From NCBI RefSeq assembly GCF_016638705.1, contig NZ_CP067341.1:4405501-4469500 (forward strand): 64,000 nt of DNA. The letters run 5' to 3'. Below are positions 1 through 64,000 of the stretch, in pieces; positions within the stretch are counted from its first letter, which is position 1; each line of letters begins with the position of its first letter. Source of the stretch: Lysinibacillus agricola (lineage in GTDB: Bacteria > Bacillota > Bacilli > Bacillales_A > Planococcaceae). Below the pieces are notes generated by a model, which was not told where the DNA came from, searched no databases, and saw nothing but the letters and a program-made list of their open reading frames with translations. The position numbers were made by a program, and so were the translations under genes.

Positions 1-226
1 TAACCATGAATGCCACTTCATCCATATGACCAGCAACCAAAACTTTTGGTGCATCAGCAACATCACTACGCTTCACACCGAAAAATACCCCTAAATTATC
101 CTGAACGATCTCATCCGAGTACTTTTCCAACTCAGAACGCATGAACGCACGCACTGCGTGTTCATTACCTGGCGCGCCTGGTAATTCTGTTAGTGTTTTA
201 AATAATTGCAATGTTTCCTCATTCAT
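1..226 (-). CDS. ytoP: M42 family metallopeptidase, N-terminal part (runs off the window)
   Basis: Reading leftwards from an ATG at 226, with GGGGAGAG just upstream, the frame is open to the window edge (75 codons). The protein begins [20 protein letters not shown] and continues through [10 protein letters not shown] to [14 protein letters not shown]. The ELPGAPGNE start and the AGHMDEV segment, which carries the first metal-binding His and the Asp, are typical of M42 (glutamyl/deblocking) aminopeptidases, which are cytosolic di-metal enzymes. B. subtilis YtoP lies beside ytzB in the same way, which supports the symbol. The catalytic domain is mostly outside the window, so substrate specificity cannot be judged. 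Confidence 0.85.
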
Positions 227-278
227 GATGACTCTCTCCCCACGAAGTAGAATATTCTTCCTGCCCATTGTATCATAT

Positions 279-381
279 TTATCTTCATTCAGCAGAAGAC
301 TCCCACCTCTGAAGGTGGCGAGATGAATTCGGATGTGGTTCCTTTTCAGTGGGTGTCCAAACACCTACTGAATGAAGATAA
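279..381. repeat. 103-bp element with perfect 14-bp terminal inverted repeats
   Basis: TTATCTTCATTCAG at 279-292 is matched exactly in inverted orientation by CTGAATGAAGATAA at 368-381. Inside are two hairpins: CCACCT-ctga-AGGTGG (303-318), and an 11-bp stem at 346-371 that overlaps the right terminal repeat, so two folds exclude each other. No coding capacity. It resembles a short palindrome-bearing element of the kind derived from IS200/IS605 ends, but no transposase is nearby. Identity is inferred. Confidence 0.5.
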
Positions 382-454
382 AGCCTCCGACGGATATCAC
401 GGATTTTGAAGGGAATGAATTGTGCGGGCACAATTCAAAATCCCAACACATTGT

Positions 455-510
455 TTATCTGTGCGAAAGCGAAGCGACAGCCACAATTACGCCAAGGCGA
501 AATTGATTTC
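455..510 (+). repeat. single GCGAAAGCGAAGC repeat unit next to a 20-bp palindrome
   Basis: TGTGCGAAAGCGAAGCGACA at about 460-479 is one unit of the dispersed family seen in tandem at 1491-1655. Immediately downstream, AATTACGCCAAGGCGAAATT (about 485-504) is an imperfect palindrome that recurs on the minus strand near 23160-23180. The unit lies about 110 bases upstream of ytzB. Confidence 0.55.
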
Positions 511-616
511 TGTATTCGAAATATTGATACATTTCCTAAAAAGTGCTAAAGTGTGAACGTGCATTCACTCCGTATGCTATGTTAAAATGAAGCTATAGAA
601 AAAGGAGGAAAAAGGC

Positions 617-931
617 ATGAAATTACGTGATTTTTTAATTGGTGTTGCAACTGGCCTAGCTGCCGCAGTCATTGTTAAAGAAGCAAGTGAAAAGGTTTCT
701 CCGTATGTACCTGCAGGACAAGTACTTGAAAACATAAAAAAGGAATTTAAAAAGGATTCTCCGATTGACGGTTCATGGATTTTTATGAAAACAGACAATT
801 TTACAAATGGCATTATGACTATTCCAGTATACCGTGGAGGTATCTCTCGTATGCATGAGGGTGAAATGCAAACATTTGAATTTGCCGCAGACGCCCGCTC
901 AGGTGTTGTAGTAGAGCTCACAGAAGTATAA
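617..931 (+). CDS. ytzB: small membrane-anchored or secreted protein, YtzB-like
   Basis: A 104-residue protein starting MKLRDFLIGVATGLAAAVIV. Residues 4-20 form one hydrophobic segment that could be a signal anchor. The rest is a soluble domain of about 80 residues ending FAADARSGVVVELTEV, reminiscent of small PepSY-like folds. The start is well supported by AAAGGAGGAAAAAGGC directly before ATG 617. The 114-residue frame on the opposite strand is a shadow without a ribosome site. The divergent M42 peptidase upstream matches the ytoP-ytzB pairing of B. subtilis. Molecular function is unknown. A strong bidirectional terminator follows at 977-1012. Confidence 0.8.
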   Translation: MKLRDFLIGVATGLAAAVIVKEASEKVSPYVPAGQVLENIKKEFKKDSPIDGSWIFMKTDNFTNGIMTIPVYRGGISRMHEGEMQTFEFAADARSGVVVELTEV

Positions 932-976
932 CTTTACTCAGTAATACGTGAACTTAAATTATAGAACCTTATCAAA

Positions 977-1012
977 GAAGCCATCTCAGCTATTTGAGAT
1001 GGCTTCTTTCTT
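977..1012. terminator. bidirectional intrinsic terminator after ytzB
   Basis: A 12-bp perfect stem GAAGCCATCTCA (977-988) pairs with TGAGATGGCTTC (995-1006), followed by TTTCTTGTT. A near-copy of this hairpin lies at 1995-2026, on the far side of the repeat cassette. Confidence 0.85.
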
Positions 1013-1075
1013 GTTATAGAAAAATTTAACTTTTATGTCCAGCAAATTAAAGTGTGGTTTTTCAACAAAACGAGA

Positions 1076-1419
1076 GGTTGATTTCCGTTCCGACTGGGCG
1101 CTTTCCTGGGGGCGTCCGATGAGCCGCTTGGGCCAACATGATGTTGGTCACGAAGGCGTTATCACAGGATGTGATGCTCTTAGCCTTCGTTCCCCTATTT
1201 GCTCGCTCCAGGGTCTCGGGCCAACATGATGTTGGTCACGAAGGCGTTATCACAGGATGTGATGCTCTTAGCCTTCGTTCCCCTATTTGCTCGCTCCAGG
1301 GTCTCGGGCCAACACGATGTTGGTCACGAAGGCGTTATCACAGGACGTGATGCTTTTAGCCTTCGTTCCTCTATATCGCTAGTCCCCAAGGAGTCGCCCA
1401 GTCTCCACTCCAATCAACC
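1076..1419. repeat. GACTGGGCG-type TIR element with a three-copy 88-bp internal tandem repeat
   Basis: The ends are imperfect inverted repeats: GGTTGATTTCCGTTCCGACT then GGGCG on the left, and CGCCCAGTCTCCACTCCAAT then CAACC on the right. Inside, an 88-bp unit starting GGGCCAACATGATGTTGG begins at 1130, 1218 and 1306, the third copy being shorter and diverged. Each unit contains nested dyads: CCAACATGATGTTGG, an ACGAAGGC/GCCTTCGT stem, and ATCAC/GTGAT within its loop. Open frames here are products of the repeat and lack ribosome sites. Confidence 0.8.
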
Positions 1420-1490
1420 ACTTAACATAGAGTGTATCTTCTGGCATCTTACTATAGTTTATAGAGATTAAACAAAACTTTAGCAGATTT

Positions 1491-1655
1491 TTTGTGCGAA
1501 AGCGCAGCGGTAGCAACAAATGTTTTCTGTAGCGAAAGCGCAGCGACAGCAACAATGTTTTATCTGTGCGAAAGCGCAGCGACAGCAACAATGTTTTCTG
1601 TGCGAAAGCGCAGCGACAGCAACAATGTTTTATCTGTGCGAAAGCTCAATGATAA
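1491..1655 (+). repeat. five tandem copies of a 34-36-bp GCGAAAGC unit
   Basis: The core GCGAAAGCGCAGCG recurs with starts at 1496, 1532, 1568, 1602 and 1638 (spacing 36, 36, 34, 36), separated by AGCAACAATGTTTTATCTGT. The last copy is truncated. An 85-residue frame across it simply encodes the repeat and is not considered a gene. The same unit occurs singly or in pairs elsewhere in the window and embedded in larger TIR elements. Confidence 0.85.
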
Positions 1656-1798
1656 TGTAGCGATAATAACAAATACTTATTTAAATAACTACAATAATAA
1701 TATATTTATTATTGAGTCACTGTTATTAATCTATTCTGTTCAATTATAGTGAGTAGCTATATCGTTCACTTTTGAAATGAATAAATTTATACGCTACT

Positions 1799-1930
1799 GC
1801 TGATTGGAGTGGAAGGCTACTCGACTCCCGTGGGAAAGCGAGACAGGCGAGACCCTGCACGGAGCGTAAGCGGAGGAAGCGGCTCGACGCTCGCCCACAG
1901 GAAAGCGAGTAGCCTGGAACGGAAATCACC
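1799..1930. repeat. GGCTACTCG-type intergenic TIR element, long form
   Basis: The left end GCTGATTGGAGTGGAAGGCT followed by ACTCG is matched in inverted orientation by CGAGTAGCCTGGAACGGAAA followed by TCACC. The interior is GC-rich with further dyads (GGCGAGAC, GACGCTCGCC). A shorter but otherwise near-identical copy is at 46042-46158 and a degenerate one at 3456-3522. Bacillaceae genomes carry related GATTGGAGYGGAAGGC repeats. No coding potential. Confidence 0.75.
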
Positions 1931-1994
1931 CTCATTTAAAAAAGTACAACATTTTACAAATTTCTCCTTAATCATTTTGTTTTCCGATTCTATG

Positions 1995-2026
1995 AAAAAA
2001 ACCATCTCAGTTATTTGAGATGGCTT
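1995..2026 (-). terminator. terminator of the D-aspartate ligase gene
   Basis: On the minus strand GCCATCTCA-aataac-TGAGATGG is followed by TTTTTTT. The sequence CCATCTCAGYTATTTGAGAT followed by GGCTTCTTT is shared with 977-1012. Confidence 0.8.
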
Positions 2027-2033
2027 CTTTGTT

Positions 2034-3260
2034 TTACTCAGACAATCCTTTATTGTTAAAGTACTTTTTATATTTTCGATAATAATTTAAATTATTTAAC
2101 GTTAGCTTCACCCAACGTTTTGCATTCATATCTTGATTATAGTAAAGAGAGTTTGTATATTTCCCTTCACGAATTAATTTTTTCGCTTCTAGCTTAAGTT
2201 TTTCATTTGATGCATATTTGAATAATACACCCTTAGGAATGATCATCCATAAATGCTTGTCCTGAACATAAGTTACTTCCTGTTCAATATTTAACATATG
2301 GTCATCAGCTACATATTTCATTAAATTATGACCACTTGCTGTTACATAGTAGCTTGAGCGACCATTACGTAAATTAATCTCAAACAGCTTATACTGTTTG
2401 TCGCGCATATCGTATTTCATATCAAAGTTAGCAAAACCTGTATAACCGATATCCTCTAAGAAGAAGCGTACTTGATCCATTATTTCTTTATCGTATGTTG
2501 TAACGATTGCTGCATAACTACCAATACCTTCAGGTGAATGCTCTTCTAAGATTGGGTTTCCTAGACACATTAGCTTCACTTTGCCGTCTTTCCCGACATA
2601 TGCATTTAATACACGCATATACGAATCATCACCTGGGATGAATTCTTGAATAATCATTGTATCCTGATAAGTTGAGCTGTAGATTGCTTTTAAAATAGCT
2701 GTTTTTTCCGCTTCATCATGTGCAACGAATACTTTTTTCTTACCTGGGAATTTACATGCCCAGTATTCCACCGAGTTAGATGCCTTTAAAATAATTGGGT
2801 AATCAAATGGTGGTGTAAAGTTTTCGTAATTGTCTGCTGTTACAGTCGTTGTACCTGGATATTTAAAATCGTACTTATCACACATTTTGTAGAAATTTTC
2901 TTTTAATAAAATTTCATCCATAAGTGATTCATCAATGTATGGTACTGTAAAATGCTCCTGCAATGCTGGCTTATTTTTGATAATAAGCTTTGCATAATCA
3001 TCTCCACAAGCTAACAATAGTAGTTTTTTATCAGAATATTTTTTTGCGACCTTTGCAAGTGCAGGTGCAAATACATCCTGTTCATTTAAGCGATCAATCT
3101 CTTCGAAATTTATGATATGACTGTCTTGCGTTGCCGTTAAATGTGAACGTCCTAATACAAGTGGTTTAATACCATATGCCTCATAAAATGCACGTGCCAT
3201 ACCATATGCATTCATATCTGATCCTAGTAATACTGGTAAAAATGGTTGCTCAGTTGCCAT
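2034..3260 (-). CDS. D-aspartate ligase (ATP-grasp), peptidoglycan cross-bridge synthesis
   Basis: A 408-residue ATP-grasp protein. It has the N-terminal block PVLLGSDMNAYGMARAFYEA (residues 9-28), a likely ATP lysine near K159 (IILKASNSVEYWA) and the C-terminal metal/ATP block GYTGFANFDMKYD with FEINLRNGRSS (D280, E294, N296). These blocks closely resemble the Enterococcus faecium Asl(fm) D-aspartate ligase, which adds D-Asp to the L-Lys side chain of the peptidoglycan precursor, and the length is similar. Lysinibacillus cell walls are of the L-Lys-D-Asp (A4-alpha) type, so the role fits. The gene stands alone with its own terminator (1995-2026). D-Asp could come from dat at 9.0-9.9 kb or from a racemase outside the window. 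The alternative is an unassigned carboxylate-amine ligase. Confidence 0.85.
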   Translation of the reverse strand: MATEQPFLPVLLGSDMNAYGMARAFYEAYGIKPLVLGRSHLTATQDSHIINFEEIDRLNEQDVFAPALAKVAKKYSDKKLLLLACGDDYAKLIIKNKPALQEHFTVPYIDESLMDEILLKENFYKMCDKYDFKYPGTTTVTADNYENFTPPFDYPIILKASNSVEYWACKFPGKKKVFVAHDEAEKTAILKAIYSSTYQDTMIIQEFIPGDDSYMRVLNAYVGKDGKVKLMCLGNPILEEHSPEGIGSYAAIVTTYDKEIMDQVRFFLEDIGYTGFANFDMKYDMRDKQYKLFEINLRNGRSSYYVTASGHNLMKYVADDHMLNIEQEVTYVQDKHLWMIIPKGVLFKYASNEKLKLEAKKLIREGKYTNSLYYNQDMNAKRWVKLTLNNLNYYRKYKKYFNNKGLSE

Positions 3261-3455
3261 GTAATTTCAACTCTCTTTTGTGTTTTAGTATAGCTTTTAG
3301 TGTATCATATTTTCCAAAATGTTCACGAAAAAAGTGTCAAAAAAAAATGGGGAACTAGGCTACAAACCATAACGTAGTTTTGCCAAAGAGCCATACTTTA
3401 TTTAATTACCAAACTTGTTGATTAACCATTTTTATCTACTCTAATTAAAAAGGCT

Positions 3456-3522
3456 CTGATTTCCGCTACTGGCCACTCGCTTTCCTGCAGGCGGGAGTCG
3501 AGTAGCCCTACGCTACAATCAG
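3456..3522. repeat. degenerate, shortened GGCTACTCG-type element
   Basis: CTGATTTCCGCTACTGGCCA begins the left end, and GGAGTCGAGTAGCCCTACGC then TACAATCAG forms the right end. The inner arms CCACTCG/CGAGTAG are retained and the centre is deleted. It occupies the gap between the D-Asp ligase start and ytnP. Nothing else recognisable is in 3261-3635. Confidence 0.5.
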
Positions 3523-3635
3523 TTAAAATGGGAATATATCATCAAAATATCAATAAAATTCCTTTTACCAGCCAATAATAAAACTATATTTTCCTACCTT
3601 AATTTCATTGACTCAATACTTTTCTACACTGCAAT

Positions 3636-3670
3636 AAAAAAAACGTGCGAACACATAAGGTTCACACGTT
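3636..3670 (-). terminator. terminator of trmB-ytnP
   Basis: On the minus strand AACGTGTGAAC pairs with GTTCGCACGTT, followed by TTTTTTTATTG. Confidence 0.85.
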
Positions 3671-3677
3671 CTATTAA

Positions 3678-4541
3678 TTAGAATGTAATAACAGCTTGTC
3701 TGCTGCGTTCTAATTTATCTACAACTTCTTTACCTGTTTCATCCCATTTAATCATGCGGTAATAGGCATCATGGTAGAAGATAAAACCGTAACCGTTCGC
3801 AAGCGCTTCTTTCATAATACGTTCCTTCGCAAAGACACTCGTCATTGGATAATCGTCATACGCTAAAACCCATAATGGATTTTGATGGGCATGTGTCGGC
3901 ATAATATCTGCCATATGCAATAATACCTCGCCATTTTGTGTTAATTTTATAACGGCATGTCCATCACTATGACCACCAGTATGAATCATTTCAATACCAG
4001 GTGCTACCTCTAACGTACCCTCATAGGTTTCTATTAAATGTTGAACTGGCTCCCAGTTTTCTTTCCAATACGTATTTTTGGAGCGAATATTTGGCTCACG
4101 CATTTCGTCCCACTCGATTTTCGTTACAAAGATTTTTGCATTCGGGAATGTTGGTACAAGTACATCATCCTCCCATTGCGTCAAACCTCCAGCATGGTCA
4201 AAATGTAAATGCGTCATTAATACTACATCAATATCAGCTGTAGTTAATCCTAGCTCCTGTAAGCTAGCCGCTAATGTTGACTCTTCAGTAACACCAAAGT
4301 TACGAAGCTGTTTTTCATTTAATTTATTAAAGCCTACGCCCGTATCAACAATATAGTTTTTGCCTTCATATTGAATTAAAATAGGCTCTGTCGGTAACTC
4401 GATTTGATTTTTTTCGTTTACCGGATATTTGCGTGACCATAGTGGTTTTGGTACAACGCCAAACATAGCACCGCCATCAAGGCAAGTGACACCCCCGTTT
4501 AGCCATGATAATGACATTTTGTGAAACTGTAACTGATCCAT
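3678..4541 (-). CDS. ytnP: YtnP-type metallo-beta-lactamase-fold lactonase
   Basis: A 287-residue metallo-beta-lactamase-fold hydrolase with the metal motif HLHFDH at residues 111-116 ([14 protein letters not shown]), a further HTGGHSDGH block and a C-terminal FIFYHDAYY. The family includes B. subtilis YtnP and N-acyl-homoserine-lactone lactonases. YtnP has been reported to degrade quorum-sensing signals, although the natural substrate here is unknown. The ORF starts 11 bases after the trmB stop, so the two are probably co-transcribed, the same pairing as in B. subtilis. No signal peptide, so likely cytosolic. Confidence 0.88.
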
Positions 4542-4552
4542 CCATACTCCCC

Positions 4553-5200
4553 CTATTTAGTAAAAAATTGCGATTCTAGACGATAAATCGGCTGCCCTTT
4601 AGCAGAAAATTTCTGCTCATATTCAGTCATAACATTATCCTCAGGCATATTCGCATGTAGGTCGAGTGATACATACTTAAGTAACATACCATATTCAGAC
4701 ATACTAATTAATGAATACTCAAACAAACCACGGTTGTCCGTTTTAAAATGGATTTCCCCATCATCCACTAAAATCGACTCATATAATTTCAAAAAATCCC
4801 CGTGCATTAAACGTCGCTTAGCATGGCGCGTTTTCGGCCAAGGATCTGAGAAATTCAGATACACACGCTCTACATCATTTTTCCCAAAATATTTATATAA
4901 ATCTGCGCCATTTACTTTTAATAATCGTAAATTCGCTGGAGATTTAGCCTCTAAAATTTTTTCTAATGCACAAACAATTACACTGTCATAAAGCTCGATG
5001 CCAATATAATTTATATCAGGATTTTGTAAGGCCATACCAGTGACAAATTGTCCTTTCCCAGTGCCTACTTCAATATGCAGTGGGTTGTCATTTCCGAAAA
5101 CAGCCTGCCAATTTCCTTTAAAGTCTTCAGGATTTGGAACAATAACCTCTGGATGATTTGTAATCATTTCCTCCGCCCAAGGCTTATTTCTTAATCTCAA
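4553..5200 (-). CDS. trmB: tRNA (guanine-N7-)-methyltransferase TrmB
   Basis: A 215-residue class I SAM methyltransferase. The SAM-binding block is [16 protein letters not shown], and the TrmB signature [18 protein letters not shown] follows. It methylates G46 in the variable loop of tRNAs. The start codon is TTG (5200), preceded by GAGG seven bases away. The length is normal for the family. ytnP follows with a short gap. The IS4-family element ends only 58 bases upstream, so the original promoter or upstream operon partners may have been displaced; an outward promoter in the IS cannot be excluded. Confidence 0.95.
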
Positions 5201-5251
5201 TTTTTTTCCTCATTTCTTTCTTGTAAAATTATTGATTTTTTCTAGTATAAC

Positions 5252-6805
5252 GTATTAACTCAAACTTCGCACCAATATAAATCGGCTTAATCATTGAGCT
5301 TGTTTGGTTCTTTACAATTTCAATAGGATTCTTGACAAAATGTTTTATAAATACAAAAAACACCTCATTCTTTGGTATAGTGAATTTGACTAGAATACAC
5401 TACCAAACGAAAGAGGTGCTTTCATTATGATAGAGCATAATGGACCAAACAATCAACTGTCTAAAGAATTAAAATCTATTTTTTTAATGAATTAGAAATT
5501 TTTAAACATTTACGGAAAGCTGGCATTACGAAGAAGTTTGGGTTTACAACTTCTTATTTGTTTCACCTCGTATTCTGTTTAATTTTTCATCAAAAGAGTT
5601 GGTGTACCCTTTTATCATCCAAAAAGGGAGATTGTTATCCAGCCAAAGATGCCGTTTATCGTTTTATGAATCATTCTAAATTTGCTTGGCGTCGTTTTTT
5701 ATCCTTTTTAAGCGCACACGCCGTTCAAAAAGTCGATGCACTAACAGATGAAAAGCGCCCAAAAACACTGATTATTGACGATTCAATGTTTGATCGGAAT
5801 CGTAGTAAAAAGGTTGAGCTTCTCGCACGTTGTATGGATCATTCCTCTTTAACGAAGCGCTTCTATAAAGGCTTTCGTATGCTTACTTTGGGTTGGTCAG
5901 ACGGCTTTACATTTATGCCGCTGGATTTTACGTTACTGAGTTCAAAAAATGCACAAATCAATGGGATTTCGAACAACATCGACAAACGTACCTCGGGCTA
6001 TAAACGTCGTGTAGAATCGTTAGAATCCGCGCCTACAATCATTCCAAGTATGCTTGAAAGAGCCTTACAAGCAGGTGTATCCGCTGATTATGTGTTAATG
6101 GATACGTGGTTTACACAACAACCGCTCATTCAATCCATCGTTGAACTAGGTCTGGATGTCATTGGTATGGTGAAAAAAATACGAACCAACGTTATTTGAT
6201 GAACAACCAACGACTCTCTTTAAAAAGAATTGTATAAGATTGCCACACCTGTCCCAGACAAGAAAGGAATTTTGCGATCGATTCATACAACGATGGCAAA
6301 ATGGCGTTCAGGTAAAGGTTGTATTTGTCCAAAAACAGAAATAAAAAAAGAGTGAGTGGCTTGCCATTCTTAGCACGGACTGTACGCTTTCTGAACAAGA
6401 AATCATTCGTATTTATGGAATGCGTTGGGACATCGAAGTCTTCTTTAAGACAACCAAATCATTATTGAGACTTCAAAAAGAATTTCAAGGGATGTCTTAT
6501 GATTTACTCATCAGTCACACAACCATTGTCTTTTCAAGATATGTCGTTTTGTCCTGGCAAAATCGCTGCCATACCGACCAGCGAACATTAGGTGGCATTT
6601 TCTATGAACTTTGCGATGAAGTAAATGAACTCGATTGGGCTGTCGCTTTACAGCAATTAATCGAGCTTCTTGAAGATACCCTAAAAAAGACAAATACAAA
6701 AATCCAAAAACTAATCAAAAGTCAACTTCAGCAATGGATCGCCAGCCTTCCTAATTATATCAAGGCTTATTTGTCGATTTCAGTCTGCGAAGTTTGAGGT
6801 ATTAA
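5252..6805 (+). mobile_element. IS4-family insertion sequence (1540 bp) with 7-bp target duplication
   Basis: The left end CTCAAACTTCGCA (5259-5271) is exactly repeated in inverse at the right end TGCGAAGTTTGAG (6786-6798). Weaker inverted similarity extends inward to AAATCG. The element is flanked by GTATTAA at 5252-5258 and 6799-6805, a perfect 7-bp direct repeat. Length and duplication size suit the ISPepr1-like branch of IS4. A long imperfect hairpin (CACCTC-TTTGGTA-AGTG arms, about 5360-5420) precedes the transposase and could limit its expression. The transposase is dead in this copy. A related deleted copy is at 27974-28279. Confidence 0.88.
5427..6797 (+). pseudogene. IS4-family DDE transposase, several frameshifts and a stop
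   Basis: ATG 5427 begins MIEHNGPNNQLSKELKSIF, but a frameshift in the T-run near 5480-5490 moves the reading into the frame that encodes a long stretch to 6199. That stretch contains the first catalytic block (TLIIDDSMFDRNRSKKVELL) and the second Asp region (DYVLMDTWFTQQPL). A second shift follows near 6175, then KIATPVPDKKGILRSIHTTM, another shift, and an in-frame TAA near 6345 after VQVKVVFVQKQK. The C-terminal third, MRWDIEVFFKTTKSLLRLQK, has the catalytic Glu (YREK-like region) and is intact to TGA at 6795-6797. At least four lesions rule out a simple programmed frameshift. Confidence 0.9.
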
Positions 6806-6859
6806 CTTAAAATTCGCATGAAATTATTGCGCAATGATATTTTAGTGATGGGTCATTTT

Positions 6860-7792
6860 TTAATGTTCCTTTGATATAATCTGCCAAGCATTATGTTGCA
6901 CTGTACAATGAATATTCGTTCCCTCTTTAATTTCTCCAATATAATTACCATCCGTATGACAATCAATGTTATTTGCGTGCACGAAAATGTTAAATTGATT
7001 GCCTTGTAAAAAAGTAATCTCTTTAAATTTTGTATGCTTTTCAAAAAATACAGTGACAAATACAAGTAGTAACTTAAGACGTGAAATACCGTGAACGATC
7101 GTTATTTCGACTTGTCCATCATCAGGTTTAGAGGAAGGGGAAATTTTCATCCCCCCTCCAAAATAAGGTTGATTGCTCATCGCAACAAACCATGCCTGCT
7201 GAAATTGTAACTCTTGATTGTCTGCACGGATGGTTACATCAAAGCGTTCAAAGCTAAATAATCCTCTTACAACAGCCGCGGCATAAGATAGTTTGCCGAG
7301 TCCTATTTTATTGAGGTAAAACTTCAATCGGGATTTATTAATATGCTTCGTGACAAATGCATCAAAGCCCACACCAGCATTATTGACAAATATCTCGTGC
7401 TGGAGATTTCCAAGCTGAACGGCACCAATATCTGTCGGAAGGCTAGCCATTTCTGTTTGTATATAGGTTTCAATTTGTAATGCATTTTGGAATGTAGTAA
7501 AGTATCTTGCAAAATCATTTCCAGAGCCAGCACGTACTACACCAATAACTATAAATTCATTATGTACAACACCACTAACAACCTCATGTATTGTGCCGTC
7601 ACCACCAACGATAACAATTAACTTTTTTGTTTGAGCATCTTGCGCCCAATTTTTAGCAAGTTCCTGTCCATGTCCTTCATATTCTGTAAAGGCGACTTGA
7701 TAGTTGATTGTTAAATGCTGTTGAAGGTGATGCCAAACTTTCTTTCCTTTTCCATGCCCTGCTGCTTCATTCACAATAAATAATATTTGCAT
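6860..7792 (-). CDS. diacylglycerol/lipid kinase family protein
   Basis: A 310-residue protein with the nucleotide-binding signature VIVGGDGTIHEVVSGV, an early FIVNEAAGHGKG loop and RAGSGNDFAR, all characteristic of the DAGK catalytic domain (DgkB/YegS/YtlR group). It probably phosphorylates a membrane lipid or lipid-like alcohol at the inner membrane face. It lies three bases downstream of the NERD-like gene stop and is surely co-transcribed with it. B. subtilis ytlR occupies the corresponding place. The ATG at 7792 has GAGGAT nine bases upstream. The IS4 element lies 54 bases past the stop. Confidence 0.85.
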   Translation of the reverse strand: MQILFIVNEAAGHGKGKKVWHHLQQHLTINYQVAFTEYEGHGQELAKNWAQDAQTKKLIVIVGGDGTIHEVVSGVVHNEFIVIGVVRAGSGNDFARYFTTFQNALQIETYIQTEMASLPTDIGAVQLGNLQHEIFVNNAGVGFDAFVTKHINKSRLKFYLNKIGLGKLSYAAAVVRGLFSFERFDVTIRADNQELQFQQAWFVAMSNQPYFGGGMKISPSSKPDDGQVEITIVHGISRLKLLLVFVTVFFEKHTKFKEITFLQGNQFNIFVHANNIDCHTDGNYIGEIKEGTNIHCTVQHNAWQIISKEH

Positions 7793-7795
7793 TTA

Positions 7796-8800
7796 TTAAT
7801 CCTCAGCTGGTTGAGAAGCTTGCTTCCAAATATCCCGATTAAAGGATGTTGTTTGTACATTGTTTAAAATCGTTTGAGCTGCACGAATTTGCATATGCTT
7901 CATAGGAGAGGATACTTTCTTTAAATGCTCCATCCACTCTCCATAATTTCGATGATCAACAAATTGAATTCCATAGGGTGACCCTGGATAATCGAAATAG
8001 CCATTCCGTGTTAAAATAACCTTGCGAATTGGCATATTTATTTCGTCCTGTTTAAATAATTGAGTTAATACAGATTCCATGCGATTTAAATTAATTATTG
8101 GATTAAGGACTTTTGAATCCTTCGTTCCTACTTTTTTAATCCAGAATCGTTCACTGCCTCCTACATAAACTGCTTGATTTTCCGCTTCTAGCACTGTTAT
8201 ACAAATACATTCTGTCGGTGACATTAGCACGACATCAAGCTCTATTGGGGCTTTTCTAATTTGTAAAATAGGGTAATAAAAAAGCAAATAATTATCCGGT
8301 AATTTTTGTAACAAATTTCGCAACAAGGGATCACGCATAAAACGTGGATCTACATACGATTTTTCACGTAATGTTGAACTTGCCCATTTCATTTGAAAAT
8401 GGAAAAATTGATCGATAAACATTCGTTTCAATTCATGAATAGATTGCGGTGCATAGACAATTTTGGGTTCAAATGTTAAGGTCGTTTCTTCTTCTGGTAT
8501 GCTCTCTTCATCACTCACCAGCTCATTCGTTATTTCTACCTGTTCAACGTCCTCATTGTCTTCCTTCTGACGACCTGCAAAAATTTTTTTGAATAAAGAG
8601 AATCGCTCTTTCTCTTCGAAAGAATCTTTTTCTGAATCGCTGTCGGCATGTTGCCACTCACTAATTTCTTCTCCTAACTCCCACTGTCGCTTAACACGCT
8701 CCCACTGACTTTTCTTTAAGCGTACAAATTGTGTTGGATATCTTGCTAAATCAATTTGATAGCGCGAGATATAATCTTGTAATTTCACCAATTGTGCCAT
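7796..8800 (-). CDS. NERD-like domain protein of unknown function
   Basis: A 334-residue protein. An N-terminal helical part (MAQLVKLQDYISRYQIDLAR) leads into a very acidic linker at about residues 45-105 (EE/DS-rich). A C-terminal domain follows, with IRKAPIELDVVLMSPTECIC and KVLNPIINLNRMESVLTQLF, reminiscent of NERD (nuclease-related) domains, which often carry the D..(E/L).D block. Catalytic residues cannot be assigned with certainty. GGAGTG precedes ATG 8800. It forms a two-gene operon with the lipid kinase. No membrane segment is seen. Confidence 0.65.
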   Translation of the reverse strand: MAQLVKLQDYISRYQIDLARYPTQFVRLKKSQWERVKRQWELGEEISEWQHADSDSEKDSFEEKERFSLFKKIFAGRQKEDNEDVEQVEITNELVSDEESIPEEETTLTFEPKIVYAPQSIHELKRMFIDQFFHFQMKWASSTLREKSYVDPRFMRDPLLRNLLQKLPDNYLLFYYPILQIRKAPIELDVVLMSPTECICITVLEAENQAVYVGGSERFWIKKVGTKDSKVLNPIINLNRMESVLTQLFKQDEINMPIRKVILTRNGYFDYPGSPYGIQFVDHRNYGEWMEHLKKVSSPMKHMQIRAAQTILNNVQTTSFNRDIWKQASQPAED

Positions 8801-8990
8801 TTTAAGGTCACTCCAATCTTACTTGCCCTATATCTAATTTTGCCACTATTGCTTTGGAAGACATACCACCCGCAAAATAAATAGATACTTGTTCTTTGAT
8901 TTTAAAGTTCCAATCATTCTACAACTGTAGATAATCATCATCTTATATATTTTACATGACGTTCCAGTAGAAAACATCCATAATTTATTC

Positions 8991-9029
8991 AATAGAAAAA
9001 GAGAACTACCCAAGTTTAGGGTAGTTCTC
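8991..9029 (-). terminator. terminator after dat
   Basis: On the minus strand GAGAACTACCC-taaactt-GGGTAGTTCTC is followed by TTTTTCTATTG. Confidence 0.85.
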
Positions 9030-9048
9030 ATCCGCCGGAGGATTTAAC

Positions 9049-9903
9049 TTATTTCGCATTAATAGAAAGCGGTAATTTCGCCTCGAATGCTTGTTGTAAT
9101 TTACGAGTCCATTCACCTGGAACTCCAGCACCAATTTTGTTACCATCAACATCGATAACAGGTGTTACTTCAGAAGATACAGATGACACAATGATCTCAC
9201 TCATTGTTAATAAATCTGCCTTTGTCATTGGTTCTTCAATAACAGGTAAATTAATTTCCTCTGCACATTTTAAAATGACTTGGCGTGTAATACCGTTTAA
9301 AATGAAGTTATTTGCAGGGTGTGTATAAAGCTTACCATCTTTAATGCCGTAAACATTTGCTGATGAACATTCTGTTACGATGTCACCACGATGTAAAATA
9401 GCCTCATAGCAGCCTTTTTCAGATGCTTCCTGTTTTGCCAGTAAAGCACCTAATAAGTTTAAAGATTTAATATCACAACGTAACCAGCGAATATCCTCTA
9501 CTAAGGTAGCCTTAACACCTTTTTCAAAGTTTTCATATGAACGCTCACCAGTTTTAACATTCCCTGTTAATACAGCTGGAACACTTGCATCTGGGAAAAT
9601 ATGATTACGAGAAGTTGTACCACGTGTAATTTGGAAGTAAACATGACCCGTTTCCAAATTATTTTTTTCGATAAGTTCATGTAATAATTTGTGTAATACG
9701 TCTTTAGTATAAGGAATGACAAGACGAATTTTTTCGGCACTCGCATAGAAACGATCAATGTGTTCTTGTGCTGTGAACATATTTCCGTTATAAACTTTAA
9801 TTACTTCATAAATGCCGTCACCAAATTGGTAACCTCTGTCTTCTGGAGATACTGCAATTGATCCTTCTTCAACGATTTGATCATTCCATAATGAATATGC
9901 CAT
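9049..9903 (-). CDS. dat: D-amino-acid aminotransferase
   Basis: A 284-residue fold-type IV PLP enzyme almost identical from memory to the characterised L. sphaericus and Bacillus sp. YM-1 D-amino-acid transaminases. K146 (RCDIKSLNLLG) is the PLP lysine, and the early block EDRGYQFGDGIYEVIKVYNG and FQITRGTTSRNHIFP bind substrate and cofactor. It interconverts D-Ala and 2-oxo acids to give D-Glu, and it can also make D-Asp. It follows pepV by 29 bases on the same strand, with AAGGATG before ATG 9903. This dipeptidase-dat order is known in Bacillus relatives. It may feed D-amino acids to peptidoglycan, including the D-Asp ligase at 2.0-3.3 kb (inference). Confidence 0.95.
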   Translation of the reverse strand: MAYSLWNDQIVEEGSIAVSPEDRGYQFGDGIYEVIKVYNGNMFTAQEHIDRFYASAEKIRLVIPYTKDVLHKLLHELIEKNNLETGHVYFQITRGTTSRNHIFPDASVPAVLTGNVKTGERSYENFEKGVKATLVEDIRWLRCDIKSLNLLGALLAKQEASEKGCYEAILHRGDIVTECSSANVYGIKDGKLYTHPANNFILNGITRQVILKCAEEINLPVIEEPMTKADLLTMSEIIVSSVSSEVTPVIDVDGNKIGAGVPGEWTRKLQQAFEAKLPLSINAK

Positions 9904-9932
9904 TTGTTACGTTCATCCTTTTCATCTTTAAT

Positions 9933-11339
9933 TTATTTGTTTCCTGCAAGTTCAACAATTGCTTCAGCATAAATAGCTGTTGCTTTTATGAGATTTTCAA
10001 TGACGACAAACTCATCCGCACGATGCGCTACGTCAGGTTCACCTGGGAACAGCATGCCAAATGCTACACCCTTTTTCATGACACGCGCATACGTACCACC
10101 ACCAGTAGACAGTAGAGGTGTTTCATAGTCTCCTGTTTGACGTCTATAGATACCTGCTAAAGTCTGGATAAATGCATCGTCCTCGCTTACATAATGAGGT
10201 TTAGAGTCATCTTGAATATCCAATGAGAATCCTTTTGCCACAGTTAAGCGTTGTGCTTCCGTGATTTTTTCATCAAACGGATATGTGACAGAATAGCGCA
10301 TACTAATGACCATGCTGCCACCTTTAGCCACATCGTAGGTTACAATACCTGGATTTAATGTAGTTTTACCAGACATTTCATCCTCGAATTGTAAATCAAG
10401 CTTGTTGCCATAATGGTCTTGATAAAAAACATCTGCGGTAAAGTCGACAAATTGTTTACTTGCCTCTGTCGTCAACTCTTGTTGTAAAAATGCTGCAAGA
10501 TAAACAGCTGCATTGACACCTTTTTCCGGCTCCATTGCATGGGCTGCCTTACCTTTGATAATTATTATATAGCGAGACCCCTCGATTAATAAAGAGCCTT
10601 CTAGCTGATTTTTGCTTAAAAATGTGTGAAAATTCTGTTCGAATTGTTGGGAAACGAACTGCACCGTTGCTTTTGCAAAATCTGGTACCATATTTGGTCG
10701 CTTTCCAGCATTAAATAGTAATAGCTGTTCTTTCGAAGCATCACCTGTTTTATTTTGAGAGAACACTAGCTCGGCAATGCCTTTTTCTGCATTGATGAGC
10801 GGGAAATCCGCATCTGGTGCAAATCCAATCGTCGGCATTTCCTCATGTTTAAAATAGTGGTCGACACAGCGGAAGCCTGTTTCTTCATCCGTACCGATAA
10901 TCATACGTACTCTTTTATGGAGCTCAATGCCTGCATCTTTGACAAGCTTCATGGCCATCCATGCTGCAATTGTTGGGCCTTTATCATCTATTGCGCCACG
11001 AGCAAATAGTTTACCATCTGCTACAGTACCGCTAAAGGGTGGGTATGTCCAATTTGTTTCATCACCAACTGGTACTACGTCAACATGACATAAAATACCT
11101 AATAACTCTTCACCTTCACCCATCTGTATGTGACCTGCATAATTATCAATATTTTGCGTTTGCAGTCCTTCAGCTTGCCCTTTTGCTAATAACCATTCAA
11201 GAGCCTTTAGAGGACCATTACCAAAAGGTACTTCAGTAGTGATCGTATTCTCATCGAGAACACTATTAATTTGCACAAGCTCCTGTAACTCTTGTATCAA
11301 TTCATCTTGCCTTTCTTTTGCAGCTTGTAACCAATCCAT
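9933..11339 (-). CDS. pepV: dipeptidase PepV (M20 family)
   Basis: A 468-residue M20 di-zinc peptidase. It has the first metal block LCHVDVVPVG, RGAIDDKGPTIAA, the catalytic pair GTDEETGFRC and the C-terminal STGGGTYARVMK, all typical of PepV/YtjP dipeptidases that cleave Xaa-containing dipeptides in the cytosol. A longer frame opens at TTG 11357, but that codon lies inside the ribosome site TTGGAGGAGGTACATCGT, so ATG 11339 (MDWLQAAKERQDEL) is chosen. It is co-directional and probably co-transcribed with dat. Confidence 0.92.
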   Translation of the reverse strand: MDWLQAAKERQDELIQELQELVQINSVLDENTITTEVPFGNGPLKALEWLLAKGQAEGLQTQNIDNYAGHIQMGEGEELLGILCHVDVVPVGDETNWTYPPFSGTVADGKLFARGAIDDKGPTIAAWMAMKLVKDAGIELHKRVRMIIGTDEETGFRCVDHYFKHEEMPTIGFAPDADFPLINAEKGIAELVFSQNKTGDASKEQLLLFNAGKRPNMVPDFAKATVQFVSQQFEQNFHTFLSKNQLEGSLLIEGSRYIIIIKGKAAHAMEPEKGVNAAVYLAAFLQQELTTEASKQFVDFTADVFYQDHYGNKLDLQFEDEMSGKTTLNPGIVTYDVAKGGSMVISMRYSVTYPFDEKITEAQRLTVAKGFSLDIQDDSKPHYVSEDDAFIQTLAGIYRRQTGDYETPLLSTGGGTYARVMKKGVAFGMLFPGEPDVAHRADEFVVIENLIKATAIYAEAIVELAGNK

Positions 11340-11545
11340 ACGATGTACCTCCTCCAATGTATTAACATTATTCTACTCTTTACAACATAAATTACAATCA
11401 TCATTCTGACAACTTTTCAAAATCCCACTTCGAACACTACCACATATAGCACGTTTTTCACTTATTCCCACAAAATACTGTATAAATTTTATGTCTTAAT
11501 TGTAAATTTCCCTTGCATTCACTAGAAAATCGACTAGCTTTTCTA

Positions 11546-11576
11546 TATAATGAAGTTATCAGAATAATTGTTCTGA
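11546..11576 (+). promoter_or_regulatory. -10 box and dyad in front of ytzE
   Basis: TATAAT at 11546-11551 is followed by the inverted repeat TCAGAA-taattg-TTCTGA (11559-11576), which would overlap the transcription start. A good -35 at 17 bp is not evident. A 120-base leader follows, with a small hairpin GTGC-actcc-GCAC and a seven-codon frame MSKAATY after AAAAGGGG. The regulator is unknown; autoregulation by YtzE is a guess. Confidence 0.4.
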
Positions 11577-11693
11577 ATATAAATTAGAAAAGGGGATGTC
11601 TAAGGCAGCTACTTATTAGCCTAAGTGCACTCCGCACATATTGTCGTCCGCTAGTCTTTGCCAAGAGAAATAAGATGAAGGAGTGGTTCATTT

Positions 11694-11915
11694 ATGAAAC
11701 CAACTACTGATCGAATGCTTAATCGTATTAAAGACGTGTACATGTTTATTTTAGACAAAGGAACCGTGTCTACACAGGATTTAGTCGAAGAGTTTAGTAT
11801 CACTCCTCGCACCGTTCAAAGAGATTTGAACGTGTTAGCCTTTAACGATTTGGTGATGAGTCCAAGTCGAGGCAAATGGACAACGACGAAGAAAAAAGTA
11901 AAATTGACGTCTTAG
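11694..11915 (+). CDS. ytzE: small DeoR-type helix-turn-helix protein, YtzE
   Basis: A 73-residue protein that is almost wholly a DeoR-family winged HTH: VSTQDLVEEFSITPRTVQRDLNVL (residues about 24-47) contains the recognition helix. There is no sugar-binding domain, so it is a stand-alone DNA-binding module like B. subtilis YtzE. AAGGAGTGG sits seven bases before ATG 11694. Target genes are unknown. A terminator follows at 11954-11987. Confidence 0.85.
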   Translation: MKPTTDRMLNRIKDVYMFILDKGTVSTQDLVEEFSITPRTVQRDLNVLAFNDLVMSPSRGKWTTTKKKVKLTS

Positions 11916-11953
11916 TTTTTACGTGTAACACGTAAAGCATTTTGTATGGGAAA

Positions 11954-11987
11954 AGAATGACCTTTCGTCGTGGTCATTCTTTTTTTG
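11954..11987 (+). terminator. terminator of ytzE
   Basis: AGAATGACC-tttcgtcgt-GGTCATTCT is followed by seven T residues. Confidence 0.88.
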
Positions 11988-12151
11988 TTTTCTTCTATTT
12001 TTTGATCACCCCACAATTTATCAAGCAACCAAGCAAATATGATTTGATTACTTTAAGTGAAATCCCCCTCTAATTAATAAATATTCATTATTTATTGCTC
12101 ATCATCAAAAGCTTAGGATGACATTTTTAAAAAAATATGCCATGTATATAA

Positions 12152-12360
12152 GTTGATCTTCGTTCCGACTGGGCGACTCCTTGGGAATTAGCAATAGAGG
12201 AACGCGAGTGAAGCGGCTCATCGGACGCCCCTAGGAAGCTTTACTCTGTGCGACAACAACAATGTTTTATCTGCGCGAAAGCGAAGCGTCAGCGGCAATG
12301 TTTTATCTGTGCGAAAGCGAAGCGACAGCAACAAAGCGCCCAGTCGGAACGGAAATCAAC
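12152..12360. repeat. GACTGGGCG-type TIR element with nested GCGAAAGC units
   Basis: The left end GTTGATCTTCGTTCCGACTG and the right end (inverse GTTGATTTCCGTTCCGACTG) agree at 18 of 20 shown positions. Inside, after TCGGACGCCCC, are one degenerate and two good GCGAAAGCGAAGCG units (about 12245-12335), so the small repeat has been inserted into the larger one. It separates ytzE from the MFS gene. No other feature was seen in 11990-12480. Confidence 0.75.
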
Positions 12361-12487
12361 CACACTTTATGGTGATGGACCTTATTTAGGCAAAGCCCTA
12401 TATTCGCTAAGAATTTTTCGACTATTTACAATTGATTAACAATCCGTTAAAATCGAAACATTCTACATTTTGAGAGGAGGATTTTCT

Positions 12488-13663
12488 ATGAAACTATCTA
12501 AACTGTTTCATCCACTAGTTTGGATTATTTTAGGTGGAACTGTTTTCACACGCATAGCAAGTTTTATGGCCATGCCCTTTTTAGCAATTTACTTACATAA
12601 TGAAATTGACGCCTCCCCTTTACAAATAGGTTTAACGATTGGTATTGCACCGCTAATCTCCACAGTAGGAGGATTTTTTGGTGGTTATTTAACGGACCGA
12701 TTTGGTAGGAAGCGCATTATTTTGCTTACTATTATTGTTTGGAGCATCGTGTTCTTTGGCTTTGCAACAGCACAAACTGTTTGGTTCTTCGTAGCATTAA
12801 ATGCCTTAAATGGCTTATGTCGTTCCTTCTTCGAACCTTCAACACAGGCATTAATGATTGATTTTACTCCCGCTGACAAACGAAAAAGATTGTTTTCATT
12901 GCGTTACACAGCTATTAACATAGCGGCTGTGATTGGTCCTGTTATTGGTGTTTATATTTCTCAATTGTCTAGCCCAAGTATTCCATTTTTACTGACAGGA
13001 ATTATGTATATTATTTATGCTGTATTTTTATTTTTCGTTTTAAATCGCTATGAAATGCAACAACCAAAAGCTTCAACACCAACAAAAATATTGCAAACCT
13101 TCACGATACTATTGACGAATCGTGTACTACTAAGCTTTATTTTTGGGGCAATTTTAATAAATATTGGCTACTCTCAATTTGATTCAACACTGCCACAAAT
13201 TATTGAGCTTAAAATTGAAGAGGGTGCCAAGCTCTATTCTCTACTAATTTCGTTAAATGCAGCAGTTGTGTTATTACTTCAATTACCGATTAGTATACTT
13301 TCAGAACGTTTTTCATCGACAGCTACTCTTTTAATAGGGATCCTGTTATTTGCATTTGGTCTTTTATTATTCGGCTTCTCAAATAACTATCCGATGTATA
13401 TTATCGCTATGATTATATTTACGATTGGTGAGATCTTCGCTTTTCCGACTATGAATGTCATGATTGATGAAATTGCACCTGATACACAAAAGGCAACCTA
13501 TTTAGGGGCAGCCCAATTTAAAAATTTAGGGGGCTTTATTGGACCAATTATCGGCGGGTGGTTATTAACACACTATATCGATGCAATGTTTGCGGTCATT
13601 GCAGTTCTTGTTTTATGCAGTTGTCTATTTTATAGATCAAAGCTTAAGCCGCAACAGGAATAA
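12488..13663 (+). CDS. MFS transporter, probable drug/metabolite exporter
   Basis: A 391-residue, roughly 12-helix major facilitator. The loop 2-3 signature is GGFFGGYLTDRFGRKRIIL, and the second-half counterpart is less conserved. The length and single-protein organisation resemble DHA-type exporters of the YttB/YfkF kind. The substrate cannot be deduced. The frame opens at a TTG (12470), but GAGAGGAGG lies just inside that extension and ATG 12488 (MKLSKLFHPLVW) is correctly spaced. It is bracketed by two repeat elements and is probably monocistronic. Confidence 0.82.
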   Translation: MKLSKLFHPLVWIILGGTVFTRIASFMAMPFLAIYLHNEIDASPLQIGLTIGIAPLISTVGGFFGGYLTDRFGRKRIILLTIIVWSIVFFGFATAQTVWFFVALNALNGLCRSFFEPSTQALMIDFTPADKRKRLFSLRYTAINIAAVIGPVIGVYISQLSSPSIPFLLTGIMYIIYAVFLFFVLNRYEMQQPKASTPTKILQTFTILLTNRVLLSFIFGAILINIGYSQFDSTLPQIIELKIEEGAKLYSLLISLNAAVVLLLQLPISILSERFSSTATLLIGILLFAFGLLLFGFSNNYPMYIIAMIIFTIGEIFAFPTMNVMIDEIAPDTQKATYLGAAQFKNLGGFIGPIIGGWLLTHYIDAMFAVIAVLVLCSCLFYRSKLKPQQE

Positions 13664-13676
13664 AGTGGCTCATCAT

Positions 13677-13833
13677 CATAACGTGTGGTTGATTTCCGTT
13701 CCGACTGGGCGCTTTGTTGCTGTCGCTTCGCTTTCGCACAGATAAAACATTGTTGCTGTCGCTTCGCTTTCGCACAGATAAAACATTGCCGCTTTCGCAC
13801 AAAGCAAAGCTTCCTGGGGACGTCCGATGAGCC
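13677..13833. repeat. truncated GACTGGGCG-type element with nested repeat units in reverse orientation
   Basis: CATAACGTGTGGTTGATTTC begins the element; the same flank recurs at 38292. After GACTGGGCG come two full copies and a fragment of the GCGAAAGCGAAGCGACAGCA unit, in inverse orientation relative to the left end. The element breaks off at CGTCCGATGAGCC, with no right TIR. The overlapping minus-strand frames of about 80 residues encode only repeat sequence. Confidence 0.75.
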
Positions 13834-13884
13834 AATAAAATGTAAGTAATAGGGCTTTTACGGGAGTTAACTTCAGACAAAAAA

Positions 13885-13957
13885 TCGCTCCATTTCTATA
13901 AGCGATTCCTAGCAATTGAAACACTTGCTTGAACTCACTGTAATAGTAATGGAGCGA
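13885..13957 (-). terminator. long-loop inverted repeat between convergent genes
   Basis: TCGCTCCATT (13885-13894) pairs with AATGGAGCGA (13948-13957) across a loop of about 53 bases, just beyond the GGDEF gene stop. It is a plausible terminator region, though T-runs are weak. Confidence 0.35.
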
Positions 13958-13965
13958 ATGATTAT

Positions 13966-15492
13966 TTAATTATTCAATTGGCTTTCTTTATCGGCAGCAA
14001 CTTCTTCATAACTGGAGTATTGGTCTTTACCAGCATTTTTCGATTGATATAATGCCTTATCTGCACGCTCAAATAAGCTTCTTTCTGATTCATCTGGGTG
14101 AATGCAAATGGCACCACCCATACTGACTGAAAGTACAGACCATCTATCAATAGTGACTTGATCCACATATTTTAAGTGGCGAATTTTCTCCAAAATAGAA
14201 TTTGCTAATTGCTGCATATATTCATCCTTCACGTCATATAAAACAATTGCAAATTCATCCCCACCAAACCTTACAACAAAGCCATTATTTCTCACTTCTT
14301 GTTTTAAAATTCTTGCTGTTTCAATCAGAATTTTATCTCCTTCAACATGTCCAAACCGATCATTTACTTGTTTAAAATTATCTAAATCTAACAGCAATAA
14401 ACCAGGTTGATTCGTCTTTCTTTTTCTTAATAAATTGTCCATTTTTCTAATATAGGTAGCTCGATTATAGACATTTGTTAAAGGGTCGTATGTTGCAAGA
14501 TGAATTGTTTTAGAAAGGAGTTTATTGATGACTAATAGCATGATGAACGAAGTTACTAAGGCAATACCAAGCAACACTTGAAACTGCTTTGTATTTTTAG
14601 CTAGCGCCTTAATTTCAGTAAAATTTCCATATTTCACAAATACAATCCTTTTAGAAGATTCTCCCCGAACCGTTTCTGCTACATATGGTAAAAAACGATA
14701 CTTTTCGATATAGCCATTTCTAAACTCCTTTTGAAATTCCGTTGGCTTCATCGTTTTTTTTGCTAGCTCGAAATGCTCTTGAAAAATTTTCGATTGTTCT
14801 TTTACAGTTATTTTACGGGATTTAAAATCATCAAAGAAAACCCCACCTGCATTTATCGTTTGTACTTCTATCAAATCAGCATATTTATCAATTAGATATT
14901 CAGCAGTCTTTCCAAAGTTAAATGTTTGGAACACAGGATCATCAAGTAAGTCTATACCTAGCTCGAATAAATATTTGTTGTCAGGTGTTGCTAAATAGCC
15001 AAATTTTCGATATCCCCCAGTGGTTGTTGAAATATCTATGCCATCATTGTAGTATTGCCCGCTTGCTCGACGTTCATCTAGTAAAGTAGAAAAACGTTTG
15101 CAGCATTGGGAAAAATTTAACCCTTTATCTTTTTCAAAAGTTGTATAAATTACAGTATTTGATTGATCGAGTATGTACACATCCATACCATGCTCGTTTT
15201 TAATCTTTTGCAAATCCCACGTAGCTATATCTGGATTTTCACCATAATATATAATTAGTTTTCGGAGTGCTACTTCCATTTTTTCAGAAATATTTTTATC
15301 AAAATAAAAATGTGCATTATCTACAGTTTGCATATCTGTCAAAATATGATTTTCAATTAACATTCTATTCGTGGCTTCTTGTTCTTCTATATCTGCCACT
15401 AGTATTTGCCTATTGACATAAAAAATTACAGCAACCAGTATCAATGCAAAAGCAATTAAAGATATTAATAATTTAATTCTCAGGTTTTTCAT
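13966..15492 (-). CDS. membrane-bound diguanylate cyclase (GGDEF) with extracytoplasmic sensor
   Basis: A 508-residue protein. TM1 spans residues 6-26, followed by an extracellular sensor domain of about 275 residues, TM2 at about 304-324, then a GGDEF domain at about 335-495. The active-site motif GGDEF is intact at 410-414 (VVRFGGDEFAIVLYD), with LLLLDLDNFKQVND metal-binding residues upstream, so c-di-GMP synthesis is expected. The usual RxxD inhibitory site is R-N-N-G at 401-404, so product inhibition may be lost. The sensor has adjacent cysteines (C130, C131). GAGGAC precedes ATG 15492. It is monocistronic. Confidence 0.9.
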   Translation of the reverse strand: MKNLRIKLLISLIAFALILVAVIFYVNRQILVADIEEQEATNRMLIENHILTDMQTVDNAHFYFDKNISEKMEVALRKLIIYYGENPDIATWDLQKIKNEHGMDVYILDQSNTVIYTTFEKDKGLNFSQCCKRFSTLLDERRASGQYYNDGIDISTTTGGYRKFGYLATPDNKYLFELGIDLLDDPVFQTFNFGKTAEYLIDKYADLIEVQTINAGGVFFDDFKSRKITVKEQSKIFQEHFELAKKTMKPTEFQKEFRNGYIEKYRFLPYVAETVRGESSKRIVFVKYGNFTEIKALAKNTKQFQVLLGIALVTSFIMLLVINKLLSKTIHLATYDPLTNVYNRATYIRKMDNLLRKRKTNQPGLLLLDLDNFKQVNDRFGHVEGDKILIETARILKQEVRNNGFVVRFGGDEFAIVLYDVKDEYMQQLANSILEKIRHLKYVDQVTIDRWSVLSVSMGGAICIHPDESERSLFERADKALYQSKNAGKDQYSSYEEVAADKESQLNN

Positions 15493-15669
15493 TAACTTGT
15501 CCTCTACTTATTTTCACCATCATTTTTTCTGAAACATTTAGAGATTTATTAGTACCATAGACTAAATAGTGTTTTCTTTAAAAGTCATATCGTAATTATA
15601 CAGTTACTGGTATAAGTATGTATATAAAAAATACCTCGATACTAATCGTCGTTAGCATCGAGGTATTCT

Positions 15670-16383
15670 TTAATCCCTGTTTTGTAAGCAGGCTAGCTCT
15701 TCAGCCGTTAACTCTCGATATTCACCTAATGTTAGCTTGTCATCTAGCTTTAGGCTACCCATCGATAGACGTTTTAAATATGTTACTCGTTTACCAACAG
15801 TCTCAAACATACGCTTGACCTGATGAAACTTACCTTCTTGGATCGTTAACTCAATTTCTGATTGCTGAGCAGATTTTAAGATGATGAGCTCTCCTGGTTT
15901 CGTTATATAACCATCGTCTAGCTCAACACCCTGAGCAAATTTCTCACAGTCTTCCTCAGTCACAATTCCTTCTATTAATGCATAATAGACCTTTGGCACA
16001 TGTTTTTTAGGAGATAATAAATTATGTGCTAATATACCATCATTGGTTAACAGCAATAATCCCTCTGTATCTTTATCTAAGCGACCTACCGGGAAAGGTT
16101 GGAAATGTTGATGTAAAGGCTCTAACAAATCGATGACGGTTTCATCCCGTAAATCTTCTGTTGCAGAAATAACTCCAGGAGGCTTATTCATCATAAAGTA
16201 TACAAATTCTGTATAAACAACACGTTCACCAAAAACGGAGACATTCTGCTTTTCAGGGTCAACATGCAATGCTGCATCCTTCGCATATGCGCCATCCACT
16301 GTCACTGCTTTTTGCTTTAAAAGCTGCTTAACTTCCTTGCGTGACCCATAGCCCATATTTGCCAGTAATTTATCTAATCGCAT
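15670..16383 (-). CDS. ytzG: 16S rRNA pseudouridine synthase, RsuA family (YtzG)
   Basis: A 237-residue protein with an N-terminal S4 RNA-binding domain (residues 1-55, MRLDKLLANMGYGSRKEVKQ) and a RsuA/RluB-type catalytic domain. The active Asp is D103 in GRLDKDTEGLLLLTNDG. It should form pseudouridine 516 (E. coli numbering) in 16S rRNA. AGGAGGT precedes ATG 16383. It lies eight bases after the ytgP stop, so the pair forms an operon as in B. subtilis. Confidence 0.92.
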   Translation of the reverse strand: MRLDKLLANMGYGSRKEVKQLLKQKAVTVDGAYAKDAALHVDPEKQNVSVFGERVVYTEFVYFMMNKPPGVISATEDLRDETVIDLLEPLHQHFQPFPVGRLDKDTEGLLLLTNDGILAHNLLSPKKHVPKVYYALIEGIVTEEDCEKFAQGVELDDGYITKPGELIILKSAQQSEIELTIQEGKFHQVKRMFETVGKRVTYLKRLSMGSLKLDDKLTLGEYRELTAEELACLQNRD

Positions 16384-16391
16384 AGTACCTC

Positions 16392-18014
16392 CTATTTAAA
16401 TCCCAGTTTGTTCGTAATTCTTGTCAATCGTTCACCGAGAAGTTTTTGTGCTAAGCCTAGTTGTAAAGACAAATAGCCATATACTGCTACACCTACTCCA
16501 GCACAAATAACAGAATAAACTAATGCGGAGAATTTACCATCTACTGGTCCCATTAATAACTCTAAAAGTTTATGAACAATTAGTACACTTACCGCCATTG
16601 CCGCAGTCAAAAGAGAAATGAGCATAACACGACGTACAACCATTTCTGATCTGTAGTTTAGTGTTTTTCGTAGTACAAGTATATTAATGATAATGGATAC
16701 ACTATAGCCAATTGCTGTAGCAAGAAGCGCACCATCAGCCTCTATCCAACGAATTAAAGGAATGTTAATTGCTAGCTTAACAAAAATCCCAGATAATAAA
16801 CTGAAGACAATCCACTTTTGGAAATCAATACCCTGTAAAAGTGCTGCCGTCACTTGGAACAATGCAAATAAAATAGCAACAGGTGCGTAATGAGCTAAAA
16901 TCATAGCTCCCATTTCACTTTCAGAATAGAGCATAAAGTATATTTCATTCGCTAACAACGAAATTCCTACTACTGCTGGCAATGTAATAAAAATTAATAT
17001 TTGATATGTTTTATCCATTGCATGTCGTAGCGATAAATATTCACCTTGCGTAAAGTATTTTGTAATCGTTGGTACTAGCGCCATCGAAAAACCTGTAGCT
17101 AGCATTACTGGAATAATAACAACCTTATGTGTTGTAAAGTTAATCATTGATAAATACTTATCCGTTACTTCCGCTAAGCCTATTGATGTCATAGCACCGT
17201 TAAACGTTAGCATATCCACTAATTGGAATAACGGATTAGCAATACCTACAAACACCATTGGAATCGAATACGTAATTACTTCTTTATATATGTTGGACAT
17301 TGGTAGCTGTGTAGATGTAACACTTTGACTACGCAGTAAATCAAATTCAGGTTGATATTTTTTCCAATAATAATAGAGCACCAGCAACCCACCAATTGCC
17401 CCGATAAAGGCAGCAAATACTGCGAAAGAGATAGCTGTTTCTGGTTCCCCATTGAAAACTACTACAACTAAGAATGAACCACCTAATAACACAACAATAC
17501 GAACAATTTGCTCTACTAACTGCGAAACTGCTGTAGGCTCCATTTTGTCATAGCCTTGGAAGAATCCACGCCAAAGGCTCATAAATGGCACGACAATTAA
17601 CGCAAAGCTAACCCAGCGAATGACCGAAGCAATTTGCTCAACCGTAAATGCCTGTTCATCACTTTTAATAACAAGACCTGCTATTGGCGTAGCTAGTATA
17701 AAGAGAGCCATAAACGCAGCAAAACCAGTAATCATCATAATAAGTATGCCTGATTTCATCAGTTTGCGGCCTGATTGGTAATCACCTATTGCATTGTATT
17801 TAGAAACAAACTTGGATACAGCAATTGGTGCACCCGAGATGGCTACTGCCAGCATAATCGAATAGGGAATGTATGCATATTGATAGAGCGCAATATTCTC
17901 CTCACCTACAATTGCATAAAACGGAAAAATATAAATTAATCCGAGCACCTTCGATAAAAACATTCCCATTGTTAATATCGCAGTACCTTTCATTAAATTG
18001 GACATCGTACCCAT
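16392..18014 (-). CDS. ytgP: lipid II flippase YtgP (MurJ-like, MOP superfamily)
   Basis: A 540-residue polytopic membrane protein with about 14 predicted helices, of the polysaccharide-biosynthesis/MurJ group of the MOP superfamily. Blocks shared with B. subtilis YtgP include SGAPIAVSKFVSKYNAIGDY, MSLWRGFFQGYDKMEPTAVS and TAVSQLVEQIVRI. YtgP acts as a lipid II flippase for peptidoglycan synthesis. The frame could start at ATG 18014 (MGTMSN) or ATG 18005 (MSNLMKG); GGATGGG suits the latter, so the first three residues are uncertain. It is the first gene of an operon with ytzG. Confidence 0.9.
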   Translation of the reverse strand: MGTMSNLMKGTAILTMGMFLSKVLGLIYIFPFYAIVGEENIALYQYAYIPYSIMLAVAISGAPIAVSKFVSKYNAIGDYQSGRKLMKSGILIMMITGFAAFMALFILATPIAGLVIKSDEQAFTVEQIASVIRWVSFALIVVPFMSLWRGFFQGYDKMEPTAVSQLVEQIVRIVVLLGGSFLVVVVFNGEPETAISFAVFAAFIGAIGGLLVLYYYWKKYQPEFDLLRSQSVTSTQLPMSNIYKEVITYSIPMVFVGIANPLFQLVDMLTFNGAMTSIGLAEVTDKYLSMINFTTHKVVIIPVMLATGFSMALVPTITKYFTQGEYLSLRHAMDKTYQILIFITLPAVVGISLLANEIYFMLYSESEMGAMILAHYAPVAILFALFQVTAALLQGIDFQKWIVFSLLSGIFVKLAINIPLIRWIEADGALLATAIGYSVSIIINILVLRKTLNYRSEMVVRRVMLISLLTAAMAVSVLIVHKLLELLMGPVDGKFSALVYSVICAGVGVAVYGYLSLQLGLAQKLLGERLTRITNKLGFK

Positions 18015-18159
18015 CCATTCATTATAAAATCAATATTTTCATCGTAACACTTAGAAAAGACTTATAAAATATTTGCTGTAAAGACGCTTGCTTCAGTAGC
18101 ACCCTATCTATAGTTCTTTGGATAAAGCAGAGTGGGACGTTTTACAGAGTATTCGAGGC

Positions 18160-18255
18160 TTGAACCTGTTTTCTGAGCAACTTTGCGGATACCTGAGCGG
18201 TTTCGTTTCACCTGCTACCCGAGCACTTTTACTGGATACCTGAGCGGTTTAAGCA
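18160..18255. repeat. short degenerate direct repeats TACCYGAGCRSTTT
   Basis: GGATACCTGAGCGGTTT occurs at 18187-18203 and 18234-18250, with a variant TACCCGAGCACTTT between and CTGAGCAACTTTGCGGA before. The spacing is about 21-26 bases. A related phrase is near 47355-47415. The rest of the 500-base gap 18015-18518 shows no gene. Confidence 0.5.
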
Positions 18256-18518
18256 ATTCAGGGAAACTGTTTCATTTGCAAACGCTGTCACACAGACAAT
18301 AGACGGCTCTTGATAGCTTGATTTCACTGATCAACAATATTCAGCAAAACAACATGAAAGCACATCATCGCAAAATATTAAATAAGTAAACCAACTGTAA
18401 TCTTAACATATTTATAGGAAAACAGACGCATAAATACATTAAAAAGTTCTAGAAAAATACAGCTAATTCAAAAAAATAGTGGCTGTGTCCTCCTGATGGA
18501 AAGTAGAAAGCTCAAAAT

Positions 18519-18551
18519 AATCGGTGGAGATTAAGAATACCCCCACCGATT
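18519..18551 (-). terminator. asnB terminator of the AATCAGTGGGG stem family
   Basis: On the minus strand AATCGGTGG pairs with CCACCGATT, followed by ATTTTGAG. Similar hairpins are at 31926-31980, 52169-52201 and 52311-52383. Confidence 0.7.
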
Positions 18552-18566
18552 AAAGTTATCTAGCTA

Positions 18567-20414
18567 TTACATATCTACGAAAAATTGTTTATACCATACT
18601 AAGAACACATAGGCTGTCCAAATATAACGTCCACGATTTGCTTTGTCTTCATAGTGCTCATCTAGATAGCCCACTAATTGCTTTGTATCAAAGAATTCAT
18701 TGGCAAAGTCAGTTGTAAACATTTCCTTTACCATCTTGTAATACTTTTCTTCACGTAGCCAGTGACGAATTGGCACTGGGAAGCCAAGCTTTGGACGTTT
18801 CGCCCATTCTTCAGGTAATTCCTGGTGTGCAGCTTGACGGAGAACATATTTCGTATCAATGTCATTTACGCGATATTTTGATGGAATGTTTTTCGCTAAT
18901 TCCATCACTTCTTTATCTAAAAATGGTACACGTAATTCAATAGAATGAGCCATACTCATTTTATCTGCTTTTAATAAAATATCGCCTGGCATCCAAAGAT
19001 TTAAATCAAGATACTGCATTTTAGTAACATCATCATCACCTGGAACTTCATCGTAAATACGTTTTGTAATCGATTTTACAGATGGACCATTTTTATAGTC
19101 TGGTTTCAATACATTTAATGCATCTTCTTCGTCCCATACAACCGCTTCCCCAATGAAGCGTTCTTCTACAGTTTGACCACCTTTAACAAGGAAGTTCGAA
19201 TATTGATTTTTAGGTAACGCCTCTGCTATGCCACGTAATGCTTTACGGATACCAAATGGGATTTTCTCATATTTTTGCATTTTGCCAGAGTTTTGGTACC
19301 ATGAGTAGCCACCAAAAATTTCATCCGCACCTTCACCTGAAAGTACTACTGTTACATCCTTCGATGCTAACTCAGAAAGGAAGTAAAGTGGTACAGAAGA
19401 TGGGTTCGATTGTGGCTCGTCCATATGCCACTGAATTTTTGGTAATGCTTCAAAACACTCATCTGCTGAAATATATTTGCGCTCATTTTGAATATTTAAT
19501 GTATCAGATAATTCTTTTGCTAAATTTGTTTCATTAAACATATCCTCGTAGTCAGAGAAACCGACTGAGAAGGATTTATCAGGACGTAATAATGAAGTAA
19601 TATAACTTGAATCAATACCACCTGATAAGAAAGAACCAACCTTTACATCACTTATTTGATGCGCATCTACTGATTCTTTTACTGTCGTACGAATATCTTC
19701 TACATATTTTTCAATCGGAGCTTCTTTTGCATGGAATTTTTTATCCCAATACTGCACAATTTGCTTTTGTCCATTTTGAATAAGCATATAGTGTGCTGGT
19801 TGTAATTTGTACACACCTTTAAAGAACGTTTCGTCCATTGAAGAATATTGGAACGTCAAATAAGGTCGTAGTGCATTTTTATTTAATTCTTTAATAAATG
19901 ATGGGTGTGGTAAAAATGATTTAATTTCTGAACCGAAAATAAAAGTACCATCTGTTGTGTTTTCTGTATAATACAGCGGCTTAATACCAAAGCCATCACG
20001 CGCGATGAATTGTAAATCATTCTTTTTATCCCAAATGCAGAATGCGAACATTCCGCGAAGTTTTTTGACAAATTCTACTCCGTATTCAACATAACCATAA
20101 ATAATAACTTCACTATCAGAGTGTGTTTTAAAGTTGTGACCTTTTTCAATTAAATCAGCACGTAGCTCTTGGAAGTTAAAGATCTCTCCATTAAATACGA
20201 GAACGATGTTTCCATCCGCACTGTATAATGGCTGATTTGCCACATCTGATAAGTCGATAATACTTAATCGACGGAATCCTAAAGTTACTTTATCATCACT
20301 ATGAATTCCACCGCTGTCTGGTCCACGGTGAATAATTGTATTCATCATATTTTCAATCGTTTGATGATGATCAATCACATTTGTTCCATTAATATAACCA
20401 ATAAATCCGCACAT
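18567..20414 (-). CDS. asnB: asparagine synthase (glutamine-hydrolysing)
   Basis: A 615-residue two-domain enzyme. With ATG 20414 as start the protein begins MCGFIGYING, placing the Ntn nucleophile Cys2 where it must be. The frame itself opens 33 codons earlier, but GAGGTG lies just ahead of ATG 20414. The glutaminase half contains RGPDSGG and LVFNGEIFNFQELR; the synthetase half has the ATP loop VGSFLSGGIDSSYI (SGGIDSS PP-loop) and LSGEGADEIFGGYSWY. It converts Asp, Gln and ATP to Asn, Glu, AMP and PPi in the cytosol. It is monocistronic, with its own terminator. Confidence 0.96.
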   Translation of the reverse strand: MCGFIGYINGTNVIDHHQTIENMMNTIIHRGPDSGGIHSDDKVTLGFRRLSIIDLSDVANQPLYSADGNIVLVFNGEIFNFQELRADLIEKGHNFKTHSDSEVIIYGYVEYGVEFVKKLRGMFAFCIWDKKNDLQFIARDGFGIKPLYYTENTTDGTFIFGSEIKSFLPHPSFIKELNKNALRPYLTFQYSSMDETFFKGVYKLQPAHYMLIQNGQKQIVQYWDKKFHAKEAPIEKYVEDIRTTVKESVDAHQISDVKVGSFLSGGIDSSYITSLLRPDKSFSVGFSDYEDMFNETNLAKELSDTLNIQNERKYISADECFEALPKIQWHMDEPQSNPSSVPLYFLSELASKDVTVVLSGEGADEIFGGYSWYQNSGKMQKYEKIPFGIRKALRGIAEALPKNQYSNFLVKGGQTVEERFIGEAVVWDEEDALNVLKPDYKNGPSVKSITKRIYDEVPGDDDVTKMQYLDLNLWMPGDILLKADKMSMAHSIELRVPFLDKEVMELAKNIPSKYRVNDIDTKYVLRQAAHQELPEEWAKRPKLGFPVPIRHWLREEKYYKMVKEMFTTDFANEFFDTKQLVGYLDEHYEDKANRGRYIWTAYVFLVWYKQFFVDM

Positions 20415-20672
20415 TCTATTTTTCACCTCATAATTTAGTGCATAACCTTTACCATAATAGCATGAAAAGTCGTTCATTTCATGCAGACAATACAGATAAA
20501 GTAAAACTTTCATCAGTGAGGTTATTCTACACCGATTATTCGTTCAACCTCGAGCACTTTCTCTCACTTAAAAACACTTCAATTTTTCATCTTCCATCTA
20601 AAATCCACACATGAAAGCTCTTCACCGAAAGTTTCGGATGACATTGTGTTAAAAAGTATATCATGTGTATAA

Positions 20673-20917
20673 GTTGATTGTAGTGGAGACTGGGCGACTC
20701 CTCGGGGATTAGCAATAGAGGAACGAAGGCTAAAACCATCACATCCTGTGATAACGCCTTCGTGACCAACATCATGTTGACCCGAGACCCTGCAGCGAAG
20801 CGTAGCGGCAGCAACAAATGTTTTATCTGCGCGAAAGCGAAGCGTCAGCGGCAATGTTTTGTCTGTGCGAAAGCGAAGCGACAGCAACAAAGCGCCCAGT
20901 CGGAACGGAAATCAACC
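20673..20917. repeat. GACTGGGCG-type TIR element containing an 88-bp-type unit and GCGAAAGC units
   Basis: The left end GTTGATTGTAGTGGAGACTG and the right end (inverse GTTGATTTCCGTTCCGACTG) bracket one inverted relative of the 88-bp unit of 1130-1377 (GAAGGCTAAAACCATCACAT) and two or three GCGAAAGCGAAGCG units (about 20800-20890). It lies between the divergent asnB and ytfP genes, upstream of both. Short frames across it are repeat products. Confidence 0.78.
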
Positions 20918-21066
20918 CCACGTTATAGTGACGAGCTACTTAAAGTAGAAGATAAGGAATTATAAAATACTTTTGTTTTATTTTCAATGTGAAAGAAGCC
21001 CCTCTATATAGACTTCATGTATAATAGGAAAGATTCCTAATTTGAACAGAAAGTGAGTTTAAATAT

Positions 21067-22317
21067 ATGTACGATGTTATCGTTATCGGTGGAGGCCCAT
21101 CTGGTTTAATGGCTGCTGTCGCTGCTGGAGAGCGAAAAAAGAAAGTATTATTACTAGAAAAAGGGACAAAGCTCGGCAAAAAATTGGCCATTTCAGGCGG
21201 TGGTCGCTGTAATGTCACAAATCGTTTGCCTGTTGAAGAAATAGTCAAGCACATACCTGGAAACGGTCGTTTTCTTTACAGCCCATTCACAGTTTACAAT
21301 AATGAAGATATTATCGCATTTTTCGAAGGACTTGGCGTGGCATTAAAAGAGGAGGATCATGGACGTATGTTCCCTGTATCTAATCGCGCGCAAGATGTTG
21401 TAGATGCACTTATTCGTCAGCTTCAACGTCTACATGTTGAAGTACGCTTAAACACACCCGTTAATAAGCTGCTAATGGATGAGGAAAAAATTCTTGGGGT
21501 ACGTCTTACAGATGGCACAGAAATTCGTAGTGAGGCAGTAGTCGTTGCAGTTGGTGGAAAAGCTGTTCCACAAACAGGCTCAACAGGAGATGGTTATCCA
21601 TGGGCAGAACGTGCTGGTCATACAATCACAACGCTTTTCCCTACTGAGGTTCCTGTCCTATCAAAAGAGGATTTTATTCAAGCTCGTGAGCTACAGGGGC
21701 TAGCATTACGTGATGTCGCTGTCTCTGTTTTAAACAAAAAGGGCAAGGTGCTCGTAACGCATCAAATGGATATGCTCTTTACCCATTTCGGATTAAGTGG
21801 TCCAGCTATTTTACGCTGTAGTCAATTTGTTGTGAAAGAATTAATGAAAACAGGTTACGAGCCTGTGACAATGCGTATTCAAACACTTGTTGATTATAAT
21901 GAAGAAACGTGTCTGCAATATTTAAACAGACTCATTAAAGAAGATCCAAAAAAAGCGGTAAAAAATGTTTGGAAAGGAATTGCGCCTGAACGCTGGTTGT
22001 TATTTTTATGTGAGCTTGCAGACATCGATGTACAAATGACAGGTACTGAATTATCACAGGAAAAAATCCGCAACTTAGCTAGACTACTCGTCAATTTCAC
22101 AATGACAGTTAGTGGTACGCAATCTCTTGAAAAAGCATTTGTCACAGGCGGTGGCGTGTCTGTTAAAGAAATTGAACCAAAAACAATGGCCTCGAAGAAA
22201 AAGGATGGTTTATTCTTCTGTGGAGAAATCCTTGATATTCACGGCTACACAGGTGGCTATAATATAACGTCTGCACTCGTTACAGGACGTATCGCAGGGA
22301 TGAACGCAGCACTGTAA
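21067..22317 (+). CDS. ytfP: NAD(P)/FAD-dependent oxidoreductase, HI0933/YtfP family
   Basis: A 416-residue flavoprotein. The N-terminal Rossmann FAD fingerprint is [20 protein letters not shown] followed by [25 protein letters not shown] and the C-terminal [19 protein letters not shown] are diagnostic of the HI0933 (BaiN-like) family. The substrate is unknown; some relatives reduce bile-acid-type enones. AAGTGAG precedes ATG 21067. It is followed by a bidirectional terminator shared with the convergent AIM24 gene. Confidence 0.9.
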
Positions 22318-22362
22318 TTTACTCTATTTTTCGGACTTCTATCAGCGATTTTGTATCACATA

Positions 22363-22396
22363 AAAAGCGTGTCCTGAAATAAGGACACGCTTTTTT
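22363..22396. terminator. bidirectional terminator between ytfP and the AIM24 gene
   Basis: AAAAGCGTGTCCT-gaaata-AGGACACGCTTTTTT: a 9-bp GC stem with A and T tracts on both sides. Confidence 0.9.
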
Positions 22397-23087
22397 AACT
22401 TTCTTTAGACATATATACTTCCTCAAATGGTTGAATGATAACAAAGCCTTCACCTGAAAACGCCATTTGAATGGATTCGCCACTACCACGACCGATAAAT
22501 GTTCGGAAGCTAATATCTGTTTTAAACTCTGGTGCCAAATTACCTGACCATGCTACTGTAGCATGTGGATCAGTATAGACCGTTTCACCAGGCTTCACTA
22601 ACAAGGTTAACGGTTCGAAATGGGTTGTAATAGCTACCTTCCCTCTTCCTTGTAGAGTTACATTAAACAACCCACCTGACATGACTCCTGCCATTTTACG
22701 CATTAAATGAATATCCCAATCAATACTTGGCTCGAATGCGAGTAAATCATTGCCGTTTACACAAATACTTTCATCCTTTAAATCGAAGACCGTTATTTTT
22801 TTCCCTTGATCGGCTAAATAAAGTCGCCCCTTACCTTTCGCCTTCATAAGTTGTGTACCTTCGCCGGTTAATACTTTTTTAAACATTTTACCTAGGCCAT
22901 GCTCCAAAACACGCTCACGCTCAAACTTAATATCTCCTATGTAAGAAATCATAGCGCCCATTTTCGACCAAACCTCGCCATTTAGGTTGACCTCTAATAC
23001 ACGCTCAGTTTCTAACTCGAAATATTCATTTTCGTTGTCGTCCTGCTGTGTTTTATTGATAAATTCATTTAAAGAAAATTTCCCCAT
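22395..23087 (-). CDS. AIM24 family protein
   Basis: A 230-residue beta-rich protein. The blocks GMISYIGDIKFE-like (GAMISYIGDIKFE), GEGTQLMKAKGKGRLYLAD, VKPGETVYTDPHATVAWSG and FIGRGSGESIQMAFSGEGFVIIQP fit the AIM24/TIGR00266 family of tryptophan-RNA-binding-like (TRAP-like) beta folds. Function in bacteria is not established. AAGGAGG precedes ATG 23087. A possible 28-codon frame lies just upstream (23111-23197). Confidence 0.82.
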   Translation of the reverse strand: MGKFSLNEFINKTQQDDNENEYFELETERVLEVNLNGEVWSKMGAMISYIGDIKFERERVLEHGLGKMFKKVLTGEGTQLMKAKGKGRLYLADQGKKITVFDLKDESICVNGNDLLAFEPSIDWDIHLMRKMAGVMSGGLFNVTLQGRGKVAITTHFEPLTLLVKPGETVYTDPHATVAWSGNLAPEFKTDISFRTFIGRGSGESIQMAFSGEGFVIIQPFEEVYMSKES

Positions 23088-23110
23088 ATCACATTGCCTC
23101 CTTATTTATT

Positions 23111-23197
23111 TTATATACGCTTTAACTTATGAAAAGATTCAATCAATGCCATTAAATCAATTTCGCCTTGGCGTAATTTTTGCCCTAACTGACTCAT
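23111..23197 (-). CDS. candidate 28-residue small protein upstream of the AIM24 gene
   Basis: ATG 23197, preceded by GGGGGTG and four bases, reads MSQLGQKLRQGEIDLMALIE then SFHKLKRI and stops at 23111, 23 bases before the AIM24 start. It is hydrophilic and probably helical. Its codons overlap the palindrome AATTTCGCCTTGGCGTAATT also seen near 485-504, so it may be only regulatory DNA. No homologue is recognised. Confidence 0.3.
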   Translation of the reverse strand: MSQLGQKLRQGEIDLMALIESFHKLKRI

Positions 23198-23410
23198 CGA
23201 ACACCCCCAGAAAATCGCCTTCACATTATAAAAATCCCTAGTTTTAGGTCACCCTTTTGAAAATTGATTAATGGACCTCGCATTTGCTTTTCGTTACAAA
23301 ATTTCTCTTTTGGTAGCGAAATCACTTTATTTCCCGAAATGTTATTGACATCAGACAACAGCTGTTATACATTAAACAAAGATTAATCAAGTGTTATATA
23401 ACAACAGCTA

Positions 23411-23459
23411 CAAAAAAGGACCATATAAGCGTCATGTGCGAAATGACACTCATATGGCC
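23411..23459 (-). terminator. terminator of the OFA-type MFS gene
   Basis: On the minus strand GGCCATATGAGTGTCAT pairs with ATGACGCTTATATGGTCC across a short loop, then TTTTTTG. Confidence 0.85.
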
Positions 23460-23490
23460 AATACCTTCAAGTGCGAATTAAAAGTAATAT

Positions 23491-24762
23491 TTATTGTGTA
23501 GCGGAGACGTCTCCAACCTTTTGAGAAGCTTCTTTTAATGCTGTTTGTTTACGTACATCTGCACGTAAAGTTAGCGAAATAATTAATGAAACTGCAATTA
23601 ATCCGGCAAATACATAGAATACTGGAATGTAGCTTCCATAAGCATTTTTAATTGCGCTCACTAAAAGTGGACCAAAAATTCCACCTAGTGACCAAGTCGT
23701 TAATAAATAACCATGAATGACTCCAAGTTGCTTCGTACCAAATAAATCACTTGCAAATGCAGGTAAATTTGAGAAACCTCCACCATAGCAACTAACAACT
23801 AAGAAAATAAGTGCTTGGAAAACAATAACATTTGTTGTATGCGGTAAGACGATAAATGTAACTAGCTGTGCAATAAAGAAAATTACGAAGACGTTCGAAC
23901 GACCAATATAGTCAGACACAGCAGCCCATATTAAACGACCACCACCATTAAATAATCCCATTATTCCTACCATTGCTGCGGCTCCCGCAACTGATAATCC
24001 TACAATTTCCTGAGCCATTGGAGATGCAACAGAAATCATCATAATACCTGCTGTTACGTTTACTAAATGCATCGACCATAGCATCCAGAAATGCTTAGTT
24101 TTTACAGCTTCACGTGCTGACATGACAGCTAAATCTTTTTTCACTACTTCTTGACCATTATTTGCAGCAGCCTTCATATTCACTGGCATATAACCAGGTT
24201 CAGGCGGTGCTATATATGAAGCCCCTAAAATCATTAACGTGAAATAACTTGCCCTAAAAATAAAGTACGTTGTAGAAATACCTACAGCCTCCATTAAGTT
24301 AGCTGCGACTGGCGCTGTAATAAGTGCCCCTGAACCAAATCCAAGTACAGCCATACCTGTTGCTAAACCGCGGCGATCCGGGAACCATTTTACTAATGTC
24401 GATACAGGCGCAATATAACCAATACCCATACCTAATCCACTTAGTAAACCATATGTTAACCAGTACATTGTTACGGAATCCATTGAAATCGCTACACCTG
24501 CACCAGCTTGTCCTGCTCCAAATAGAACCGCTGCTACCATCGCAGATTTACGTGGTCCCATTTTTTCTACTAAGTTACCAAATAATGCTGCAGAAAAACC
24601 TGCAAGCCCCATCATTATTGTAAAGGCAACCGTTACGTTTGTTTCACTCCATCCCATTTCTGTAACAATCGGTAGCTTGTATACACTGTATGCATATGCT
24701 CCACCAATTGAAAGGTGAATAGCGATTGCGGATAATGCAATTAACCATCTATTTTTATTCAT
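23491..24762 (-). CDS. OFA-family MFS transporter (organic acid/anion antiporter type)
   Basis: A 423-residue, 12-helix MFS protein of the oxalate/formate antiporter (OFA) group, recognised from MNKNRWLIALSAIAIHLSIG, GGAYAYSVYKLPI, the GLLSGLGMGIGYIAPVSTLV block and KWFPDRRGLATGMAVLGFGS. Substrates of this group are small monocarboxylates such as oxalate, formate, lactate or pyruvate; which one applies here is unknown. The frame opens at 24825, but GGGGAGAAAAGAG before ATG 24762 defines the start. It is followed by a strong terminator. Confidence 0.85.
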   Translation of the reverse strand: MNKNRWLIALSAIAIHLSIGGAYAYSVYKLPIVTEMGWSETNVTVAFTIMMGLAGFSAALFGNLVEKMGPRKSAMVAAVLFGAGQAGAGVAISMDSVTMYWLTYGLLSGLGMGIGYIAPVSTLVKWFPDRRGLATGMAVLGFGSGALITAPVAANLMEAVGISTTYFIFRASYFTLMILGASYIAPPEPGYMPVNMKAAANNGQEVVKKDLAVMSAREAVKTKHFWMLWSMHLVNVTAGIMMISVASPMAQEIVGLSVAGAAAMVGIMGLFNGGGRLIWAAVSDYIGRSNVFVIFFIAQLVTFIVLPHTTNVIVFQALIFLVVSCYGGGFSNLPAFASDLFGTKQLGVIHGYLLTTWSLGGIFGPLLVSAIKNAYGSYIPVFYVFAGLIAVSLIISLTLRADVRKQTALKEASQKVGDVSATQ

Positions 24763-24839
24763 AATTTCTCTTTTCTCCCCTCTTTTGCTACCTGTGAAAG
24801 TTTTATGAACGTCCATGTAAAACAATTTAACACTTAGAA

Positions 24840-25465
24840 TTATTCAAATGCAAGATGTTTTTTCAAAAAATATTATTTCTCCAAAAAGTATTTTATTTTT
24901 TATCCCAGTAATTTTATAACGGAAACCCTACAGTCTCTAAGTAAATAGATGTTTATTAAACGAAAACCACAACATTTTTTAGCTAATATTATTTTTCTAC
25001 TCTATTATCTCAATACACTAAAATTATCTTGATATAATTAATTTTGTGTATAATTTCACATTCAATCTATGTATAGTTAACTTTCTCCAACTCACATAAT
25101 TTCCTCGAATTTCTTCAAAAGAGTATAAACGAACATTCAATACGTAGAAATATTTAGAACGAAAGAGAATTTCGAAACCTAAACAAACAAAATTTTTTCA
25201 AGTAAAAAGAAACTAAAAAATAATATTGAATGGCATTTATAACTATTAATGGATTTACCATTAAATAAATCCAATACATATTGTGCATATTTCAAAATGA
25301 ATTATCATTACTTATTCATTTTTATTATTCAAATATACATTTTTTCTTTTAAAAAGAATTATTTAAACGTTAAAACAACTAATCCAATCAGTTATAACAA
25401 AAACAGTTGCTATAGCACACAAGTAATAACAGTAGATTTTGATGTTAAGCCAAAATAAAATAGTA
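24840..25465. other. AT-rich intergenic region, no gene seen
   Basis: About 620 bases between the OFA transporter start and the next MFS terminator. The sequence is very AT-rich. The 69-codon plus-strand frame at 25249-25458 lacks a ribosome site and resembles no known protein. No repeat family member was found. Confidence 0.6.
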
Positions 25466-25499
25466 AAAGTTGTAGGGTGAGATATTTCCCTACAACTTT
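25466..25499 (-). terminator. terminator of the 25.5-26.7 kb MFS gene
   Basis: AAAGTTGTAGGG and CCCTACAACTTT form a perfect 12-bp stem with a 10-base loop. Confidence 0.85.
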
Positions 25500-25505
25500 C
25501 TTGAA

Positions 25506-26687
25506 CTAATTCTTTTTTTGTACAATTAAAATTCCTATGATAGATGCCAATATTATAATCAAACCGCTTAAAAACATGGCGAATCGAATGCTTATATGAT
25601 CAATCAAATAGCCAAAAATATAATAACCAATTGGTAAAAACAAAAGCCCACCGAACATTTGTAAACTTGTCACACGACCAAGGTATTCTTCTTCAATTAA
25701 TTCTTGTACCGCACTATCCCATATAATCACAAATGAGGTAATAGCAAAACCGATACAAAACATCATCAATAAAGAGAGTAGAAAGATATTTGAGAAGGAT
25801 AAAAATAAAATGAGCAACCCAACACTAAACATAAAAAGATAATATTTTTTGAAGTTATTCGAAACCTCGGATTGCCTACTAATAAACCATGCCCCTAAAA
25901 ATGCTCCTAATGCCATGCTACTCAATAACCAGCCAAAACTTTCAATTCCCTTGAAGTATTCATTTGCATAAATAGGTAGGATAATAACATCAAATGAGGC
26001 AATCCCAATATTTACAACAGAACCAATCAAAATGCTATAACTTAGCCATTTATGTTGAATTAACACTTGGAAACCCTCTTTAAATTGTTGCCATAATGAT
26101 TTTTTCGATTCAACTGCTGGCTTTCTTCCCATAGATAGAAAGGCAAAGGCGAAAGCGGCAAGTAAAAATGAAACAGCGTTGATACCAAATGTAATAAATA
26201 TGCTAAAAGTTGCGACTAAATAGGCAGCTAGAATAGGTCCAATCATTTCGAAGACTTGTTGTGCCATAGCTCGATAAGAATTTGCTTTTACTAGATATTC
26301 TTTATCCACAATACTAGGCAAGATTGCTTTTAATGTGGGACGATATAAGGTATTTAATGTTCCTAAGAAAAAGGTAAGCAAATAGATGTGCCAAATACGA
26401 ATATGTTTGTTTATGATGAGATAAGTGATTAGTAAAAGAGCAATACCTCTTACTAGATTGATGATAACAATTAGAAACTTCTTAGGTAGCTGGTCCACGA
26501 GCATACCACCTAAAAGAAGAATCAGCAGTTGAGGTATAATAAACATGCTTTGCGTTGCACTAATATCGCTCGCTTGACCATCTAAATGAATAATTAAAAA
26601 AGGCAAGGAAGTTGTAAATAAAGCAATGCCAATAAATGAAACAATTTGTCCGCTAAATAGCATCACAAAGTTTTTATTTTTCCACAC
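25506..26687 (-). CDS. MFS efflux transporter (MefA-like)
   Basis: A 393-residue 12-helix MFS protein of the macrolide-efflux-like group (PF05977/MFS_3 type). It begins VWKNKNFVMLFSGQIVSFIG and has GGMLVDQLPKKFLI in loop 2-3. The frame opens at 26759, but GAGAGGATAACT immediately precedes GTG 26687, which gives the typical family N-terminus. Base composition is more AT-rich than the flanking housekeeping genes, consistent with accessory DNA. A palindrome lies just upstream (26706-26725). The substrate is unknown. Confidence 0.8.
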   Translation of the reverse strand: MWKNKNFVMLFSGQIVSFIGIALFTTSLPFLIIHLDGQASDISATQSMFIIPQLLILLLGGMLVDQLPKKFLIVIINLVRGIALLLITYLIINKHIRIWHIYLLTFFLGTLNTLYRPTLKAILPSIVDKEYLVKANSYRAMAQQVFEMIGPILAAYLVATFSIFITFGINAVSFLLAAFAFAFLSMGRKPAVESKKSLWQQFKEGFQVLIQHKWLSYSILIGSVVNIGIASFDVIILPIYANEYFKGIESFGWLLSSMALGAFLGAWFISRQSEVSNNFKKYYLFMFSVGLLILFLSFSNIFLLSLLMMFCIGFAITSFVIIWDSAVQELIEEEYLGRVTSLQMFGGLLFLPIGYYIFGYLIDHISIRFAMFLSGLIIILASIIGILIVQKKN

Positions 26688-26705
26688 AGTTATCCTCTCA
26701 ATTTG

Positions 26706-26725
26706 ATTCATATTATGATATGAAT
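26706..26725. promoter_or_regulatory. perfect dyad upstream of the MFS gene, operator candidate
   Basis: ATTCATATTATGATATGAAT: two 8-bp arms around TATG, 19 bases before the GTG start. No regulator gene is adjacent. Confidence 0.4.
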
Positions 26726-26766
26726 TTACAAAATTGTATAGTTTTTCGAAAAATACCAAATGAAAT

Positions 26767-26795
26767 TTGACTGAATATTAAAAAAATTGTATATT
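26767..26795 (+). promoter_or_regulatory. sigma-A-type promoter of the beta-propeller gene
   Basis: TTGACT (26767-26772), a 17-base spacer, then TATATT (26790-26795). The coding start is 87 bases downstream. Confidence 0.65.
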
Positions 26796-26881
26796 TAGAT
26801 GTAATAATGGGAGGTGATTAGATTCTAGCCTAATAGTTAAGAAAAGTCTAAGTCTAAATTTTAAAAAAGGAGAGGGTATTC

Positions 26882-27802
26882 ATGTTAAAAACTAAGTTGA
26901 ATTTATCGAAAGGTAAAATTGAAGTATTTGCAACTAATTTACAGACGCCTTCGCATATGGAATGGACAAAAGATGGTAGACTATTAGTTTCTGAAACAAG
27001 TGCTGGAAGGGTAAGCGATATTACTAATGGTGGGAAAATTACAGAGAACAATGTGGTTTATGATGGTTTAAATGGACCTTCAAGCATTGTTCCTTTAGAA
27101 GACGGTAGAATTTATGTTTGCGAAACCTTTGCAAATAGAGTAACAAATATAGGTAAAGATAATGACAATAAAAAGCTGAATTTTGATAATTTTAACCGTC
27201 CTTATAGCATAGTTGTACAGGATGGTAATTTAGAAATTGTTGAAAGAGAATCGAGCTTTTCAAATAGAGTAGTTAAAATTAATATGGAAAATGGTGAAAG
27301 CCATACGAAGATAACTAACATTCCAGCTCTACCATTACCTGGTTTAGAGGGATTGCTACCTACGGAACAATTTAACGATGACTTTAAAGAGAATTGGTTC
27401 CTATACTCTGGGTGTTCGGGCTGGAAAGCAAACTTATTGGATAAAGAAGGTAATATTTATTCTCTTTCTAGTAGTTCTGTCATGGGAACTATTGTGTACG
27501 ACCCTGACATACCAACAACATTCTTGGACTTAGTAGATATGTTTGATCCAATTGCTACAGGTTTAGATTTAATGGGCGGGATGATTCAAAATAAAAATAA
27601 TCTTATGTTATATGTCACACAACCAAGAAAAGGGACTATAATGGAGATTAACCCATTTGAAAATAGAGATTATAGATTTACCCCACCAATTGTACAGGGA
27701 TTGAATTTCCCAACTTGTATTAGATTTAGTCCCGATTTCAAAGAAGCCTATGTTTGTAGTTCACCAACAGGTTCTGTTTGGAGATTTTATGATTTTGATT
27801 AA
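26882..27802 (+). CDS. beta-propeller protein (SMP-30/NHL-like), function unknown
   Basis: A 306-residue cytosolic protein without signal peptide. Repeated blades of the type GLNGPSSIVPLEDGRIYVCE, MEWTKDGRLLVSETSAGRV and FPTCIRFSPDFKEAYVCSSP suggest a six-bladed propeller related to SMP-30/gluconolactonase, NHL or Vgb proteins. Metal-binding residues of true gluconolactonases cannot be assigned. AAGGAGAGGG precedes ATG 26882, and a clear promoter lies at 26767-26795. It is divergent from the MFS gene and shares its AT-rich character. It could be a lactonase or lyase, but this is not supported by specific residues. Confidence 0.65.
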   Translation: MLKTKLNLSKGKIEVFATNLQTPSHMEWTKDGRLLVSETSAGRVSDITNGGKITENNVVYDGLNGPSSIVPLEDGRIYVCETFANRVTNIGKDNDNKKLNFDNFNRPYSIVVQDGNLEIVERESSFSNRVVKINMENGESHTKITNIPALPLPGLEGLLPTEQFNDDFKENWFLYSGCSGWKANLLDKEGNIYSLSSSSVMGTIVYDPDIPTTFLDLVDMFDPIATGLDLMGGMIQNKNNLMLYVTQPRKGTIMEINPFENRDYRFTPPIVQGLNFPTCIRFSPDFKEAYVCSSPTGSVWRFYDFD

Positions 27803-27845
27803 AAATAGATTATAATACCTAGATCATTCACCAACATATACAAAA

Positions 27846-27890
27846 TCCCACAGAATAACTGACCGATCAGCTTTTCTGTGGGACTCTCTT
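27846..27890 (+). terminator. terminator of the beta-propeller gene
   Basis: TCCCACAGAA (27846-27855) pairs with TTCTGTGGGA (27874-27883), followed by CTCTCTTTTT. Confidence 0.85.
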
Positions 27891-27973
27891 TTTAACTTAA
27901 GAGATGAAAAAAAAATCCATTTCTATTAAAGTTATTGCTACCAACCAAACACCAAAGAAAGGATTCTTATAAT

Positions 27974-28279
27974 CTCAAACTTCGTAGCTAGATAAACCAT
28001 CCCAAAACAGATGGCTGTAAGTTGCACTATTATAAATTTATCTTTCTTGACACTATTTTTAGGTATACAAAAAGAACCTCATTCTTTGATAATAGTGCGA
28101 TTGACTAAAAAAACACTACCAAAGCAGAAGAGGTGCTTTAATTGAGCTTTTTAATGGTACGTTGAAACATATCGATTTTAAGATTCAAAAATTCATTAAA
28201 GGTCAACTTCAGCAATGGATTATCGACCTTCCTAGTTATATCAAGGCTTATTTACCGATTTCATTGTGAGAAATTTGTG
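27974..28279 (+). mobile_element. 306-bp internally deleted (MITE-like) relative of the IS4 element
   Basis: The left end CTCAAACTTCGTA (27974-27986) and right end TGAGAAATTTGTG (28267-28279) correspond to the termini of the 5259-6798 IS. The left hairpin region (AACCTCATTCTTTGATAATA then AGTG, ending GAAGAGGTGCTTT) is kept. It is joined after only a few codons to the last ~75 bases of the transposase (GGTCAACTTCAGCAATGGAT, then a stretch matching ISQLPSYIKAYLPIS). Flanks TTATAAT and TTATTAA are similar but not identical. It is non-autonomous. Confidence 0.82.
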
Positions 28280-28296
28280 TTATTAAGATAAATGTT

Positions 28297-28853
28297 TTAC
28301 CTCATTATAAAAATTAATCTCTTCCATTGATTTTTTCGATACTCTATTTCACTCAAACCAGTATTTTTAAGCAAGGTTTTTCCAGAACCAAGTTATCGTT
28401 CGATAATGCTGCTAAAATTTGCATTTATGACCGCTCCATGGACTACAAGGATAACGTACTTATCAGACATACTCCATTTTTATTTTCTGTAACCCCTCTA
28501 ATACTCTATTTGTTAAATTCTCTCTAGACTCTTGATTTGGATAATTTTTTGAGGATACATTCTTCTTCTTTCTTCTATCGATAAACCTTCTACATCACCA
28601 TAATCTCATTCACTAAATCGGAACATTTCTAGTAAAGGAATGTTTATTTCTTCTTTAATAATCATTGCCGCTTGCTTTACTCGTAATAAGGGACTACTAA
28701 TAATAACATCCCATTTATTTTTAGATAAATAGTAAGCGCACTGCTTTGCATATCAATGCCTGTATCATTTAACAGAATATTCATTCTCTCTTATAGTTTT
28801 CCAGGCTTATTCCATTCAGTTTCCCCATGTCGCACAATACAAATTCTAGTCAA
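28297..28853 (-). pseudogene. histidine phosphatase (phosphoglycerate-mutase-like), disrupted
   Basis: From TTG 28853, after GGGGGAG, the protein reads LTRICIVRHGETEWNKPGKL and stops. Across several frames the rest can be followed: MNILLNDTGID, then DVIISSPLLR-like codons (NGMLLLVVPYY in the shifted frame), IIKEEINIPLLEMFRFSE, a stop, DYGDVEGLSIEERR, later VILVVHGAVINANFSS and GKTLLKNTGLSEIEYRKNQW. The catalytic RHGET and the second His (VVHGAV) are visible, but multiple stops and shifts make it dead. Its 3' end abuts the deleted IS copy. Confidence 0.82.
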
Positions 28854-28960
28854 ATTCTCTCTCCCCCAATTGTTTAGATTAAATCTCAAAACAATTATAC
28901 TATTCTTACTATGTAAAATAATTATTATCCCGACTAATAAAGATCGATAAAATGTAAAAA

Positions 28961-28986
28961 AAGACAGAATCAAAATTTGATTCTGC
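28961..28986 (-). terminator. terminator of leuS
   Basis: GCAGAATCAAA pairs with TTTGATTCTGT on the minus strand, followed by CTTTTTTTACATT. Confidence 0.8.
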
Positions 28987-29102
28987 CTTTAATCTTATAT
29001 TAATGAAATGATCCAACCATCAAAAGTACTTCCGTTAAGACTCCAGTTCTGTAGCAAGTAATCTTAACTTTTATAGAAGCATGTAAATGGTGTTTCTTTC
29101 AT

Positions 29103-31517
29103 TTATTTTACGACGATATTCACAAGCTTGCCTGGAATGACAATTACTTTTACTAAGTTTTTGCCTGCCATATACTCTTGTACTTTGCCATCAGCAAGTG
29201 CTACTTTTTCAATTTCTTCTTTTGAAGCGTCTTTTGCTACGATGATTTTTGCACGTACTTTACCGGCCACTTGAACTGCGACTTCCACTTCATCATCAAC
29301 AAGTTTAGACTCATCAAATGCTGGCCATTCCTTATATGAAAGTGTTTCATCATGACCTAATATCTGCCATAACTCTTCAGCAACGTGTGGAACCATCGGA
29401 GCTAACATTTTCACAAAGCCTTCAGCATATGCTGTTGGAATAACATCTGCTTTGTAGCAATCATTGATGAATACCATCATTTGTGAAATAGCTGTATTAA
29501 AGCGAATACCTTCATAATCCTCTGTCACTTTTTTCACAGTTTGATGGTATGATTTTTCAAGCGCCTTGTCATCAGAGGCTTGAATTTTCGCAGCGATTGT
29601 TCCATCTTCATTGACAAATAGACGCCAAATACGATCTAAGAAGCGACGTGCTCCGTCCAAGCCATTTGTTGACCATGCAACAGATGCTTCAAGTGGACCC
29701 ATAAACATTTCATATAAACGTAAAGTATCGGCACCGTGTGAAGAAATGATTTCATCAGGGTTGACGACATTGCCTTTCGATTTAGACATTTTTTCATTAC
29801 CTTCACCAAGAATCATCCCTTGGTTAAATAATTTTTGGAATGGCTCTTTCGTGTGTACGACACCTAAATCGTAAAGTACTTTATGCCAGAAGCGAGCGTA
29901 AAGTAAGTGTAATACTGCATGCTCTGCCCCACCGATATAAATATCAACTGGTAACCAGCGTTTAAGCAACTCAGGATCTGCAATTGCCTCTTTGTTCGTT
30001 GGATCAATATAGCGTAAGAAGTACCAGCTAGAACCTGCCCACTGAGGCATTGTATTCGTTTCACGACGACCTTTTTTACCTGTTTCCGGATCAACAACAT
30101 TTACCCATTCTGAAATATTCGCTAATGGTGATTCACCTGTACCCGAAGGACGAATATTATCAGTTTTTGGTAGTATTAATGGCAATTCTGATTCTGGTAC
30201 TGGCGTAATTGATCCATCTTCCCAATGGATCATTGGGATTGGCTCTCCCCAGTAACGCTGGCGGGAGAATAACCAGTCACGCAGACGGTATGAGATTTTC
30301 TTCTCCCCTACGCCTTTTTCCTCAAGCCATTCAATTGCCTTAGCAATACCGTCCTCTTTGTTTAAGCCATCAAGGAAGTCAGAGTTAATGTGCTTACCAT
30401 CTCCTATGAATGCTTCTTTGCTGATGTCTCCACCTTCAAGTACAGGAATAATTTCTAAGCCAAATTCTGTTGCGAATTCATAGTCGCGTTCATCATGTGC
30501 TGGAACTGCCATGATTGCACCAGTACCATATGATACTAATACGTAGTCCGCAATCCAAATTGGCACTTTTTTACCGTTAATCGGGTTTACTGCATAGGCA
30601 CCTGTGAATACGCCTGTTTTTTCTTTCGCTAAGTCTGTACGTTCTAAATCAGATTTCATTTTTACTTTTTCTAGATAAGCATCTACAGCTTGTCGTTGTT
30701 CAGCAGTTGTAATTTGTTCCACTAATTTATGCTCAGGTGCAAGTACACAGTATGTAGCGCCAAATAATGTATCAGGACGAGTTGTAAACACTGTGAAGTT
30801 TTCATCTGTGCCATCAATACCGAATATTACTTCTGCACCTTCCGAACGACCAATCCAGTTTCGCTGCATATCCTTAATAGATTCTGGCCAATCAACTTCC
30901 TCTAAGTCGTCGATTAAACGGTCTGCATAGGCAGTAATTTTTAGCATCCATTGCTTCATTGGACGACGTTCTACTGGGTGACCACCACGTTCTGACTTCC
31001 CATCAATAACTTCTTCGTTTGCAAGTACTGTTCCAAGTGCTGGGCACCAGTTTACAGCCACTTCATCCACATACGCCAAGCCTTTTTTATAAAGTTGGAT
31101 AAAAATCCATTGTGTCCATTTGTAATATTCTGGGTCTGTTGTGTTAATTTCACGATCCCAATCATAGCTAAAGCCTAGCTCTTGAATTTGACGTTTAAAT
31201 GTCGCAATATTTTTTGCTGTAAATTCTGCTGGGTCATTCCCCGTATCAAGTGCATATTGTTCTGCTGGTAAACCGAATGCATCCCAGCCCATAGGATGTA
31301 AGACATTATAGCCTTGCATGCGCTTGAAGCGTGAAAGAATATCTGTCGCTGTGTATCCTTCTGGGTGCCCCACATGAAGACCTGCACCTGATGGATATGG
31401 GAACATATCTAACGCATAAAATTTTGGTTTTTCCATTTCATTTTCAGTTTTGAAAGTTTTATTATCAGCCCAATATTGCTGCCATTTTTTTTCGATTTGT
31501 TGATGATTAAAGCTCAC
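29103..31517 (-). CDS. leuS: leucyl-tRNA synthetase
   Basis: An 804-residue class Ia aminoacyl-tRNA synthetase. The HIGH-type motif is [20 protein letters not shown], the editing (CP1) domain contains [19 protein letters not shown], and the KMSKS motif is [16 protein letters not shown]. The C-terminal anticodon-binding and LeuS C-terminal domains are complete, and length is normal. The start is GTG 31517 ([16 protein letters not shown]) after AAAGGAGGA. Expression is controlled by the T-box leader at 31574-31825. Confidence 0.98.
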
Positions 31518-31573
31518 GATTTTTCCTCCTTTAAACTTGTAATGTTACTCATCGTAAGAATTGACAAAATATT

Positions 31574-31825
31574 TAAAAAAACAAAAAACTCGCCCCTTTC
31601 TTAGTCAGAAAGGGACGAGAGAATTCGTATCTCCCGCGGTACCACCCAAATTAGTGATCACACTCGGCTTTAGCTTCCTTAACGCGGAAGGAACGGCACG
31701 CGTTATTCACGCGGGCAGACTCAGAAGGCGAGTTCAATTTGCTTTCCTACTAGCTCCCACCAACCGCTAGCTCTCTAAAAAGAACCACAAATTTACTATT
31801 CCTCATCACTGTCTTTACATGTATT
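31574..31825 (-). promoter_or_regulatory. T-box leader of leuS with CUC (Leu) specifier
   Basis: Reading leftwards, Stem I starts at about 31815 (ACAGTGATGAGGAATAGTA), contains AGAGAGCTAGCGGTTGGTGG and the specifier segment TTGAACTCGCC, in which CTC lies at 31732-31730. The invariant T-box TGGTACCGCG (within 31633-31647) lies in the antiterminator. The terminator CTCGTCCCTTTCT/AGAAAGGGGCGAG (31589-31619) is followed by a T tract. Uncharged tRNA-Leu should promote readthrough into leuS. Confidence 0.95.
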
Positions 31826-31831
31826 GCATTT

Positions 31832-31860
31832 ATTCTAATGGAAAGTTTTGAAAAGCACAA
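31832..31860 (-). promoter_or_regulatory. promoter of the leuS T-box transcript
   Basis: TTGTGC (31860-31855), a 17-base spacer and TAGAAT (31837-31832) lie just ahead of the T-box leader. Confidence 0.65.
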
Positions 31861-31925
31861 GCCTTTGTTTATATACTACCCATTACTGAACAATTATATC
31901 CTTTTTTCCTTATATCGCTATAAAG

Positions 31926-31980
31926 TGAAACTTTAATCAGTAGGGATTTTTCTTCATCCCCACTGATTATTAGCTTTCAC
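31926..31980 (-). terminator. AATCAGTGGGG-family stem-loop after sulP
   Basis: CTTTAATCAGTAGGGA and TCCCCACTGATTA pair across TTTTTCTTCA, with outer GTGAAA/TTTCAC arms. It lies past the sulP stop and probably terminates arsR-sulP. Confidence 0.55.
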
Positions 31981-32026
31981 CAATCGGGCTTTTACACCTA
32001 ACTTCTTCGCTTTCGGCACAGTTAAA

Positions 32027-33751
32027 TTACTGCCCGTTAATGCGAGATAATTCCTGACATTCACGAAAAGCAAAATGCTTACACCCAATGCATTGATTTG
32101 TATCTAAATAGCTTAGAGCTTTATTTATCGCTTCCCCTGTATGCGGATAGAAATTTTCCTCACCGATTTCATCATATAAGCCATTGTGCTGTAGTACCCT
32201 TTTTAATTCATCTTGCACACCTGTAACTAAAATGGTGCCACCCTGGGCTTTAAAATTCCGGATGACATTACCAAAATATGCCTCACCTGTTGAATCCATA
32301 AAAGGCACTTTACTCATACGTAATATTAAAGCTTTTTGCTGTTGCTGAATGGAACTTACAATTGCCTCCTCAAAAGTTTGGGCTGCACCAAAGAAAAGTG
32401 GGCCCTCAATTGTATAAATACTAATTTGTGGACAATCCCGCTTCTGATGAACAACATGTGATTGCACTTTTCCGCTCTTTAACGAATGGTCTGGTAATAC
32501 CTTTGTTACTACAAGCTTTTCGCTCATACGCTTCGCAAATAATACGACTGCTAATACGAGCCCAACCTCTACAGCTAGTGTTAAACTTGTAAAAACAGTG
32601 AGAAGAAACGTAATCATTAAAACGAGGGAATCTCCTGATTTTAATTTAACGATATGCGCAAAATGCTTTTGCTCACTCATATTCCAAGCCACAACCATTA
32701 AAACTGGAGCCATACTTGCCAATGGAATATGGGAAGCAAAAGGCGCTAATAATAATAAAGTGACTAATACAAATACCCCATGAATAATACCTGACATTGG
32801 TGATACTGCACCTGTTTTAATATTTGTCGCAGTACGGGCAATAGCACCCGTTGCAGGAATCCCTCCAAAGAAAGGAGTGACGATATTAGCAATCCCTTGA
32901 CCAACAAGTTCTCGATTACTATTATGTTTTGTATTTGTCATCCCATCCGCTACTACCGCAGATAGAAGTGATTCAATTCCACCAAGCATGGCTATCACAA
33001 ATGCTGGTCCAATAAGTAGCTGAATTCGCTCTAATGTGATATCTGGTATTGCAAAATTCGGTAATGAATTTGGGATTTCACCATAGGCTGTTGCTATTGT
33101 GGCAACTTGTCCAGAAAAAAAGAACGTTGCAACAAGCGTAGAAACTACAATGCCTGCTAACGCCCCTGGAACTTTGGGTAAAACTTTCGGTGTGATTAAA
33201 ATAATGATAAGACTAATGATTGCCGTTAAAATACTATAAAAGTTTGTCGTACCAATATGCAAAACAATTTCTTTTATATTGTCAATAAAATACTCATGTC
33301 TTTTAATATTAGTCAAACCTAAGAAATTGGCAATTTGGCCTGTAAAAATAATAACTGCAATTCCTGCTGTAAAACCTATTGTCACGGGACGAGGGATAAA
33401 TTTTATTAATGAGCCAAGTTTAAACAAACCCATTAAGCACAAAATAATCCCGGCCATTAATCCAGCAATTAGTAAGTTTTCATAGCCATACGAAATGACT
33501 ATCCCTAGCAGAATTGGCACAAACGCACCTGTAGGTCCCCCAATTTGATACTTCGAACCACCAAAAAGAGAAATAAGTATTCCAGCAATAAAAGCTGTAT
33601 ATATTCCATACTCCGGCTTAACACCTGACGCAATGGCAAAGGACATTGCCAGTGGTATTGCCACAATCCCCACAACAATCCCTGAAATTAAATCTTTCTT
33701 CAAATGATGAACTGAATATCCCTCATATCGCCCTGTAAACAGTGACTTCAT
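32027..33751 (-). CDS. SulP-family anion transporter with STAS domain
   Basis: A 574-residue protein. Residues 1-400 form the SulP membrane domain (AIPLAMSFAIASGVKPEYGI, PTGAFVPIL, FFGGIPATGAIARTATNIKT), and residues about 430-545 a STAS domain (VPFMDSTGEAYFGNVIRNFK). The tail CIGCKHFAFRECQELSRING adds three cysteines beyond STAS. The family moves sulfate, bicarbonate or other anions; here the substrate is unknown. It lies 66 bases downstream of the arsR-type gene and is probably co-transcribed with and repressed by it. Confidence 0.88.
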   Translation of the reverse strand: MKSLFTGRYEGYSVHHLKKDLISGIVVGIVAIPLAMSFAIASGVKPEYGIYTAFIAGILISLFGGSKYQIGGPTGAFVPILLGIVISYGYENLLIAGLMAGIILCLMGLFKLGSLIKFIPRPVTIGFTAGIAVIIFTGQIANFLGLTNIKRHEYFIDNIKEIVLHIGTTNFYSILTAIISLIIILITPKVLPKVPGALAGIVVSTLVATFFFSGQVATIATAYGEIPNSLPNFAIPDITLERIQLLIGPAFVIAMLGGIESLLSAVVADGMTNTKHNSNRELVGQGIANIVTPFFGGIPATGAIARTATNIKTGAVSPMSGIIHGVFVLVTLLLLAPFASHIPLASMAPVLMVVAWNMSEQKHFAHIVKLKSGDSLVLMITFLLTVFTSLTLAVEVGLVLAVVLFAKRMSEKLVVTKVLPDHSLKSGKVQSHVVHQKRDCPQISIYTIEGPLFFGAAQTFEEAIVSSIQQQQKALILRMSKVPFMDSTGEAYFGNVIRNFKAQGGTILVTGVQDELKRVLQHNGLYDEIGEENFYPHTGEAINKALSYLDTNQCIGCKHFAFRECQELSRINGQ

Positions 33752-33817
33752 CTATAAATCTTCCCTTCAAAATAATAAGTAAGGTAAATGTTTTATAAGA
33801 TCTCCAGTTTACAAACA

Positions 33818-34165
33818 CTACATATCCTCTTCATTATTTTCGTTAATGGTCATCTCTTCTAATCTTGTAATTGTATTTATTAAGTGATTGTTGAAAATAT
33901 CTTTTGCTACACCAAGTAATTCTCCAATCATCGGATCGCTTAAAGAATAGTAAACTTTTTTACCCTCTTTCGTCCCATACACAATATTTTTGCCTCGTAA
34001 TACACTTAATTGCTGTGAGACAGCTGAGCCCTCTTTTTCTAAGCAGCTTTGTATTTCATTGACACTTTTCTTACCATCCACCAGTAATTCCAATATTCTA
34101 ATTCGTAATGGATGTGCTAAAGCTTTAAAAAAATCTGCCTTAAATTGCTGCAAGCCCTCTTCCAC
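33818..34165 (-). CDS. ArsR/SmtB-family repressor
   Basis: A 115-residue winged-helix protein starting at GTG 34165, with GGAGGG six bases upstream; the frame opens at 34195, but that part contains the ribosome site. ArsR hallmarks are ADFFKALAHPLRIRILELLV, KSVNEIQSCLEKEGSAVSQQ (HTH) and LRGKNIVYGTKEGKKVYYSL. There is a single cysteine in the alpha-3 region (EIQSCLEKEG) and no CxC or CxxD motif, so the effector is not evident. It is the first gene of an operon with sulP and is preceded by an operator-like palindrome overlapping the start point. Confidence 0.88.
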   Translation of the reverse strand: MEEGLQQFKADFFKALAHPLRIRILELLVDGKKSVNEIQSCLEKEGSAVSQQLSVLRGKNIVYGTKEGKKVYYSLSDPMIGELLGVAKDIFNNHLINTITRLEEMTINENNEEDM

Positions 34166-34195
34166 ATTTATCCCTCCAAGGAACTTCATCTTCAT

Positions 34196-34253
34196 ATATT
34201 CAAATATTTGAATATGTATGATTGATTGTACGCTAATAGATGCTATTTTTCAA
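34196..34253 (-). promoter_or_regulatory. promoter and palindromic operator of arsR-sulP
   Basis: On the minus strand TTGAAA (34253-34248), a 17-base spacer and TACAAT (34230-34225). The perfect 20-bp palindrome ATATTCAAATATTTGAATAT (34196-34215) follows and overlaps about +3 to +22. This layout is classical for ArsR-type autorepression. Confidence 0.75.
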
Positions 34254-34262
34254 CACAAGACA

Positions 34263-34306
34263 TAAAAAAAGAGCGAAAAACGTGTTTCCCACACATTTTT
34301 CCGCTC
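34263..34306. terminator. bidirectional terminator between yttB and arsR promoter
   Basis: GAGCGAAAAACGTGT and ACACATTTTTCCGCTC form the stem; A-tracts at 34264-34270 give the minus-strand U-run that ends yttB. Confidence 0.75.
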
Positions 34307-34337
34307 GTTCCGAAAGTATTTTTGTTAATTTTTACTA

Positions 34338-35516
34338 TCAATCTGTCACTATTTTATTCTTTCGTAAAGGATAATCATAGATAAGACATGGAATAATTGC
34401 AAACAATACAATAATTACTAGGATTAATACGAGTGCAACCATTCCAAATTGATCAACCATAATACCACCAAATAAAGGTCCAATCATACGACCTGCTGTT
34501 GCCGCACTATTGATAATCCCTTGATAAAAGCCCTGCCGTCCTTTTGGTGCAAGCTGATTGGCGATGGTAGGTAAAGCGGGCGTATAAAACATTTCGCCAA
34601 AAGTTAGCACTACCATGGCGGCTGCAAACATTTTAAAATCACTCGCAAAGGCAATGATTCCAAAGGATAAGGCGATAAGGGTAATACCAAATACTAATTG
34701 ACGTTTTAATTTATTTTCCCAACGCTTCACTAGAGGTGCAATTAGCGGTTGCCCTAAAACGATGAGTAGACCATTAATAGTCCATAATAAGCTGTACTGT
34801 TTCAATCCTAATCCTAGATCTTGCGTATAGGAAGAAATAGTCGCACTCCATTGTGAATATGCTAGCCAGCATAGCACAGAGGACGAACTTATAATTAATA
34901 ATGCATAAAACGGTGCTTTATTAATTATTCGCTTACTTTCACTCACTACATTTTTCGGTGCAATGCTACCCTCTTCTAGTCGTTTAAAAGTAAATAATGC
35001 TATAAAAAAGAACAATATATACATAGCTAAGTTGACCTTGAATACGTAGTCAAATTGGTAATCAGCAACAACACCAGCAAGTGCAGGTCCAATTGCCACT
35101 CCTAGATTTTGAGCTAAATAAATTGCGTTAAAGGCCTTTCGTCCGCCCTCAGGCCATGCCGTTCCAGCTAAAGCAAACATTCCAGGGAATACGATACCTC
35201 CACTAAAGCCCAGTACCATTAAGATCCACACATAATGTGGCCAACCATGCCAAATCGTTAAAGTAATTAATGAGGCAATCGTCAAAAGAATGCCAAACAT
35301 TATGGATTTATAGCCACCTATTCTATCAAATAAATACCCACCTAATAGATTCCCTAATACGCCAGCAGCAGAATTCAACATCAACACAAAGCCAGCCATC
35401 GCAAGGGACTTCCCTAAATAATCGTGCATATAAATGGCATTTAAAGGCCATAAAAAAGAGTTGCCCGTTGTGTTCACAAGCATTCCGATAATTAAAAACC
35501 AAACACTTTTTGGCAT
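34338..35516 (-). CDS. yttB: MFS transporter, YttB-like
   Basis: A 392-residue, 12-helix MFS transporter. The loop 2-3 block is LGNLLGGYLFDRIGGYKSIM, and the second half has GLLIVLGQPLIAPLVKRWEN. Sequence and position (near ytqA and the aminoacyl-synthetase gene) match B. subtilis YttB, whose substrate is unknown. CGGAGGT precedes ATG 35516. It is monocistronic. Confidence 0.82.
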   Translation of the reverse strand: MPKSVWFLIIGMLVNTTGNSFLWPLNAIYMHDYLGKSLAMAGFVLMLNSAAGVLGNLLGGYLFDRIGGYKSIMFGILLTIASLITLTIWHGWPHYVWILMVLGFSGGIVFPGMFALAGTAWPEGGRKAFNAIYLAQNLGVAIGPALAGVVADYQFDYVFKVNLAMYILFFFIALFTFKRLEEGSIAPKNVVSESKRIINKAPFYALLIISSSSVLCWLAYSQWSATISSYTQDLGLGLKQYSLLWTINGLLIVLGQPLIAPLVKRWENKLKRQLVFGITLIALSFGIIAFASDFKMFAAAMVVLTFGEMFYTPALPTIANQLAPKGRQGFYQGIINSAATAGRMIGPLFGGIMVDQFGMVALVLILVIIVLFAIIPCLIYDYPLRKNKIVTD

Positions 35517-35612
35517 AGAATGACCTCCGTTATTTCGCTACTCTAAATAGTTAGTTTATGTTGAAAAATACAAAAGCACAAGAAAAATAATTTTACTCTT
35601 TTTACATAGGCT

Positions 35613-35738
35613 TTAAACTACTTTTTGTGTAGGTTTCGGTTGGCCCTCCTCATGATTTTCTTCGGTCGAAGTACTTTTTGCTCGCCTCCCCCGCGGTTTG
35701 CTCCAGTCACCCACATAATTATTAAATTCTTCCCTCAT
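35613..35738 (-). CDS. possible 41-residue hydrophilic protein
   Basis: ATG 35738 opens MREEFNNYVGDWSKPRGRRA, continues KSTSTEENHEEGQPKPTQKV and V, then TAA. The coding DNA is GC-richer than its surroundings, as if selected for protein. However, no good ribosome site precedes the ATG and an in-frame stop bars a longer form. The basic-acidic low-complexity tail suggests a small nucleic-acid-binding or spore-type protein, but nothing specific is recognised. It lies 96 bases upstream of yttB on the same strand. Confidence 0.35.
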   Translation of the reverse strand: MREEFNNYVGDWSKPRGRRAKSTSTEENHEEGQPKPTQKVV

Positions 35739-35788
35739 GACGGAAACATCAGCACGTGATAAAATATAGTGTTAGAGGAGTGAAATAA

Positions 35789-36745
35789 ATGACAGAAACA
35801 AACTTTCCTTTTCCTTCAGATGGGAAAAGATATTATACATGGAATCGCTATTTACGTGAGCAATTTGGTCATAAAGTTTTTAAAGTAGCACTAGACGCAG
35901 GCTTTGACTGCCCAAATCGTGATGGTACAGTTGCCTTTGGAGGTTGTACGTTTTGTAGTGCAGCAGGTTCAGGTGATTTTGCGGGTAATAAAGTTGATCC
36001 TATCGAAGTGCAATTTGCTGAAATTCGTGACAAAATGCATCAAAAATGGAAGGACGGCAAATATATGGCCTACTTCCAGGCATATACAAATACACATGCA
36101 CCACTACCAGTTTTAAAGGAAAAATTTGAAGCAGCCTTGGCCCAAGAAGGTGTTGTTGGATTATCCATCGCAACTCGCCCAGATTGTCTGCCAGATGATG
36201 TTGTTGAATATTTAGCTGAATTAAACGAACGCACCTATTTATGGATTGAGCTCGGACTTCAAACTGTGCATGAAAAAACAGCAAATCTCATCAACCGTGC
36301 TCATGATTATGCAACATATGTAGAAGGTGTTGAAAAGCTACGAAAGCATGGTATTCGTGTATGCTCTCACATTATTAACGGCCTTCCTCTTGAAGACTAT
36401 GACATGATGATGGAAACTGCACGTGAAGTCGCAAAGCTTGATGTACAAGGCATTAAAATTCATTTACTGCACCTTTTAAAAGGGACACCAATGGTTAAGC
36501 AATATGAAAAGGGTATGTTAGAATTTTTAGATCAAGACGTTTATACAAAGTTAGTCGCAGATCAACTTGAAATGCTACCACCAGATATGGTTATTCATCG
36601 AATCACAGGTGATGGTCCGATCGATTTAATGATTGGCCCGATGTGGAGCGTTAATAAATGGGAAGTATTAAATGGAATTGATGCTGAGCTTGAACGCCGT
36701 GGAAGCTGGCAAGGGAAATTTTATAATGCTGAGGTTGCAAAATGA
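35789..36745 (+). CDS. mnmL: radical SAM protein MnmL (YtqA), tRNA U34 modification
   Basis: A 318-residue radical SAM enzyme of the TIGR01212 family. The cluster cysteines are C41, C53 and C56 (DCPNRDGTVAFGGCTFCSAA), and the SAM-domain block YLWIELGLQTVHEKTANLIN follows. B. subtilis YtqA (MnmL) acts with MnmM in the Gram-positive route to 5-methylaminomethyl-uridine at tRNA position 34. AGAGGAGTG precedes ATG 35789. The stop overlaps the mnmM start by four bases (36742-36745), so the two are translationally coupled. Confidence 0.88.
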   Translation: MTETNFPFPSDGKRYYTWNRYLREQFGHKVFKVALDAGFDCPNRDGTVAFGGCTFCSAAGSGDFAGNKVDPIEVQFAEIRDKMHQKWKDGKYMAYFQAYTNTHAPLPVLKEKFEAALAQEGVVGLSIATRPDCLPDDVVEYLAELNERTYLWIELGLQTVHEKTANLINRAHDYATYVEGVEKLRKHGIRVCSHIINGLPLEDYDMMMETAREVAKLDVQGIKIHLLHLLKGTPMVKQYEKGMLEFLDQDVYTKLVADQLEMLPPDMVIHRITGDGPIDLMIGPMWSVNKWEVLNGIDAELERRGSWQGKFYNAEVAK

Positions 36746-37320
36746 AGTTACAACGCGTTTTACAATATGCACAACAGCTAATAAAAGATACAGTTGAAGA
36801 GGGTGATACTGTGGTGGATGCCACTGCAGGAAACGGACACGACACATTGTTTTTAGCACAGCTTGTTGGCGATGAAGGTCAAGTATACGCCTTTGATGTT
36901 CAAAAGAGCGCTGTTGATGTAACTCTCCATCGCCTTTTAGATAATGGCTTAGAGCATCGTGCACTTGTTTTACATAGAGGGCATGAGGAAGTAGCCAACT
37001 ATGTACACAAGCCAGTAGCTGCTGCAGTTTTTAATCTTGGTTATTTGCCTGGTAGTGACCATGACATCATTACAACGCCAAATACTACGATACAAGCAAT
37101 TGAAGATTTGCTAAAGCTGCTCAAAATCGGTGGTCTTATTGTCCTTGTCATTTACCACGGTCATCTGGGTGGCAAGGAAGAACGAGATGCTGTGATAGAA
37201 TATGTCAGTCAACTTCCCCAAAAATATGTACATGTATTAAAATACGAGTTTCTAAATCAACAGAATGATCCACCCTTTGTTATTGCTTTAGAAAAAATGA
37301 AAGATTACCCTTTAAGCTAG
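36742..37320 (+). CDS. mnmM: tRNA nm5U34 methyltransferase MnmM (YtqB)
   Basis: A 192-residue class I SAM methyltransferase. Motif I is VVDATAGNGHDTLFLA (residues 25-40), and the family block AVFNLGYLPGSDHDIITTP is present, with VLVIYHGHLGGKEERDAV near the C-terminus. YtqB of B. subtilis methylates nm5(s2)U34 in tRNA to mnm5(s2)U. It overlaps mnmL by ATGA. A terminator follows at 37349-37388. Confidence 0.9.
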   Translation: MKLQRVLQYAQQLIKDTVEEGDTVVDATAGNGHDTLFLAQLVGDEGQVYAFDVQKSAVDVTLHRLLDNGLEHRALVLHRGHEEVANYVHKPVAAAVFNLGYLPGSDHDIITTPNTTIQAIEDLLKLLKIGGLIVLVIYHGHLGGKEERDAVIEYVSQLPQKYVHVLKYEFLNQQNDPPFVIALEKMKDYPLS

Positions 37321-37348
37321 TTAGATATTTTTAATATTAATTTTTTTG

Positions 37349-37388
37349 AGGCATGGTTTCGATATCGCATCGGACTCATGCCTTTTTA
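37349..37388 (+). terminator. terminator of mnmL-mnmM
   Basis: AGGCATG (37349-37355) pairs with CATGCCT (37377-37383) around an inner TCGAT/ATCGG arm, followed by TTTTTA. A second hairpin ATATCCCCC/GGGGGATAT lies at 37397-37422 without a T-run. Confidence 0.75.
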
Positions 37389-37473
37389 TAAAGAAAATAT
37401 CCCCCGATGGCGCGGGGGATATGGAGGAGTAACTTACTTTCATGTCAAATTACCTTAATTAACTTAGCTTATG

Positions 37474-38106
37474 TTAGATTTTAAAAGTGTGTTGTTTCAT
37501 TGCATCTACATATCGTTGATTGACTTTATCCCAATCGACAGTATTCCACCAATTCGTAACAAATTCAGGTCGACGATTTTGATATTTCAAATAATATGCA
37601 TGTTCCCATACATCAATAACAAGTAGAGGAATTTTTCCTTCTTTTAAAGGTGTGTCTTGGTTAGCTGTACTCATTATGGTTAATTGCTCTCCATCCAATA
37701 CAAGCCATCCATAACCACTTCCAAAGCGGGTAATTGCTGCTTTAGAAAGCTGATCCTGAAAATTATCAAACGTTTTAAAATAATAATCAATCGCCTTTCC
37801 AATATCAGCATTTGCCTCACCACCGCCATTTGGACTCATCAAATCCCAAAATAAACTGTGGCAATAGTGCCCTCCACCGTTATTCTGTACGGCTGTTTGA
37901 ATGTCAGCTGGAAGTAAATCAAGATTGCTTAGCAAATCTTCCAACGGTTTACTTTGTAAATCCTTATGACTTTCTAAGGCTGTGTTTAAATTATTTACAT
38001 ACGTAGCATGATGCTTTGAATGATGAATTTCTAACGTTCTAGCATCAATATAGGGCTCCAACTGATCATAATCATATGATAGTTTCGGTAAATGGAACAC
38101 AGTCAA
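37474..38106 (-). CDS. Mn/Fe superoxide dismutase
   Basis: A 210-residue Fe/Mn superoxide dismutase. Metal ligands are H28 (LEIHHSKHHATYV), H83 (GGGHYCHSLFWDLM), D165 and H169 (VIDVWEHAYYLKYQNRR). The position before H83 is Cys rather than the usual Asn, a small oddity. The start is TTG 38106, preceded by GGAAGGTGGTG; the frame's earlier TTG lies within that ribosome site. No signal peptide. It is likely a secondary SOD rather than the main SodA, so no symbol is given. It is monocistronic. Confidence 0.92.
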   Translation of the reverse strand: MTVFHLPKLSYDYDQLEPYIDARTLEIHHSKHHATYVNNLNTALESHKDLQSKPLEDLLSNLDLLPADIQTAVQNNGGGHYCHSLFWDLMSPNGGGEANADIGKAIDYYFKTFDNFQDQLSKAAITRFGSGYGWLVLDGEQLTIMSTANQDTPLKEGKIPLLVIDVWEHAYYLKYQNRRPEFVTNWWNTVDWDKVNQRYVDAMKQHTFKI

Positions 38107-38291
38107 TTTTTCACCACCTTCCAAAAAGTTTCTTTAAGGAAAAATAATTTCCTTAAGTCAAAATATACCTTCTTTTTCTGTTGGCGTCAATAGAAATGTT
38201 ATTTTCTTTTTATAGTTCTTTACTGAAATATGTAATTGACTGCATGGGAATCAAGATCAGATTTTAGTATTAATCCTTTTTTAGATCATCA

Positions 38292-38337
38292 CCATAACGT
38301 GTGGTTGATTTCCGTTCCGACAGGGCACTGATGAGCC
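38292..38337. repeat. remnant of the GACTGGGCG-type element
   Basis: CATAACGTGTGGTTGATTTC then CGTTCCGACAGGGC, ending TGATGAGCCC: the left end of the family with the same flank as at 13677, joined directly to the central CGATGAGCC phrase. Confidence 0.65.
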
Positions 38338-38350
38338 CTTTTTATAGAAA

Positions 38351-38391
38351 ACAAAAAACTATCTAATAGAATGTTTTAATCTATTAGATAG
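38351..38391 (-). terminator. terminator of alsT
   Basis: CTATCTAATAGA (38359-38370) pairs with TCTATTAGATAG (38380-38391); the minus-strand T-run follows at 38352-38358. Confidence 0.85.
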
Positions 38392-38406
38392 CTTTCTCTT
38401 TATTGT

Positions 38407-39915
38407 CTATTTATTTTTACGTTTTTCATTATAATCTACCCAGAAATCTGCACCTTTAATTCCTAGTTTACGAGGATCAAAAACAGGATCTTTTCCTTCT
38501 TTTTTCTGTTTCTCATAATCCTTTAATGCGACTATAGCAGGCTTCATAATAATTAAAATCGCTATAACGTTAACCCAAACCATCAGGCCCAATCCAACAT
38601 CTCCCATCGCCCAGGCAAGGTCAGATGTACGTATAGTACCGTAGAACGCAGCAATTAAAATAGCAATCTTCGCAATCCAAATGGCGACTTTCTCGGTAGC
38701 TCCTGAGAATAAATAAGCGACATTTGTTTCGGCAATGTAGTAATATGCCATAATTGTTGTAAAAGCAAAGAAGAATAATGCAATCGCTACAAATGGGCCA
38801 CCAAAGCCTGGTAACGAAGACTCAACCGCATATTGTGTGTATGCTGCACCTTCTTTAATACTTTTCGCAAATGTCATTTGTTCTTCTCCAGTTAATCCGC
38901 CCTTATTGAACTCACCAATATGAACAAATGGATCAGTGCCTTCCGCCGCTTTTTCATCCTGCACATTATACATACCAGTAAATAAAATCATAAATGCTGT
39001 AGCTGAACAGATTAATAATGTATCAATGTACACAGAAGCTGCTTGTACGATCCCTTGTTTAGCAGGGTGTGATACTTCTGCTGCCGCTGCTGGATGCGCG
39101 CCCGTCCCTTGACCGGCCTCATTTGAATAAATTCCGCGTTTAACCCCCCATGCAATAGCGGAGCCAATAATACCACCAAAAATTTCTTGCGCTCCAAATG
39201 CGCTAGAAAAAATTAATGCAAATACTGATGGTATTTCTTTAATATTCATTACAATAATGATGATGGCCATAATAATATAAGCTAATGCCATGAAAGGGAC
39301 TATAATCTGTGCAGCATTGGCAATCCATTTAATCCCACCGATAATAATCGTACCTAATAATACAACAATAATAAGTCCTGTAATCCAAGTCTCAATATTA
39401 AAAGCGTTTTCAACCGCTGTCGCAATTGCATTCGATTGAACACCCGGCATCAAAATTAGCATGGCAACTAATGCGGCGATGGCAAAAATAACAGCAAACC
39501 ATTTTTGCCCCATTCCTTTTTCTATGTAAAAAGCTGGTCCGCCCCGATATTCTGTATCTTTCTCTTCTTTATAAATTTGAGCCAATGTCGACTCAACGTA
39601 AGCAGTTGCCGCACCGATAAAGGCGATTACCCACATCCAAAAAATAGCACCAGGTCCCCCCATCCCGATAGCTGTAGCTGTACCGGCTATATTCCCTGTA
39701 CCTACTCGACCAGATAATGCGATAGACATCGCTTGGAAGGATGAAATCCCTTTTTCCGATTTTTCACCTTTAAACATTAAAACAAACATATCTTTAATGT
39801 GTCTTACTTGTAGGAACCGTGTAATAATTGAAAAAAAGAGCCCTATTAATAAAATACCATAAATAAACCACGGTCCCCATAAAATGTCATTCATTTTCCC
39901 AACGATTGCTTCCAT
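38407..39915 (-). CDS. alsT: sodium:alanine symporter AlsT (AGCS family)
   Basis: A 502-residue membrane protein with about 11 helices. The AGCS signature blocks are ALSGRVGTGNIAGTATAIGM, RGGPAFYIEKGMGQKWFA and SNEAGQGTGAHPAAAAEVSH. It imports alanine, glycine or glutamine with Na+. B. subtilis AlsT is the close relative. GGAGGGG precedes ATG 39915. It is monocistronic. Confidence 0.92.
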   Translation of the reverse strand: MEAIVGKMNDILWGPWFIYGILLIGLFFSIITRFLQVRHIKDMFVLMFKGEKSEKGISSFQAMSIALSGRVGTGNIAGTATAIGMGGPGAIFWMWVIAFIGAATAYVESTLAQIYKEEKDTEYRGGPAFYIEKGMGQKWFAVIFAIAALVAMLILMPGVQSNAIATAVENAFNIETWITGLIIVVLLGTIIIGGIKWIANAAQIIVPFMALAYIIMAIIIIVMNIKEIPSVFALIFSSAFGAQEIFGGIIGSAIAWGVKRGIYSNEAGQGTGAHPAAAAEVSHPAKQGIVQAASVYIDTLLICSATAFMILFTGMYNVQDEKAAEGTDPFVHIGEFNKGGLTGEEQMTFAKSIKEGAAYTQYAVESSLPGFGGPFVAIALFFFAFTTIMAYYYIAETNVAYLFSGATEKVAIWIAKIAILIAAFYGTIRTSDLAWAMGDVGLGLMVWVNVIAILIIMKPAIVALKDYEKQKKEGKDPVFDPRKLGIKGADFWVDYNEKRKNK

Positions 39916-40041
39916 CTTACCCCTCCAATTTGAAAAAAATTACTTTAAGTCATTATAGTATTACACTTTTCAGAAAATTACAATATTATATTTTAGTAAC
40001 AATAAATTAGTAAATTTCTAGTTAATTGGAGAGGTAAAAGA

Positions 40042-40848
40042 CTACTTAATGATATAGCCAATTCTTCGGAGAGCATTATTAATAAAATCACGTATATAAA
40101 CAAAAATCTCTTCACGCTCTACTTCATGAAATAGATTATGATAACAGTTTGCCCATTCTTTGAATTGAAACTCTGTAAATTCCTGCTGTTGAAGCCAATT
40201 ACGAGTTTGTTTAGTTTCTGTAATGCTATCTTTTTCAGCTGTCATAACTAACATCGGCATATTAGGAAATTCAGCCTTAGGCAATAACACTAAATTACGC
40301 ATCATTTGCTGTAGCTCTCGATACCATTTCACTGAAACGACTGACATAATAGGAACCTCATCCTTCATCTCATCTCTACCTTCTACACTGCGTGTTAATG
40401 TTTTTAATGTAATTTCATGGGTTAACTTCACATTTGCTGTCAGGGCACTTAGGCTAGTTAAAGCATTTGATAGTTTACCTGGCAATAGCTTCAAATTTAA
40501 CCAAGGCGAAGTTAAAATAATTCCTGCACATTCATATTTTCGCTTTTGCATGGTATGTAGTAATAATGTTGCGCCAAGGCCATGCCCTATTAAAAAGACA
40601 GGTAAATTATACGAAAAAGCATTCTCGATTAAATGCCTCGTATATTTGTTGTATTCTTTAAAATCTTCATCATGGACACGTGAAACCCTTGCATTTACTC
40701 CATGATTAGGTAAATCTCCCATGACTATGTGGAAGCCTTCCAATCTAAGTTTTTCTATAAGCCATGCATACCAGCGGTGATTTTCATATGCACCATGAAG
40801 AATAGCAACCACAGCCTTTGCTTGTCCATCAGCTTCCCATTTCCACAT
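40042..40848 (-). CDS. ytpA: YtpA-like alpha/beta-hydrolase lacking the nucleophile serine
   Basis: A 268-residue alpha/beta-hydrolase similar to B. subtilis YtpA (lysophospholipase linked to bacilysocin). Family features are VVAILHGAYENHRWYAWLIE, HIVMGDLPNHG and SVKWYRELQQMMRN. The elbow, GHSMG in relatives, is GHGLG at residues 88-92, with Gly90 in place of Ser. The probable Asp (VMTAEKDSITE) and His (NCYHNLFHE) remain. On sequence, hydrolysis should be abolished unless another residue substitutes. ATG 40848 follows AGGAGG. The gene lies divergent to ytoA, as in B. subtilis. Confidence 0.82.
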   Translation of the reverse strand: MWKWEADGQAKAVVAILHGAYENHRWYAWLIEKLRLEGFHIVMGDLPNHGVNARVSRVHDEDFKEYNKYTRHLIENAFSYNLPVFLIGHGLGATLLLHTMQKRKYECAGIILTSPWLNLKLLPGKLSNALTSLSALTANVKLTHEITLKTLTRSVEGRDEMKDEVPIMSVVSVKWYRELQQMMRNLVLLPKAEFPNMPMLVMTAEKDSITETKQTRNWLQQQEFTEFQFKEWANCYHNLFHEVEREEIFVYIRDFINNALRRIGYIIK

Positions 40849-40985
40849 TTTACATAGTCCTCCTAAAAAAATAATTACACAATGATTATATCGAAAATAT
40901 TCAGTTCATTTTAATTTTATATTTCCATAAAGTTGCGTATTTGATACGATAATATTACATCATAGAAAGAAAAGAGGCGATTATC

Positions 40986-41507
40986 ATGATCTATCCATTT
41001 AAAGGTAAAACACCAAAGATCGAGCCATCTGTCTTTATTGCCGATTATGCAACCGTTACTGGTGACGTTACAATAGGTGCTGAAACAACAATTTGGTTTA
41101 ACACAGTTATTCGAGGTGATGTGTCACCCACAATTATCGGAAAACGAGTTAGTATTCAAGACCTCTGTTGCTTACATCAAAGCCCTAAATATCCGCTTAT
41201 TATTGAAGATGAAGTAACAGTCGGACATCAAGTAACTTTACATAGCTGTACGATTCGTAAAAATGCCTTAATCGGTATGGGCTCAATAGTATTAGACGGA
41301 GCGGAGATTGGAGAGGGTGCATTCATTGGAGCGGGTAGTCTTGTACCTCCTGGCAAAGTCATTCCTCCGAATAGCTTAGCATTAGGTCGTCCAGCAAAGG
41401 TTGTACGAGAGTTAAATGCTGAAGATAAAGAAGATATGGAACGCATCGTACGTGAATACGCAGAAAAAGGTCAGTACTATAAATCTCTTCAAACACAAAA
41501 TAAATAG
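40986..41507 (+). CDS. ytoA: gamma-carbonic-anhydrase-like hexapeptide-repeat protein YtoA
   Basis: A 173-residue left-handed beta-helix protein with hexapeptide repeats (VTGDVTIGAETTIWFNTVIR) and a C-terminal helix. Candidate zinc histidines are in LCCLHQSPKYP and TVGHQVTLHSCTI, the pattern of gamma-class carbonic anhydrases. Whether it has anhydrase activity is unknown in B. subtilis. AGAGGCG precedes ATG 40986. The gene is divergent from ytpA. Confidence 0.9.
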   Translation: MIYPFKGKTPKIEPSVFIADYATVTGDVTIGAETTIWFNTVIRGDVSPTIIGKRVSIQDLCCLHQSPKYPLIIEDEVTVGHQVTLHSCTIRKNALIGMGSIVLDGAEIGEGAFIGAGSLVPPGKVIPPNSLALGRPAKVVRELNAEDKEDMERIVREYAEKGQYYKSLQTQNK

Positions 41508-41608
41508 CTTTTTCAACTAAATCGAAGCAGCTCCTCGTTTTCTTGGACAACCAAGCCATACATGGTTGCCGGATGATCTATTAATTTGGAGCTAATTTAT
41601 TTCGGTAA

Positions 41609-41646
41609 AAATGTGAAAGGGGCTATTAGAACGCCGAGCCCCTTTC
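41609..41646 (-). terminator. terminator of metK
   Basis: GAAAGGGGCT (41615-41624) pairs with AGCCCCTTTC (41637-41646); the minus-strand ACATTTTTACC follows. Confidence 0.8.
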
Positions 41647-41698
41647 TATAGTACTTTAAAATAATTTTACAGCTACTGCATTACTTTAGCTAAATAAT

Positions 41699-42895
41699 TT
41701 ATAACCCAGCTTTTTCTTTTAATGCGTCAGCTTTGTCTGTTTGTTCCCAAGGTACATTTAAGTCAGTACGACCGAAGTGACCATATGCTGCAGTTTGTTT
41801 ATAAATAGGGCGACGAAGGTTAAGCATTTTAATAATTCCAGCTGGACGTAAATCAAATAGCTCGCGTACCCAATTTACAATTTCACTTTCCTTCACTTTT
41901 CCTGTCCCAAATGTATCAACAGCAATAGAAACTGGCTGAGCAACACCAATTGCATAAGCTAATTGTACTTCAGCACGTTCTGCTAAGCCTGCTGCTACGA
42001 TATTTTTTGCCACATAGCGTGCTGCATATGCCGCTGAACGGTCCACCTTAGTTGCGTCCTTACCAGAGAAAGCACCTCCGCCATGACGTGCATAGCCACC
42101 GTATGTATCAACGATGATTTTACGGCCAGTTAGACCAGCATCCCCTTTTGGACCACCTATTACGAAACGGCCAGTTGGGTTGATGAAATATTTAGTATCA
42201 GCATCTAGTAATTCACTTGGAACAACTGGGGCAATAACGAATTCTTTTAAATCTGCTTGAATTTGTTCAAGCGTCGCTTCTTCATCATGCTGTGTTGAAA
42301 TAACAATCGTATCTACACGCACTGGTACATTGTTTTCATCATATTCAATCGTCACTTGCGTTTTTCCGTCTGGACGTAAATATGCTAGTTCACCAGATTT
42401 ACGTGCTTCAGTTAAACGACGAGCCAATTTATGCGCTAAACTAATCGGTAATGGCATAAGCTCTGGTGTTTCGTTACATGCAAACCCGAACATTAAGCCT
42501 TGGTCACCTGCACCAATAGCCTCAATATCAGCGTCAGTCATAGAGCCTTCACGCGCCTCTAAAGCTTGATCAACACCCTGTGCAATATCAGGCGATTGTT
42601 CACCAATAGCAAGAAGCACTGCTAGGTTTTCAGCATCAAAGCCATATTTTCCTCGTGTATAACCGATTTCTGCTACAGTATCGCGGACAATACCTTTCAT
42701 ATCTACATAGGTAGAAGTAGTAATTTCTCCTGCTACTAATACTAAGCCTGTTGTTACTGTTGTTTCACACGCTACACGTGCATTTGGATCTTCTGCTAAA
42801 ATAGCATCTAAAATGGCATCCGAGATTTGGTCACAAATTTTGTCTGGATGTCCTTCTGTTACACTCTCTGATGTAAACAGTCGACGGTTTGTCAT
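41699..42895 (-). CDS. metK: S-adenosylmethionine synthetase
   Basis: A 398-residue SAM synthetase with complete family motifs: [17 protein letters not shown] (ATP/metal), [20 protein letters not shown] and the P-loop-like [20 protein letters not shown]. It makes SAM from methionine and ATP. ATG 42895 follows AGGAGGA. It is preceded by an S-box riboswitch at 43122-43310, so it is repressed when SAM is high. The same metK/pckA divergence is found in B. subtilis. Confidence 0.98.
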
Positions 42896-42997
42896 TTGGT
42901 TTTCCTCCTATTACGCTTATAAATAGTATTTGCGAATTAATACGGTACTCATTACCCATGTCAAGCTCGCTCCTATGGATTGAACTCTCAAGCCGTT

Positions 42998-43024
42998 GCT
43001 GCTGTCGTTTCACTTTCGCACAAA
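42998..43024 (-). repeat. degenerate GCGAAAGC unit
   Basis: On the minus strand TGTGCGAAAGTGAAACGACA is a single decayed unit in the metK leader, between the riboswitch terminator and the gene. Confidence 0.45.
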
Positions 43025-43121
43025 AAAATAGCTGCTGCTTTTAACACGAGATTTCGAAAGATCCGTCATTATAATAAGGAAAGAACTACATATACTTACC
43101 TTTAGATTTGTTTTTAACAAT

Positions 43122-43310
43122 AAAAAAATCCTTTTCTCACGCTTACTTAACATGAGGAAAGGAATAATGACTTCGTAACCTTTCACTCTTATCGTTCAAG
43201 GGGTTTCCCCTTGCATCAGGTTGGCACCAACGCATGTCGTGAAATAGTTCATGCAGGTTGCCGGGTTTCATAGGGCCTGACCCTCCACCAGCTCGGGATA
43301 AGAGTATCCG
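43122..43310 (-). promoter_or_regulatory. SAM-I (S-box) riboswitch of metK with terminator
   Basis: On the minus strand P1 is CTCTTATC (43304-43297) with GATAAGAG (43193-43186). The core GGTGGAGGGTCAGGCCCTAT followed by GAAACCCGGCAACC is diagnostic of SAM-I, and the P3/P4 arms (GCATGAACT, GGTGCCAACCTGATGC) follow. The terminator CCTTTCCTCATG/CGTGAGAAAAGG (43130-43162) ends in TTTTTTT. SAM binding should turn metK off. Confidence 0.97.
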
Positions 43311-43321
43311 TTCAATATCTC

Positions 43322-43350
43322 ATATTACGTAAAAGGTCGAACGTTGTCAA
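43322..43350 (-). promoter_or_regulatory. promoter of the metK riboswitch transcript
   Basis: TTGACA (43350-43345), exactly 17 bases, TAATAT (43327-43322). Confidence 0.8.
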
Positions 43351-43489
43351 ATATTTTTGCTGTATTATATAAAGGAAATAGGGAATTCGATGAGTTTCAA
43401 TACTTTTTACACTTGGATTATGCTGTAAATTGAAGCAAAATAATCCCTACTCTCCACCTTATATCATGTGTTAACATATGTGTGACCCT

Positions 43490-43735
43490 TTAATCTTCAT
43501 TCAGCAAGTATTTAGCGAAAGTGCAACGTCATCTACAAATGTCTTTTGTAGCGAAAACGAAGTTATTAGCTACAGAAGGCTGCCCTCTCTACATGTGGTG
43601 GATGAATATGGTTGTAGACCCCTTTTCAGTCGGTGACAAGCTCCAACTGATAAAAAAGACAGGTAAGAACCTCACATCCTGTGCGAACCTCATGTTGACC
43701 AAAAGCTTCCAAACGTAATTCAGCTGTGACGAAGA
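43490..43735. repeat. decayed repeat sequence between metK and pckA
   Basis: TTCATTCAGCAAG, AGCGAAAGTGCAACGTCATC and TAGCGAAAACGAAGTTATTA are recognisable fragments of the TTATCTTCATTCAG end and of GCGAAAGC units. CACATCCTGTGCGAACCTCA recalls the 88-bp unit. The 65-codon frame here is unlikely to be a gene. Nothing else is seen in 43351-43850. Confidence 0.45.
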
Positions 43736-43857
43736 TTATCTAATCAAATAGGGGAAAAAGCATTCTAAAAACGAATAAATTTACTTTTTGTCGTTTTCTT
43801 GAAAAGTATTAAAATCTCTAAAATAATTTCCGAATTAGTATAGATTATTTAAGCAAT

Positions 43858-43868
43858 TGTGTTATACT
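43858..43868 (+). promoter_or_regulatory. CcpN-like operator over the pckA -10 region
   Basis: TGTGTTATACT matches every position of the CcpN consensus TRTGHYATAYW as I recall it from B. subtilis, where CcpN represses pckA and gapB on glucose. Its TATACT would be the -10 box. The -35 region is weak, and a second site was not found with confidence. Confidence 0.55.
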
Positions 43869-43936
43869 ATTTTTGAAAATAAGAAATTCTCCCTCAAACT
43901 CTAGGGAATACTATAAAAAAGGATGGTATTTAATCG

Positions 43937-45523
43937 ATGAATTCAGTAGAAATTGCAAACGAACTGAAGGAATTATTAAGCGGCGGTAACATTAATGTTC
44001 AACTTTCAGTACCACAATTAGCTGAAAAAGCTACAGCTCGTGGTGAAGCTATGTTAACAGTAGATGGTGCAGTTCGTGCAGAAACTGGCAAATACACTGG
44101 TCGTTCACCTAAAGATAAATATACGGTAGAAGAAGAAAGCTCAAAAGATCAAATTGACTGGGGAAAAGTAAACCGACCAATTTCTTCTGAAGTGTTCGAT
44201 AACTTATATGTAAAAGTAGTAAAATATTTAAAAGAACGTGACGAATTATTCGTATTCAAAGGCTTTGCTGGTGCTGACAAAGATTCGCAATTAAGCATCC
44301 AAGTAATCAATGAATATGCTTGGCACAACCTTTTCGCTCATCAATTATTTATCCGTCCAACTGAAGAAGAATTAGCTTCTCATGTTGCTGACTTCACAGT
44401 TATCTCAGCTCCTAACTTTAAAGCAGACCCTGCTGTTGATGGTACAGCTTCTGAAACATTCATCATTGTATCACTTGAAAAGAAAATTATCCTAATCGGT
44501 GGTACTGAATACGCTGGTGAAATCAAAAAATCTATTTTCGGTATTATGAACTACTTATTACCACAACAAGGCATCCTTTCAATGCACTGCTCATCAAACG
44601 TTGGTGAAGCTGGCGATGTTGCATTATTCTTTGGTTTATCTGGTACTGGTAAAACTACTTTATCTGCTGATCCTGACCGTAAGCTTATCGGTGACGATGA
44701 ACACGGTTGGTCTGATAATGGTGTATTCAACATCGAGGGCGGTTGCTATGCAAAAACAATTAACCTTTCTGCTGAAAAAGAACCAGAAATCTACAACGCA
44801 ATCCGCTTCGGTTCTGTTTTAGAAAACGTAGCTGTTGATCCAGAAACTCGAGTTTGTGACTATGATGATGGTTCATTAACAGAAAATACACGTGTAGCTT
44901 ATCCAATTCAATACATTGAAAATATTGTTGATCCATCTGTTGCAGGTCACCCAAAAACAATCATCTTCTTAACAGCTGATGCATTTGGTGTATTACCTCC
45001 AATCAGTAAATTAACAAAAGAGCAAGCAATGTACCACTTCCTAAGCGGTTTCACATCTAAACTTGCTGGTACAGAACGTGGTGTAACAGAACCAGAACCA
45101 GTATTCTCAACTTGCTTCGGTTCTCCATTCCTTCCACTTCCAGCAACAGTTTATGCTGAAATGTTAGGTCAAAAAATTGACGAGCACGGTGCACAGGTAT
45201 TCTTAGTGAACACTGGTTGGACTGGTGGAGAATATGGTACTGGTAGCCGTATGAAGCTTTCTTACACTCGTGCAATGGTACGTGCTGCAATTGACGGTAA
45301 ATTAGCTAATGTTGAAACAATTCAAGATTCAGTATTCGGTTTAAACATTCCAACTTCTATTGAAGGTGTACCAACAGAAGTGCTTAATCCTCGTGATGCA
45401 TGGGCAGACAAAGCTGCTTATGATAAAAAAGCTGCTGAACTTGCTGGACTGTTCAACGAAAACTTCAAGAAATTCTCAAATGTTTCTGAAGCTATCACTA
45501 ATCTTGGTGGTCCATTAAAATAA
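43937..45523 (+). CDS. pckA: ATP-dependent phosphoenolpyruvate carboxykinase
   Basis: A 528-residue PEP carboxykinase. The kinase-1a P-loop is [20 protein letters not shown] and the kinase-2/metal block is [31 protein letters not shown] and the arginine-rich substrate region are present. It converts oxaloacetate and ATP to PEP and CO2, the first committed step of gluconeogenesis. AAGGATGG precedes ATG 43937. A CcpN-like site covers the -10, and a strong terminator follows at 45534-45566. Confidence 0.97.
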
Positions 45524-45533
45524 TTCATTAAGC

Positions 45534-45566
45534 AAAGGGAACGATTTAAAAGTCGTTCCCTTTTTT
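45534..45566 (+). terminator. terminator of pckA
   Basis: AAAGGGAACGA pairs with TCGTTCCCTTT across TTTAAAAG, then TTTT. A near-copy is at 46226-46256 on the far side of the repeat cassette. Confidence 0.9.
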
Positions 45567-45631
45567 GTGTTGAAAAACTTTAATTTCAATAAAATTAAGG
45601 TGTCCTATTAAGGCTCCTCTGCACAACGAGG

Positions 45632-45754
45632 GGTTGATTTCCGTTCCGACTGGGCGCTTTCCTGGGGGCGTCCGATGAGCCGCTTCGCTTCGCTCCAGGG
45701 TCTCATCTGTGACGCTGATCCCCAGCGAGTCGCCCAGTCTTCACTCCAATCAAC
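45632..45754. repeat. GACTGGGCG-type TIR element, short form without tandem units
   Basis: The left end GGTTGATTTCCGTTCCGACT and the right end (inverse GTTGATTGGAGTGAAGACTG) surround CGTCCGATGAGCCGCTTCGC and CTGATCCCCAGCGAGTCGCC. It is the single-unit equivalent of 1076-1419, and part of the second composite cassette. Confidence 0.8.
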
Positions 45755-45849
45755 TATTTCACTTAGCAAATATTTTCTTACATGTTTCTCTTATTTATAG
45801 TGTGAAATCAATTTTTAGCAATAAATGGTTTTTACGCGAGATCGAGGTG

Positions 45850-45930
45850 GCAACAGCAGATGTTTTTGTACAAAAGCGGAATGTCAGCAAAGGGTTTTAG
45901 TCTGTGCGAAAGCGAAGCGACAGCAACAAC
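45850..45930 (+). repeat. one intact and decayed GCGAAAGC units
   Basis: TGTGCGAAAGCGAAGCGACA at about 45902-45921 is intact; GCAACAGCAGATGTTTTTGT and AAAAGCGGAATGTCAGC before it are decayed copies. Confidence 0.6.
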
Positions 45931-46041
45931 AACAGTTGTACAATCACTTTCACTGTTATAAGTCTATTCTGATCGATTATGGTGAGTAGCATAACTTTCA
46001 CTTTTAACATTAAATTAAATTTATAAAAGTTCTACTTTATT

Positions 46042-46158
46042 GCTGATTGGAGTGGAAGGCTACTCGACTCCCGTGGGAAAGCGAGACAGGCGAGACCCTG
46101 CACGGAGCGTAGCTCGACGCTCGCCCACAGGAAAGCGAGTAGCCTGGAACGGAAATCT
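46042..46158. repeat. GGCTACTCG-type TIR element, second near-identical copy
   Basis: It begins GCTGATTGGAGTGGAAGGCT and ends AGTAGCCTGGAACGGAAATC. Compared with 1799-1930 it lacks the roughly 16-base AAGCGGAGGAAGCGG segment after GGAGCGT. Otherwise the two are almost the same base for base. Confidence 0.8.
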
Positions 46159-46225
46159 CCCACCTTTAAAATGCCACAACAATCACAATGATTTACTTAA
46201 CTATTTAATTTTTTCAACACTATAA

Positions 46226-46256
46226 AAGGAAACGATTAGAGTCGTTCCCTTTTTTA
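46226..46256 (+). terminator. second copy of the pckA-type terminator hairpin
   Basis: AAGGAAACGA-ttagag-TCGTTCCCTT then TTTTATTTT. No gene ends immediately upstream; only repeat DNA lies between it and the true pckA terminator. Confidence 0.75.
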
Positions 46257-46338
46257 TTTTCCCCTATTTTAGAAAAGTCTACTTTTCATATTGTTAACTT
46301 TGTGTATAATTCATAATAGTAGTTCTAGGGGGATACAT

Positions 46339-47295
46339 ATGAAAAGAAAATATAAAGTGATTATTACCATTGTCAGTCTTCTATTAGTATTGTTTGTTGG
46401 TGCTGGATTTTTTGCAGGGAATTATTTTTATAATCTAGCCTTAAATCCGAATACAGATAAATCAGCCGTGCTTAATGCGCCGCACAATTCTATTGCTGTT
46501 AGCCCTGAGGATGCTAAAGAAAAAGAAGAAAGTGAAAAGTGGTTTAAAGAGAATTTTGAGGACTCTTTTATACAGTCTTTCGATGATTTGAAATTACATG
46601 CCTATACGCTTAAAAATACAAACGAAACAAATAAATGGGCAATTGTTTTTCATGGATATTCATCTGATGGCTCACAAATGTCAAAGTCTGCTAAGCATTT
46701 TTATGATACAGGCTTCAATGTTATCATACCAGATGCAAGGGCTCATGGAAAAAGTGAGGGTGACTATATTGGGATGGGCTGGCATGATCGACTTGATGTA
46801 GTTTCATGGATTAATAATGTTATCAGTTCTGATAAAAATGCTGAAATTGTTTTGTATGGTGTTTCCATGGGAGGTGCTACAGTGATGATGGCCTCAGGAG
46901 AAGATCTACCTGACAATGTTAAGGCTATTATTGAGGATTGCGGTTATTCCTCAGTTTGGGGTGAATTCTCCTATCAATTGCAAGAAATCTTTAATTTACC
47001 CACCTTTCCTATTATGCACTTTTCTTCAATTGTTACGAAATTAAGAGCTGACTATACACTTGGTGAAGCTAATACTGTAGAGCAAGTAGCCAAATCGAAA
47101 ACGCCGATGCTGTTCATTCATGGTAGTAATGATACATTTGTCCCTTCTGATATGCTAAATGAAGTATATGAGGCTGCCAATGTACCGAAAGAGAAATTTA
47201 TAGTTGAAGGTGCTGGACATGGCGGTGCAGAAAGCGTTGCTGGTGACTCTTATTGGAAAACTATTAATAACTTTTTAGCAAAATATGTAGAGTAA
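46339..47295 (+). CDS. membrane-anchored alpha/beta-hydrolase
   Basis: A 318-residue protein. Residues 6-28 are a hydrophobic anchor (VIITIVSLLLVLFVGAGFFA), followed by a hydrolase domain facing outward. The nucleophile elbow is LYGVSMGGATVMMA, with VFHGYSSDGS as the oxyanion block, an Asp in HGSNDTFVP and a His in GAGHGGAE. It is related to B. subtilis YqkD-type extended-lipase/peptidase hydrolases; the substrate is unknown. The frame opens at 46291, but GGGGGATACAT before ATG 46339 sets the start. A terminator follows at 47312-47350. Confidence 0.82.
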   Translation: MKRKYKVIITIVSLLLVLFVGAGFFAGNYFYNLALNPNTDKSAVLNAPHNSIAVSPEDAKEKEESEKWFKENFEDSFIQSFDDLKLHAYTLKNTNETNKWAIVFHGYSSDGSQMSKSAKHFYDTGFNVIIPDARAHGKSEGDYIGMGWHDRLDVVSWINNVISSDKNAEIVLYGVSMGGATVMMASGEDLPDNVKAIIEDCGYSSVWGEFSYQLQEIFNLPTFPIMHFSSIVTKLRADYTLGEANTVEQVAKSKTPMLFIHGSNDTFVPSDMLNEVYEAANVPKEKFIVEGAGHGGAESVAGDSYWKTINNFLAKYVE

Positions 47296-47311
47296 GTATC
47301 CTTTTTTCTAC

Positions 47312-47350
47312 CGTTCGGGTGCCTGTCAAAAAGCACCTGAACGTTTTTTT
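47312..47350 (+). terminator. terminator of the anchored hydrolase gene
   Basis: CGTTCGGGTGC pairs with GCACCTGAACG, then TTTTTTT. ACCCGGGCAGTTTTACATC and TACCTGAGCACCTTTT downstream (47355-47415) echo the 18.2-kb short repeats. Confidence 0.85.
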
Positions 47351-47502
47351 GAGTCAACCCGGGCAGTTTTACATCTGATCGTGCGATTTTTTGGTCTACC
47401 TGAGCACCTTTTCACTAAAAAAACTCCATGTTGCAAGAGGTAATCAAAATGGAGTTAATTCGCTAAATGAAGCATGCAACTCTCCTTTATCACACTAAAT
47501 TA

Positions 47503-48510
47503 TCAGAAATAAATGCTTTGAAAACCTTGAAGTATTTGAAAATCAATTTTATCTACTTTTGTCCTTTGAATTATAAAATCTAATCCTGCTTTTGTATTAT
47601 CTGCAAATTTAGGCATTGCTTCAAGAGCATCGGTTAATGGTTTGGTGAAGTTGTCCCAATGTATTGGAATAATGAGTTTCGGTTGTATTTTCCGCACAGT
47701 TTGTTCATAATACATATTTTGAAAATTTTCATCCTGAGCTCCTAATACTCCTATTCCTAAAAATAAAACATCAGCTCGAATATCATCTAATGCCCCTTCT
47801 ATATAGTTAGCACTTGGTTTAACAAAGAATTTTTTATTATGATGCGTAATCAAGAAATCGTATGAAGAATCTTCATGATAATTTAAGGCTATAGCTGGTT
47901 GTTTAAGTGGCTCGTTTATTTTTTCCCCTTCGTCAAAAGTTGGTGAATGTTTTGACTGAAGGACCGTGACAGTAAAATCACCCAACTGCATAGTTTTGTT
48001 TACTTCGTATACAGACATCTGATCCACATTTATACCTTCACCAAGCCCTATGTTAATCGCTGATTCTGAACCATATACATGCGTACCAATTTGTTTAGCG
48101 ATATAAGCTAAATCTAACGCATGATCATAATGTGTATGAGCTATAAACAACCCTCGAAGTTTATTATGATCAATGCCTATTTTATGAAAGACATTATTTA
48201 CAGCATCTGCATCTGTTTTCACAGTACTGAGGGGCAACATTTTTAATAAGGGCGGCCTAGAAATAAAACCATCAATCATTAATTGTGTGTTGCCATCATC
48301 AAATAATAAAGATGATGTTCCTAAAAATGTAACCTTTACCTCATCTTGAATTAATGTTTTTTGCGTTGTTTTCGGAGCATAGTATTCCTTATATTGCTGA
48401 ATATCTGCTGAAGGTGCTAAAAACTGATAATAAACAAAAATGGAAGCGATTATTATCAATACTAATCCTACAATAATAATCTTAAGTCTTTTACTTATTA
48501 TGTATTTCAA
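47503..48510 (-). CDS. membrane-anchored metallo-beta-lactamase-fold hydrolase
   Basis: A 335-residue protein starting at TTG 48510, five bases after GAGAGGAGAG. Residues about 8-30 form a hydrophobic anchor (LKIIIVGLVLIIIASIFVYY). The metallo-hydrolase domain has HTHYDH at 125-130 (GLFIAHTHYDHALDLAYIAK), and a late LIIPIHWDNF supplies another ligand His. The UlaG-like/NAPE-PLD-like layout (VKVTFLGTSSLLFDDGNTQL) suggests a phosphodiesterase or lactonase at the membrane surface. The substrate is unknown. It lies 29 bases after the ytmA stop and may be its operon partner. Confidence 0.8.
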   Translation of the reverse strand: MKYIISKRLKIIIVGLVLIIIASIFVYYQFLAPSADIQQYKEYYAPKTTQKTLIQDEVKVTFLGTSSLLFDDGNTQLMIDGFISRPPLLKMLPLSTVKTDADAVNNVFHKIGIDHNKLRGLFIAHTHYDHALDLAYIAKQIGTHVYGSESAINIGLGEGINVDQMSVYEVNKTMQLGDFTVTVLQSKHSPTFDEGEKINEPLKQPAIALNYHEDSSYDFLITHHNKKFFVKPSANYIEGALDDIRADVLFLGIGVLGAQDENFQNMYYEQTVRKIQPKLIIPIHWDNFTKPLTDALEAMPKFADNTKAGLDFIIQRTKVDKIDFQILQGFQSIYF

Positions 48511-48539
48511 AGAATACTCTCCTCTCAAAACATAATATT

Positions 48540-49313
48540 TTATTGACGTTTCATCCATTCGCAAAGTGCATGTACTGTTTCTCTATTTTTAGTCGGTGGA
48601 TACTGATGAGCATAGCGAAGATCATACCATGTCTCATATGTTTTATTGGCATCCTTTAAATAAAATTCTAATTGTCTTGCATGTTCAATATCTACATTTT
48701 CATCACGGTAGCCATGAATAATAAGTACTGGAGCTGTAATGTTCTCTATCTCAAATAAAGGTGTTCGAGCATCATAAGCCTCTGGTACACGATTCGGCGT
48801 CCCTCCAATAACACGCTTCATCATTCGGCGCATATCTGGCCGCTCCCAATATGTAGCTGTTGCATCAGATACTCCTGCCCATGTCACAACGGATGTAATA
48901 TCTCTACGTAATATTGCAGTCCAAAGTGCCATAATACCACCACGTGAAAAGCCATAGATATGAATATTATCATTACAAAACTGTTTTAGCACGTCTACTG
49001 CGTATACAGCATCATAACGATCCGCTCCTGCAAACTCATCTCGACCTTCTCCACCTCGATTGCCACGATAATATGGGGCAAAAACGATAAAGCCTTGCGC
49101 AGCAAACTGTGCCACACGCGAAGGTCTAACCATACCAATGCTTTGCATGCCTCCACGTAAATATAAAAAGCCATCATATGTACCTTCTGCCTTAGGCTCT
49201 GCTAATAATCCCTTCACACGTAGACCCTGTGACATATAAGTAATCTCTGTTAAACGAATAGCTGGATTCGGTGAAGGATAAGCACGTTTTTCAACGATCT
49301 CCCCATTGGTCAT
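48540..49313 (-). CDS. ytmA: prolyl-oligopeptidase-like serine hydrolase YtmA
   Basis: A 257-residue alpha/beta-hydrolase of the S9 type. The elbow is IYGFSRGGIMALW with S123, the acid residue is in LIIHGYRDENVDIEH and the His in RYAHQYPPTK. An N-terminal propeller is absent, as in B. subtilis YtmA. Its start ATG 49313 (after GGAGGAG) overlaps the ytkD end by 23 bases, indicating translational coupling. Confidence 0.86.
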   Translation of the reverse strand: MTNGEIVEKRAYPSPNPAIRLTEITYMSQGLRVKGLLAEPKAEGTYDGFLYLRGGMQSIGMVRPSRVAQFAAQGFIVFAPYYRGNRGGEGRDEFAGADRYDAVYAVDVLKQFCNDNIHIYGFSRGGIMALWTAILRRDITSVVTWAGVSDATATYWERPDMRRMMKRVIGGTPNRVPEAYDARTPLFEIENITAPVLIIHGYRDENVDIEHARQLEFYLKDANKTYETWYDLRYAHQYPPTKNRETVHALCEWMKRQ

Positions 49314-49773
49314 ACTGTTTCAACTCCTCCAGCATTTTCTGCATTCCTTCATCCTTCATATGAAAGCTTAAATTTGGATGATTTGCAAATTCTTCATCCG
49401 ATAGCCAAGTCATCCCTGACGTTTCTAAATCAAAATCGATGTCCTCCTGCCCTGCAAACTGTGCAGTAAAGACCGTTTTACAAAATAAGATATCATCATG
49501 AACGGCATATTCTGCAAACCATTTAAGATTTTTTACATGAACACCGGTCTCCTCAAATACTTCCCTAATTGCCGCTTGCTCCAATGTTTCTCCAGGTTCT
49601 TGCTTTCCACCTGGAACTTCAACACCACGGCGTTTATGAATTGTACATAACCACTTATTTTCATGTTTTAAAAAAACGAGTACATGCTTAGGCTCAACCT
49701 CAAACTCACCTCTTGAAAAGCTTAAATCCACTCGTAAACCATTTAAATCTGTAAATGAGAACATGCTCTTCAA
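49291..49773 (-). CDS. ytkD: Nudix hydrolase YtkD
   Basis: A 160-residue Nudix protein. The Nudix box GGKQEPGETLEQAAIREVFE then ETG (residues 55-77) contains all GX5EX7REUXEE positions. B. subtilis YtkD hydrolyses 8-oxo-dGTP and has been linked to RNA 5' pyrophosphate removal. AGGAGTTGAAGAGC precedes ATG 49773. It is the first gene of a probable ytkD-ytmA-MBL operon. Confidence 0.9.
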   Translation of the reverse strand: MKSMFSFTDLNGLRVDLSFSRGEFEVEPKHVLVFLKHENKWLCTIHKRRGVEVPGGKQEPGETLEQAAIREVFEETGVHVKNLKWFAEYAVHDDILFCKTVFTAQFAGQEDIDFDLETSGMTWLSDEEFANHPNLSFHMKDEGMQKMLEELKQYDQWGDR

Positions 49774-49774
49774 C

Positions 49775-50228
49775 TCCTTTTTATATTGCTAAAGCCTTAT
49801 TTTATACACTAAGTAGAATCTTTTTTTGGAAAATAACAGAATTCATTTGGCATTTATAATAATGATCTTTTATTTTACTATAGTGTAATTATGTAGCTAT
49901 AATCAACAAATAAAATCACTAATATTCAACTCCGATATGTACAAAGAATGTCTTACGAGCAATTTTCATGTTAAAGGTCATATTCGCACTTTTACCGCTA
50001 GCTATGGTTTTGATTTAGCTTTTCTCCACCGCTAGCTGCTAGTCCTCAAAATGTGAGCTCATCTCTTATGACAATGGTTAATCCATCAAGAGTTGCCCTT
50101 AACCGTTCAGTTTGCCAAATTAGTGGGTGGAAAATAACCTTCATAAATTGGTACTCTTTAAATTTTAAAAATTGAAATTGCGATAATAGTAGTTTTCAAT
50201 ATTAGCTTTCATTAACGTCTCTTTAACG
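49775..50228. other. intergenic region without a convincing gene
   Basis: About 450 AT-rich bases. A direct repeat ACCGCTAGCT occurs near 49997 and 50027. A 32-codon minus-strand frame (50046-50144, MKVIFHPLIWQTERLRATLD then GLTIVIRDELTF) lacks a clear ribosome site and is not called. Confidence 0.5.
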
Positions 50229-50264
50229 AAAAAAGCGTGCTTCAAAATTTTTGAAGTCACGCTC
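50229..50264 (-). terminator. terminator of the iclR-aminopeptidase pair
   Basis: GAGCGTGACTTCAA pairs with TTGAAGCACGCT on the minus strand, then TTTTTTCG. Confidence 0.85.
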
Positions 50265-50273
50265 TGTTTTTGA

Positions 50274-51197
50274 CTATATAACTTGTTTACCATCGAAATA
50301 AACAATTGGGTTTTTAACAACACAATCAATATGGACATCTGCCGCATTTGTACCACCAAAAGGCGCATTACTGCCAAATGCAATATGAATGGTGCCATAG
50401 ACCTTTTCATCTTCAAGTACATTCCCACATAAAATAGCACTTTTGTTTGCACCGATACCAAATTCTGCAATAATACGACCGTTGTCCTCACCTAATAATT
50501 CAAGTAATCGTGGACCATCTGGACCTATTGCTTCTTCTAGTCGGCCATTACGAACCTTTAACAATAATGGTTCCTTTAGTACCCCAATGTTGGCAATTGA
50601 ACCATCGACCAAAATTTCACCATTTGCAGATGTTTCAATAGGAGCAATGTATGACTCTCCCGACGGTATATTACCGTAGTCTCCTGGATTACGGACAATA
50701 CCTGTTGAACGAATACCTAAACGATTTTTTATGCTAAACGTTAGCTCATGTCCATCTTTTACAATCCGTACATTTTTTGCAGGATCAAGTAGGTTAACAT
50801 ATTTTTCCACAAGGACTTCTATTTCACGTGCATCAGCATGAAGTGCACCTTGTTCAAGCATTGCTAATGTAACTCCTGGCATTGTCGCAACTCGTCCACC
50901 GTTTTCACATGCCTTTTTACGAGCCATTGTATGTGTTAGAGAATGGGAGGTAATGCACAGTGTCACATCTACATTGGACATTAACGATGATATAGCGTTA
51001 ATTGGCTCCTGTCCGGATTTCATCAATATTGGCATCACAACTAACATCGTGTTTTCCGTAATGTTTAATCCAGCTTCATGAAAAATTTTTGCGATATCTT
51101 GTTTATGAACATCTGTTAGAATGACAAGTGTTTCTGATGATTGAATATTTAAATTACCTTTTAAGATATTCAGTGCAATCTCATGTAAATGTTGCAT
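50274..51197 (-). CDS. M29/NicX-like metalloenzyme (aminopeptidase type)
   Basis: A 307-residue protein resembling M29 (AmpS/PepS) aminopeptidases and the structurally related NicX dioxygenases. Candidate metal residues are E181 (NIPSGESYIAP), H271 (GTIHIAFGSN) and the HxD pair H289/D291 (AADVHIDCVV), the arrangement kept in both groups. Which chemistry applies is not decidable from sequence alone; the neighbouring M20 and peptide-transporter genes favour a peptidase. It follows the IclR-type gene by 11 bases and ends at a strong terminator. Confidence 0.72.
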   Translation of the reverse strand: MQHLHEIALNILKGNLNIQSSETLVILTDVHKQDIAKIFHEAGLNITENTMLVVMPILMKSGQEPINAISSLMSNVDVTLCITSHSLTHTMARKKACENGGRVATMPGVTLAMLEQGALHADAREIEVLVEKYVNLLDPAKNVRIVKDGHELTFSIKNRLGIRSTGIVRNPGDYGNIPSGESYIAPIETSANGEILVDGSIANIGVLKEPLLLKVRNGRLEEAIGPDGPRLLELLGEDNGRIIAEFGIGANKSAILCGNVLEDEKVYGTIHIAFGSNAPFGGTNAADVHIDCVVKNPIVYFDGKQVI

Positions 51198-51208
51198 ATC
51201 ATTACTCC

Positions 51209-51970
51209 TTAATTGAAATTCAAATGATATCTACGAATAATATCTTCAATTTCATTTTTTGCTTCTGTTAATGGTTCCAATACTTCTGAAATACGTTGTT
51301 CTGTGAAACGATAGGTAGGGCCTGATACAGTAACTGAAGCTACTACCTGTTCTTCACTATTAAATATAGGCATTGCAAGTGCGAGTACGTCCGCCGTATA
51401 TTCACTTTTACTTACTGCATAACCACATTCTCGAATCTTTTCGAGCTCATCCTGAATTTCATTCGCATCTGTCATCGTATTATTGGTATAGGCGATTAAA
51501 GGCTCGTCAATAACTTTTGAAATTTGCTCTTCACTTAAGAAAGCAAGCATCGAACGATAGGAGGCACCTACATAAAGAGGAGTTCTACTTCCTCTTGAAA
51601 CTGAAAATTTTACCTTATTTACAGGCTCTGCTTTCAGCAATGTTAACGCTTCCAGCCCATTTAAAACTGTAAAAACAGCTGTTTCACCTGTTGTATCTTT
51701 TAATTTTTCAAGAATTGGCATACAAAGCTGGTCAATGTTTAGCGAATCATACATATTCATCCCAATTTCCCATATAGCAATTCCAAGAGAGTATTTTTTA
51801 GTAATAGGATCTTTTGTAATAAATCCGTTATTCTCAAATGTCTCAAGTATTCGATATAAATTTGTATGATTCATATTCATTGCCGTTGCTAGCTCACGCC
51901 CACCCCATGAGGGCTTTTCCTTTGTAAACATCTTTAAAACAGCAATCGATAAATTTAAAGTTTTTAGCAT
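51209..51970 (-). CDS. IclR-family transcriptional regulator
   Basis: A 253-residue regulator. The N-terminal winged HTH (SWGGRELATAMNMNHTNLYR then ILETFENNGFI) and C-terminal effector domain (TADVLALAMPIFNSEEQVVA then SVTVSGP) are those of the IclR family. ATG 51970 has AAGGATGAGAG upstream; the frame also offers an ATG at 51979. It is probably the regulator of the cluster, whose divergent promoters carry a 13-bp dyad at 58743 and 58882 (inference; no copy of the dyad was seen upstream of this gene). Confidence 0.88.
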   Translation of the reverse strand: MLKTLNLSIAVLKMFTKEKPSWGGRELATAMNMNHTNLYRILETFENNGFITKDPITKKYSLGIAIWEIGMNMYDSLNIDQLCMPILEKLKDTTGETAVFTVLNGLEALTLLKAEPVNKVKFSVSRGSRTPLYVGASYRSMLAFLSEEQISKVIDEPLIAYTNNTMTDANEIQDELEKIRECGYAVSKSEYTADVLALAMPIFNSEEQVVASVTVSGPTYRFTEQRISEVLEPLTEAKNEIEDIIRRYHLNFN

Positions 51971-52018
51971 CTCTCTCATCCTTTTGATCTATTTATCCCG
52001 CATTAACAGGCAGAAATT

Positions 52019-52085
52019 TATCTGTGCGAAAGCGAAGCGACAGCAACAAATGTTTTCTGTGCGAAAGCGAAGCGACAGCAACAAG
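52019..52085 (+). repeat. two tandem GCGAAAGC units
   Basis: TGTGCGAAAGCGAAGCGACA starts at 52023 and again at about 52059, with AGCAACAAATGTTTTC between, then GACTCCCACCTC, which recalls the 303-318 hairpin of the 103-bp element. Confidence 0.75.
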
Positions 52086-52168
52086 ACTCCCACCTCAACA
52101 TTCAGAGAAAGCAAAGAAGTTAGGTAGGAGATGAACTGCCAGCAAAGGCCTGATTGGTGAAGACTAAT

Positions 52169-52201
52169 AATCAGTGGGGATGTAGAAAACCCCCACTGAT
52201 T
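52169..52201. repeat. AATCAGTGGGG palindrome, short form
   Basis: AATCAGTGGGG (52169-52179) pairs with CCCCACTGATT (52191-52201), followed by AAAGTTTCAC, the same outer arm as at 31926. It lies upstream of the iclR gene. Confidence 0.65.
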
Positions 52202-52310
52202 AAAGTTTCACTTTATCTCGTACAAACGGTTGCATATTACTTTTACTTCAAAAAGGGGGAATAATTGAAGTGGTAAAATATTAAGCAACCGCAAGTACCA
52301 GGTCCATTTA

Positions 52311-52383
52311 ACTTTAATCAGTGGAGGATGAAGAGGAGGCTAAGAACACTGCCGTCCTGTGCGTCATCCCCCACCGATTAAAG
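52311..52383 (-). terminator. AATCAGTGGGG-family stem-loop, long form, after the M20 gene
   Basis: ACTTTAATCAGTGGAGGATG and CATCCCCCACCGATTAAAGC are nearly perfect arms with a loop of about 32 bases. It lies 36 bases beyond the M20 stop and may terminate the operon. Confidence 0.55.
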
Positions 52384-52418
52384 CTTCACATAATCAAAAG
52401 CAAGAGAGTAGCATTCTC

Positions 52419-53687
52419 TTACTTTTGATATAGGAAATCAATTACAGCAGTAATATACACTTTTGCGCAGCGTACGATATCCTCAACACGTACTTTTTCG
52501 TTATAGCCATGAATACTTGGTAAATAAGCTGGACCATATTGCAGCACGGGAATATCATATTGTCTGAAATGACGAGCGTCGCTACTTGCCCATTGCATAA
52601 CGCCATACGCCTCTTTTCCCGTAACAAATGAAATATTTTCAACAATTGATTTACATACTGGATTTTCCGCTGGGGTGTAGTTTGCCACACTTTTAAATCC
52701 AAAACGTTTTATCAAATAGTCAATATTCAATGCATCCAATTTATTTTTCAAAATTTCAGATACTTCTTCTTGAGTAATACCGAATGGTAGGCGGCAATCT
52801 ACCTGAACCTTACAATAATCTGGAATAACGTTGGACTTCGTACCTCCCTCAATTGTACCAATATTTACAGTAATTTTCTCTAGAACTTCTTGATATTTCA
52901 AGCGATCTTTTTCAACTTCACGCATATATTTTTTTGATACTTCAATAAGAGGCTGTACTTCTTCAGGAATATTAATAGTAAGATCCCATAATGTACGAAT
53001 TTCATTGATAGCACGAATAGCATCTACAATGGCGTTTTTCCCGGCTAATGGTGACAAGCTTCCATGTCCTGGTTCCCCACGCACTTCTAATTCAAACCAA
53101 TATGAACCTTTTTGACCAATTGTAGGATTTAAAGGTGAAGAAGGCTCTGCAATTAAACAGCCATCCCCCTTTATTAAACCACGCTCTAAAAGCCAAGGAA
53201 CCCCATACTCGCCACCAGTCTCTTCATCTGGCACAATCGCTAATGTTAGCTTTCCAGGTAATTCAATATTTAATTTTTTCAGCATTTTTGTTGCAAAAAT
53301 AATACCTGCTAAACCTGCCTTCATGTCACTTGCCCCACGGCCAAGCATCCAGCCATCCTTCACTTCCCCAGAAAAAGGATTAAAATCCCATTTTGAAAGA
53401 TCTCCAACCGGAACAACATCTGTATGTCCACAATAGACTAACTCCTTACCCCCATCATTACCAATAGAAGCTACTAAGTTAAACATATTATCTGCAGATT
53501 CATATTTTTCATATGGAATGTTCACTTCATTTAAATAATTTTCTATAAAATTTGTAATTTCAGTTGTATCTCCGGGGGGATTGACACTTGGTATTTGAAT
53601 TAATTTAGAACAAAATTCAATTAATTCATTCTTGTTATTTTCAACTTCATTGATTAATCGCAGTTTGAGCTCTTGAAAATCATTCAT
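52419..53687 (-). CDS. M20 metallopeptidase (ArgE/DapE/CPG2-like)
   Basis: A 422-residue M20 hydrolase. Metal and catalytic blocks are LVYCGHTDVVPVGDLSKWDF, GRGASDMKAGLAGIIFA and VPDEETGGEYG; the dimerisation lid has GQKGSYWFELEVRGEPGHGS. The family removes acyl groups or C-terminal residues from small amides and peptides. ATG 53687 overlaps the DUF1177 stop (ATGAATGA, 53680-53687), so translation is coupled; the frame opens earlier at 53702, but GAGGT suits 53687. It is part of the import/degradation operon. Confidence 0.87.
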   Translation of the reverse strand: MNDFQELKLRLINEVENNKNELIEFCSKLIQIPSVNPPGDTTEITNFIENYLNEVNIPYEKYESADNMFNLVASIGNDGGKELVYCGHTDVVPVGDLSKWDFNPFSGEVKDGWMLGRGASDMKAGLAGIIFATKMLKKLNIELPGKLTLAIVPDEETGGEYGVPWLLERGLIKGDGCLIAEPSSPLNPTIGQKGSYWFELEVRGEPGHGSLSPLAGKNAIVDAIRAINEIRTLWDLTINIPEEVQPLIEVSKKYMREVEKDRLKYQEVLEKITVNIGTIEGGTKSNVIPDYCKVQVDCRLPFGITQEEVSEILKNKLDALNIDYLIKRFGFKSVANYTPAENPVCKSIVENISFVTGKEAYGVMQWASSDARHFRQYDIPVLQYGPAYLPSIHGYNEKVRVEDIVRCAKVYITAVIDFLYQK

Positions 53688-54633
53688 GTGCGCGTACCTC
53701 ATTTCCTTTTGTTTGTAAATGATTCATGCTACCATATAGCTTTTCAATGAGGGTGAATTGCTTTTCATCATAGAAAGAGCATTTATTGGCACCATAAGTT
53801 TTAGCTACTTCTAACACGAAACGAGCTACATTCTCTACATCTGTAACATGAGTTGCACCTGTTGCACAGCCTGCAACTACTGATTCTGTAGTAATGGCAA
53901 CACCTACCACTGGGCTTGATGTAGCAACTGCTGGTTGTAAAATACTATTTATATGGAATAAGCCATTTCCATATGGTGTAATATCCTGTGTTGTAATGGG
54001 CATTACTACTGGTGAAATTCCTGCTGATTGGGTGTAAACATGTAATAAATCATCACTAATTTTTAAAATATAGCCCTCTTTGACAGTAGGTGTAATAGCA
54101 AATCCTTTATGGTTACAAACTTGATTGCCCTTCGTTGTATCGATGGATAAAATGGCATCCATTTCTGCATCTACCTCGTTCTCATTCATGACACTAATAT
54201 CGACTGGTGAGTTCATGAACGGCACTGGCTTATGTGGTAAAGTTGGTGCTGTTGGACAAATATGCGTTGTGAAAATAACATCTCCTACAAATCGATCACC
54301 CTTTAATACCATATCTATAGCTTTTGCTGCACTTGCCATACATGCTAACGCACCATCACCATCGGACACAAAACCTGTCATTTCTGGACGTGCACCAATT
54401 CCACCTAAACGTCCAATAATGCCTAAAGTTGGCGCACTCCCTCCGGATGATTTACCGTTCTTTCCTTTAACAAGAACCTTTACAAAATCAGTAGAACCTT
54501 TTTCACCTGTAATCGTTTTTACAGTAACATCCGCTGACGGATCAATATTGTGTAAGTAATCTTTGACAACTTCCCCATTCACATAAACACTATCCATTAC
54601 CTCGTATAATTCAATGACATGTTTTAATGACAT
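53680..54633 (-). CDS. DUF1177 family protein
   Basis: A 317-residue protein recognised as DUF1177 by VYVNGEVVKDYLHNIDPSAD, GIIGRLGGIGARPEMTGFVS, TTHICPTAPTLPHKPVPFMN and the C-terminal VAGCATGATHVTDVENVARF. No function is known. The conserved His, Cys and Asp residues (THICPTAP, SDGDGALACMA) suggest an enzyme. It is coupled to the M20 gene and lies 208 bases downstream of the ABC-transporter genes. DUF1177 genes often sit by such peptidase/transporter sets (from memory), which supports a shared pathway. Confidence 0.85.
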   Translation of the reverse strand: MSLKHVIELYEVMDSVYVNGEVVKDYLHNIDPSADVTVKTITGEKGSTDFVKVLVKGKNGKSSGGSAPTLGIIGRLGGIGARPEMTGFVSDGDGALACMASAAKAIDMVLKGDRFVGDVIFTTHICPTAPTLPHKPVPFMNSPVDISVMNENEVDAEMDAILSIDTTKGNQVCNHKGFAITPTVKEGYILKISDDLLHVYTQSAGISPVVMPITTQDITPYGNGLFHINSILQPAVATSSPVVGVAITTESVVAGCATGATHVTDVENVARFVLEVAKTYGANKCSFYDEKQFTLIEKLYGSMNHLQTKGNEVRAHE

Positions 54634-54841
54634 AATAATTGCGCTCCTTTTTTAATCAATAATGCCTCGCTCTCACAGGCACTCATTTTGATAGCACTTA
54701 GTAAACATCAAGTGATTTGGATTTTTAACCCATGCTTCAAAATTCTGTCTAAGGCTTTTACTGTAATGTTGATCACTTAGGCATTGCCAAAGTTAATTTC
54801 TCATCTAACTGTAGTTATCGTTTACCCAGCCATAAGTTACG

Positions 54842-55849
54842 TTAAGTAGTTGGGACTTCCTCCCGAATTGAGTTAAATAAATGACAGGATACTTGATGTG
54901 TTACAGTAACCGAATCGAGTATAGGCTGAACTTGTGAACATTTTTCCGTTGCAAATCGGCAACGTTTATGAAATGCGCAGCCACTCGGTGGGTTAACTGG
55001 ACTCGGAACGTCCCCAGATAAAATAATGCGTTCCTTCGTATCAAACGGATTTTCTTTAGGAATTGCCGATAATAAAGCTTGCGTATATGGATGCTGAGGA
55101 TTCTCGTATATTTCTTCATACGTACCAATCTCTACGATTTTTCCTAAATACATGACCGCAATACGATCACACATATAATTCACAACATTTAAATCGTGTG
55201 AAATGAAAATATATGTTAAACCGAATTCCTTCTGTAAATCTTTCAATAAATTAATAACCTGGGCTTGAACAGATACATCGAGTGCTGAAACTGGTTCATC
55301 GCATATGACAATATCTGGGTTTAACGCAAGCGCACGAGCAATGTTAATACGTTGTCTTTGTCCACCAGAAAATTCATGTGGATAGCGCTTTGCATGATAG
55401 GCACTTAAGCCAACTGTTTCAAGTAAGTCTACGACACGTTTTTTGCGTGATGCATCGTCACCAATGCCGTGAATCACTAGTGGCTCAGCAATTAAGTATT
55501 CAATCGTTTTTCGTGGATCGAGTGAAGCATACGGATTTTGAAATACCATTTGTATCGATTTACGCGCTGAGCGAATATCTGTTGTACTTACACTTGCTAA
55601 ATCGATTCCGTTAAACTCTACTTTTCCTTCTGTCGGTGTAATTAATTGATTGATTAAACGTGCGACAGTCGATTTACCACATCCAGATTCACCAACAATG
55701 CCTAGTGTTTCACCTTTATATAATTCAAAGCTTACACCGTCTACTGCTTTTACAAATTGTGTTGTCTTTTTAAAAGGAATAGAACTTTTAATAGGAAAAT
55801 GCTTTTTTAAATTACTCACTTTTAGTATTAGCTCTTTATTGTGCTGCAT
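54842..55849 (-). CDS. oligopeptide/dipeptide ABC transporter ATPase (OppF/DppF-like)
   Basis: A 335-residue ABC ATPase. Walker A is GESGCGKSTVARLI, the signature FSGGQRQRINIARALAL and Walker B DIVICDEPVSALDVSVQAQV. The C-terminal oligopeptide-transporter cysteine block SGCAFHKRCRFATEKCSQVQ is typical of OppF/DppF and may hold an Fe-S cluster. ATG 55849 follows AAGGAGGG and overlaps the OppD-like gene by 14 bases. It pairs with that ATPase to energise the importer. Confidence 0.93.
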   Translation of the reverse strand: MQHNKELILKVSNLKKHFPIKSSIPFKKTTQFVKAVDGVSFELYKGETLGIVGESGCGKSTVARLINQLITPTEGKVEFNGIDLASVSTTDIRSARKSIQMVFQNPYASLDPRKTIEYLIAEPLVIHGIGDDASRKKRVVDLLETVGLSAYHAKRYPHEFSGGQRQRINIARALALNPDIVICDEPVSALDVSVQAQVINLLKDLQKEFGLTYIFISHDLNVVNYMCDRIAVMYLGKIVEIGTYEEIYENPQHPYTQALLSAIPKENPFDTKERIILSGDVPSPVNPPSGCAFHKRCRFATEKCSQVQPILDSVTVTHQVSCHLFNSIREEVPTT

Positions 55850-56855
55850 TAAAAATTCCCTCCTTACGTTCTACAATTTGTTCTTTCGATTGCAGATGGC
55901 AAGCCACAAAATGATTGTCTTGAACCTCCACTAATTTAGGTTCTTTACTACGGCAAATATCTGTTGCCAAAGGACAGCGAGAAGAGAAATGGCAGCCACT
56001 ATGCGGCATCGATAAATCTGGTGGACTTCCTGGAATCGCCGGTAGCCTGTCATGCTCTTGAGTGCCCATCGTAATTTGTGACTCAAGTAACCCCCATGTG
56101 TAAGGATGCAATGCATTTTCATAAAGTTGTCTAGTTGTAGTGGATTCTACAATTCGTCCTGCATACATGACATTTACTTTGTCACAAAGCTCCCATACAA
56201 CACCTAAATCGTGTGTAATCATAATGATGGCAGTATCGTGCTCCAGCTGTAGTTTTTTCATTAAATCTAGAATTTGTGCCTGTACCGTTACATCCAGCGC
56301 TGTAGTAGGTTCATCTGCTATAAGCAGCTTTGGATTACATGCTAATGCAATGGCAATCATGACACGCTGTCTCATTCCACCTGAAAATTCGTGTGGATAC
56401 ATTTTCAAACGTTTTTCAGGCTCTGGAATACCTACCATTTTTAGCATGTCAACAGCTTTCACACTTGCTTCTTTCTTTGATAAATTTTCATGAGCACATA
56501 TTACTTCAATAATCTGATTACCTACTGTTAAGACTGGATTTAAACTTGTAATAGGATCCTGGAAAATCATCGACATTTCATTACCTCGTACATTGCGCAT
56601 TTCCTTTTCCGATATCCCTAGTAAGTCACACCCATTAAAATGAATTTTCCCATTAGTAATTTTTCCTGGCGGAGATGGGATTAAACGCATTAATGCTGTA
56701 GCTGTAACACTTTTGCCCGAACCTGATTCTCCAACAATTCCAAGTGTTTCCTTCTTATTTAATTGTAAATTTACGCCATTTACAGCTTTCATCGTCGAAC
56801 CACCACTCTTAAATTCAACTGTTAAATTTTCTACATCTAGTAAACGTTCAGTCAT
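55836..56855 (-). CDS. oligopeptide/dipeptide ABC transporter ATPase (OppD/DppD-like)
   Basis: A 339-residue ABC ATPase. Walker A is [15 protein letters not shown], the signature [16 protein letters not shown] and Walker [21 protein letters not shown]. The [20 protein letters not shown] cysteine block is present. It is the D-type partner of the F-type ATPase that follows. GGGGGGAGTC precedes ATG 56855. All four membrane/ATPase genes run in one transcript from the promoter near 58763-58792. Confidence 0.93.
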
Positions 56856-56873
56856 GACTCCCCCCCTTCCATA

Positions 56874-57740
56874 TCAAACTTTCATTTTCGGATCTAGTGC
56901 ATCACGTAATCCATCGCCTAAAAGGTTAATGCCAAGTACAGTTAATAAAATACAAATTCCTGAGAATGTCGCCATTTGAGGATTTAACACTAGAAAATCT
57001 TTTCCATCTTTCAAAATACTTCCCCATGAAGCTGTAGGAGGTTGGATTCCTAATCCTAAAAAGCTCAGTGCTGCCTCAGATATAATTGCCCCAGCAGTAC
57101 TCATCGTGCCGTAAACAATTAAAGGCGCCAGACAGTTTGGTAAAATATGACTAAAAATAATACGTGTATGTGTAGCACCTAATGAATGCGTTACCTCAAT
57201 AAACTCTTCCTCTTTCACACTTAATACTTGTCCTCGAACAAGTCGTGCAAACCCTGGTATATTGGCAATACCAATGGCCACAATAACATTCACTAAACCT
57301 TGACCTAGCACTGTCATTAAAGTGATTGCTAATAAAATGAATGGGAAAGCAAACAGACCATCCATTGTGCGCATGATGACAGAGTCTAAACGACCTCCAA
57401 AATAACCTGCAACTAATCCAAGTAATGTGCCAAATACTGCTCCAAACAGCACCGCAGCAATACCAACAACCATTGAAATTTGCGTACCATAAACTAAACG
57501 GCTAAACAAATCACGACCATAATTATCTGTACCGAGTAAATGCCCCTCTGTATTCATCGGTAAAAATGATTTTCCAACAGTCATTTCATTCGGCGAATGG
57601 GTTGCAATTAACGGAGCAAAAATGGCTACAATCGTCATCATTGCAACTATTATTAAACCGATTGTCGCCAATTTGTTTTTTAACAACTTTCGTAGCAATG
57701 TATTTTTCTTTTGATTGTCATTTACAATTGCTTGAACCAT
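56874..57740 (-). CDS. peptide ABC transporter permease (DppC/OppC-like)
   Basis: A 288-residue permease with an N-terminal anchor (LLRKLLKNKLATIGLIIVAM) and six helices. The BPD loop is EEFIEVTHSLGATHTRIIFS then HILPNC (EAA motif). The N-terminal NEMTVGKSFLPMNTEGHLLG then TDNYGRDLFSRLVYG block is diagnostic of OppC/DppC. It starts two bases after the permease B stop. It forms the heterodimeric channel with the B subunit. Confidence 0.93.
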   Translation of the reverse strand: MVQAIVNDNQKKNTLLRKLLKNKLATIGLIIVAMMTIVAIFAPLIATHSPNEMTVGKSFLPMNTEGHLLGTDNYGRDLFSRLVYGTQISMVVGIAAVLFGAVFGTLLGLVAGYFGGRLDSVIMRTMDGLFAFPFILLAITLMTVLGQGLVNVIVAIGIANIPGFARLVRGQVLSVKEEEFIEVTHSLGATHTRIIFSHILPNCLAPLIVYGTMSTAGAIISEAALSFLGLGIQPPTASWGSILKDGKDFLVLNPQMATFSGICILLTVLGINLLGDGLRDALDPKMKV

Positions 57741-57742
57741 AT

Positions 57743-58705
57743 TTACTTTTTCCTCCCATCTGATTCTAGATTTACTTTTGGATTTACAACTTTATATAAA
57801 ACATCAACAACTAAGTTAATAAGTACAAAGATGAAAGCAATAAAAATTACTGTTCCTTGTACAACTACAAAATCACGCTTATCAATAGCATCTACAATAA
57901 GTCGTCCCATACCTGGCCAACTAAATATAGTTTCGGTTAGTACGGCACCACCGAGTAAATTTGAAATTTGCATCCCTAGTACAGTTAAAATTGGTGTTAA
58001 AGCATTTTTAAATGCATGCTTACCGATAACTAAATATTCTTTAATTCCTTTCGAACGTGCGGTTTTAATGTAATCTTGCGAAATAACCTCAAGCATACTT
58101 GAACGTGTAATACGTGCAAATGTCGCCATCGGAATAGTAGCTAAAGCAAATGCTGGCAAGATTAAATGTTTCATAAATTCCCAAAGTCCATCATCTAAAT
58201 TACCCATCCCCGTAGCTGGTAGCCATCCGAGGTTGACACTAAAGAATAGAACTAACATAATCCCTAACCAAAAGATTGGCATAGAAACACCAACTAAAGA
58301 TACGAGCATTACTGCATAATCAATCATTGTATTTTGTTTTCTTGCTGCTAATATTCCAGCTGGAATCCCAATGACTACTGCAATTAGTAGCGCTGCCAAA
58401 GCTAATATCACTGTATTAGGAAATCTTTCTACAATGAGCCCAATGACAGATTCACTATAAGAATAGGAATATCCTAAATTAAGCTGCGCTAAGTCTGCTA
58501 CATAGGAAATAAATTGTGAAGGGAGCGATTTATTTAAACCTAACGTTTCTCTTAAATTCTCTACATCTTCCACACTGGCTTGGGGTCCAAGCATTACAGA
58601 CGCTGGATCACCAGGTATCATCCTAGTAATAATAAAAACAATGATTCCTACTACTAGGAGTGTGGGAATGAGGTTAAACAACCTCTTTACAATAAATGAG
58701 CCCAT
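57743..58705 (-). CDS. peptide ABC transporter permease (DppB/OppB-like)
   Basis: A 320-residue permease. MGSFIVKRLFNLIPTLLVVG, GDPASVMLGPQASVEDVENL and the EAA loop DYIKTARSKGIKEYLVIGKH then AFKNALTPI are characteristic of DppB/OppB. ATG 58705 follows AAGGAGG. It is the first gene of the minus-strand operon, with a -10 and operator-like dyad just upstream. Confidence 0.94.
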   Translation of the reverse strand: MGSFIVKRLFNLIPTLLVVGIIVFIITRMIPGDPASVMLGPQASVEDVENLRETLGLNKSLPSQFISYVADLAQLNLGYSYSYSESVIGLIVERFPNTVILALAALLIAVVIGIPAGILAARKQNTMIDYAVMLVSLVGVSMPIFWLGIMLVLFFSVNLGWLPATGMGNLDDGLWEFMKHLILPAFALATIPMATFARITRSSMLEVISQDYIKTARSKGIKEYLVIGKHAFKNALTPILTVLGMQISNLLGGAVLTETIFSWPGMGRLIVDAIDKRDFVVVQGTVIFIAFIFVLINLVVDVLYKVVNPKVNLESDGRKK

Positions 58706-58742
58706 TATTCCAAGACCTCCTTTTCATTATTTGAAACAGTGA

Positions 58743-58894
58743 TTCATATTGTGAATAATCAAATAGTACACCTCACTAACTTTGTTTGTAAATACTTTTT
58801 TCAGAATTTTTATAATTTTATATTTACTTTTGGTTTACATTTGTGCTACTTTTATGTCGAACCTATATTTCGAATCAATGGTTCATATTGTGAA
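58743..58894. promoter_or_regulatory. divergent promoters with a duplicated 13-bp dyad
   Basis: TTCATATTGTGAA occurs at 58743-58755 and 58882-58894. Plus-strand promoter: TTGTGC (58841-58846), 17 bases, TATATT (58864-58869), 12 bases before the second dyad. Minus-strand promoter: TTTACA (58792-58787), 18 bases, TACTAT (58768-58763), 7 bases before the first dyad. Both dyads therefore sit where a repressor would block early transcription. Confidence 0.65.
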
Positions 58895-58919
58895 ACAACA
58901 AACAAGGAGGCTAGCAAGT

Positions 58920-60524
58920 ATGAAGCGAATAAATGTAAAAAGATTCTTACTACTATTGTTATTAACTTTAATAATTGGTGTATTAGCTGCTTGCGGTGGC
59001 GGTAAATCAAATAATGGGAGTTCATCTGGAGAAAAAGATGGAGAAGCTACATCTGGTGGGACATTAAATGTCGGACTTTCCGCAAATGCAAAAACATTTG
59101 ACCCTATAAAATACACAGGGGTTTATGAATCACAAGTAATGCGCCAAATGGCTGACACTTTAGTTGTTTACAACAAAGATTTATCGGATATCATTCCTTC
59201 ATTAGCAACGGAATGGAAAGTATCTGATGATATGTTAGTCTATACATTTAAGTTACGTGAAGGCGTTAAATTCCAAAAAGGTCAATACCAAGATGGCCGT
59301 GAAATGACTGCTGAAGATGTGAAGTATTCATTAGAGCGTTCTGCAAAAGAATCTGCCATGAATCGTTTAAGCGGTGTAACAGAAGTAAAAATAATTTCCG
59401 ATCATGAGGTTGAAATTCATTTAGCATCTCCGAATGCCGCTTTACTAGCCATGCTAACGGATGCAGGTAATGTCATTATTCCAAAAGAAGAAGTTGAAGG
59501 CTGGGGAGATAATTTCTCTGAGCATTTCATAGGGACAGGTCCTTTCCAATTAACTGAATGGAAAAAAGACCAAGAAGTCAAACTAGTGCGTAATGAAAAC
59601 TACTGGGGTGAAAAACCTCACATTGATAACTTAACAATGAAATTTATCTCTGATCAAAACATGATGACAAATGCATTACGTTCTGGCGATATTGATATCG
59701 CTATGGATGTAAAAGGTCAAAACCGTGAAATTATTAGTCAAGATAGTAATTTAGAGCTTTTAACAAATCCAGGTTTATCAATTGTCTATCTTGATCTGAA
59801 CAACAAGGTAGGCCCAACAGCCGATAAGCGAGTGCGTGAGGCTATCTATAAAGCAACTAATGTAGAGGAAATTATCTCTGGTGTTAACCAATGGGGTGGC
59901 GGTGATGTTTCTTATTTACCTCTACCACCAGGCTCATGGGGTTATGATAAGTCTTTAACGGAATTAGTACCAACTTACAATCCTGAGGAAGCGAAAAAAA
60001 TATTAGCTGAAGCTGGATATCCTGATGGTTTCAAAACTGAAATTTATGTATCACAGGCACGTGTACCTTATGCAACTATTTTCCAAAGTCAATTAAAGAA
60101 AAACTTAAACATTGACGTTGAAATTAAAGTTCTTGAGTGGGGAACTTACAGTGACACAGTAGCTAAAGGGAAAGCACCAATGAATATTGGTGGTTGGACT
60201 TGGTATCCGGATCCATACTTCTTCCTATATCAATTGTTCCACACAAATCAAATTGGCGCTTTAGGTAATGGTAAAGGCTATAGCAATCAAGAAGTTGATA
60301 AATTATTAGAACGGGCTGTATCTGAAACAGTTGTTCAAGAAGAACGTGCAAAACTATATCAAGAAGCTTTAAAACTTATTTTAGCTGATGTTCCACGAAT
60401 TGAATTAGAGGCAACACAAACAGTGGCTGGTATTAACAAAAAGGTAAAAGGCTTTGAGGTTTCTGCAGATAACTCCCTACAAATCGTACATCCAAACGGC
60501 ACAAACGTTTCAATTTCTAAATAA
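58920..60524 (+). CDS. peptide-type substrate-binding lipoprotein (SBP family 5)
   Basis: A 534-residue solute-binding protein. The lipoprotein signal MKRINVKRFLLLLLLTLIIG ends in the lipobox LAAC with Cys25, followed by a GGGKSNNG linker. SBP_bac_5 hallmarks are VYESQVMRQMADTLVVYNKD, GREMTAEDVKYSLERSAKES and GTGPFQLTEWKKDQEVKLVR. It should capture the substrate for the DppBC-OppDF importer. AAGGAGG precedes ATG 58920; the frame opens at 58782 but that leader is not a signal peptide. A terminator (60532-60562) separates it from the amidohydrolases. Confidence 0.93.
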   Translation: MKRINVKRFLLLLLLTLIIGVLAACGGGKSNNGSSSGEKDGEATSGGTLNVGLSANAKTFDPIKYTGVYESQVMRQMADTLVVYNKDLSDIIPSLATEWKVSDDMLVYTFKLREGVKFQKGQYQDGREMTAEDVKYSLERSAKESAMNRLSGVTEVKIISDHEVEIHLASPNAALLAMLTDAGNVIIPKEEVEGWGDNFSEHFIGTGPFQLTEWKKDQEVKLVRNENYWGEKPHIDNLTMKFISDQNMMTNALRSGDIDIAMDVKGQNREIISQDSNLELLTNPGLSIVYLDLNNKVGPTADKRVREAIYKATNVEEIISGVNQWGGGDVSYLPLPPGSWGYDKSLTELVPTYNPEEAKKILAEAGYPDGFKTEIYVSQARVPYATIFQSQLKKNLNIDVEIKVLEWGTYSDTVAKGKAPMNIGGWTWYPDPYFFLYQLFHTNQIGALGNGKGYSNQEVDKLLERAVSETVVQEERAKLYQEALKLILADVPRIELEATQTVAGINKKVKGFEVSADNSLQIVHPNGTNVSISK

Positions 60525-60531
60525 CTTAGCA

Positions 60532-60562
60532 AGAAAAGTGGAGATGCAGATCTCCGCTTTTC
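60532..60562 (+). terminator. hairpin between the binding protein and the amidohydrolases
   Basis: AGAAAAGTGGAGAT pairs with ATCTCCGCTTTTCT, with a three-base loop. The T-run is poor, so it may attenuate rather than stop, raising the binding protein above the enzymes. Confidence 0.7.
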
Positions 60563-60586
60563 TATTCATATGGAGGGAATTTAACG

Positions 60587-61648
60587 ATGACTCGTTATAT
60601 AAATGGACTCGTTTTCAATTCTGAGACTCGTAGTTTTGAAAAAAGCAATTTTCAAGTACATGGACAATATTTCAAACAATCGAATACCTTTGAAACAAAA
60701 ATCGATTTAGATGGTTATTACATCACTCCCGGCTTTATCGACAGCTGCTCACAAATTGGACTAGCTGAAATTGGTATTCGCTGGGAGGGTGATGATAGTT
60801 TTGAGTTTGAATCAAATATACAATATTCAGTCGTAGATGGAATATATCCGTTTGATACCGCATTTAAAAAAGCAATTTCACATGGCGTCACTTCATCTCA
60901 TATTGTTCCCTCTCCTAAAAGTTTGATTGGCGCGAAAACAGCAATTATACATCACACCCATACAACTGTTGATGAGATGGTAATAAAACAAGGTGTCGCC
61001 TACTCCTTTTCAATTGGTCAAAATGCCAAAAGTACGTTTTTTGCCGAGAAGAAAAAGCCATTGACTCGTATGGGTATTGCTAAGATTATGAGAGAAACAC
61101 TCCAACAAATTAAAGAGCAGGAGCCTCTAATTCGAAAAATTGTGGTACGAGCACATAAAGCTGTCGATATCGAACTAATTGTCCGCCTACAGCAAGAATT
61201 CGAATTTGATTTCCATATCATCCATGGCACTGAAATCCCGCTTCTAGAGGATCCATCATTGAATACAGTTATTGCAGGCCCTACATTCCGTCATATTGAG
61301 CATAACGAAATGATGGCACTGTCACCCAAATTATATAAGCAGTTTGCAGCAAATAGCATTCCATTTGTATTGTGCACAGATCATCCCATAAGTAATGCAA
61401 CTCATCTAGCACTTGAAGCCTGTTTAGCGGTTCGTGAAGGATTATTACGTCAGGATATGGTTTATGCGTTAACGACTGGTGCAGCAACTTTCCTTGGAAT
61501 AGAACATATAACAGGTTCCATTAAAGATGGTTTACTAGCTGATTTTGTTGTCTGGAATAAGCATCCTTTAGATTTAGATGCAAAAGTTGTTGCCACTTTT
61601 ATTAAGGGTAAAAAAGTATACGCATGGGAAGAGGAAATGACAAAATGA
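60587..61648 (+). CDS. amidohydrolase-fold protein lacking the HxH metal motif
   Basis: A 353-residue imidazolonepropionase-like amidohydrolase homologue. The first-strand motif normally GxIDxHxH reads GFIDSCSQIGLAEIG, so both histidines are replaced (C54 and Q56). The second-strand region has RAHKAVDI in place of HCHRADDI. HGTE and the late Asp (CTDHP) are kept. It is therefore probably a catalytically altered partner of the next gene, whose start overlaps its stop by ATGA. GGAGGG precedes ATG 60587. Confidence 0.8.
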   Translation: MTRYINGLVFNSETRSFEKSNFQVHGQYFKQSNTFETKIDLDGYYITPGFIDSCSQIGLAEIGIRWEGDDSFEFESNIQYSVVDGIYPFDTAFKKAISHGVTSSHIVPSPKSLIGAKTAIIHHTHTTVDEMVIKQGVAYSFSIGQNAKSTFFAEKKKPLTRMGIAKIMRETLQQIKEQEPLIRKIVVRAHKAVDIELIVRLQQEFEFDFHIIHGTEIPLLEDPSLNTVIAGPTFRHIEHNEMMALSPKLYKQFAANSIPFVLCTDHPISNATHLALEACLAVREGLLRQDMVYALTTGAATFLGIEHITGSIKDGLLADFVVWNKHPLDLDAKVVATFIKGKKVYAWEEEMTK

Positions 61649-62787
61649 TTATTTATCATCATGCAAAATTTATAGCAGTAAATGAACAGAATGATATCTT
61701 TGAACAGCTATGGATAGAAGATGGTCGAATTGACTATGTAGGGCCTGCTAGAGAGATCCCTGACAATGCTGAAGTAGTTGATTTACATGGAGCATTTGTG
61801 ACACCAGGTTTAATTGATATTCATGCACATGTTGGTACGTGGGCAGAGGTTACTGAGGATATTAATGATGCCAATGAATATAGCGAACCGTTCACCCCCC
61901 TCATGCACGCTTTGGACAGTGTAGATATTCGTCACTTTTCTTTTCAGCATGCTCTTGAAGGTGGCGTAACTACCGTTCAAACGGGGCCAGGAAGTGCCAA
62001 TGTCATCGGCGGGATTTGGAGCATATTAAAAACTGCGGGTCCTACACTTTCTTCAAGACTACTAGTTGAGCGTAGTGGCTTAAAGGGCGCTTTAGGTGAA
62101 AATCCTAAAAATGTTTTTGGCAATCAATATAAGCGTAAGCCTATGACACGTATGGCAATTGCTCAATTATTACGCGATGGCTTCCAACGTGCCGCTCGTC
62201 TAAGTAAAGAAGAAAAAACAGAGCATGTAAAACATAATTTAGAGTTACGTCCATTTATCGAGGTGCTACAAGGCGAAATGCCACTGCGTCTTCACTGTCA
62301 CCGAGCAGATGATATTATGACTGCGATTCGTATTGCAAAAGAATTTAATGTACAGCTACATTTAGAGCACTGTACGGAAGGACATATGATTGTTGATGCT
62401 GTGAAAGCTAGTGGATTTAATACAACTATTGGGCCCTATATGCTGACACCATCAAAATATGAAACTCGTAATTCAACACCAGCAATCGCAAAAATTTTTA
62501 AAGAACACCATATTCCATTTGCTATTATGACTGACCATCCATTTGTACCAATTCAATATTTAAAGTATTGTGCTTCTGAGGCAATTCGATATGGATTAGA
62601 TGAAGAAACAGCATTAAGAAGTATCACCATTAATGCCGCTAAACTTGTACAGCTCGATCATCGAATCGGCTCTCTTGAGGAAGGCAAAGATGCAGATTTC
62701 GTAGTTTGGTCTCATCCTATTTTTGAAACAGAAGCGAAAGTGCTACAAACCTATGTGAATGGTAAAAAACATTATGAAGCGGAGTGA
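61645..62787 (+). CDS. amidohydrolase (imidazolonepropionase-like)
   Basis: A 380-residue metal-dependent amidohydrolase with all ligands: H60/H62 in GLIDIHAHVGTW, RLHCHRADDI, LEHCTEGHMI and TDHPF. GGVTTVQTGPGSANVIGGIW and RSGLKGALGENPKNVFG match the amidohydrolase subgroup typified by imidazolonepropionase-like proteins, not HutI itself. It would hydrolyse a cyclic amide or an amide bond. ATG 61645 overlaps the preceding stop (ATGA), and the frame's earlier ATG 61624 lies within the preceding gene. It is followed within seven bases by aroM. Confidence 0.9.
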   Translation: MIIYHHAKFIAVNEQNDIFEQLWIEDGRIDYVGPAREIPDNAEVVDLHGAFVTPGLIDIHAHVGTWAEVTEDINDANEYSEPFTPLMHALDSVDIRHFSFQHALEGGVTTVQTGPGSANVIGGIWSILKTAGPTLSSRLLVERSGLKGALGENPKNVFGNQYKRKPMTRMAIAQLLRDGFQRAARLSKEEKTEHVKHNLELRPFIEVLQGEMPLRLHCHRADDIMTAIRIAKEFNVQLHLEHCTEGHMIVDAVKASGFNTTIGPYMLTPSKYETRNSTPAIAKIFKEHHIPFAIMTDHPFVPIQYLKYCASEAIRYGLDEETALRSITINAAKLVQLDHRIGSLEEGKDADFVVWSHPIFETEAKVLQTYVNGKKHYEAE

Positions 62788-62793
62788 AAAAAA

Positions 62794-63465
62794 TTGGTGG
62801 AATCAAAAATCGCAATCGTCACAATTGGTCAAGCACCTCGCAAGGACATGGCCGCGGATATCAAACAATTAGAAAATGCTGGTTTACATGTCACAGAATT
62901 TGGTGTACTTGATTTACTGACGTCTTCAGAAATTGCAGCACTTGCTCCAACCAGTGAAGATTCAGATGTTTTAGTAACTCTTCTCGCAAATGGTGAGCAG
63001 ATACAGCTAAGTAAAAAAAAGCTGATGCCTTTTATTCAGAAACGAATTTATGAACTTAAGGAATTTACTTGGGTTTTACTTATGTGCACAGGCGATTTTA
63101 CTAACACATTATCTGGCAAAAATCTATTACTTCCTGACCGCATGATGACCTATTTAGTAAGAGGCATGAATGCTGATTTAACGCTCGGTTTGATTGGACC
63201 TGAGCCCGAGCAGCAAATTAGCGTTGCTGAGAAATGGCAAAAGTCACGATTTAATGTAACATTTGAGGCTAGTTCTCCTTATCGTTTTAACGAACAAGAT
63301 TTATTGGCAAAGGCTAAGTCATTAGAAATACGCGGTGCCGAATTACTTATATTAGATTGTATGGGTTACTCTACTGCCATGAAAAATGTGATTAAAAACA
63401 AGCTTAGTATTCCTGTCATAGTACCACGAGAAGCTGTCTTTACTATTTTAAAAGCTATTTGTTAA
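62794..63465 (+). CDS. AroM family protein, Asp/Glu-racemase-like
   Basis: A 223-residue AroM-family protein, recognised from KIAIVTIGQAPRKDMAADIK, VLLMCTGDF and GAELLILDCMGYS. Two cysteines, C98 and C189, lie in the two halves in positions that recall the two catalytic cysteines of cofactor-independent Asp/Glu/hydantoin racemases. AroM function is unknown. The start is TTG 62794 (or GTG 62797) after GGAGTG. It is the last gene of the plus-strand operon and is followed by a bidirectional terminator. Confidence 0.85.
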   Translation: MVESKIAIVTIGQAPRKDMAADIKQLENAGLHVTEFGVLDLLTSSEIAALAPTSEDSDVLVTLLANGEQIQLSKKKLMPFIQKRIYELKEFTWVLLMCTGDFTNTLSGKNLLLPDRMMTYLVRGMNADLTLGLIGPEPEQQISVAEKWQKSRFNVTFEASSPYRFNEQDLLAKAKSLEIRGAELLILDCMGYSTAMKNVIKNKLSIPVIVPREAVFTILKAIC

Positions 63466-63473
63466 AAGCAAAG

Positions 63474-63507
63474 GAGGGTCACTGAATTTTTTCAGTGACC
63501 CTCTACT
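63474..63507. terminator. bidirectional terminator after aroM
   Basis: GAGGGTCACTGAA (63474-63486) pairs with TTCAGTGACCCTC (63491-63503) across TTTT. Confidence 0.9.
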
Positions 63508-63508
63508 T

Positions 63509-63826
63509 TTAGACACGTTTGTTGAAGTAAGGAAGCTGTTCCACAAATGCCTTTGTATCCGCATCCCCATATTCATGGACAAGTGCATAGATTTTTTTTA
63601 ATCGCAAATCAATTTCATCATTTTCTCTATCAAGATGATATTGTATATATGGCAATTGTGCACGCCATGCATTCGAAATTTCTAACAGCTGCATTTGCTG
63701 AAAAATCTTTTCAAAGACGTCTAATGCTTGGCGATCTATATTGAGTTCAAAGTTCCACGGACCTGCATATGGATTTGTATAATACGTTCTATTGGCAAGT
63801 GAAAAATATACACGCTGACGCTCCAT
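63509..63826 (-). CDS. conserved hypothetical protein
   Basis: A 105-residue soluble protein starting MERQRVYFSLANRTYYTNPY. It looks mostly helical after residue 30 (LDVFEKIFQQMQLLEISNAW), with acidic and basic residues mixed and no membrane segment. I do not recognise a family. GGAGTG precedes ATG 63826. It ends at the aroM terminator and faces the next gene divergently. Confidence 0.65.
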   Translation of the reverse strand: MERQRVYFSLANRTYYTNPYAGPWNFELNIDRQALDVFEKIFQQMQLLEISNAWRAQLPYIQYHLDRENDEIDLRLKKIYALVHEYGDADTKAFVEQLPYFNKRV

Positions 63827-63964
63827 CTCTACAAAACACTCCTTTTTCCATAGTATGGAGGTAAAAGTGTTGTTTTATTCGCTGGAATGTCAAACTTCCT
63901 TCACAACTAAGTGAGATTATCTAATTTATAATAGATATGATGAACAAGGAACGGAGTGAATGCC

Positions 63965-64000
63965 ATGAGTTTAATCACGCTTTTAGTTGTAGCAGCGATC
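63965..64000 (+). CDS. start of a membrane or secreted protein (runs off the window)
   Basis: ATG 63965 after AAGGAACGGAGTG opens MSLITLLVVAAI, the beginning of a hydrophobic segment. Only 12 codons are visible, so nothing more can be said. Confidence 0.5.
   Translation, partial: MSLITLLVVAAI

Follow-up and report, generated by a model that had tools for sequence, protein, structure and literature searches.

The window analysed here is a 64,000-nucleotide stretch of the Lysinibacillus agricola genome, and it holds a 13-kb cluster (50274-63465). Open reading frame (ORF) calls and Pfam/NCBIfam matches arrange this cluster as two divergent arms flanking one intergenic region. They agree with the gene content claimed in the initial annotation: a Dpp/Opp importer, its lipoprotein, an IclR regulator, hydrolase-type enzymes, DUF1177 and AroM. 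The tight gene coupling that was also claimed holds in part. The start-stop overlaps are confirmed (ATGAATGA between DUF1177 and M20, 14 bases between DppD and DppF, and ATGA between amidohydrolases A and B), but the layout is two divergent arms and not one operon. The minus arm is broken by gaps of ~210 and ~440 bases, and the M20-IclR gap contains dispersed repeats, so this arm may be more than one transcript. After AroM, a hairpin whose stem has 13 pairs (63474..63503, listed for the minus strand in the scan) likely marks the end of the plus arm; the hairpin scan alone is no evidence, because it returned 7 sites versus 8.3 in shuffles.

The Opp/Dpp importer set is full. The minus arm encodes the permeases DppB (57743..58705; PF00528 and PF19300) and DppC (56874..57740; PF00528, 111.1 bits, and PF12911, 44.8 bits). 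It also encodes two oligo_HPY-tailed ATPases, DppD (55836..56855; PF00005, 105.6 bits, and PF08352, 65.5 bits) and DppF (54842..55849; PF00005, PF08352 and NF008453, 449 bits with a cut-off of 408). The SBP_bac_5 solute-binding lipoprotein opens the plus arm (58920..60524, start ATG at 58920; PF00496, 313.6 bits). Its nearest solved structure, 5u4o, names no ligand. Matches of the binding protein also include SBP5-type proteins whose names refer to nickel, haem or staphylopine, and the substrate therefore cannot be read from the importer.

We surveyed the linkage of DUF1177 and AroM across genomes. DUF1177 was found in 46 of 398 genomes of the phylum, 36 of which also carry AroM above a threshold of 50 bits and 10 of which do not. 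Of the 45 genomes with an AroM match, G052, G088, G200 and G226 fall below this threshold; G088 carries DUF1177, and counting it gives an overlap of 37 out of 46. The two genes lie ≤10 kb apart in 28 of the 46 DUF1177 genomes, and the window's genome has a second, adjacent DUF1177-AroM pair. Recurrent neighbours are M20, M29-like, PF01177 racemase and DUF917 proteins, an IclR or PucR regulator (IclR in 32 of 80 named loci) and a peptide transporter of the Opp or OPT type. The proposal that these genes belong together thus survived the survey: DUF1177 and AroM do recur together, with peptide transporters and hydrolases. For comparison, 20 random 19-kb regions from 11 DUF1177 genomes lacked 13 of the 14 counted families (including DUF1177), the Opp ATPase being the only one present (4 regions). 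Where two frames overlap, the neighbourhood ORF calls retain the longer one, and they recovered DUF1177 itself in 31 of 32 unnamed and 75 of 80 named loci. Gene order is common to several Bacillaceae genera, and transporter type switches repeatedly along the DUF1177 tree. Within the stretch examined, four divergent loci (L084, L086, L087 and L092) have neither AroM nor amidohydrolases and two others (L096 and L101) have AroM without amidohydrolases, so neither AroM nor the amidohydrolases are essential to the core.

AroM (62794..63465, plus strand; PF07302, 193.2 bits) is the last gene of the plus arm. Enzymes of the Asp/Glu/hydantoin racemase superfamily have two catalytic cysteines. The predicted model of AroM (pLDDT 93.2) has the racemase fold of this superfamily, and two cysteines are near-invariant (C98 in 81 of 82 proteins and C189 in 80 of 82), which supports the earlier description of AroM as racemase-like.

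DUF1177 (53680..54633, minus strand; PF06675, 445.5 bits) had been described as without known function. To this description the predicted model (pLDDT 85.5, pTM 0.89) adds a fold: by PDB fold matches, it is that of the zinc exopeptidases (M28/M20/M42), at 8 to 15 percent identity to them. Searching PDB sequences with the profile of DUF1177 gave three rows (best E 0.14), and comparison of the profile with M42, M28 and M20 gave probabilities of 6, 0.1 and 26 percent, which support the register weakly. We infer the residue register from strand order together with these profile matches. The canonical ligands of zinc exopeptidases are the His of HxD, an Asp, a Glu, an Asp/Glu and a His, plus a catalytic Glu. 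DUF1177 departs from this set: columns 73-79 hold no His in any of 110 proteins, and the HxD place is occupied by R75 (109/110), L76 and G77 (both 110/110). With no His there, the metal site would be rebuilt or lost. T123-H124 follow the strand that carries Glu-Glu in zinc exopeptidases, D91 and D165 are invariant (110/110) and H262 is present in 92 of 110. Tentatively, D91, D93, H124, E153, D165, D217 and H227 are candidate residues of a rebuilt site. Because the usual metal motif is absent and the transferrin receptor, which is not an enzyme, is among the fold matches, DUF1177 may not be a hydrolase.

Next to DUF1177 on the minus strand, the M20 deacylase/peptidase (52419..53687, start at ATGAATGA) belongs to the ArgE/DapE subfamily (TIGR01910, 293.1 bits with a cut-off of 217.6). 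In its cluster of 67 proteins, which combines several M20 sub-families, the Glu pair is present in all 67, the His in 51 and the Asp in 50. The M29-like metalloenzyme (50274..51197, minus strand, 307 aa; PF02073, 38.7 bits with a cut-off of 27) carries E181, E245, H271, H289 and D291, which we take to be metal ligands. This set also occurs in 53 of 70 cluster members (54 if the first Glu is not required), and the remaining 16, at 354-381 aa, make up a sub-family of longer proteins in which the first three positions differ. The NicX-type structure 7cn3 matches the protein only at E 0.0069. Loci of Blautia and Anaerococcus, which are anaerobes, also carry the M29-like gene, and for this reason a NicX-like ring-opening dioxygenase, judged from gene distribution, is not favoured.

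The plus arm encodes two amidohydrolases, A (60587..61648) and B (61645..62787; PF01979/PF07969). We aligned 38 family members. The HxH after strand 1 is gone from A in 16 of 16 Bacillaceae-type copies and is present in B in 17 of 17 copies and in L103_2; the window's B keeps the later His/Asp motifs as well. The A copies of L058 and L105 retain HxH, and the second amidohydrolase copy of L105 (L105_5) has HxH with other letters at the later motif positions. On this alignment, A is probably not catalytic, and A and B are a predicted, conserved pseudoenzyme-enzyme pair. Of the four hydrolase-type enzymes initially counted, one therefore lacks the HxH metal motif. The solved amidohydrolase 3ooq is similar to B (phmmer E 8.5e-76 over 29-384) and is named only as an amidohydrolase; B differs in having an HxH-less partner. 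The best NCBIfam model for B is imidazolonepropionase (66 bits), and B falls under every cut-off among its best 25 models.

The IclR-family regulator (51209..51979, minus strand; PF01614, 138.7 bits, and PF09339, 27.3 bits) has a probable operator between the arms, predicted from the tandem palindrome TTCA-N5-TGAA-N7-TTCA-N5-TGAA (58723..58755). This is the only zero-mismatch occurrence in the whole 5.29-Mb genome, and 22 of the 23 such loci with divergent arms have the palindrome pair in the intergenic region; the control for this conservation was drawn from the dinucleotide frequencies of each region rather than by exact shuffling. With ≤3 mismatches the genome has 122 forward matches versus 60 for a control pattern, so loose matches carry no meaning. 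One further exact palindrome, a second predicted site, lies just upstream of the binding-protein start (58882..58894). Directly upstream of the operator pair is a promoter-like TTTACA-18-TACTAT for the dppB arm (58763..58792, minus strand), whose TTTAC is identical across the 22 rows of the alignment; the promoter scan alone is no evidence, because it returned 56 sites versus 50.2 in shuffles. The pattern TTCANAATANTGAA was rejected as operator, its spacing being wrong and its 24 window matches (≤2 mismatches) comparing with 22.7 expected, and was replaced by pairs of TTCA-N5-TGAA. The co-regulation assumed in the initial annotation finds support in the conserved predicted operator, not in transcripts, and IclR is a probable repressor of both arms.

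From the gene content, linkage, predicted folds, HxH loss in A and conserved palindromes, all obtained by computation, we infer IclR binding, enzyme activities, step order and substrate. We consider it fairly probable that the cluster is a single IclR-controlled, two-arm regulon that imports a small peptide-like compound and degrades it in steps, with AroM as an epimerase. The SBP5-Opp importer would bring in a small peptide or peptide-like compound, and breakdown would be intracellular. IclR would probably repress both arms through the palindromes, placed between promoter and first gene, and would come off in response to the substrate or one of its breakdown products. Amidohydrolase B, held with the catalytically silent A, would open or trim the compound, and AroM would use a pair of cysteines to invert a stereocentre. 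Acyl or amino-acid parts would be taken off by the M20, M29-like and DUF1177 proteins. Overall, the cluster may take up a peptide-like or cyclic amide compound and open it step by step, and D-residues or cyclic dipeptides are plausible here. Only tentatively do we extend this to DUF1177 and AroM as consecutive enzymes of an undescribed, widespread D-residue or cyclic-dipeptide pathway, in which AroM would epimerise, DUF1177 would be a new type of metalloenzyme and clades would swap parts. The parts exchanged would be the importer (Opp/OPT), the regulator (IclR/PucR) and the means of ring opening (amidohydrolase with its pseudoenzyme partner, DUF917 or cyclodipeptide oxidase).

An ordinary peptide importer with a loose peptidase set, its linkage reflecting general amino-acid scavenging without a dedicated substrate, would fit the facts that a number of these families are commonplace peptidases and that the transporter type varies. 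The absence of the neighbour families, except the Opp ATPase, from random regions, the gene order held across genera and the conserved palindromes make this unlikely. The dpp/ykf operon of Bacillus subtilis handles D- and murein peptides with an Opp/Dpp importer, peptidases and an enolase-superfamily epimerase. By analogy with its logic, the cluster might scavenge cell-wall or other D-amino-acid peptides, a reading that we find possible at rather low probability. An Opp/Dpp importer, exopeptidase-type enzymes and an epimerase (here the racemase-fold AroM) are common to both, and an M55 D-aminopeptidase lies near AroM in L105. However, the enzyme families differ, the epimerase here having the Asp/Glu racemase fold, the M55 neighbour is a single case and none of the 12 cluster proteins matches M55 of the dpp/ykf type.

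The three superfamilies of the hydantoinase pathway (racemase, hydantoinase and carbamoylase) are likewise all in the cluster by Pfam, and AroM, amidohydrolase B and M20 could take these roles in turn, M20 as N-carbamoylase, behind a peptide-type importer. Beside DUF1177-AroM, L134 (by Pfam) and L128 (by clustering with L134) carry genes of the DUF917, HyuA-like, PF02133-permease and carbon-nitrogen-hydrolase kinds, and in L045 a hydantoinase/carbamoylase that matches TIGR01879 (457.9 bits, cut-off 204) is three genes away from AroM. We nevertheless regard this route as improbable for the window, whose cluster has no DUF917 or HyuA by Pfam. The M20 protein passes the ArgE/DapE model and TIGR01879 is not in its best 25 of 53 models (the lowest of these 25 reaching 80.8 bits), and amidohydrolase B reaches 38 bits with hydantoinase, below the cut-off. 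A full-text search found no literature match for ergothioneine with S-methyl thiohydantoin. It is equally doubtful that the Bacillaceae form is a branch of a cyclic-dipeptide (diketopiperazine) breakdown pathway that elsewhere includes a cyclodipeptide oxidase. Oxidase components do lie inside two OPT-type DUF1177-AroM clusters: in L045 nitroreductase and PF19585 are encoded by two genes, and in L117 they are fused. PMC11055893 describes AroM, as uncharacterised and racemase-like, together with DUF917, hydantoin racemase and OPT/Opp, as enriched around cyclodipeptide oxidases. Clusters of that kind bring together AroM, PF01177 racemase, DUF917, OPT/Opp transporters and peptidases, as DUF1177 loci do; unlike them, the window lacks an oxidase, DUF917 and OPT. 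A full-text search for DUF1177 matched PMC4738358 and not PMC11055893. The substrate of the oxidase might be a different compound, and PF19585 was not found in the window's genome. Since it occurs in 2 of the 33 DUF1177 genomes searched, near DUF1177 in one of them, the oxidase was rejected as a component that the module generally has and is kept only as a rival.

Under the favoured two-arm regulon, two claims are concrete and checkable: the amidohydrolase pair with its predicted pseudoenzyme member, and the operator predicted for IclR. For DUF1177 and AroM, which occur in many bacteria and some archaea and have had no function assigned, the analysis supplies a common context together with folds and candidates for catalytic residues, and their chemistry thereby becomes testable.

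ORF calls and Pfam/NCBIfam profile matches placed every gene named in the initial annotation where it had been reported, within positions 4405501–4469500 of a 5.29-Mb single-contig genome. The cluster consists of two divergent arms: on the minus strand dppBCDF (54842–58705), DUF1177 (53680–54633), M20 (52419–53687), IclR (51209–51979) and the M29-like gene (50274–51197), and on the plus strand the binding lipoprotein (58920–60524), amidohydrolase A (60587–61648), amidohydrolase B (61645–62787) and AroM (62794–63465). The start-stop overlaps are also present (14 bases between DppD and DppF, ATGAATGA between DUF1177 and M20, ATGA between amidohydrolases A and B). Because the minus arm is broken by a gap of ~210 bases before DUF1177 and another of ~440 bases from M20 to IclR, the latter containing dispersed repeats, it may form more than one transcript. 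The repeats (51985–52410) are scattered genome-wide and comprise a short unit in tandem arrays, ~36 bases apart, and a ~160-base element with roughly ten near-full copies in the genome. Downstream of the M29-like gene, two genes that by eye are NUDIX-like and alpha/beta-hydrolase-like (48540–49773) keep their place in the window and in eight Lysinibacillus loci and are absent there in all other fetched loci. Elsewhere in the window, two ORFs (5558–6797) resemble by eye fragments of a single transposase gene.

The association of DUF1177 (PF06675) with AroM (PF07302) recurs. A survey sample of 398 genomes from the phylum includes 46 that encode DUF1177 and 41 that encode AroM at >50 bits (45 at an E-value of 0.001). 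At the 50-bit threshold, 36 genomes have both, ten only DUF1177 and five only AroM (Fisher's p = 1e-36, kinship ignored), and 28 of the 46 with DUF1177 carry the two genes ≤10 kb apart. The window's own genome carries a second, adjacent pair (2524583–2526056), preceded by a PucR-like regulator gene. This regulator gene (L005:8678–10316, genome ~2522677–2524315) occupies two overlapping reading frames instead of one, a split that may reflect a broken gene or an assembly error. Two loci (L056 and L060, genomes G311 and G354) have two tandem AroM genes, with no DUF1177 found within the fetched 19 kb.

The neighbourhood comparison covered the surroundings of DUF1177 in 32 of the 46 genomes (DUF1177 ORF called in 31), another eight stretches centred on AroM, and 80 named loci. 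The named loci are the best 80 of at least 576 matches, a choice that biases them to near relatives, and contain AroM (54), M20 (48), M29-like (46), PF01177 racemase (21), DUF917 (20) and amidohydrolase (18) genes, together with SBP5 (41), OppBC (40), OPT (22), IclR (32) and PucR (24). The 31 survey loci contain AroM (17), racemase (16), M29-like (12), M20 (11), DUF917 (10) and no amidohydrolase, with PucR (18), OPT (9), OppBC (9) and IclR (2); for PucR, OPT, PF01177 and DUF917, identities in these counts derive from one Pfam-scanned member per family. As a control, 20 random 19-kb regions were taken from 11 genomes that carry DUF1177: four contained the Opp ATPase and none contained any of the other families. 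A family of ~280 residues adjoins DUF1177-AroM in 10 loci (e.g., L037:9705–10529), its scanned member lacking a Pfam match. A longer M29-like sub-family (354–381 aa; L037:951–2033 and 15 others) has Q-H-E-H-D versus E-E-H-H-D in the window protein, and its scanned member had no Pfam match.

The cluster takes two forms. That of Bacillaceae and kin has SBP5, OppBC, OppDF, DUF1177, M20 and IclR, usually an M29-like gene, and often a divergent arm with the amidohydrolase pair and AroM. That of Clostridia and others has PucR, racemase, OPT, DUF917, DUF1177, AroM and M29-like genes in varying order and number. Both stand in tandem in Alkalihalobacillus sp. BA299, and AroM adjoins DUF1177 in one of four archaeal loci (L136). 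The window's DUF1177, whose nearest named relatives are from Lysinibacillus, falls inside a clade of 23 Opp-type rows (support 100/98); the genome's second copy lies in another clade, among OPT-type rows. This tree suggests repeated switches of transporter type, since the labels require 12 changes for Opp and 13 for OPT (8 and 10 of them, respectively, imposed by well-supported branches), counts to be read with caution as the label "neither" takes in short contigs.

A predicted operator pair, TTCA-N5-TGAA-N7-TTCA-N5-TGAA (≤2 mismatches), lies between the arms in 22 of 23 divergent loci, twice in 14 (36 pairs in total). These loci are not phylogenetically independent: Lysinibacillus supplies eight of the 22 fetched. 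The motif was, moreover, counted in the sequences that had served to define it. Two hundred resampled control sets gave a mean of 0.035 pairs (maximum 1), and other spacings (14 to 29, except 20) gave 0 to 2. In the window's genome a single position (58723–58755 of the window) carries the exact pair, and every other match has at least two mismatches; a tolerance of three mismatches yields 122 forward matches versus 60 for the control pattern, so only close matches count. This exact pair lies directly downstream of a promoter-like TTTACA-18-TACTAT, as a repressor site would, and a single exact site (58882–58894) precedes the binding-protein gene. The pair is also present in three of nine SBP5 upstream regions of seven co-directional loci and in none of 15 OPT/PucR loci. 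We infer that the IclR protein binds this operator.

The amidohydrolases were compared in 17 pairs beside AroM, plus L103_3 for A and L103_2 for B (18 copies each). The metal motif HxH is kept in all 18 B copies and lost in 16 A copies (mostly IDxCSQIG), along with one later His. The copies without HxH all come from Bacillaceae-type clusters; outside this group, L058 and L105 keep HxH in both copies. Judged by these motifs, the window's group has a conserved, predicted pseudoenzyme in amidohydrolase A, which the ATGA overlap couples to B at translation and which is probably B's partner subunit. Among solved structures, 3ooq is closest to B; its entry is named only "amidohydrolase". In L105 (4660–6986) the pattern is the opposite of that in the window: the second copy retains HxH and deviates at motif positions further along the sequence, so one copy may have lost function more than once, on either side.

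Several clues bear on the substrate. Two unrelated peptide-type importers alternate with the same enzymes. Neighbours include an M55 D-aminopeptidase and a C1-type peptidase (L105), and a HyuA-like gene, a PF02133 permease and a carbon-nitrogen hydrolase (L134, with members of the same clusters in L128). Nitroreductase, PF19585 and TIGR01879 carbamoylase genes directly follow AroM in L045, and in an OPT-type cluster of an uncultured Blautia a gene for a fused nitroreductase-PF19585 protein comes after the M29-like and PF01177 racemase genes (L117:11642–14148). The nitroreductase and PF19585 genes of both loci resemble the cyclodipeptide-oxidase parts described in PMC11055893; PF19585 occurs in two of 33 DUF1177 genomes, near DUF1177 in one. 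These clues point to a peptide-like, possibly cyclic substrate and disagree on a single compound.

Full-text searches of a corpus that lacks most subscription papers brought no account of a DUF1177-AroM system to light. The cluster picked out in the initial annotation is real and conserved, with support beyond what reading the sequence alone could give. Two uncharacterised families, DUF1177 and AroM, form the core of this probable peptide-type module for uptake and catabolism.
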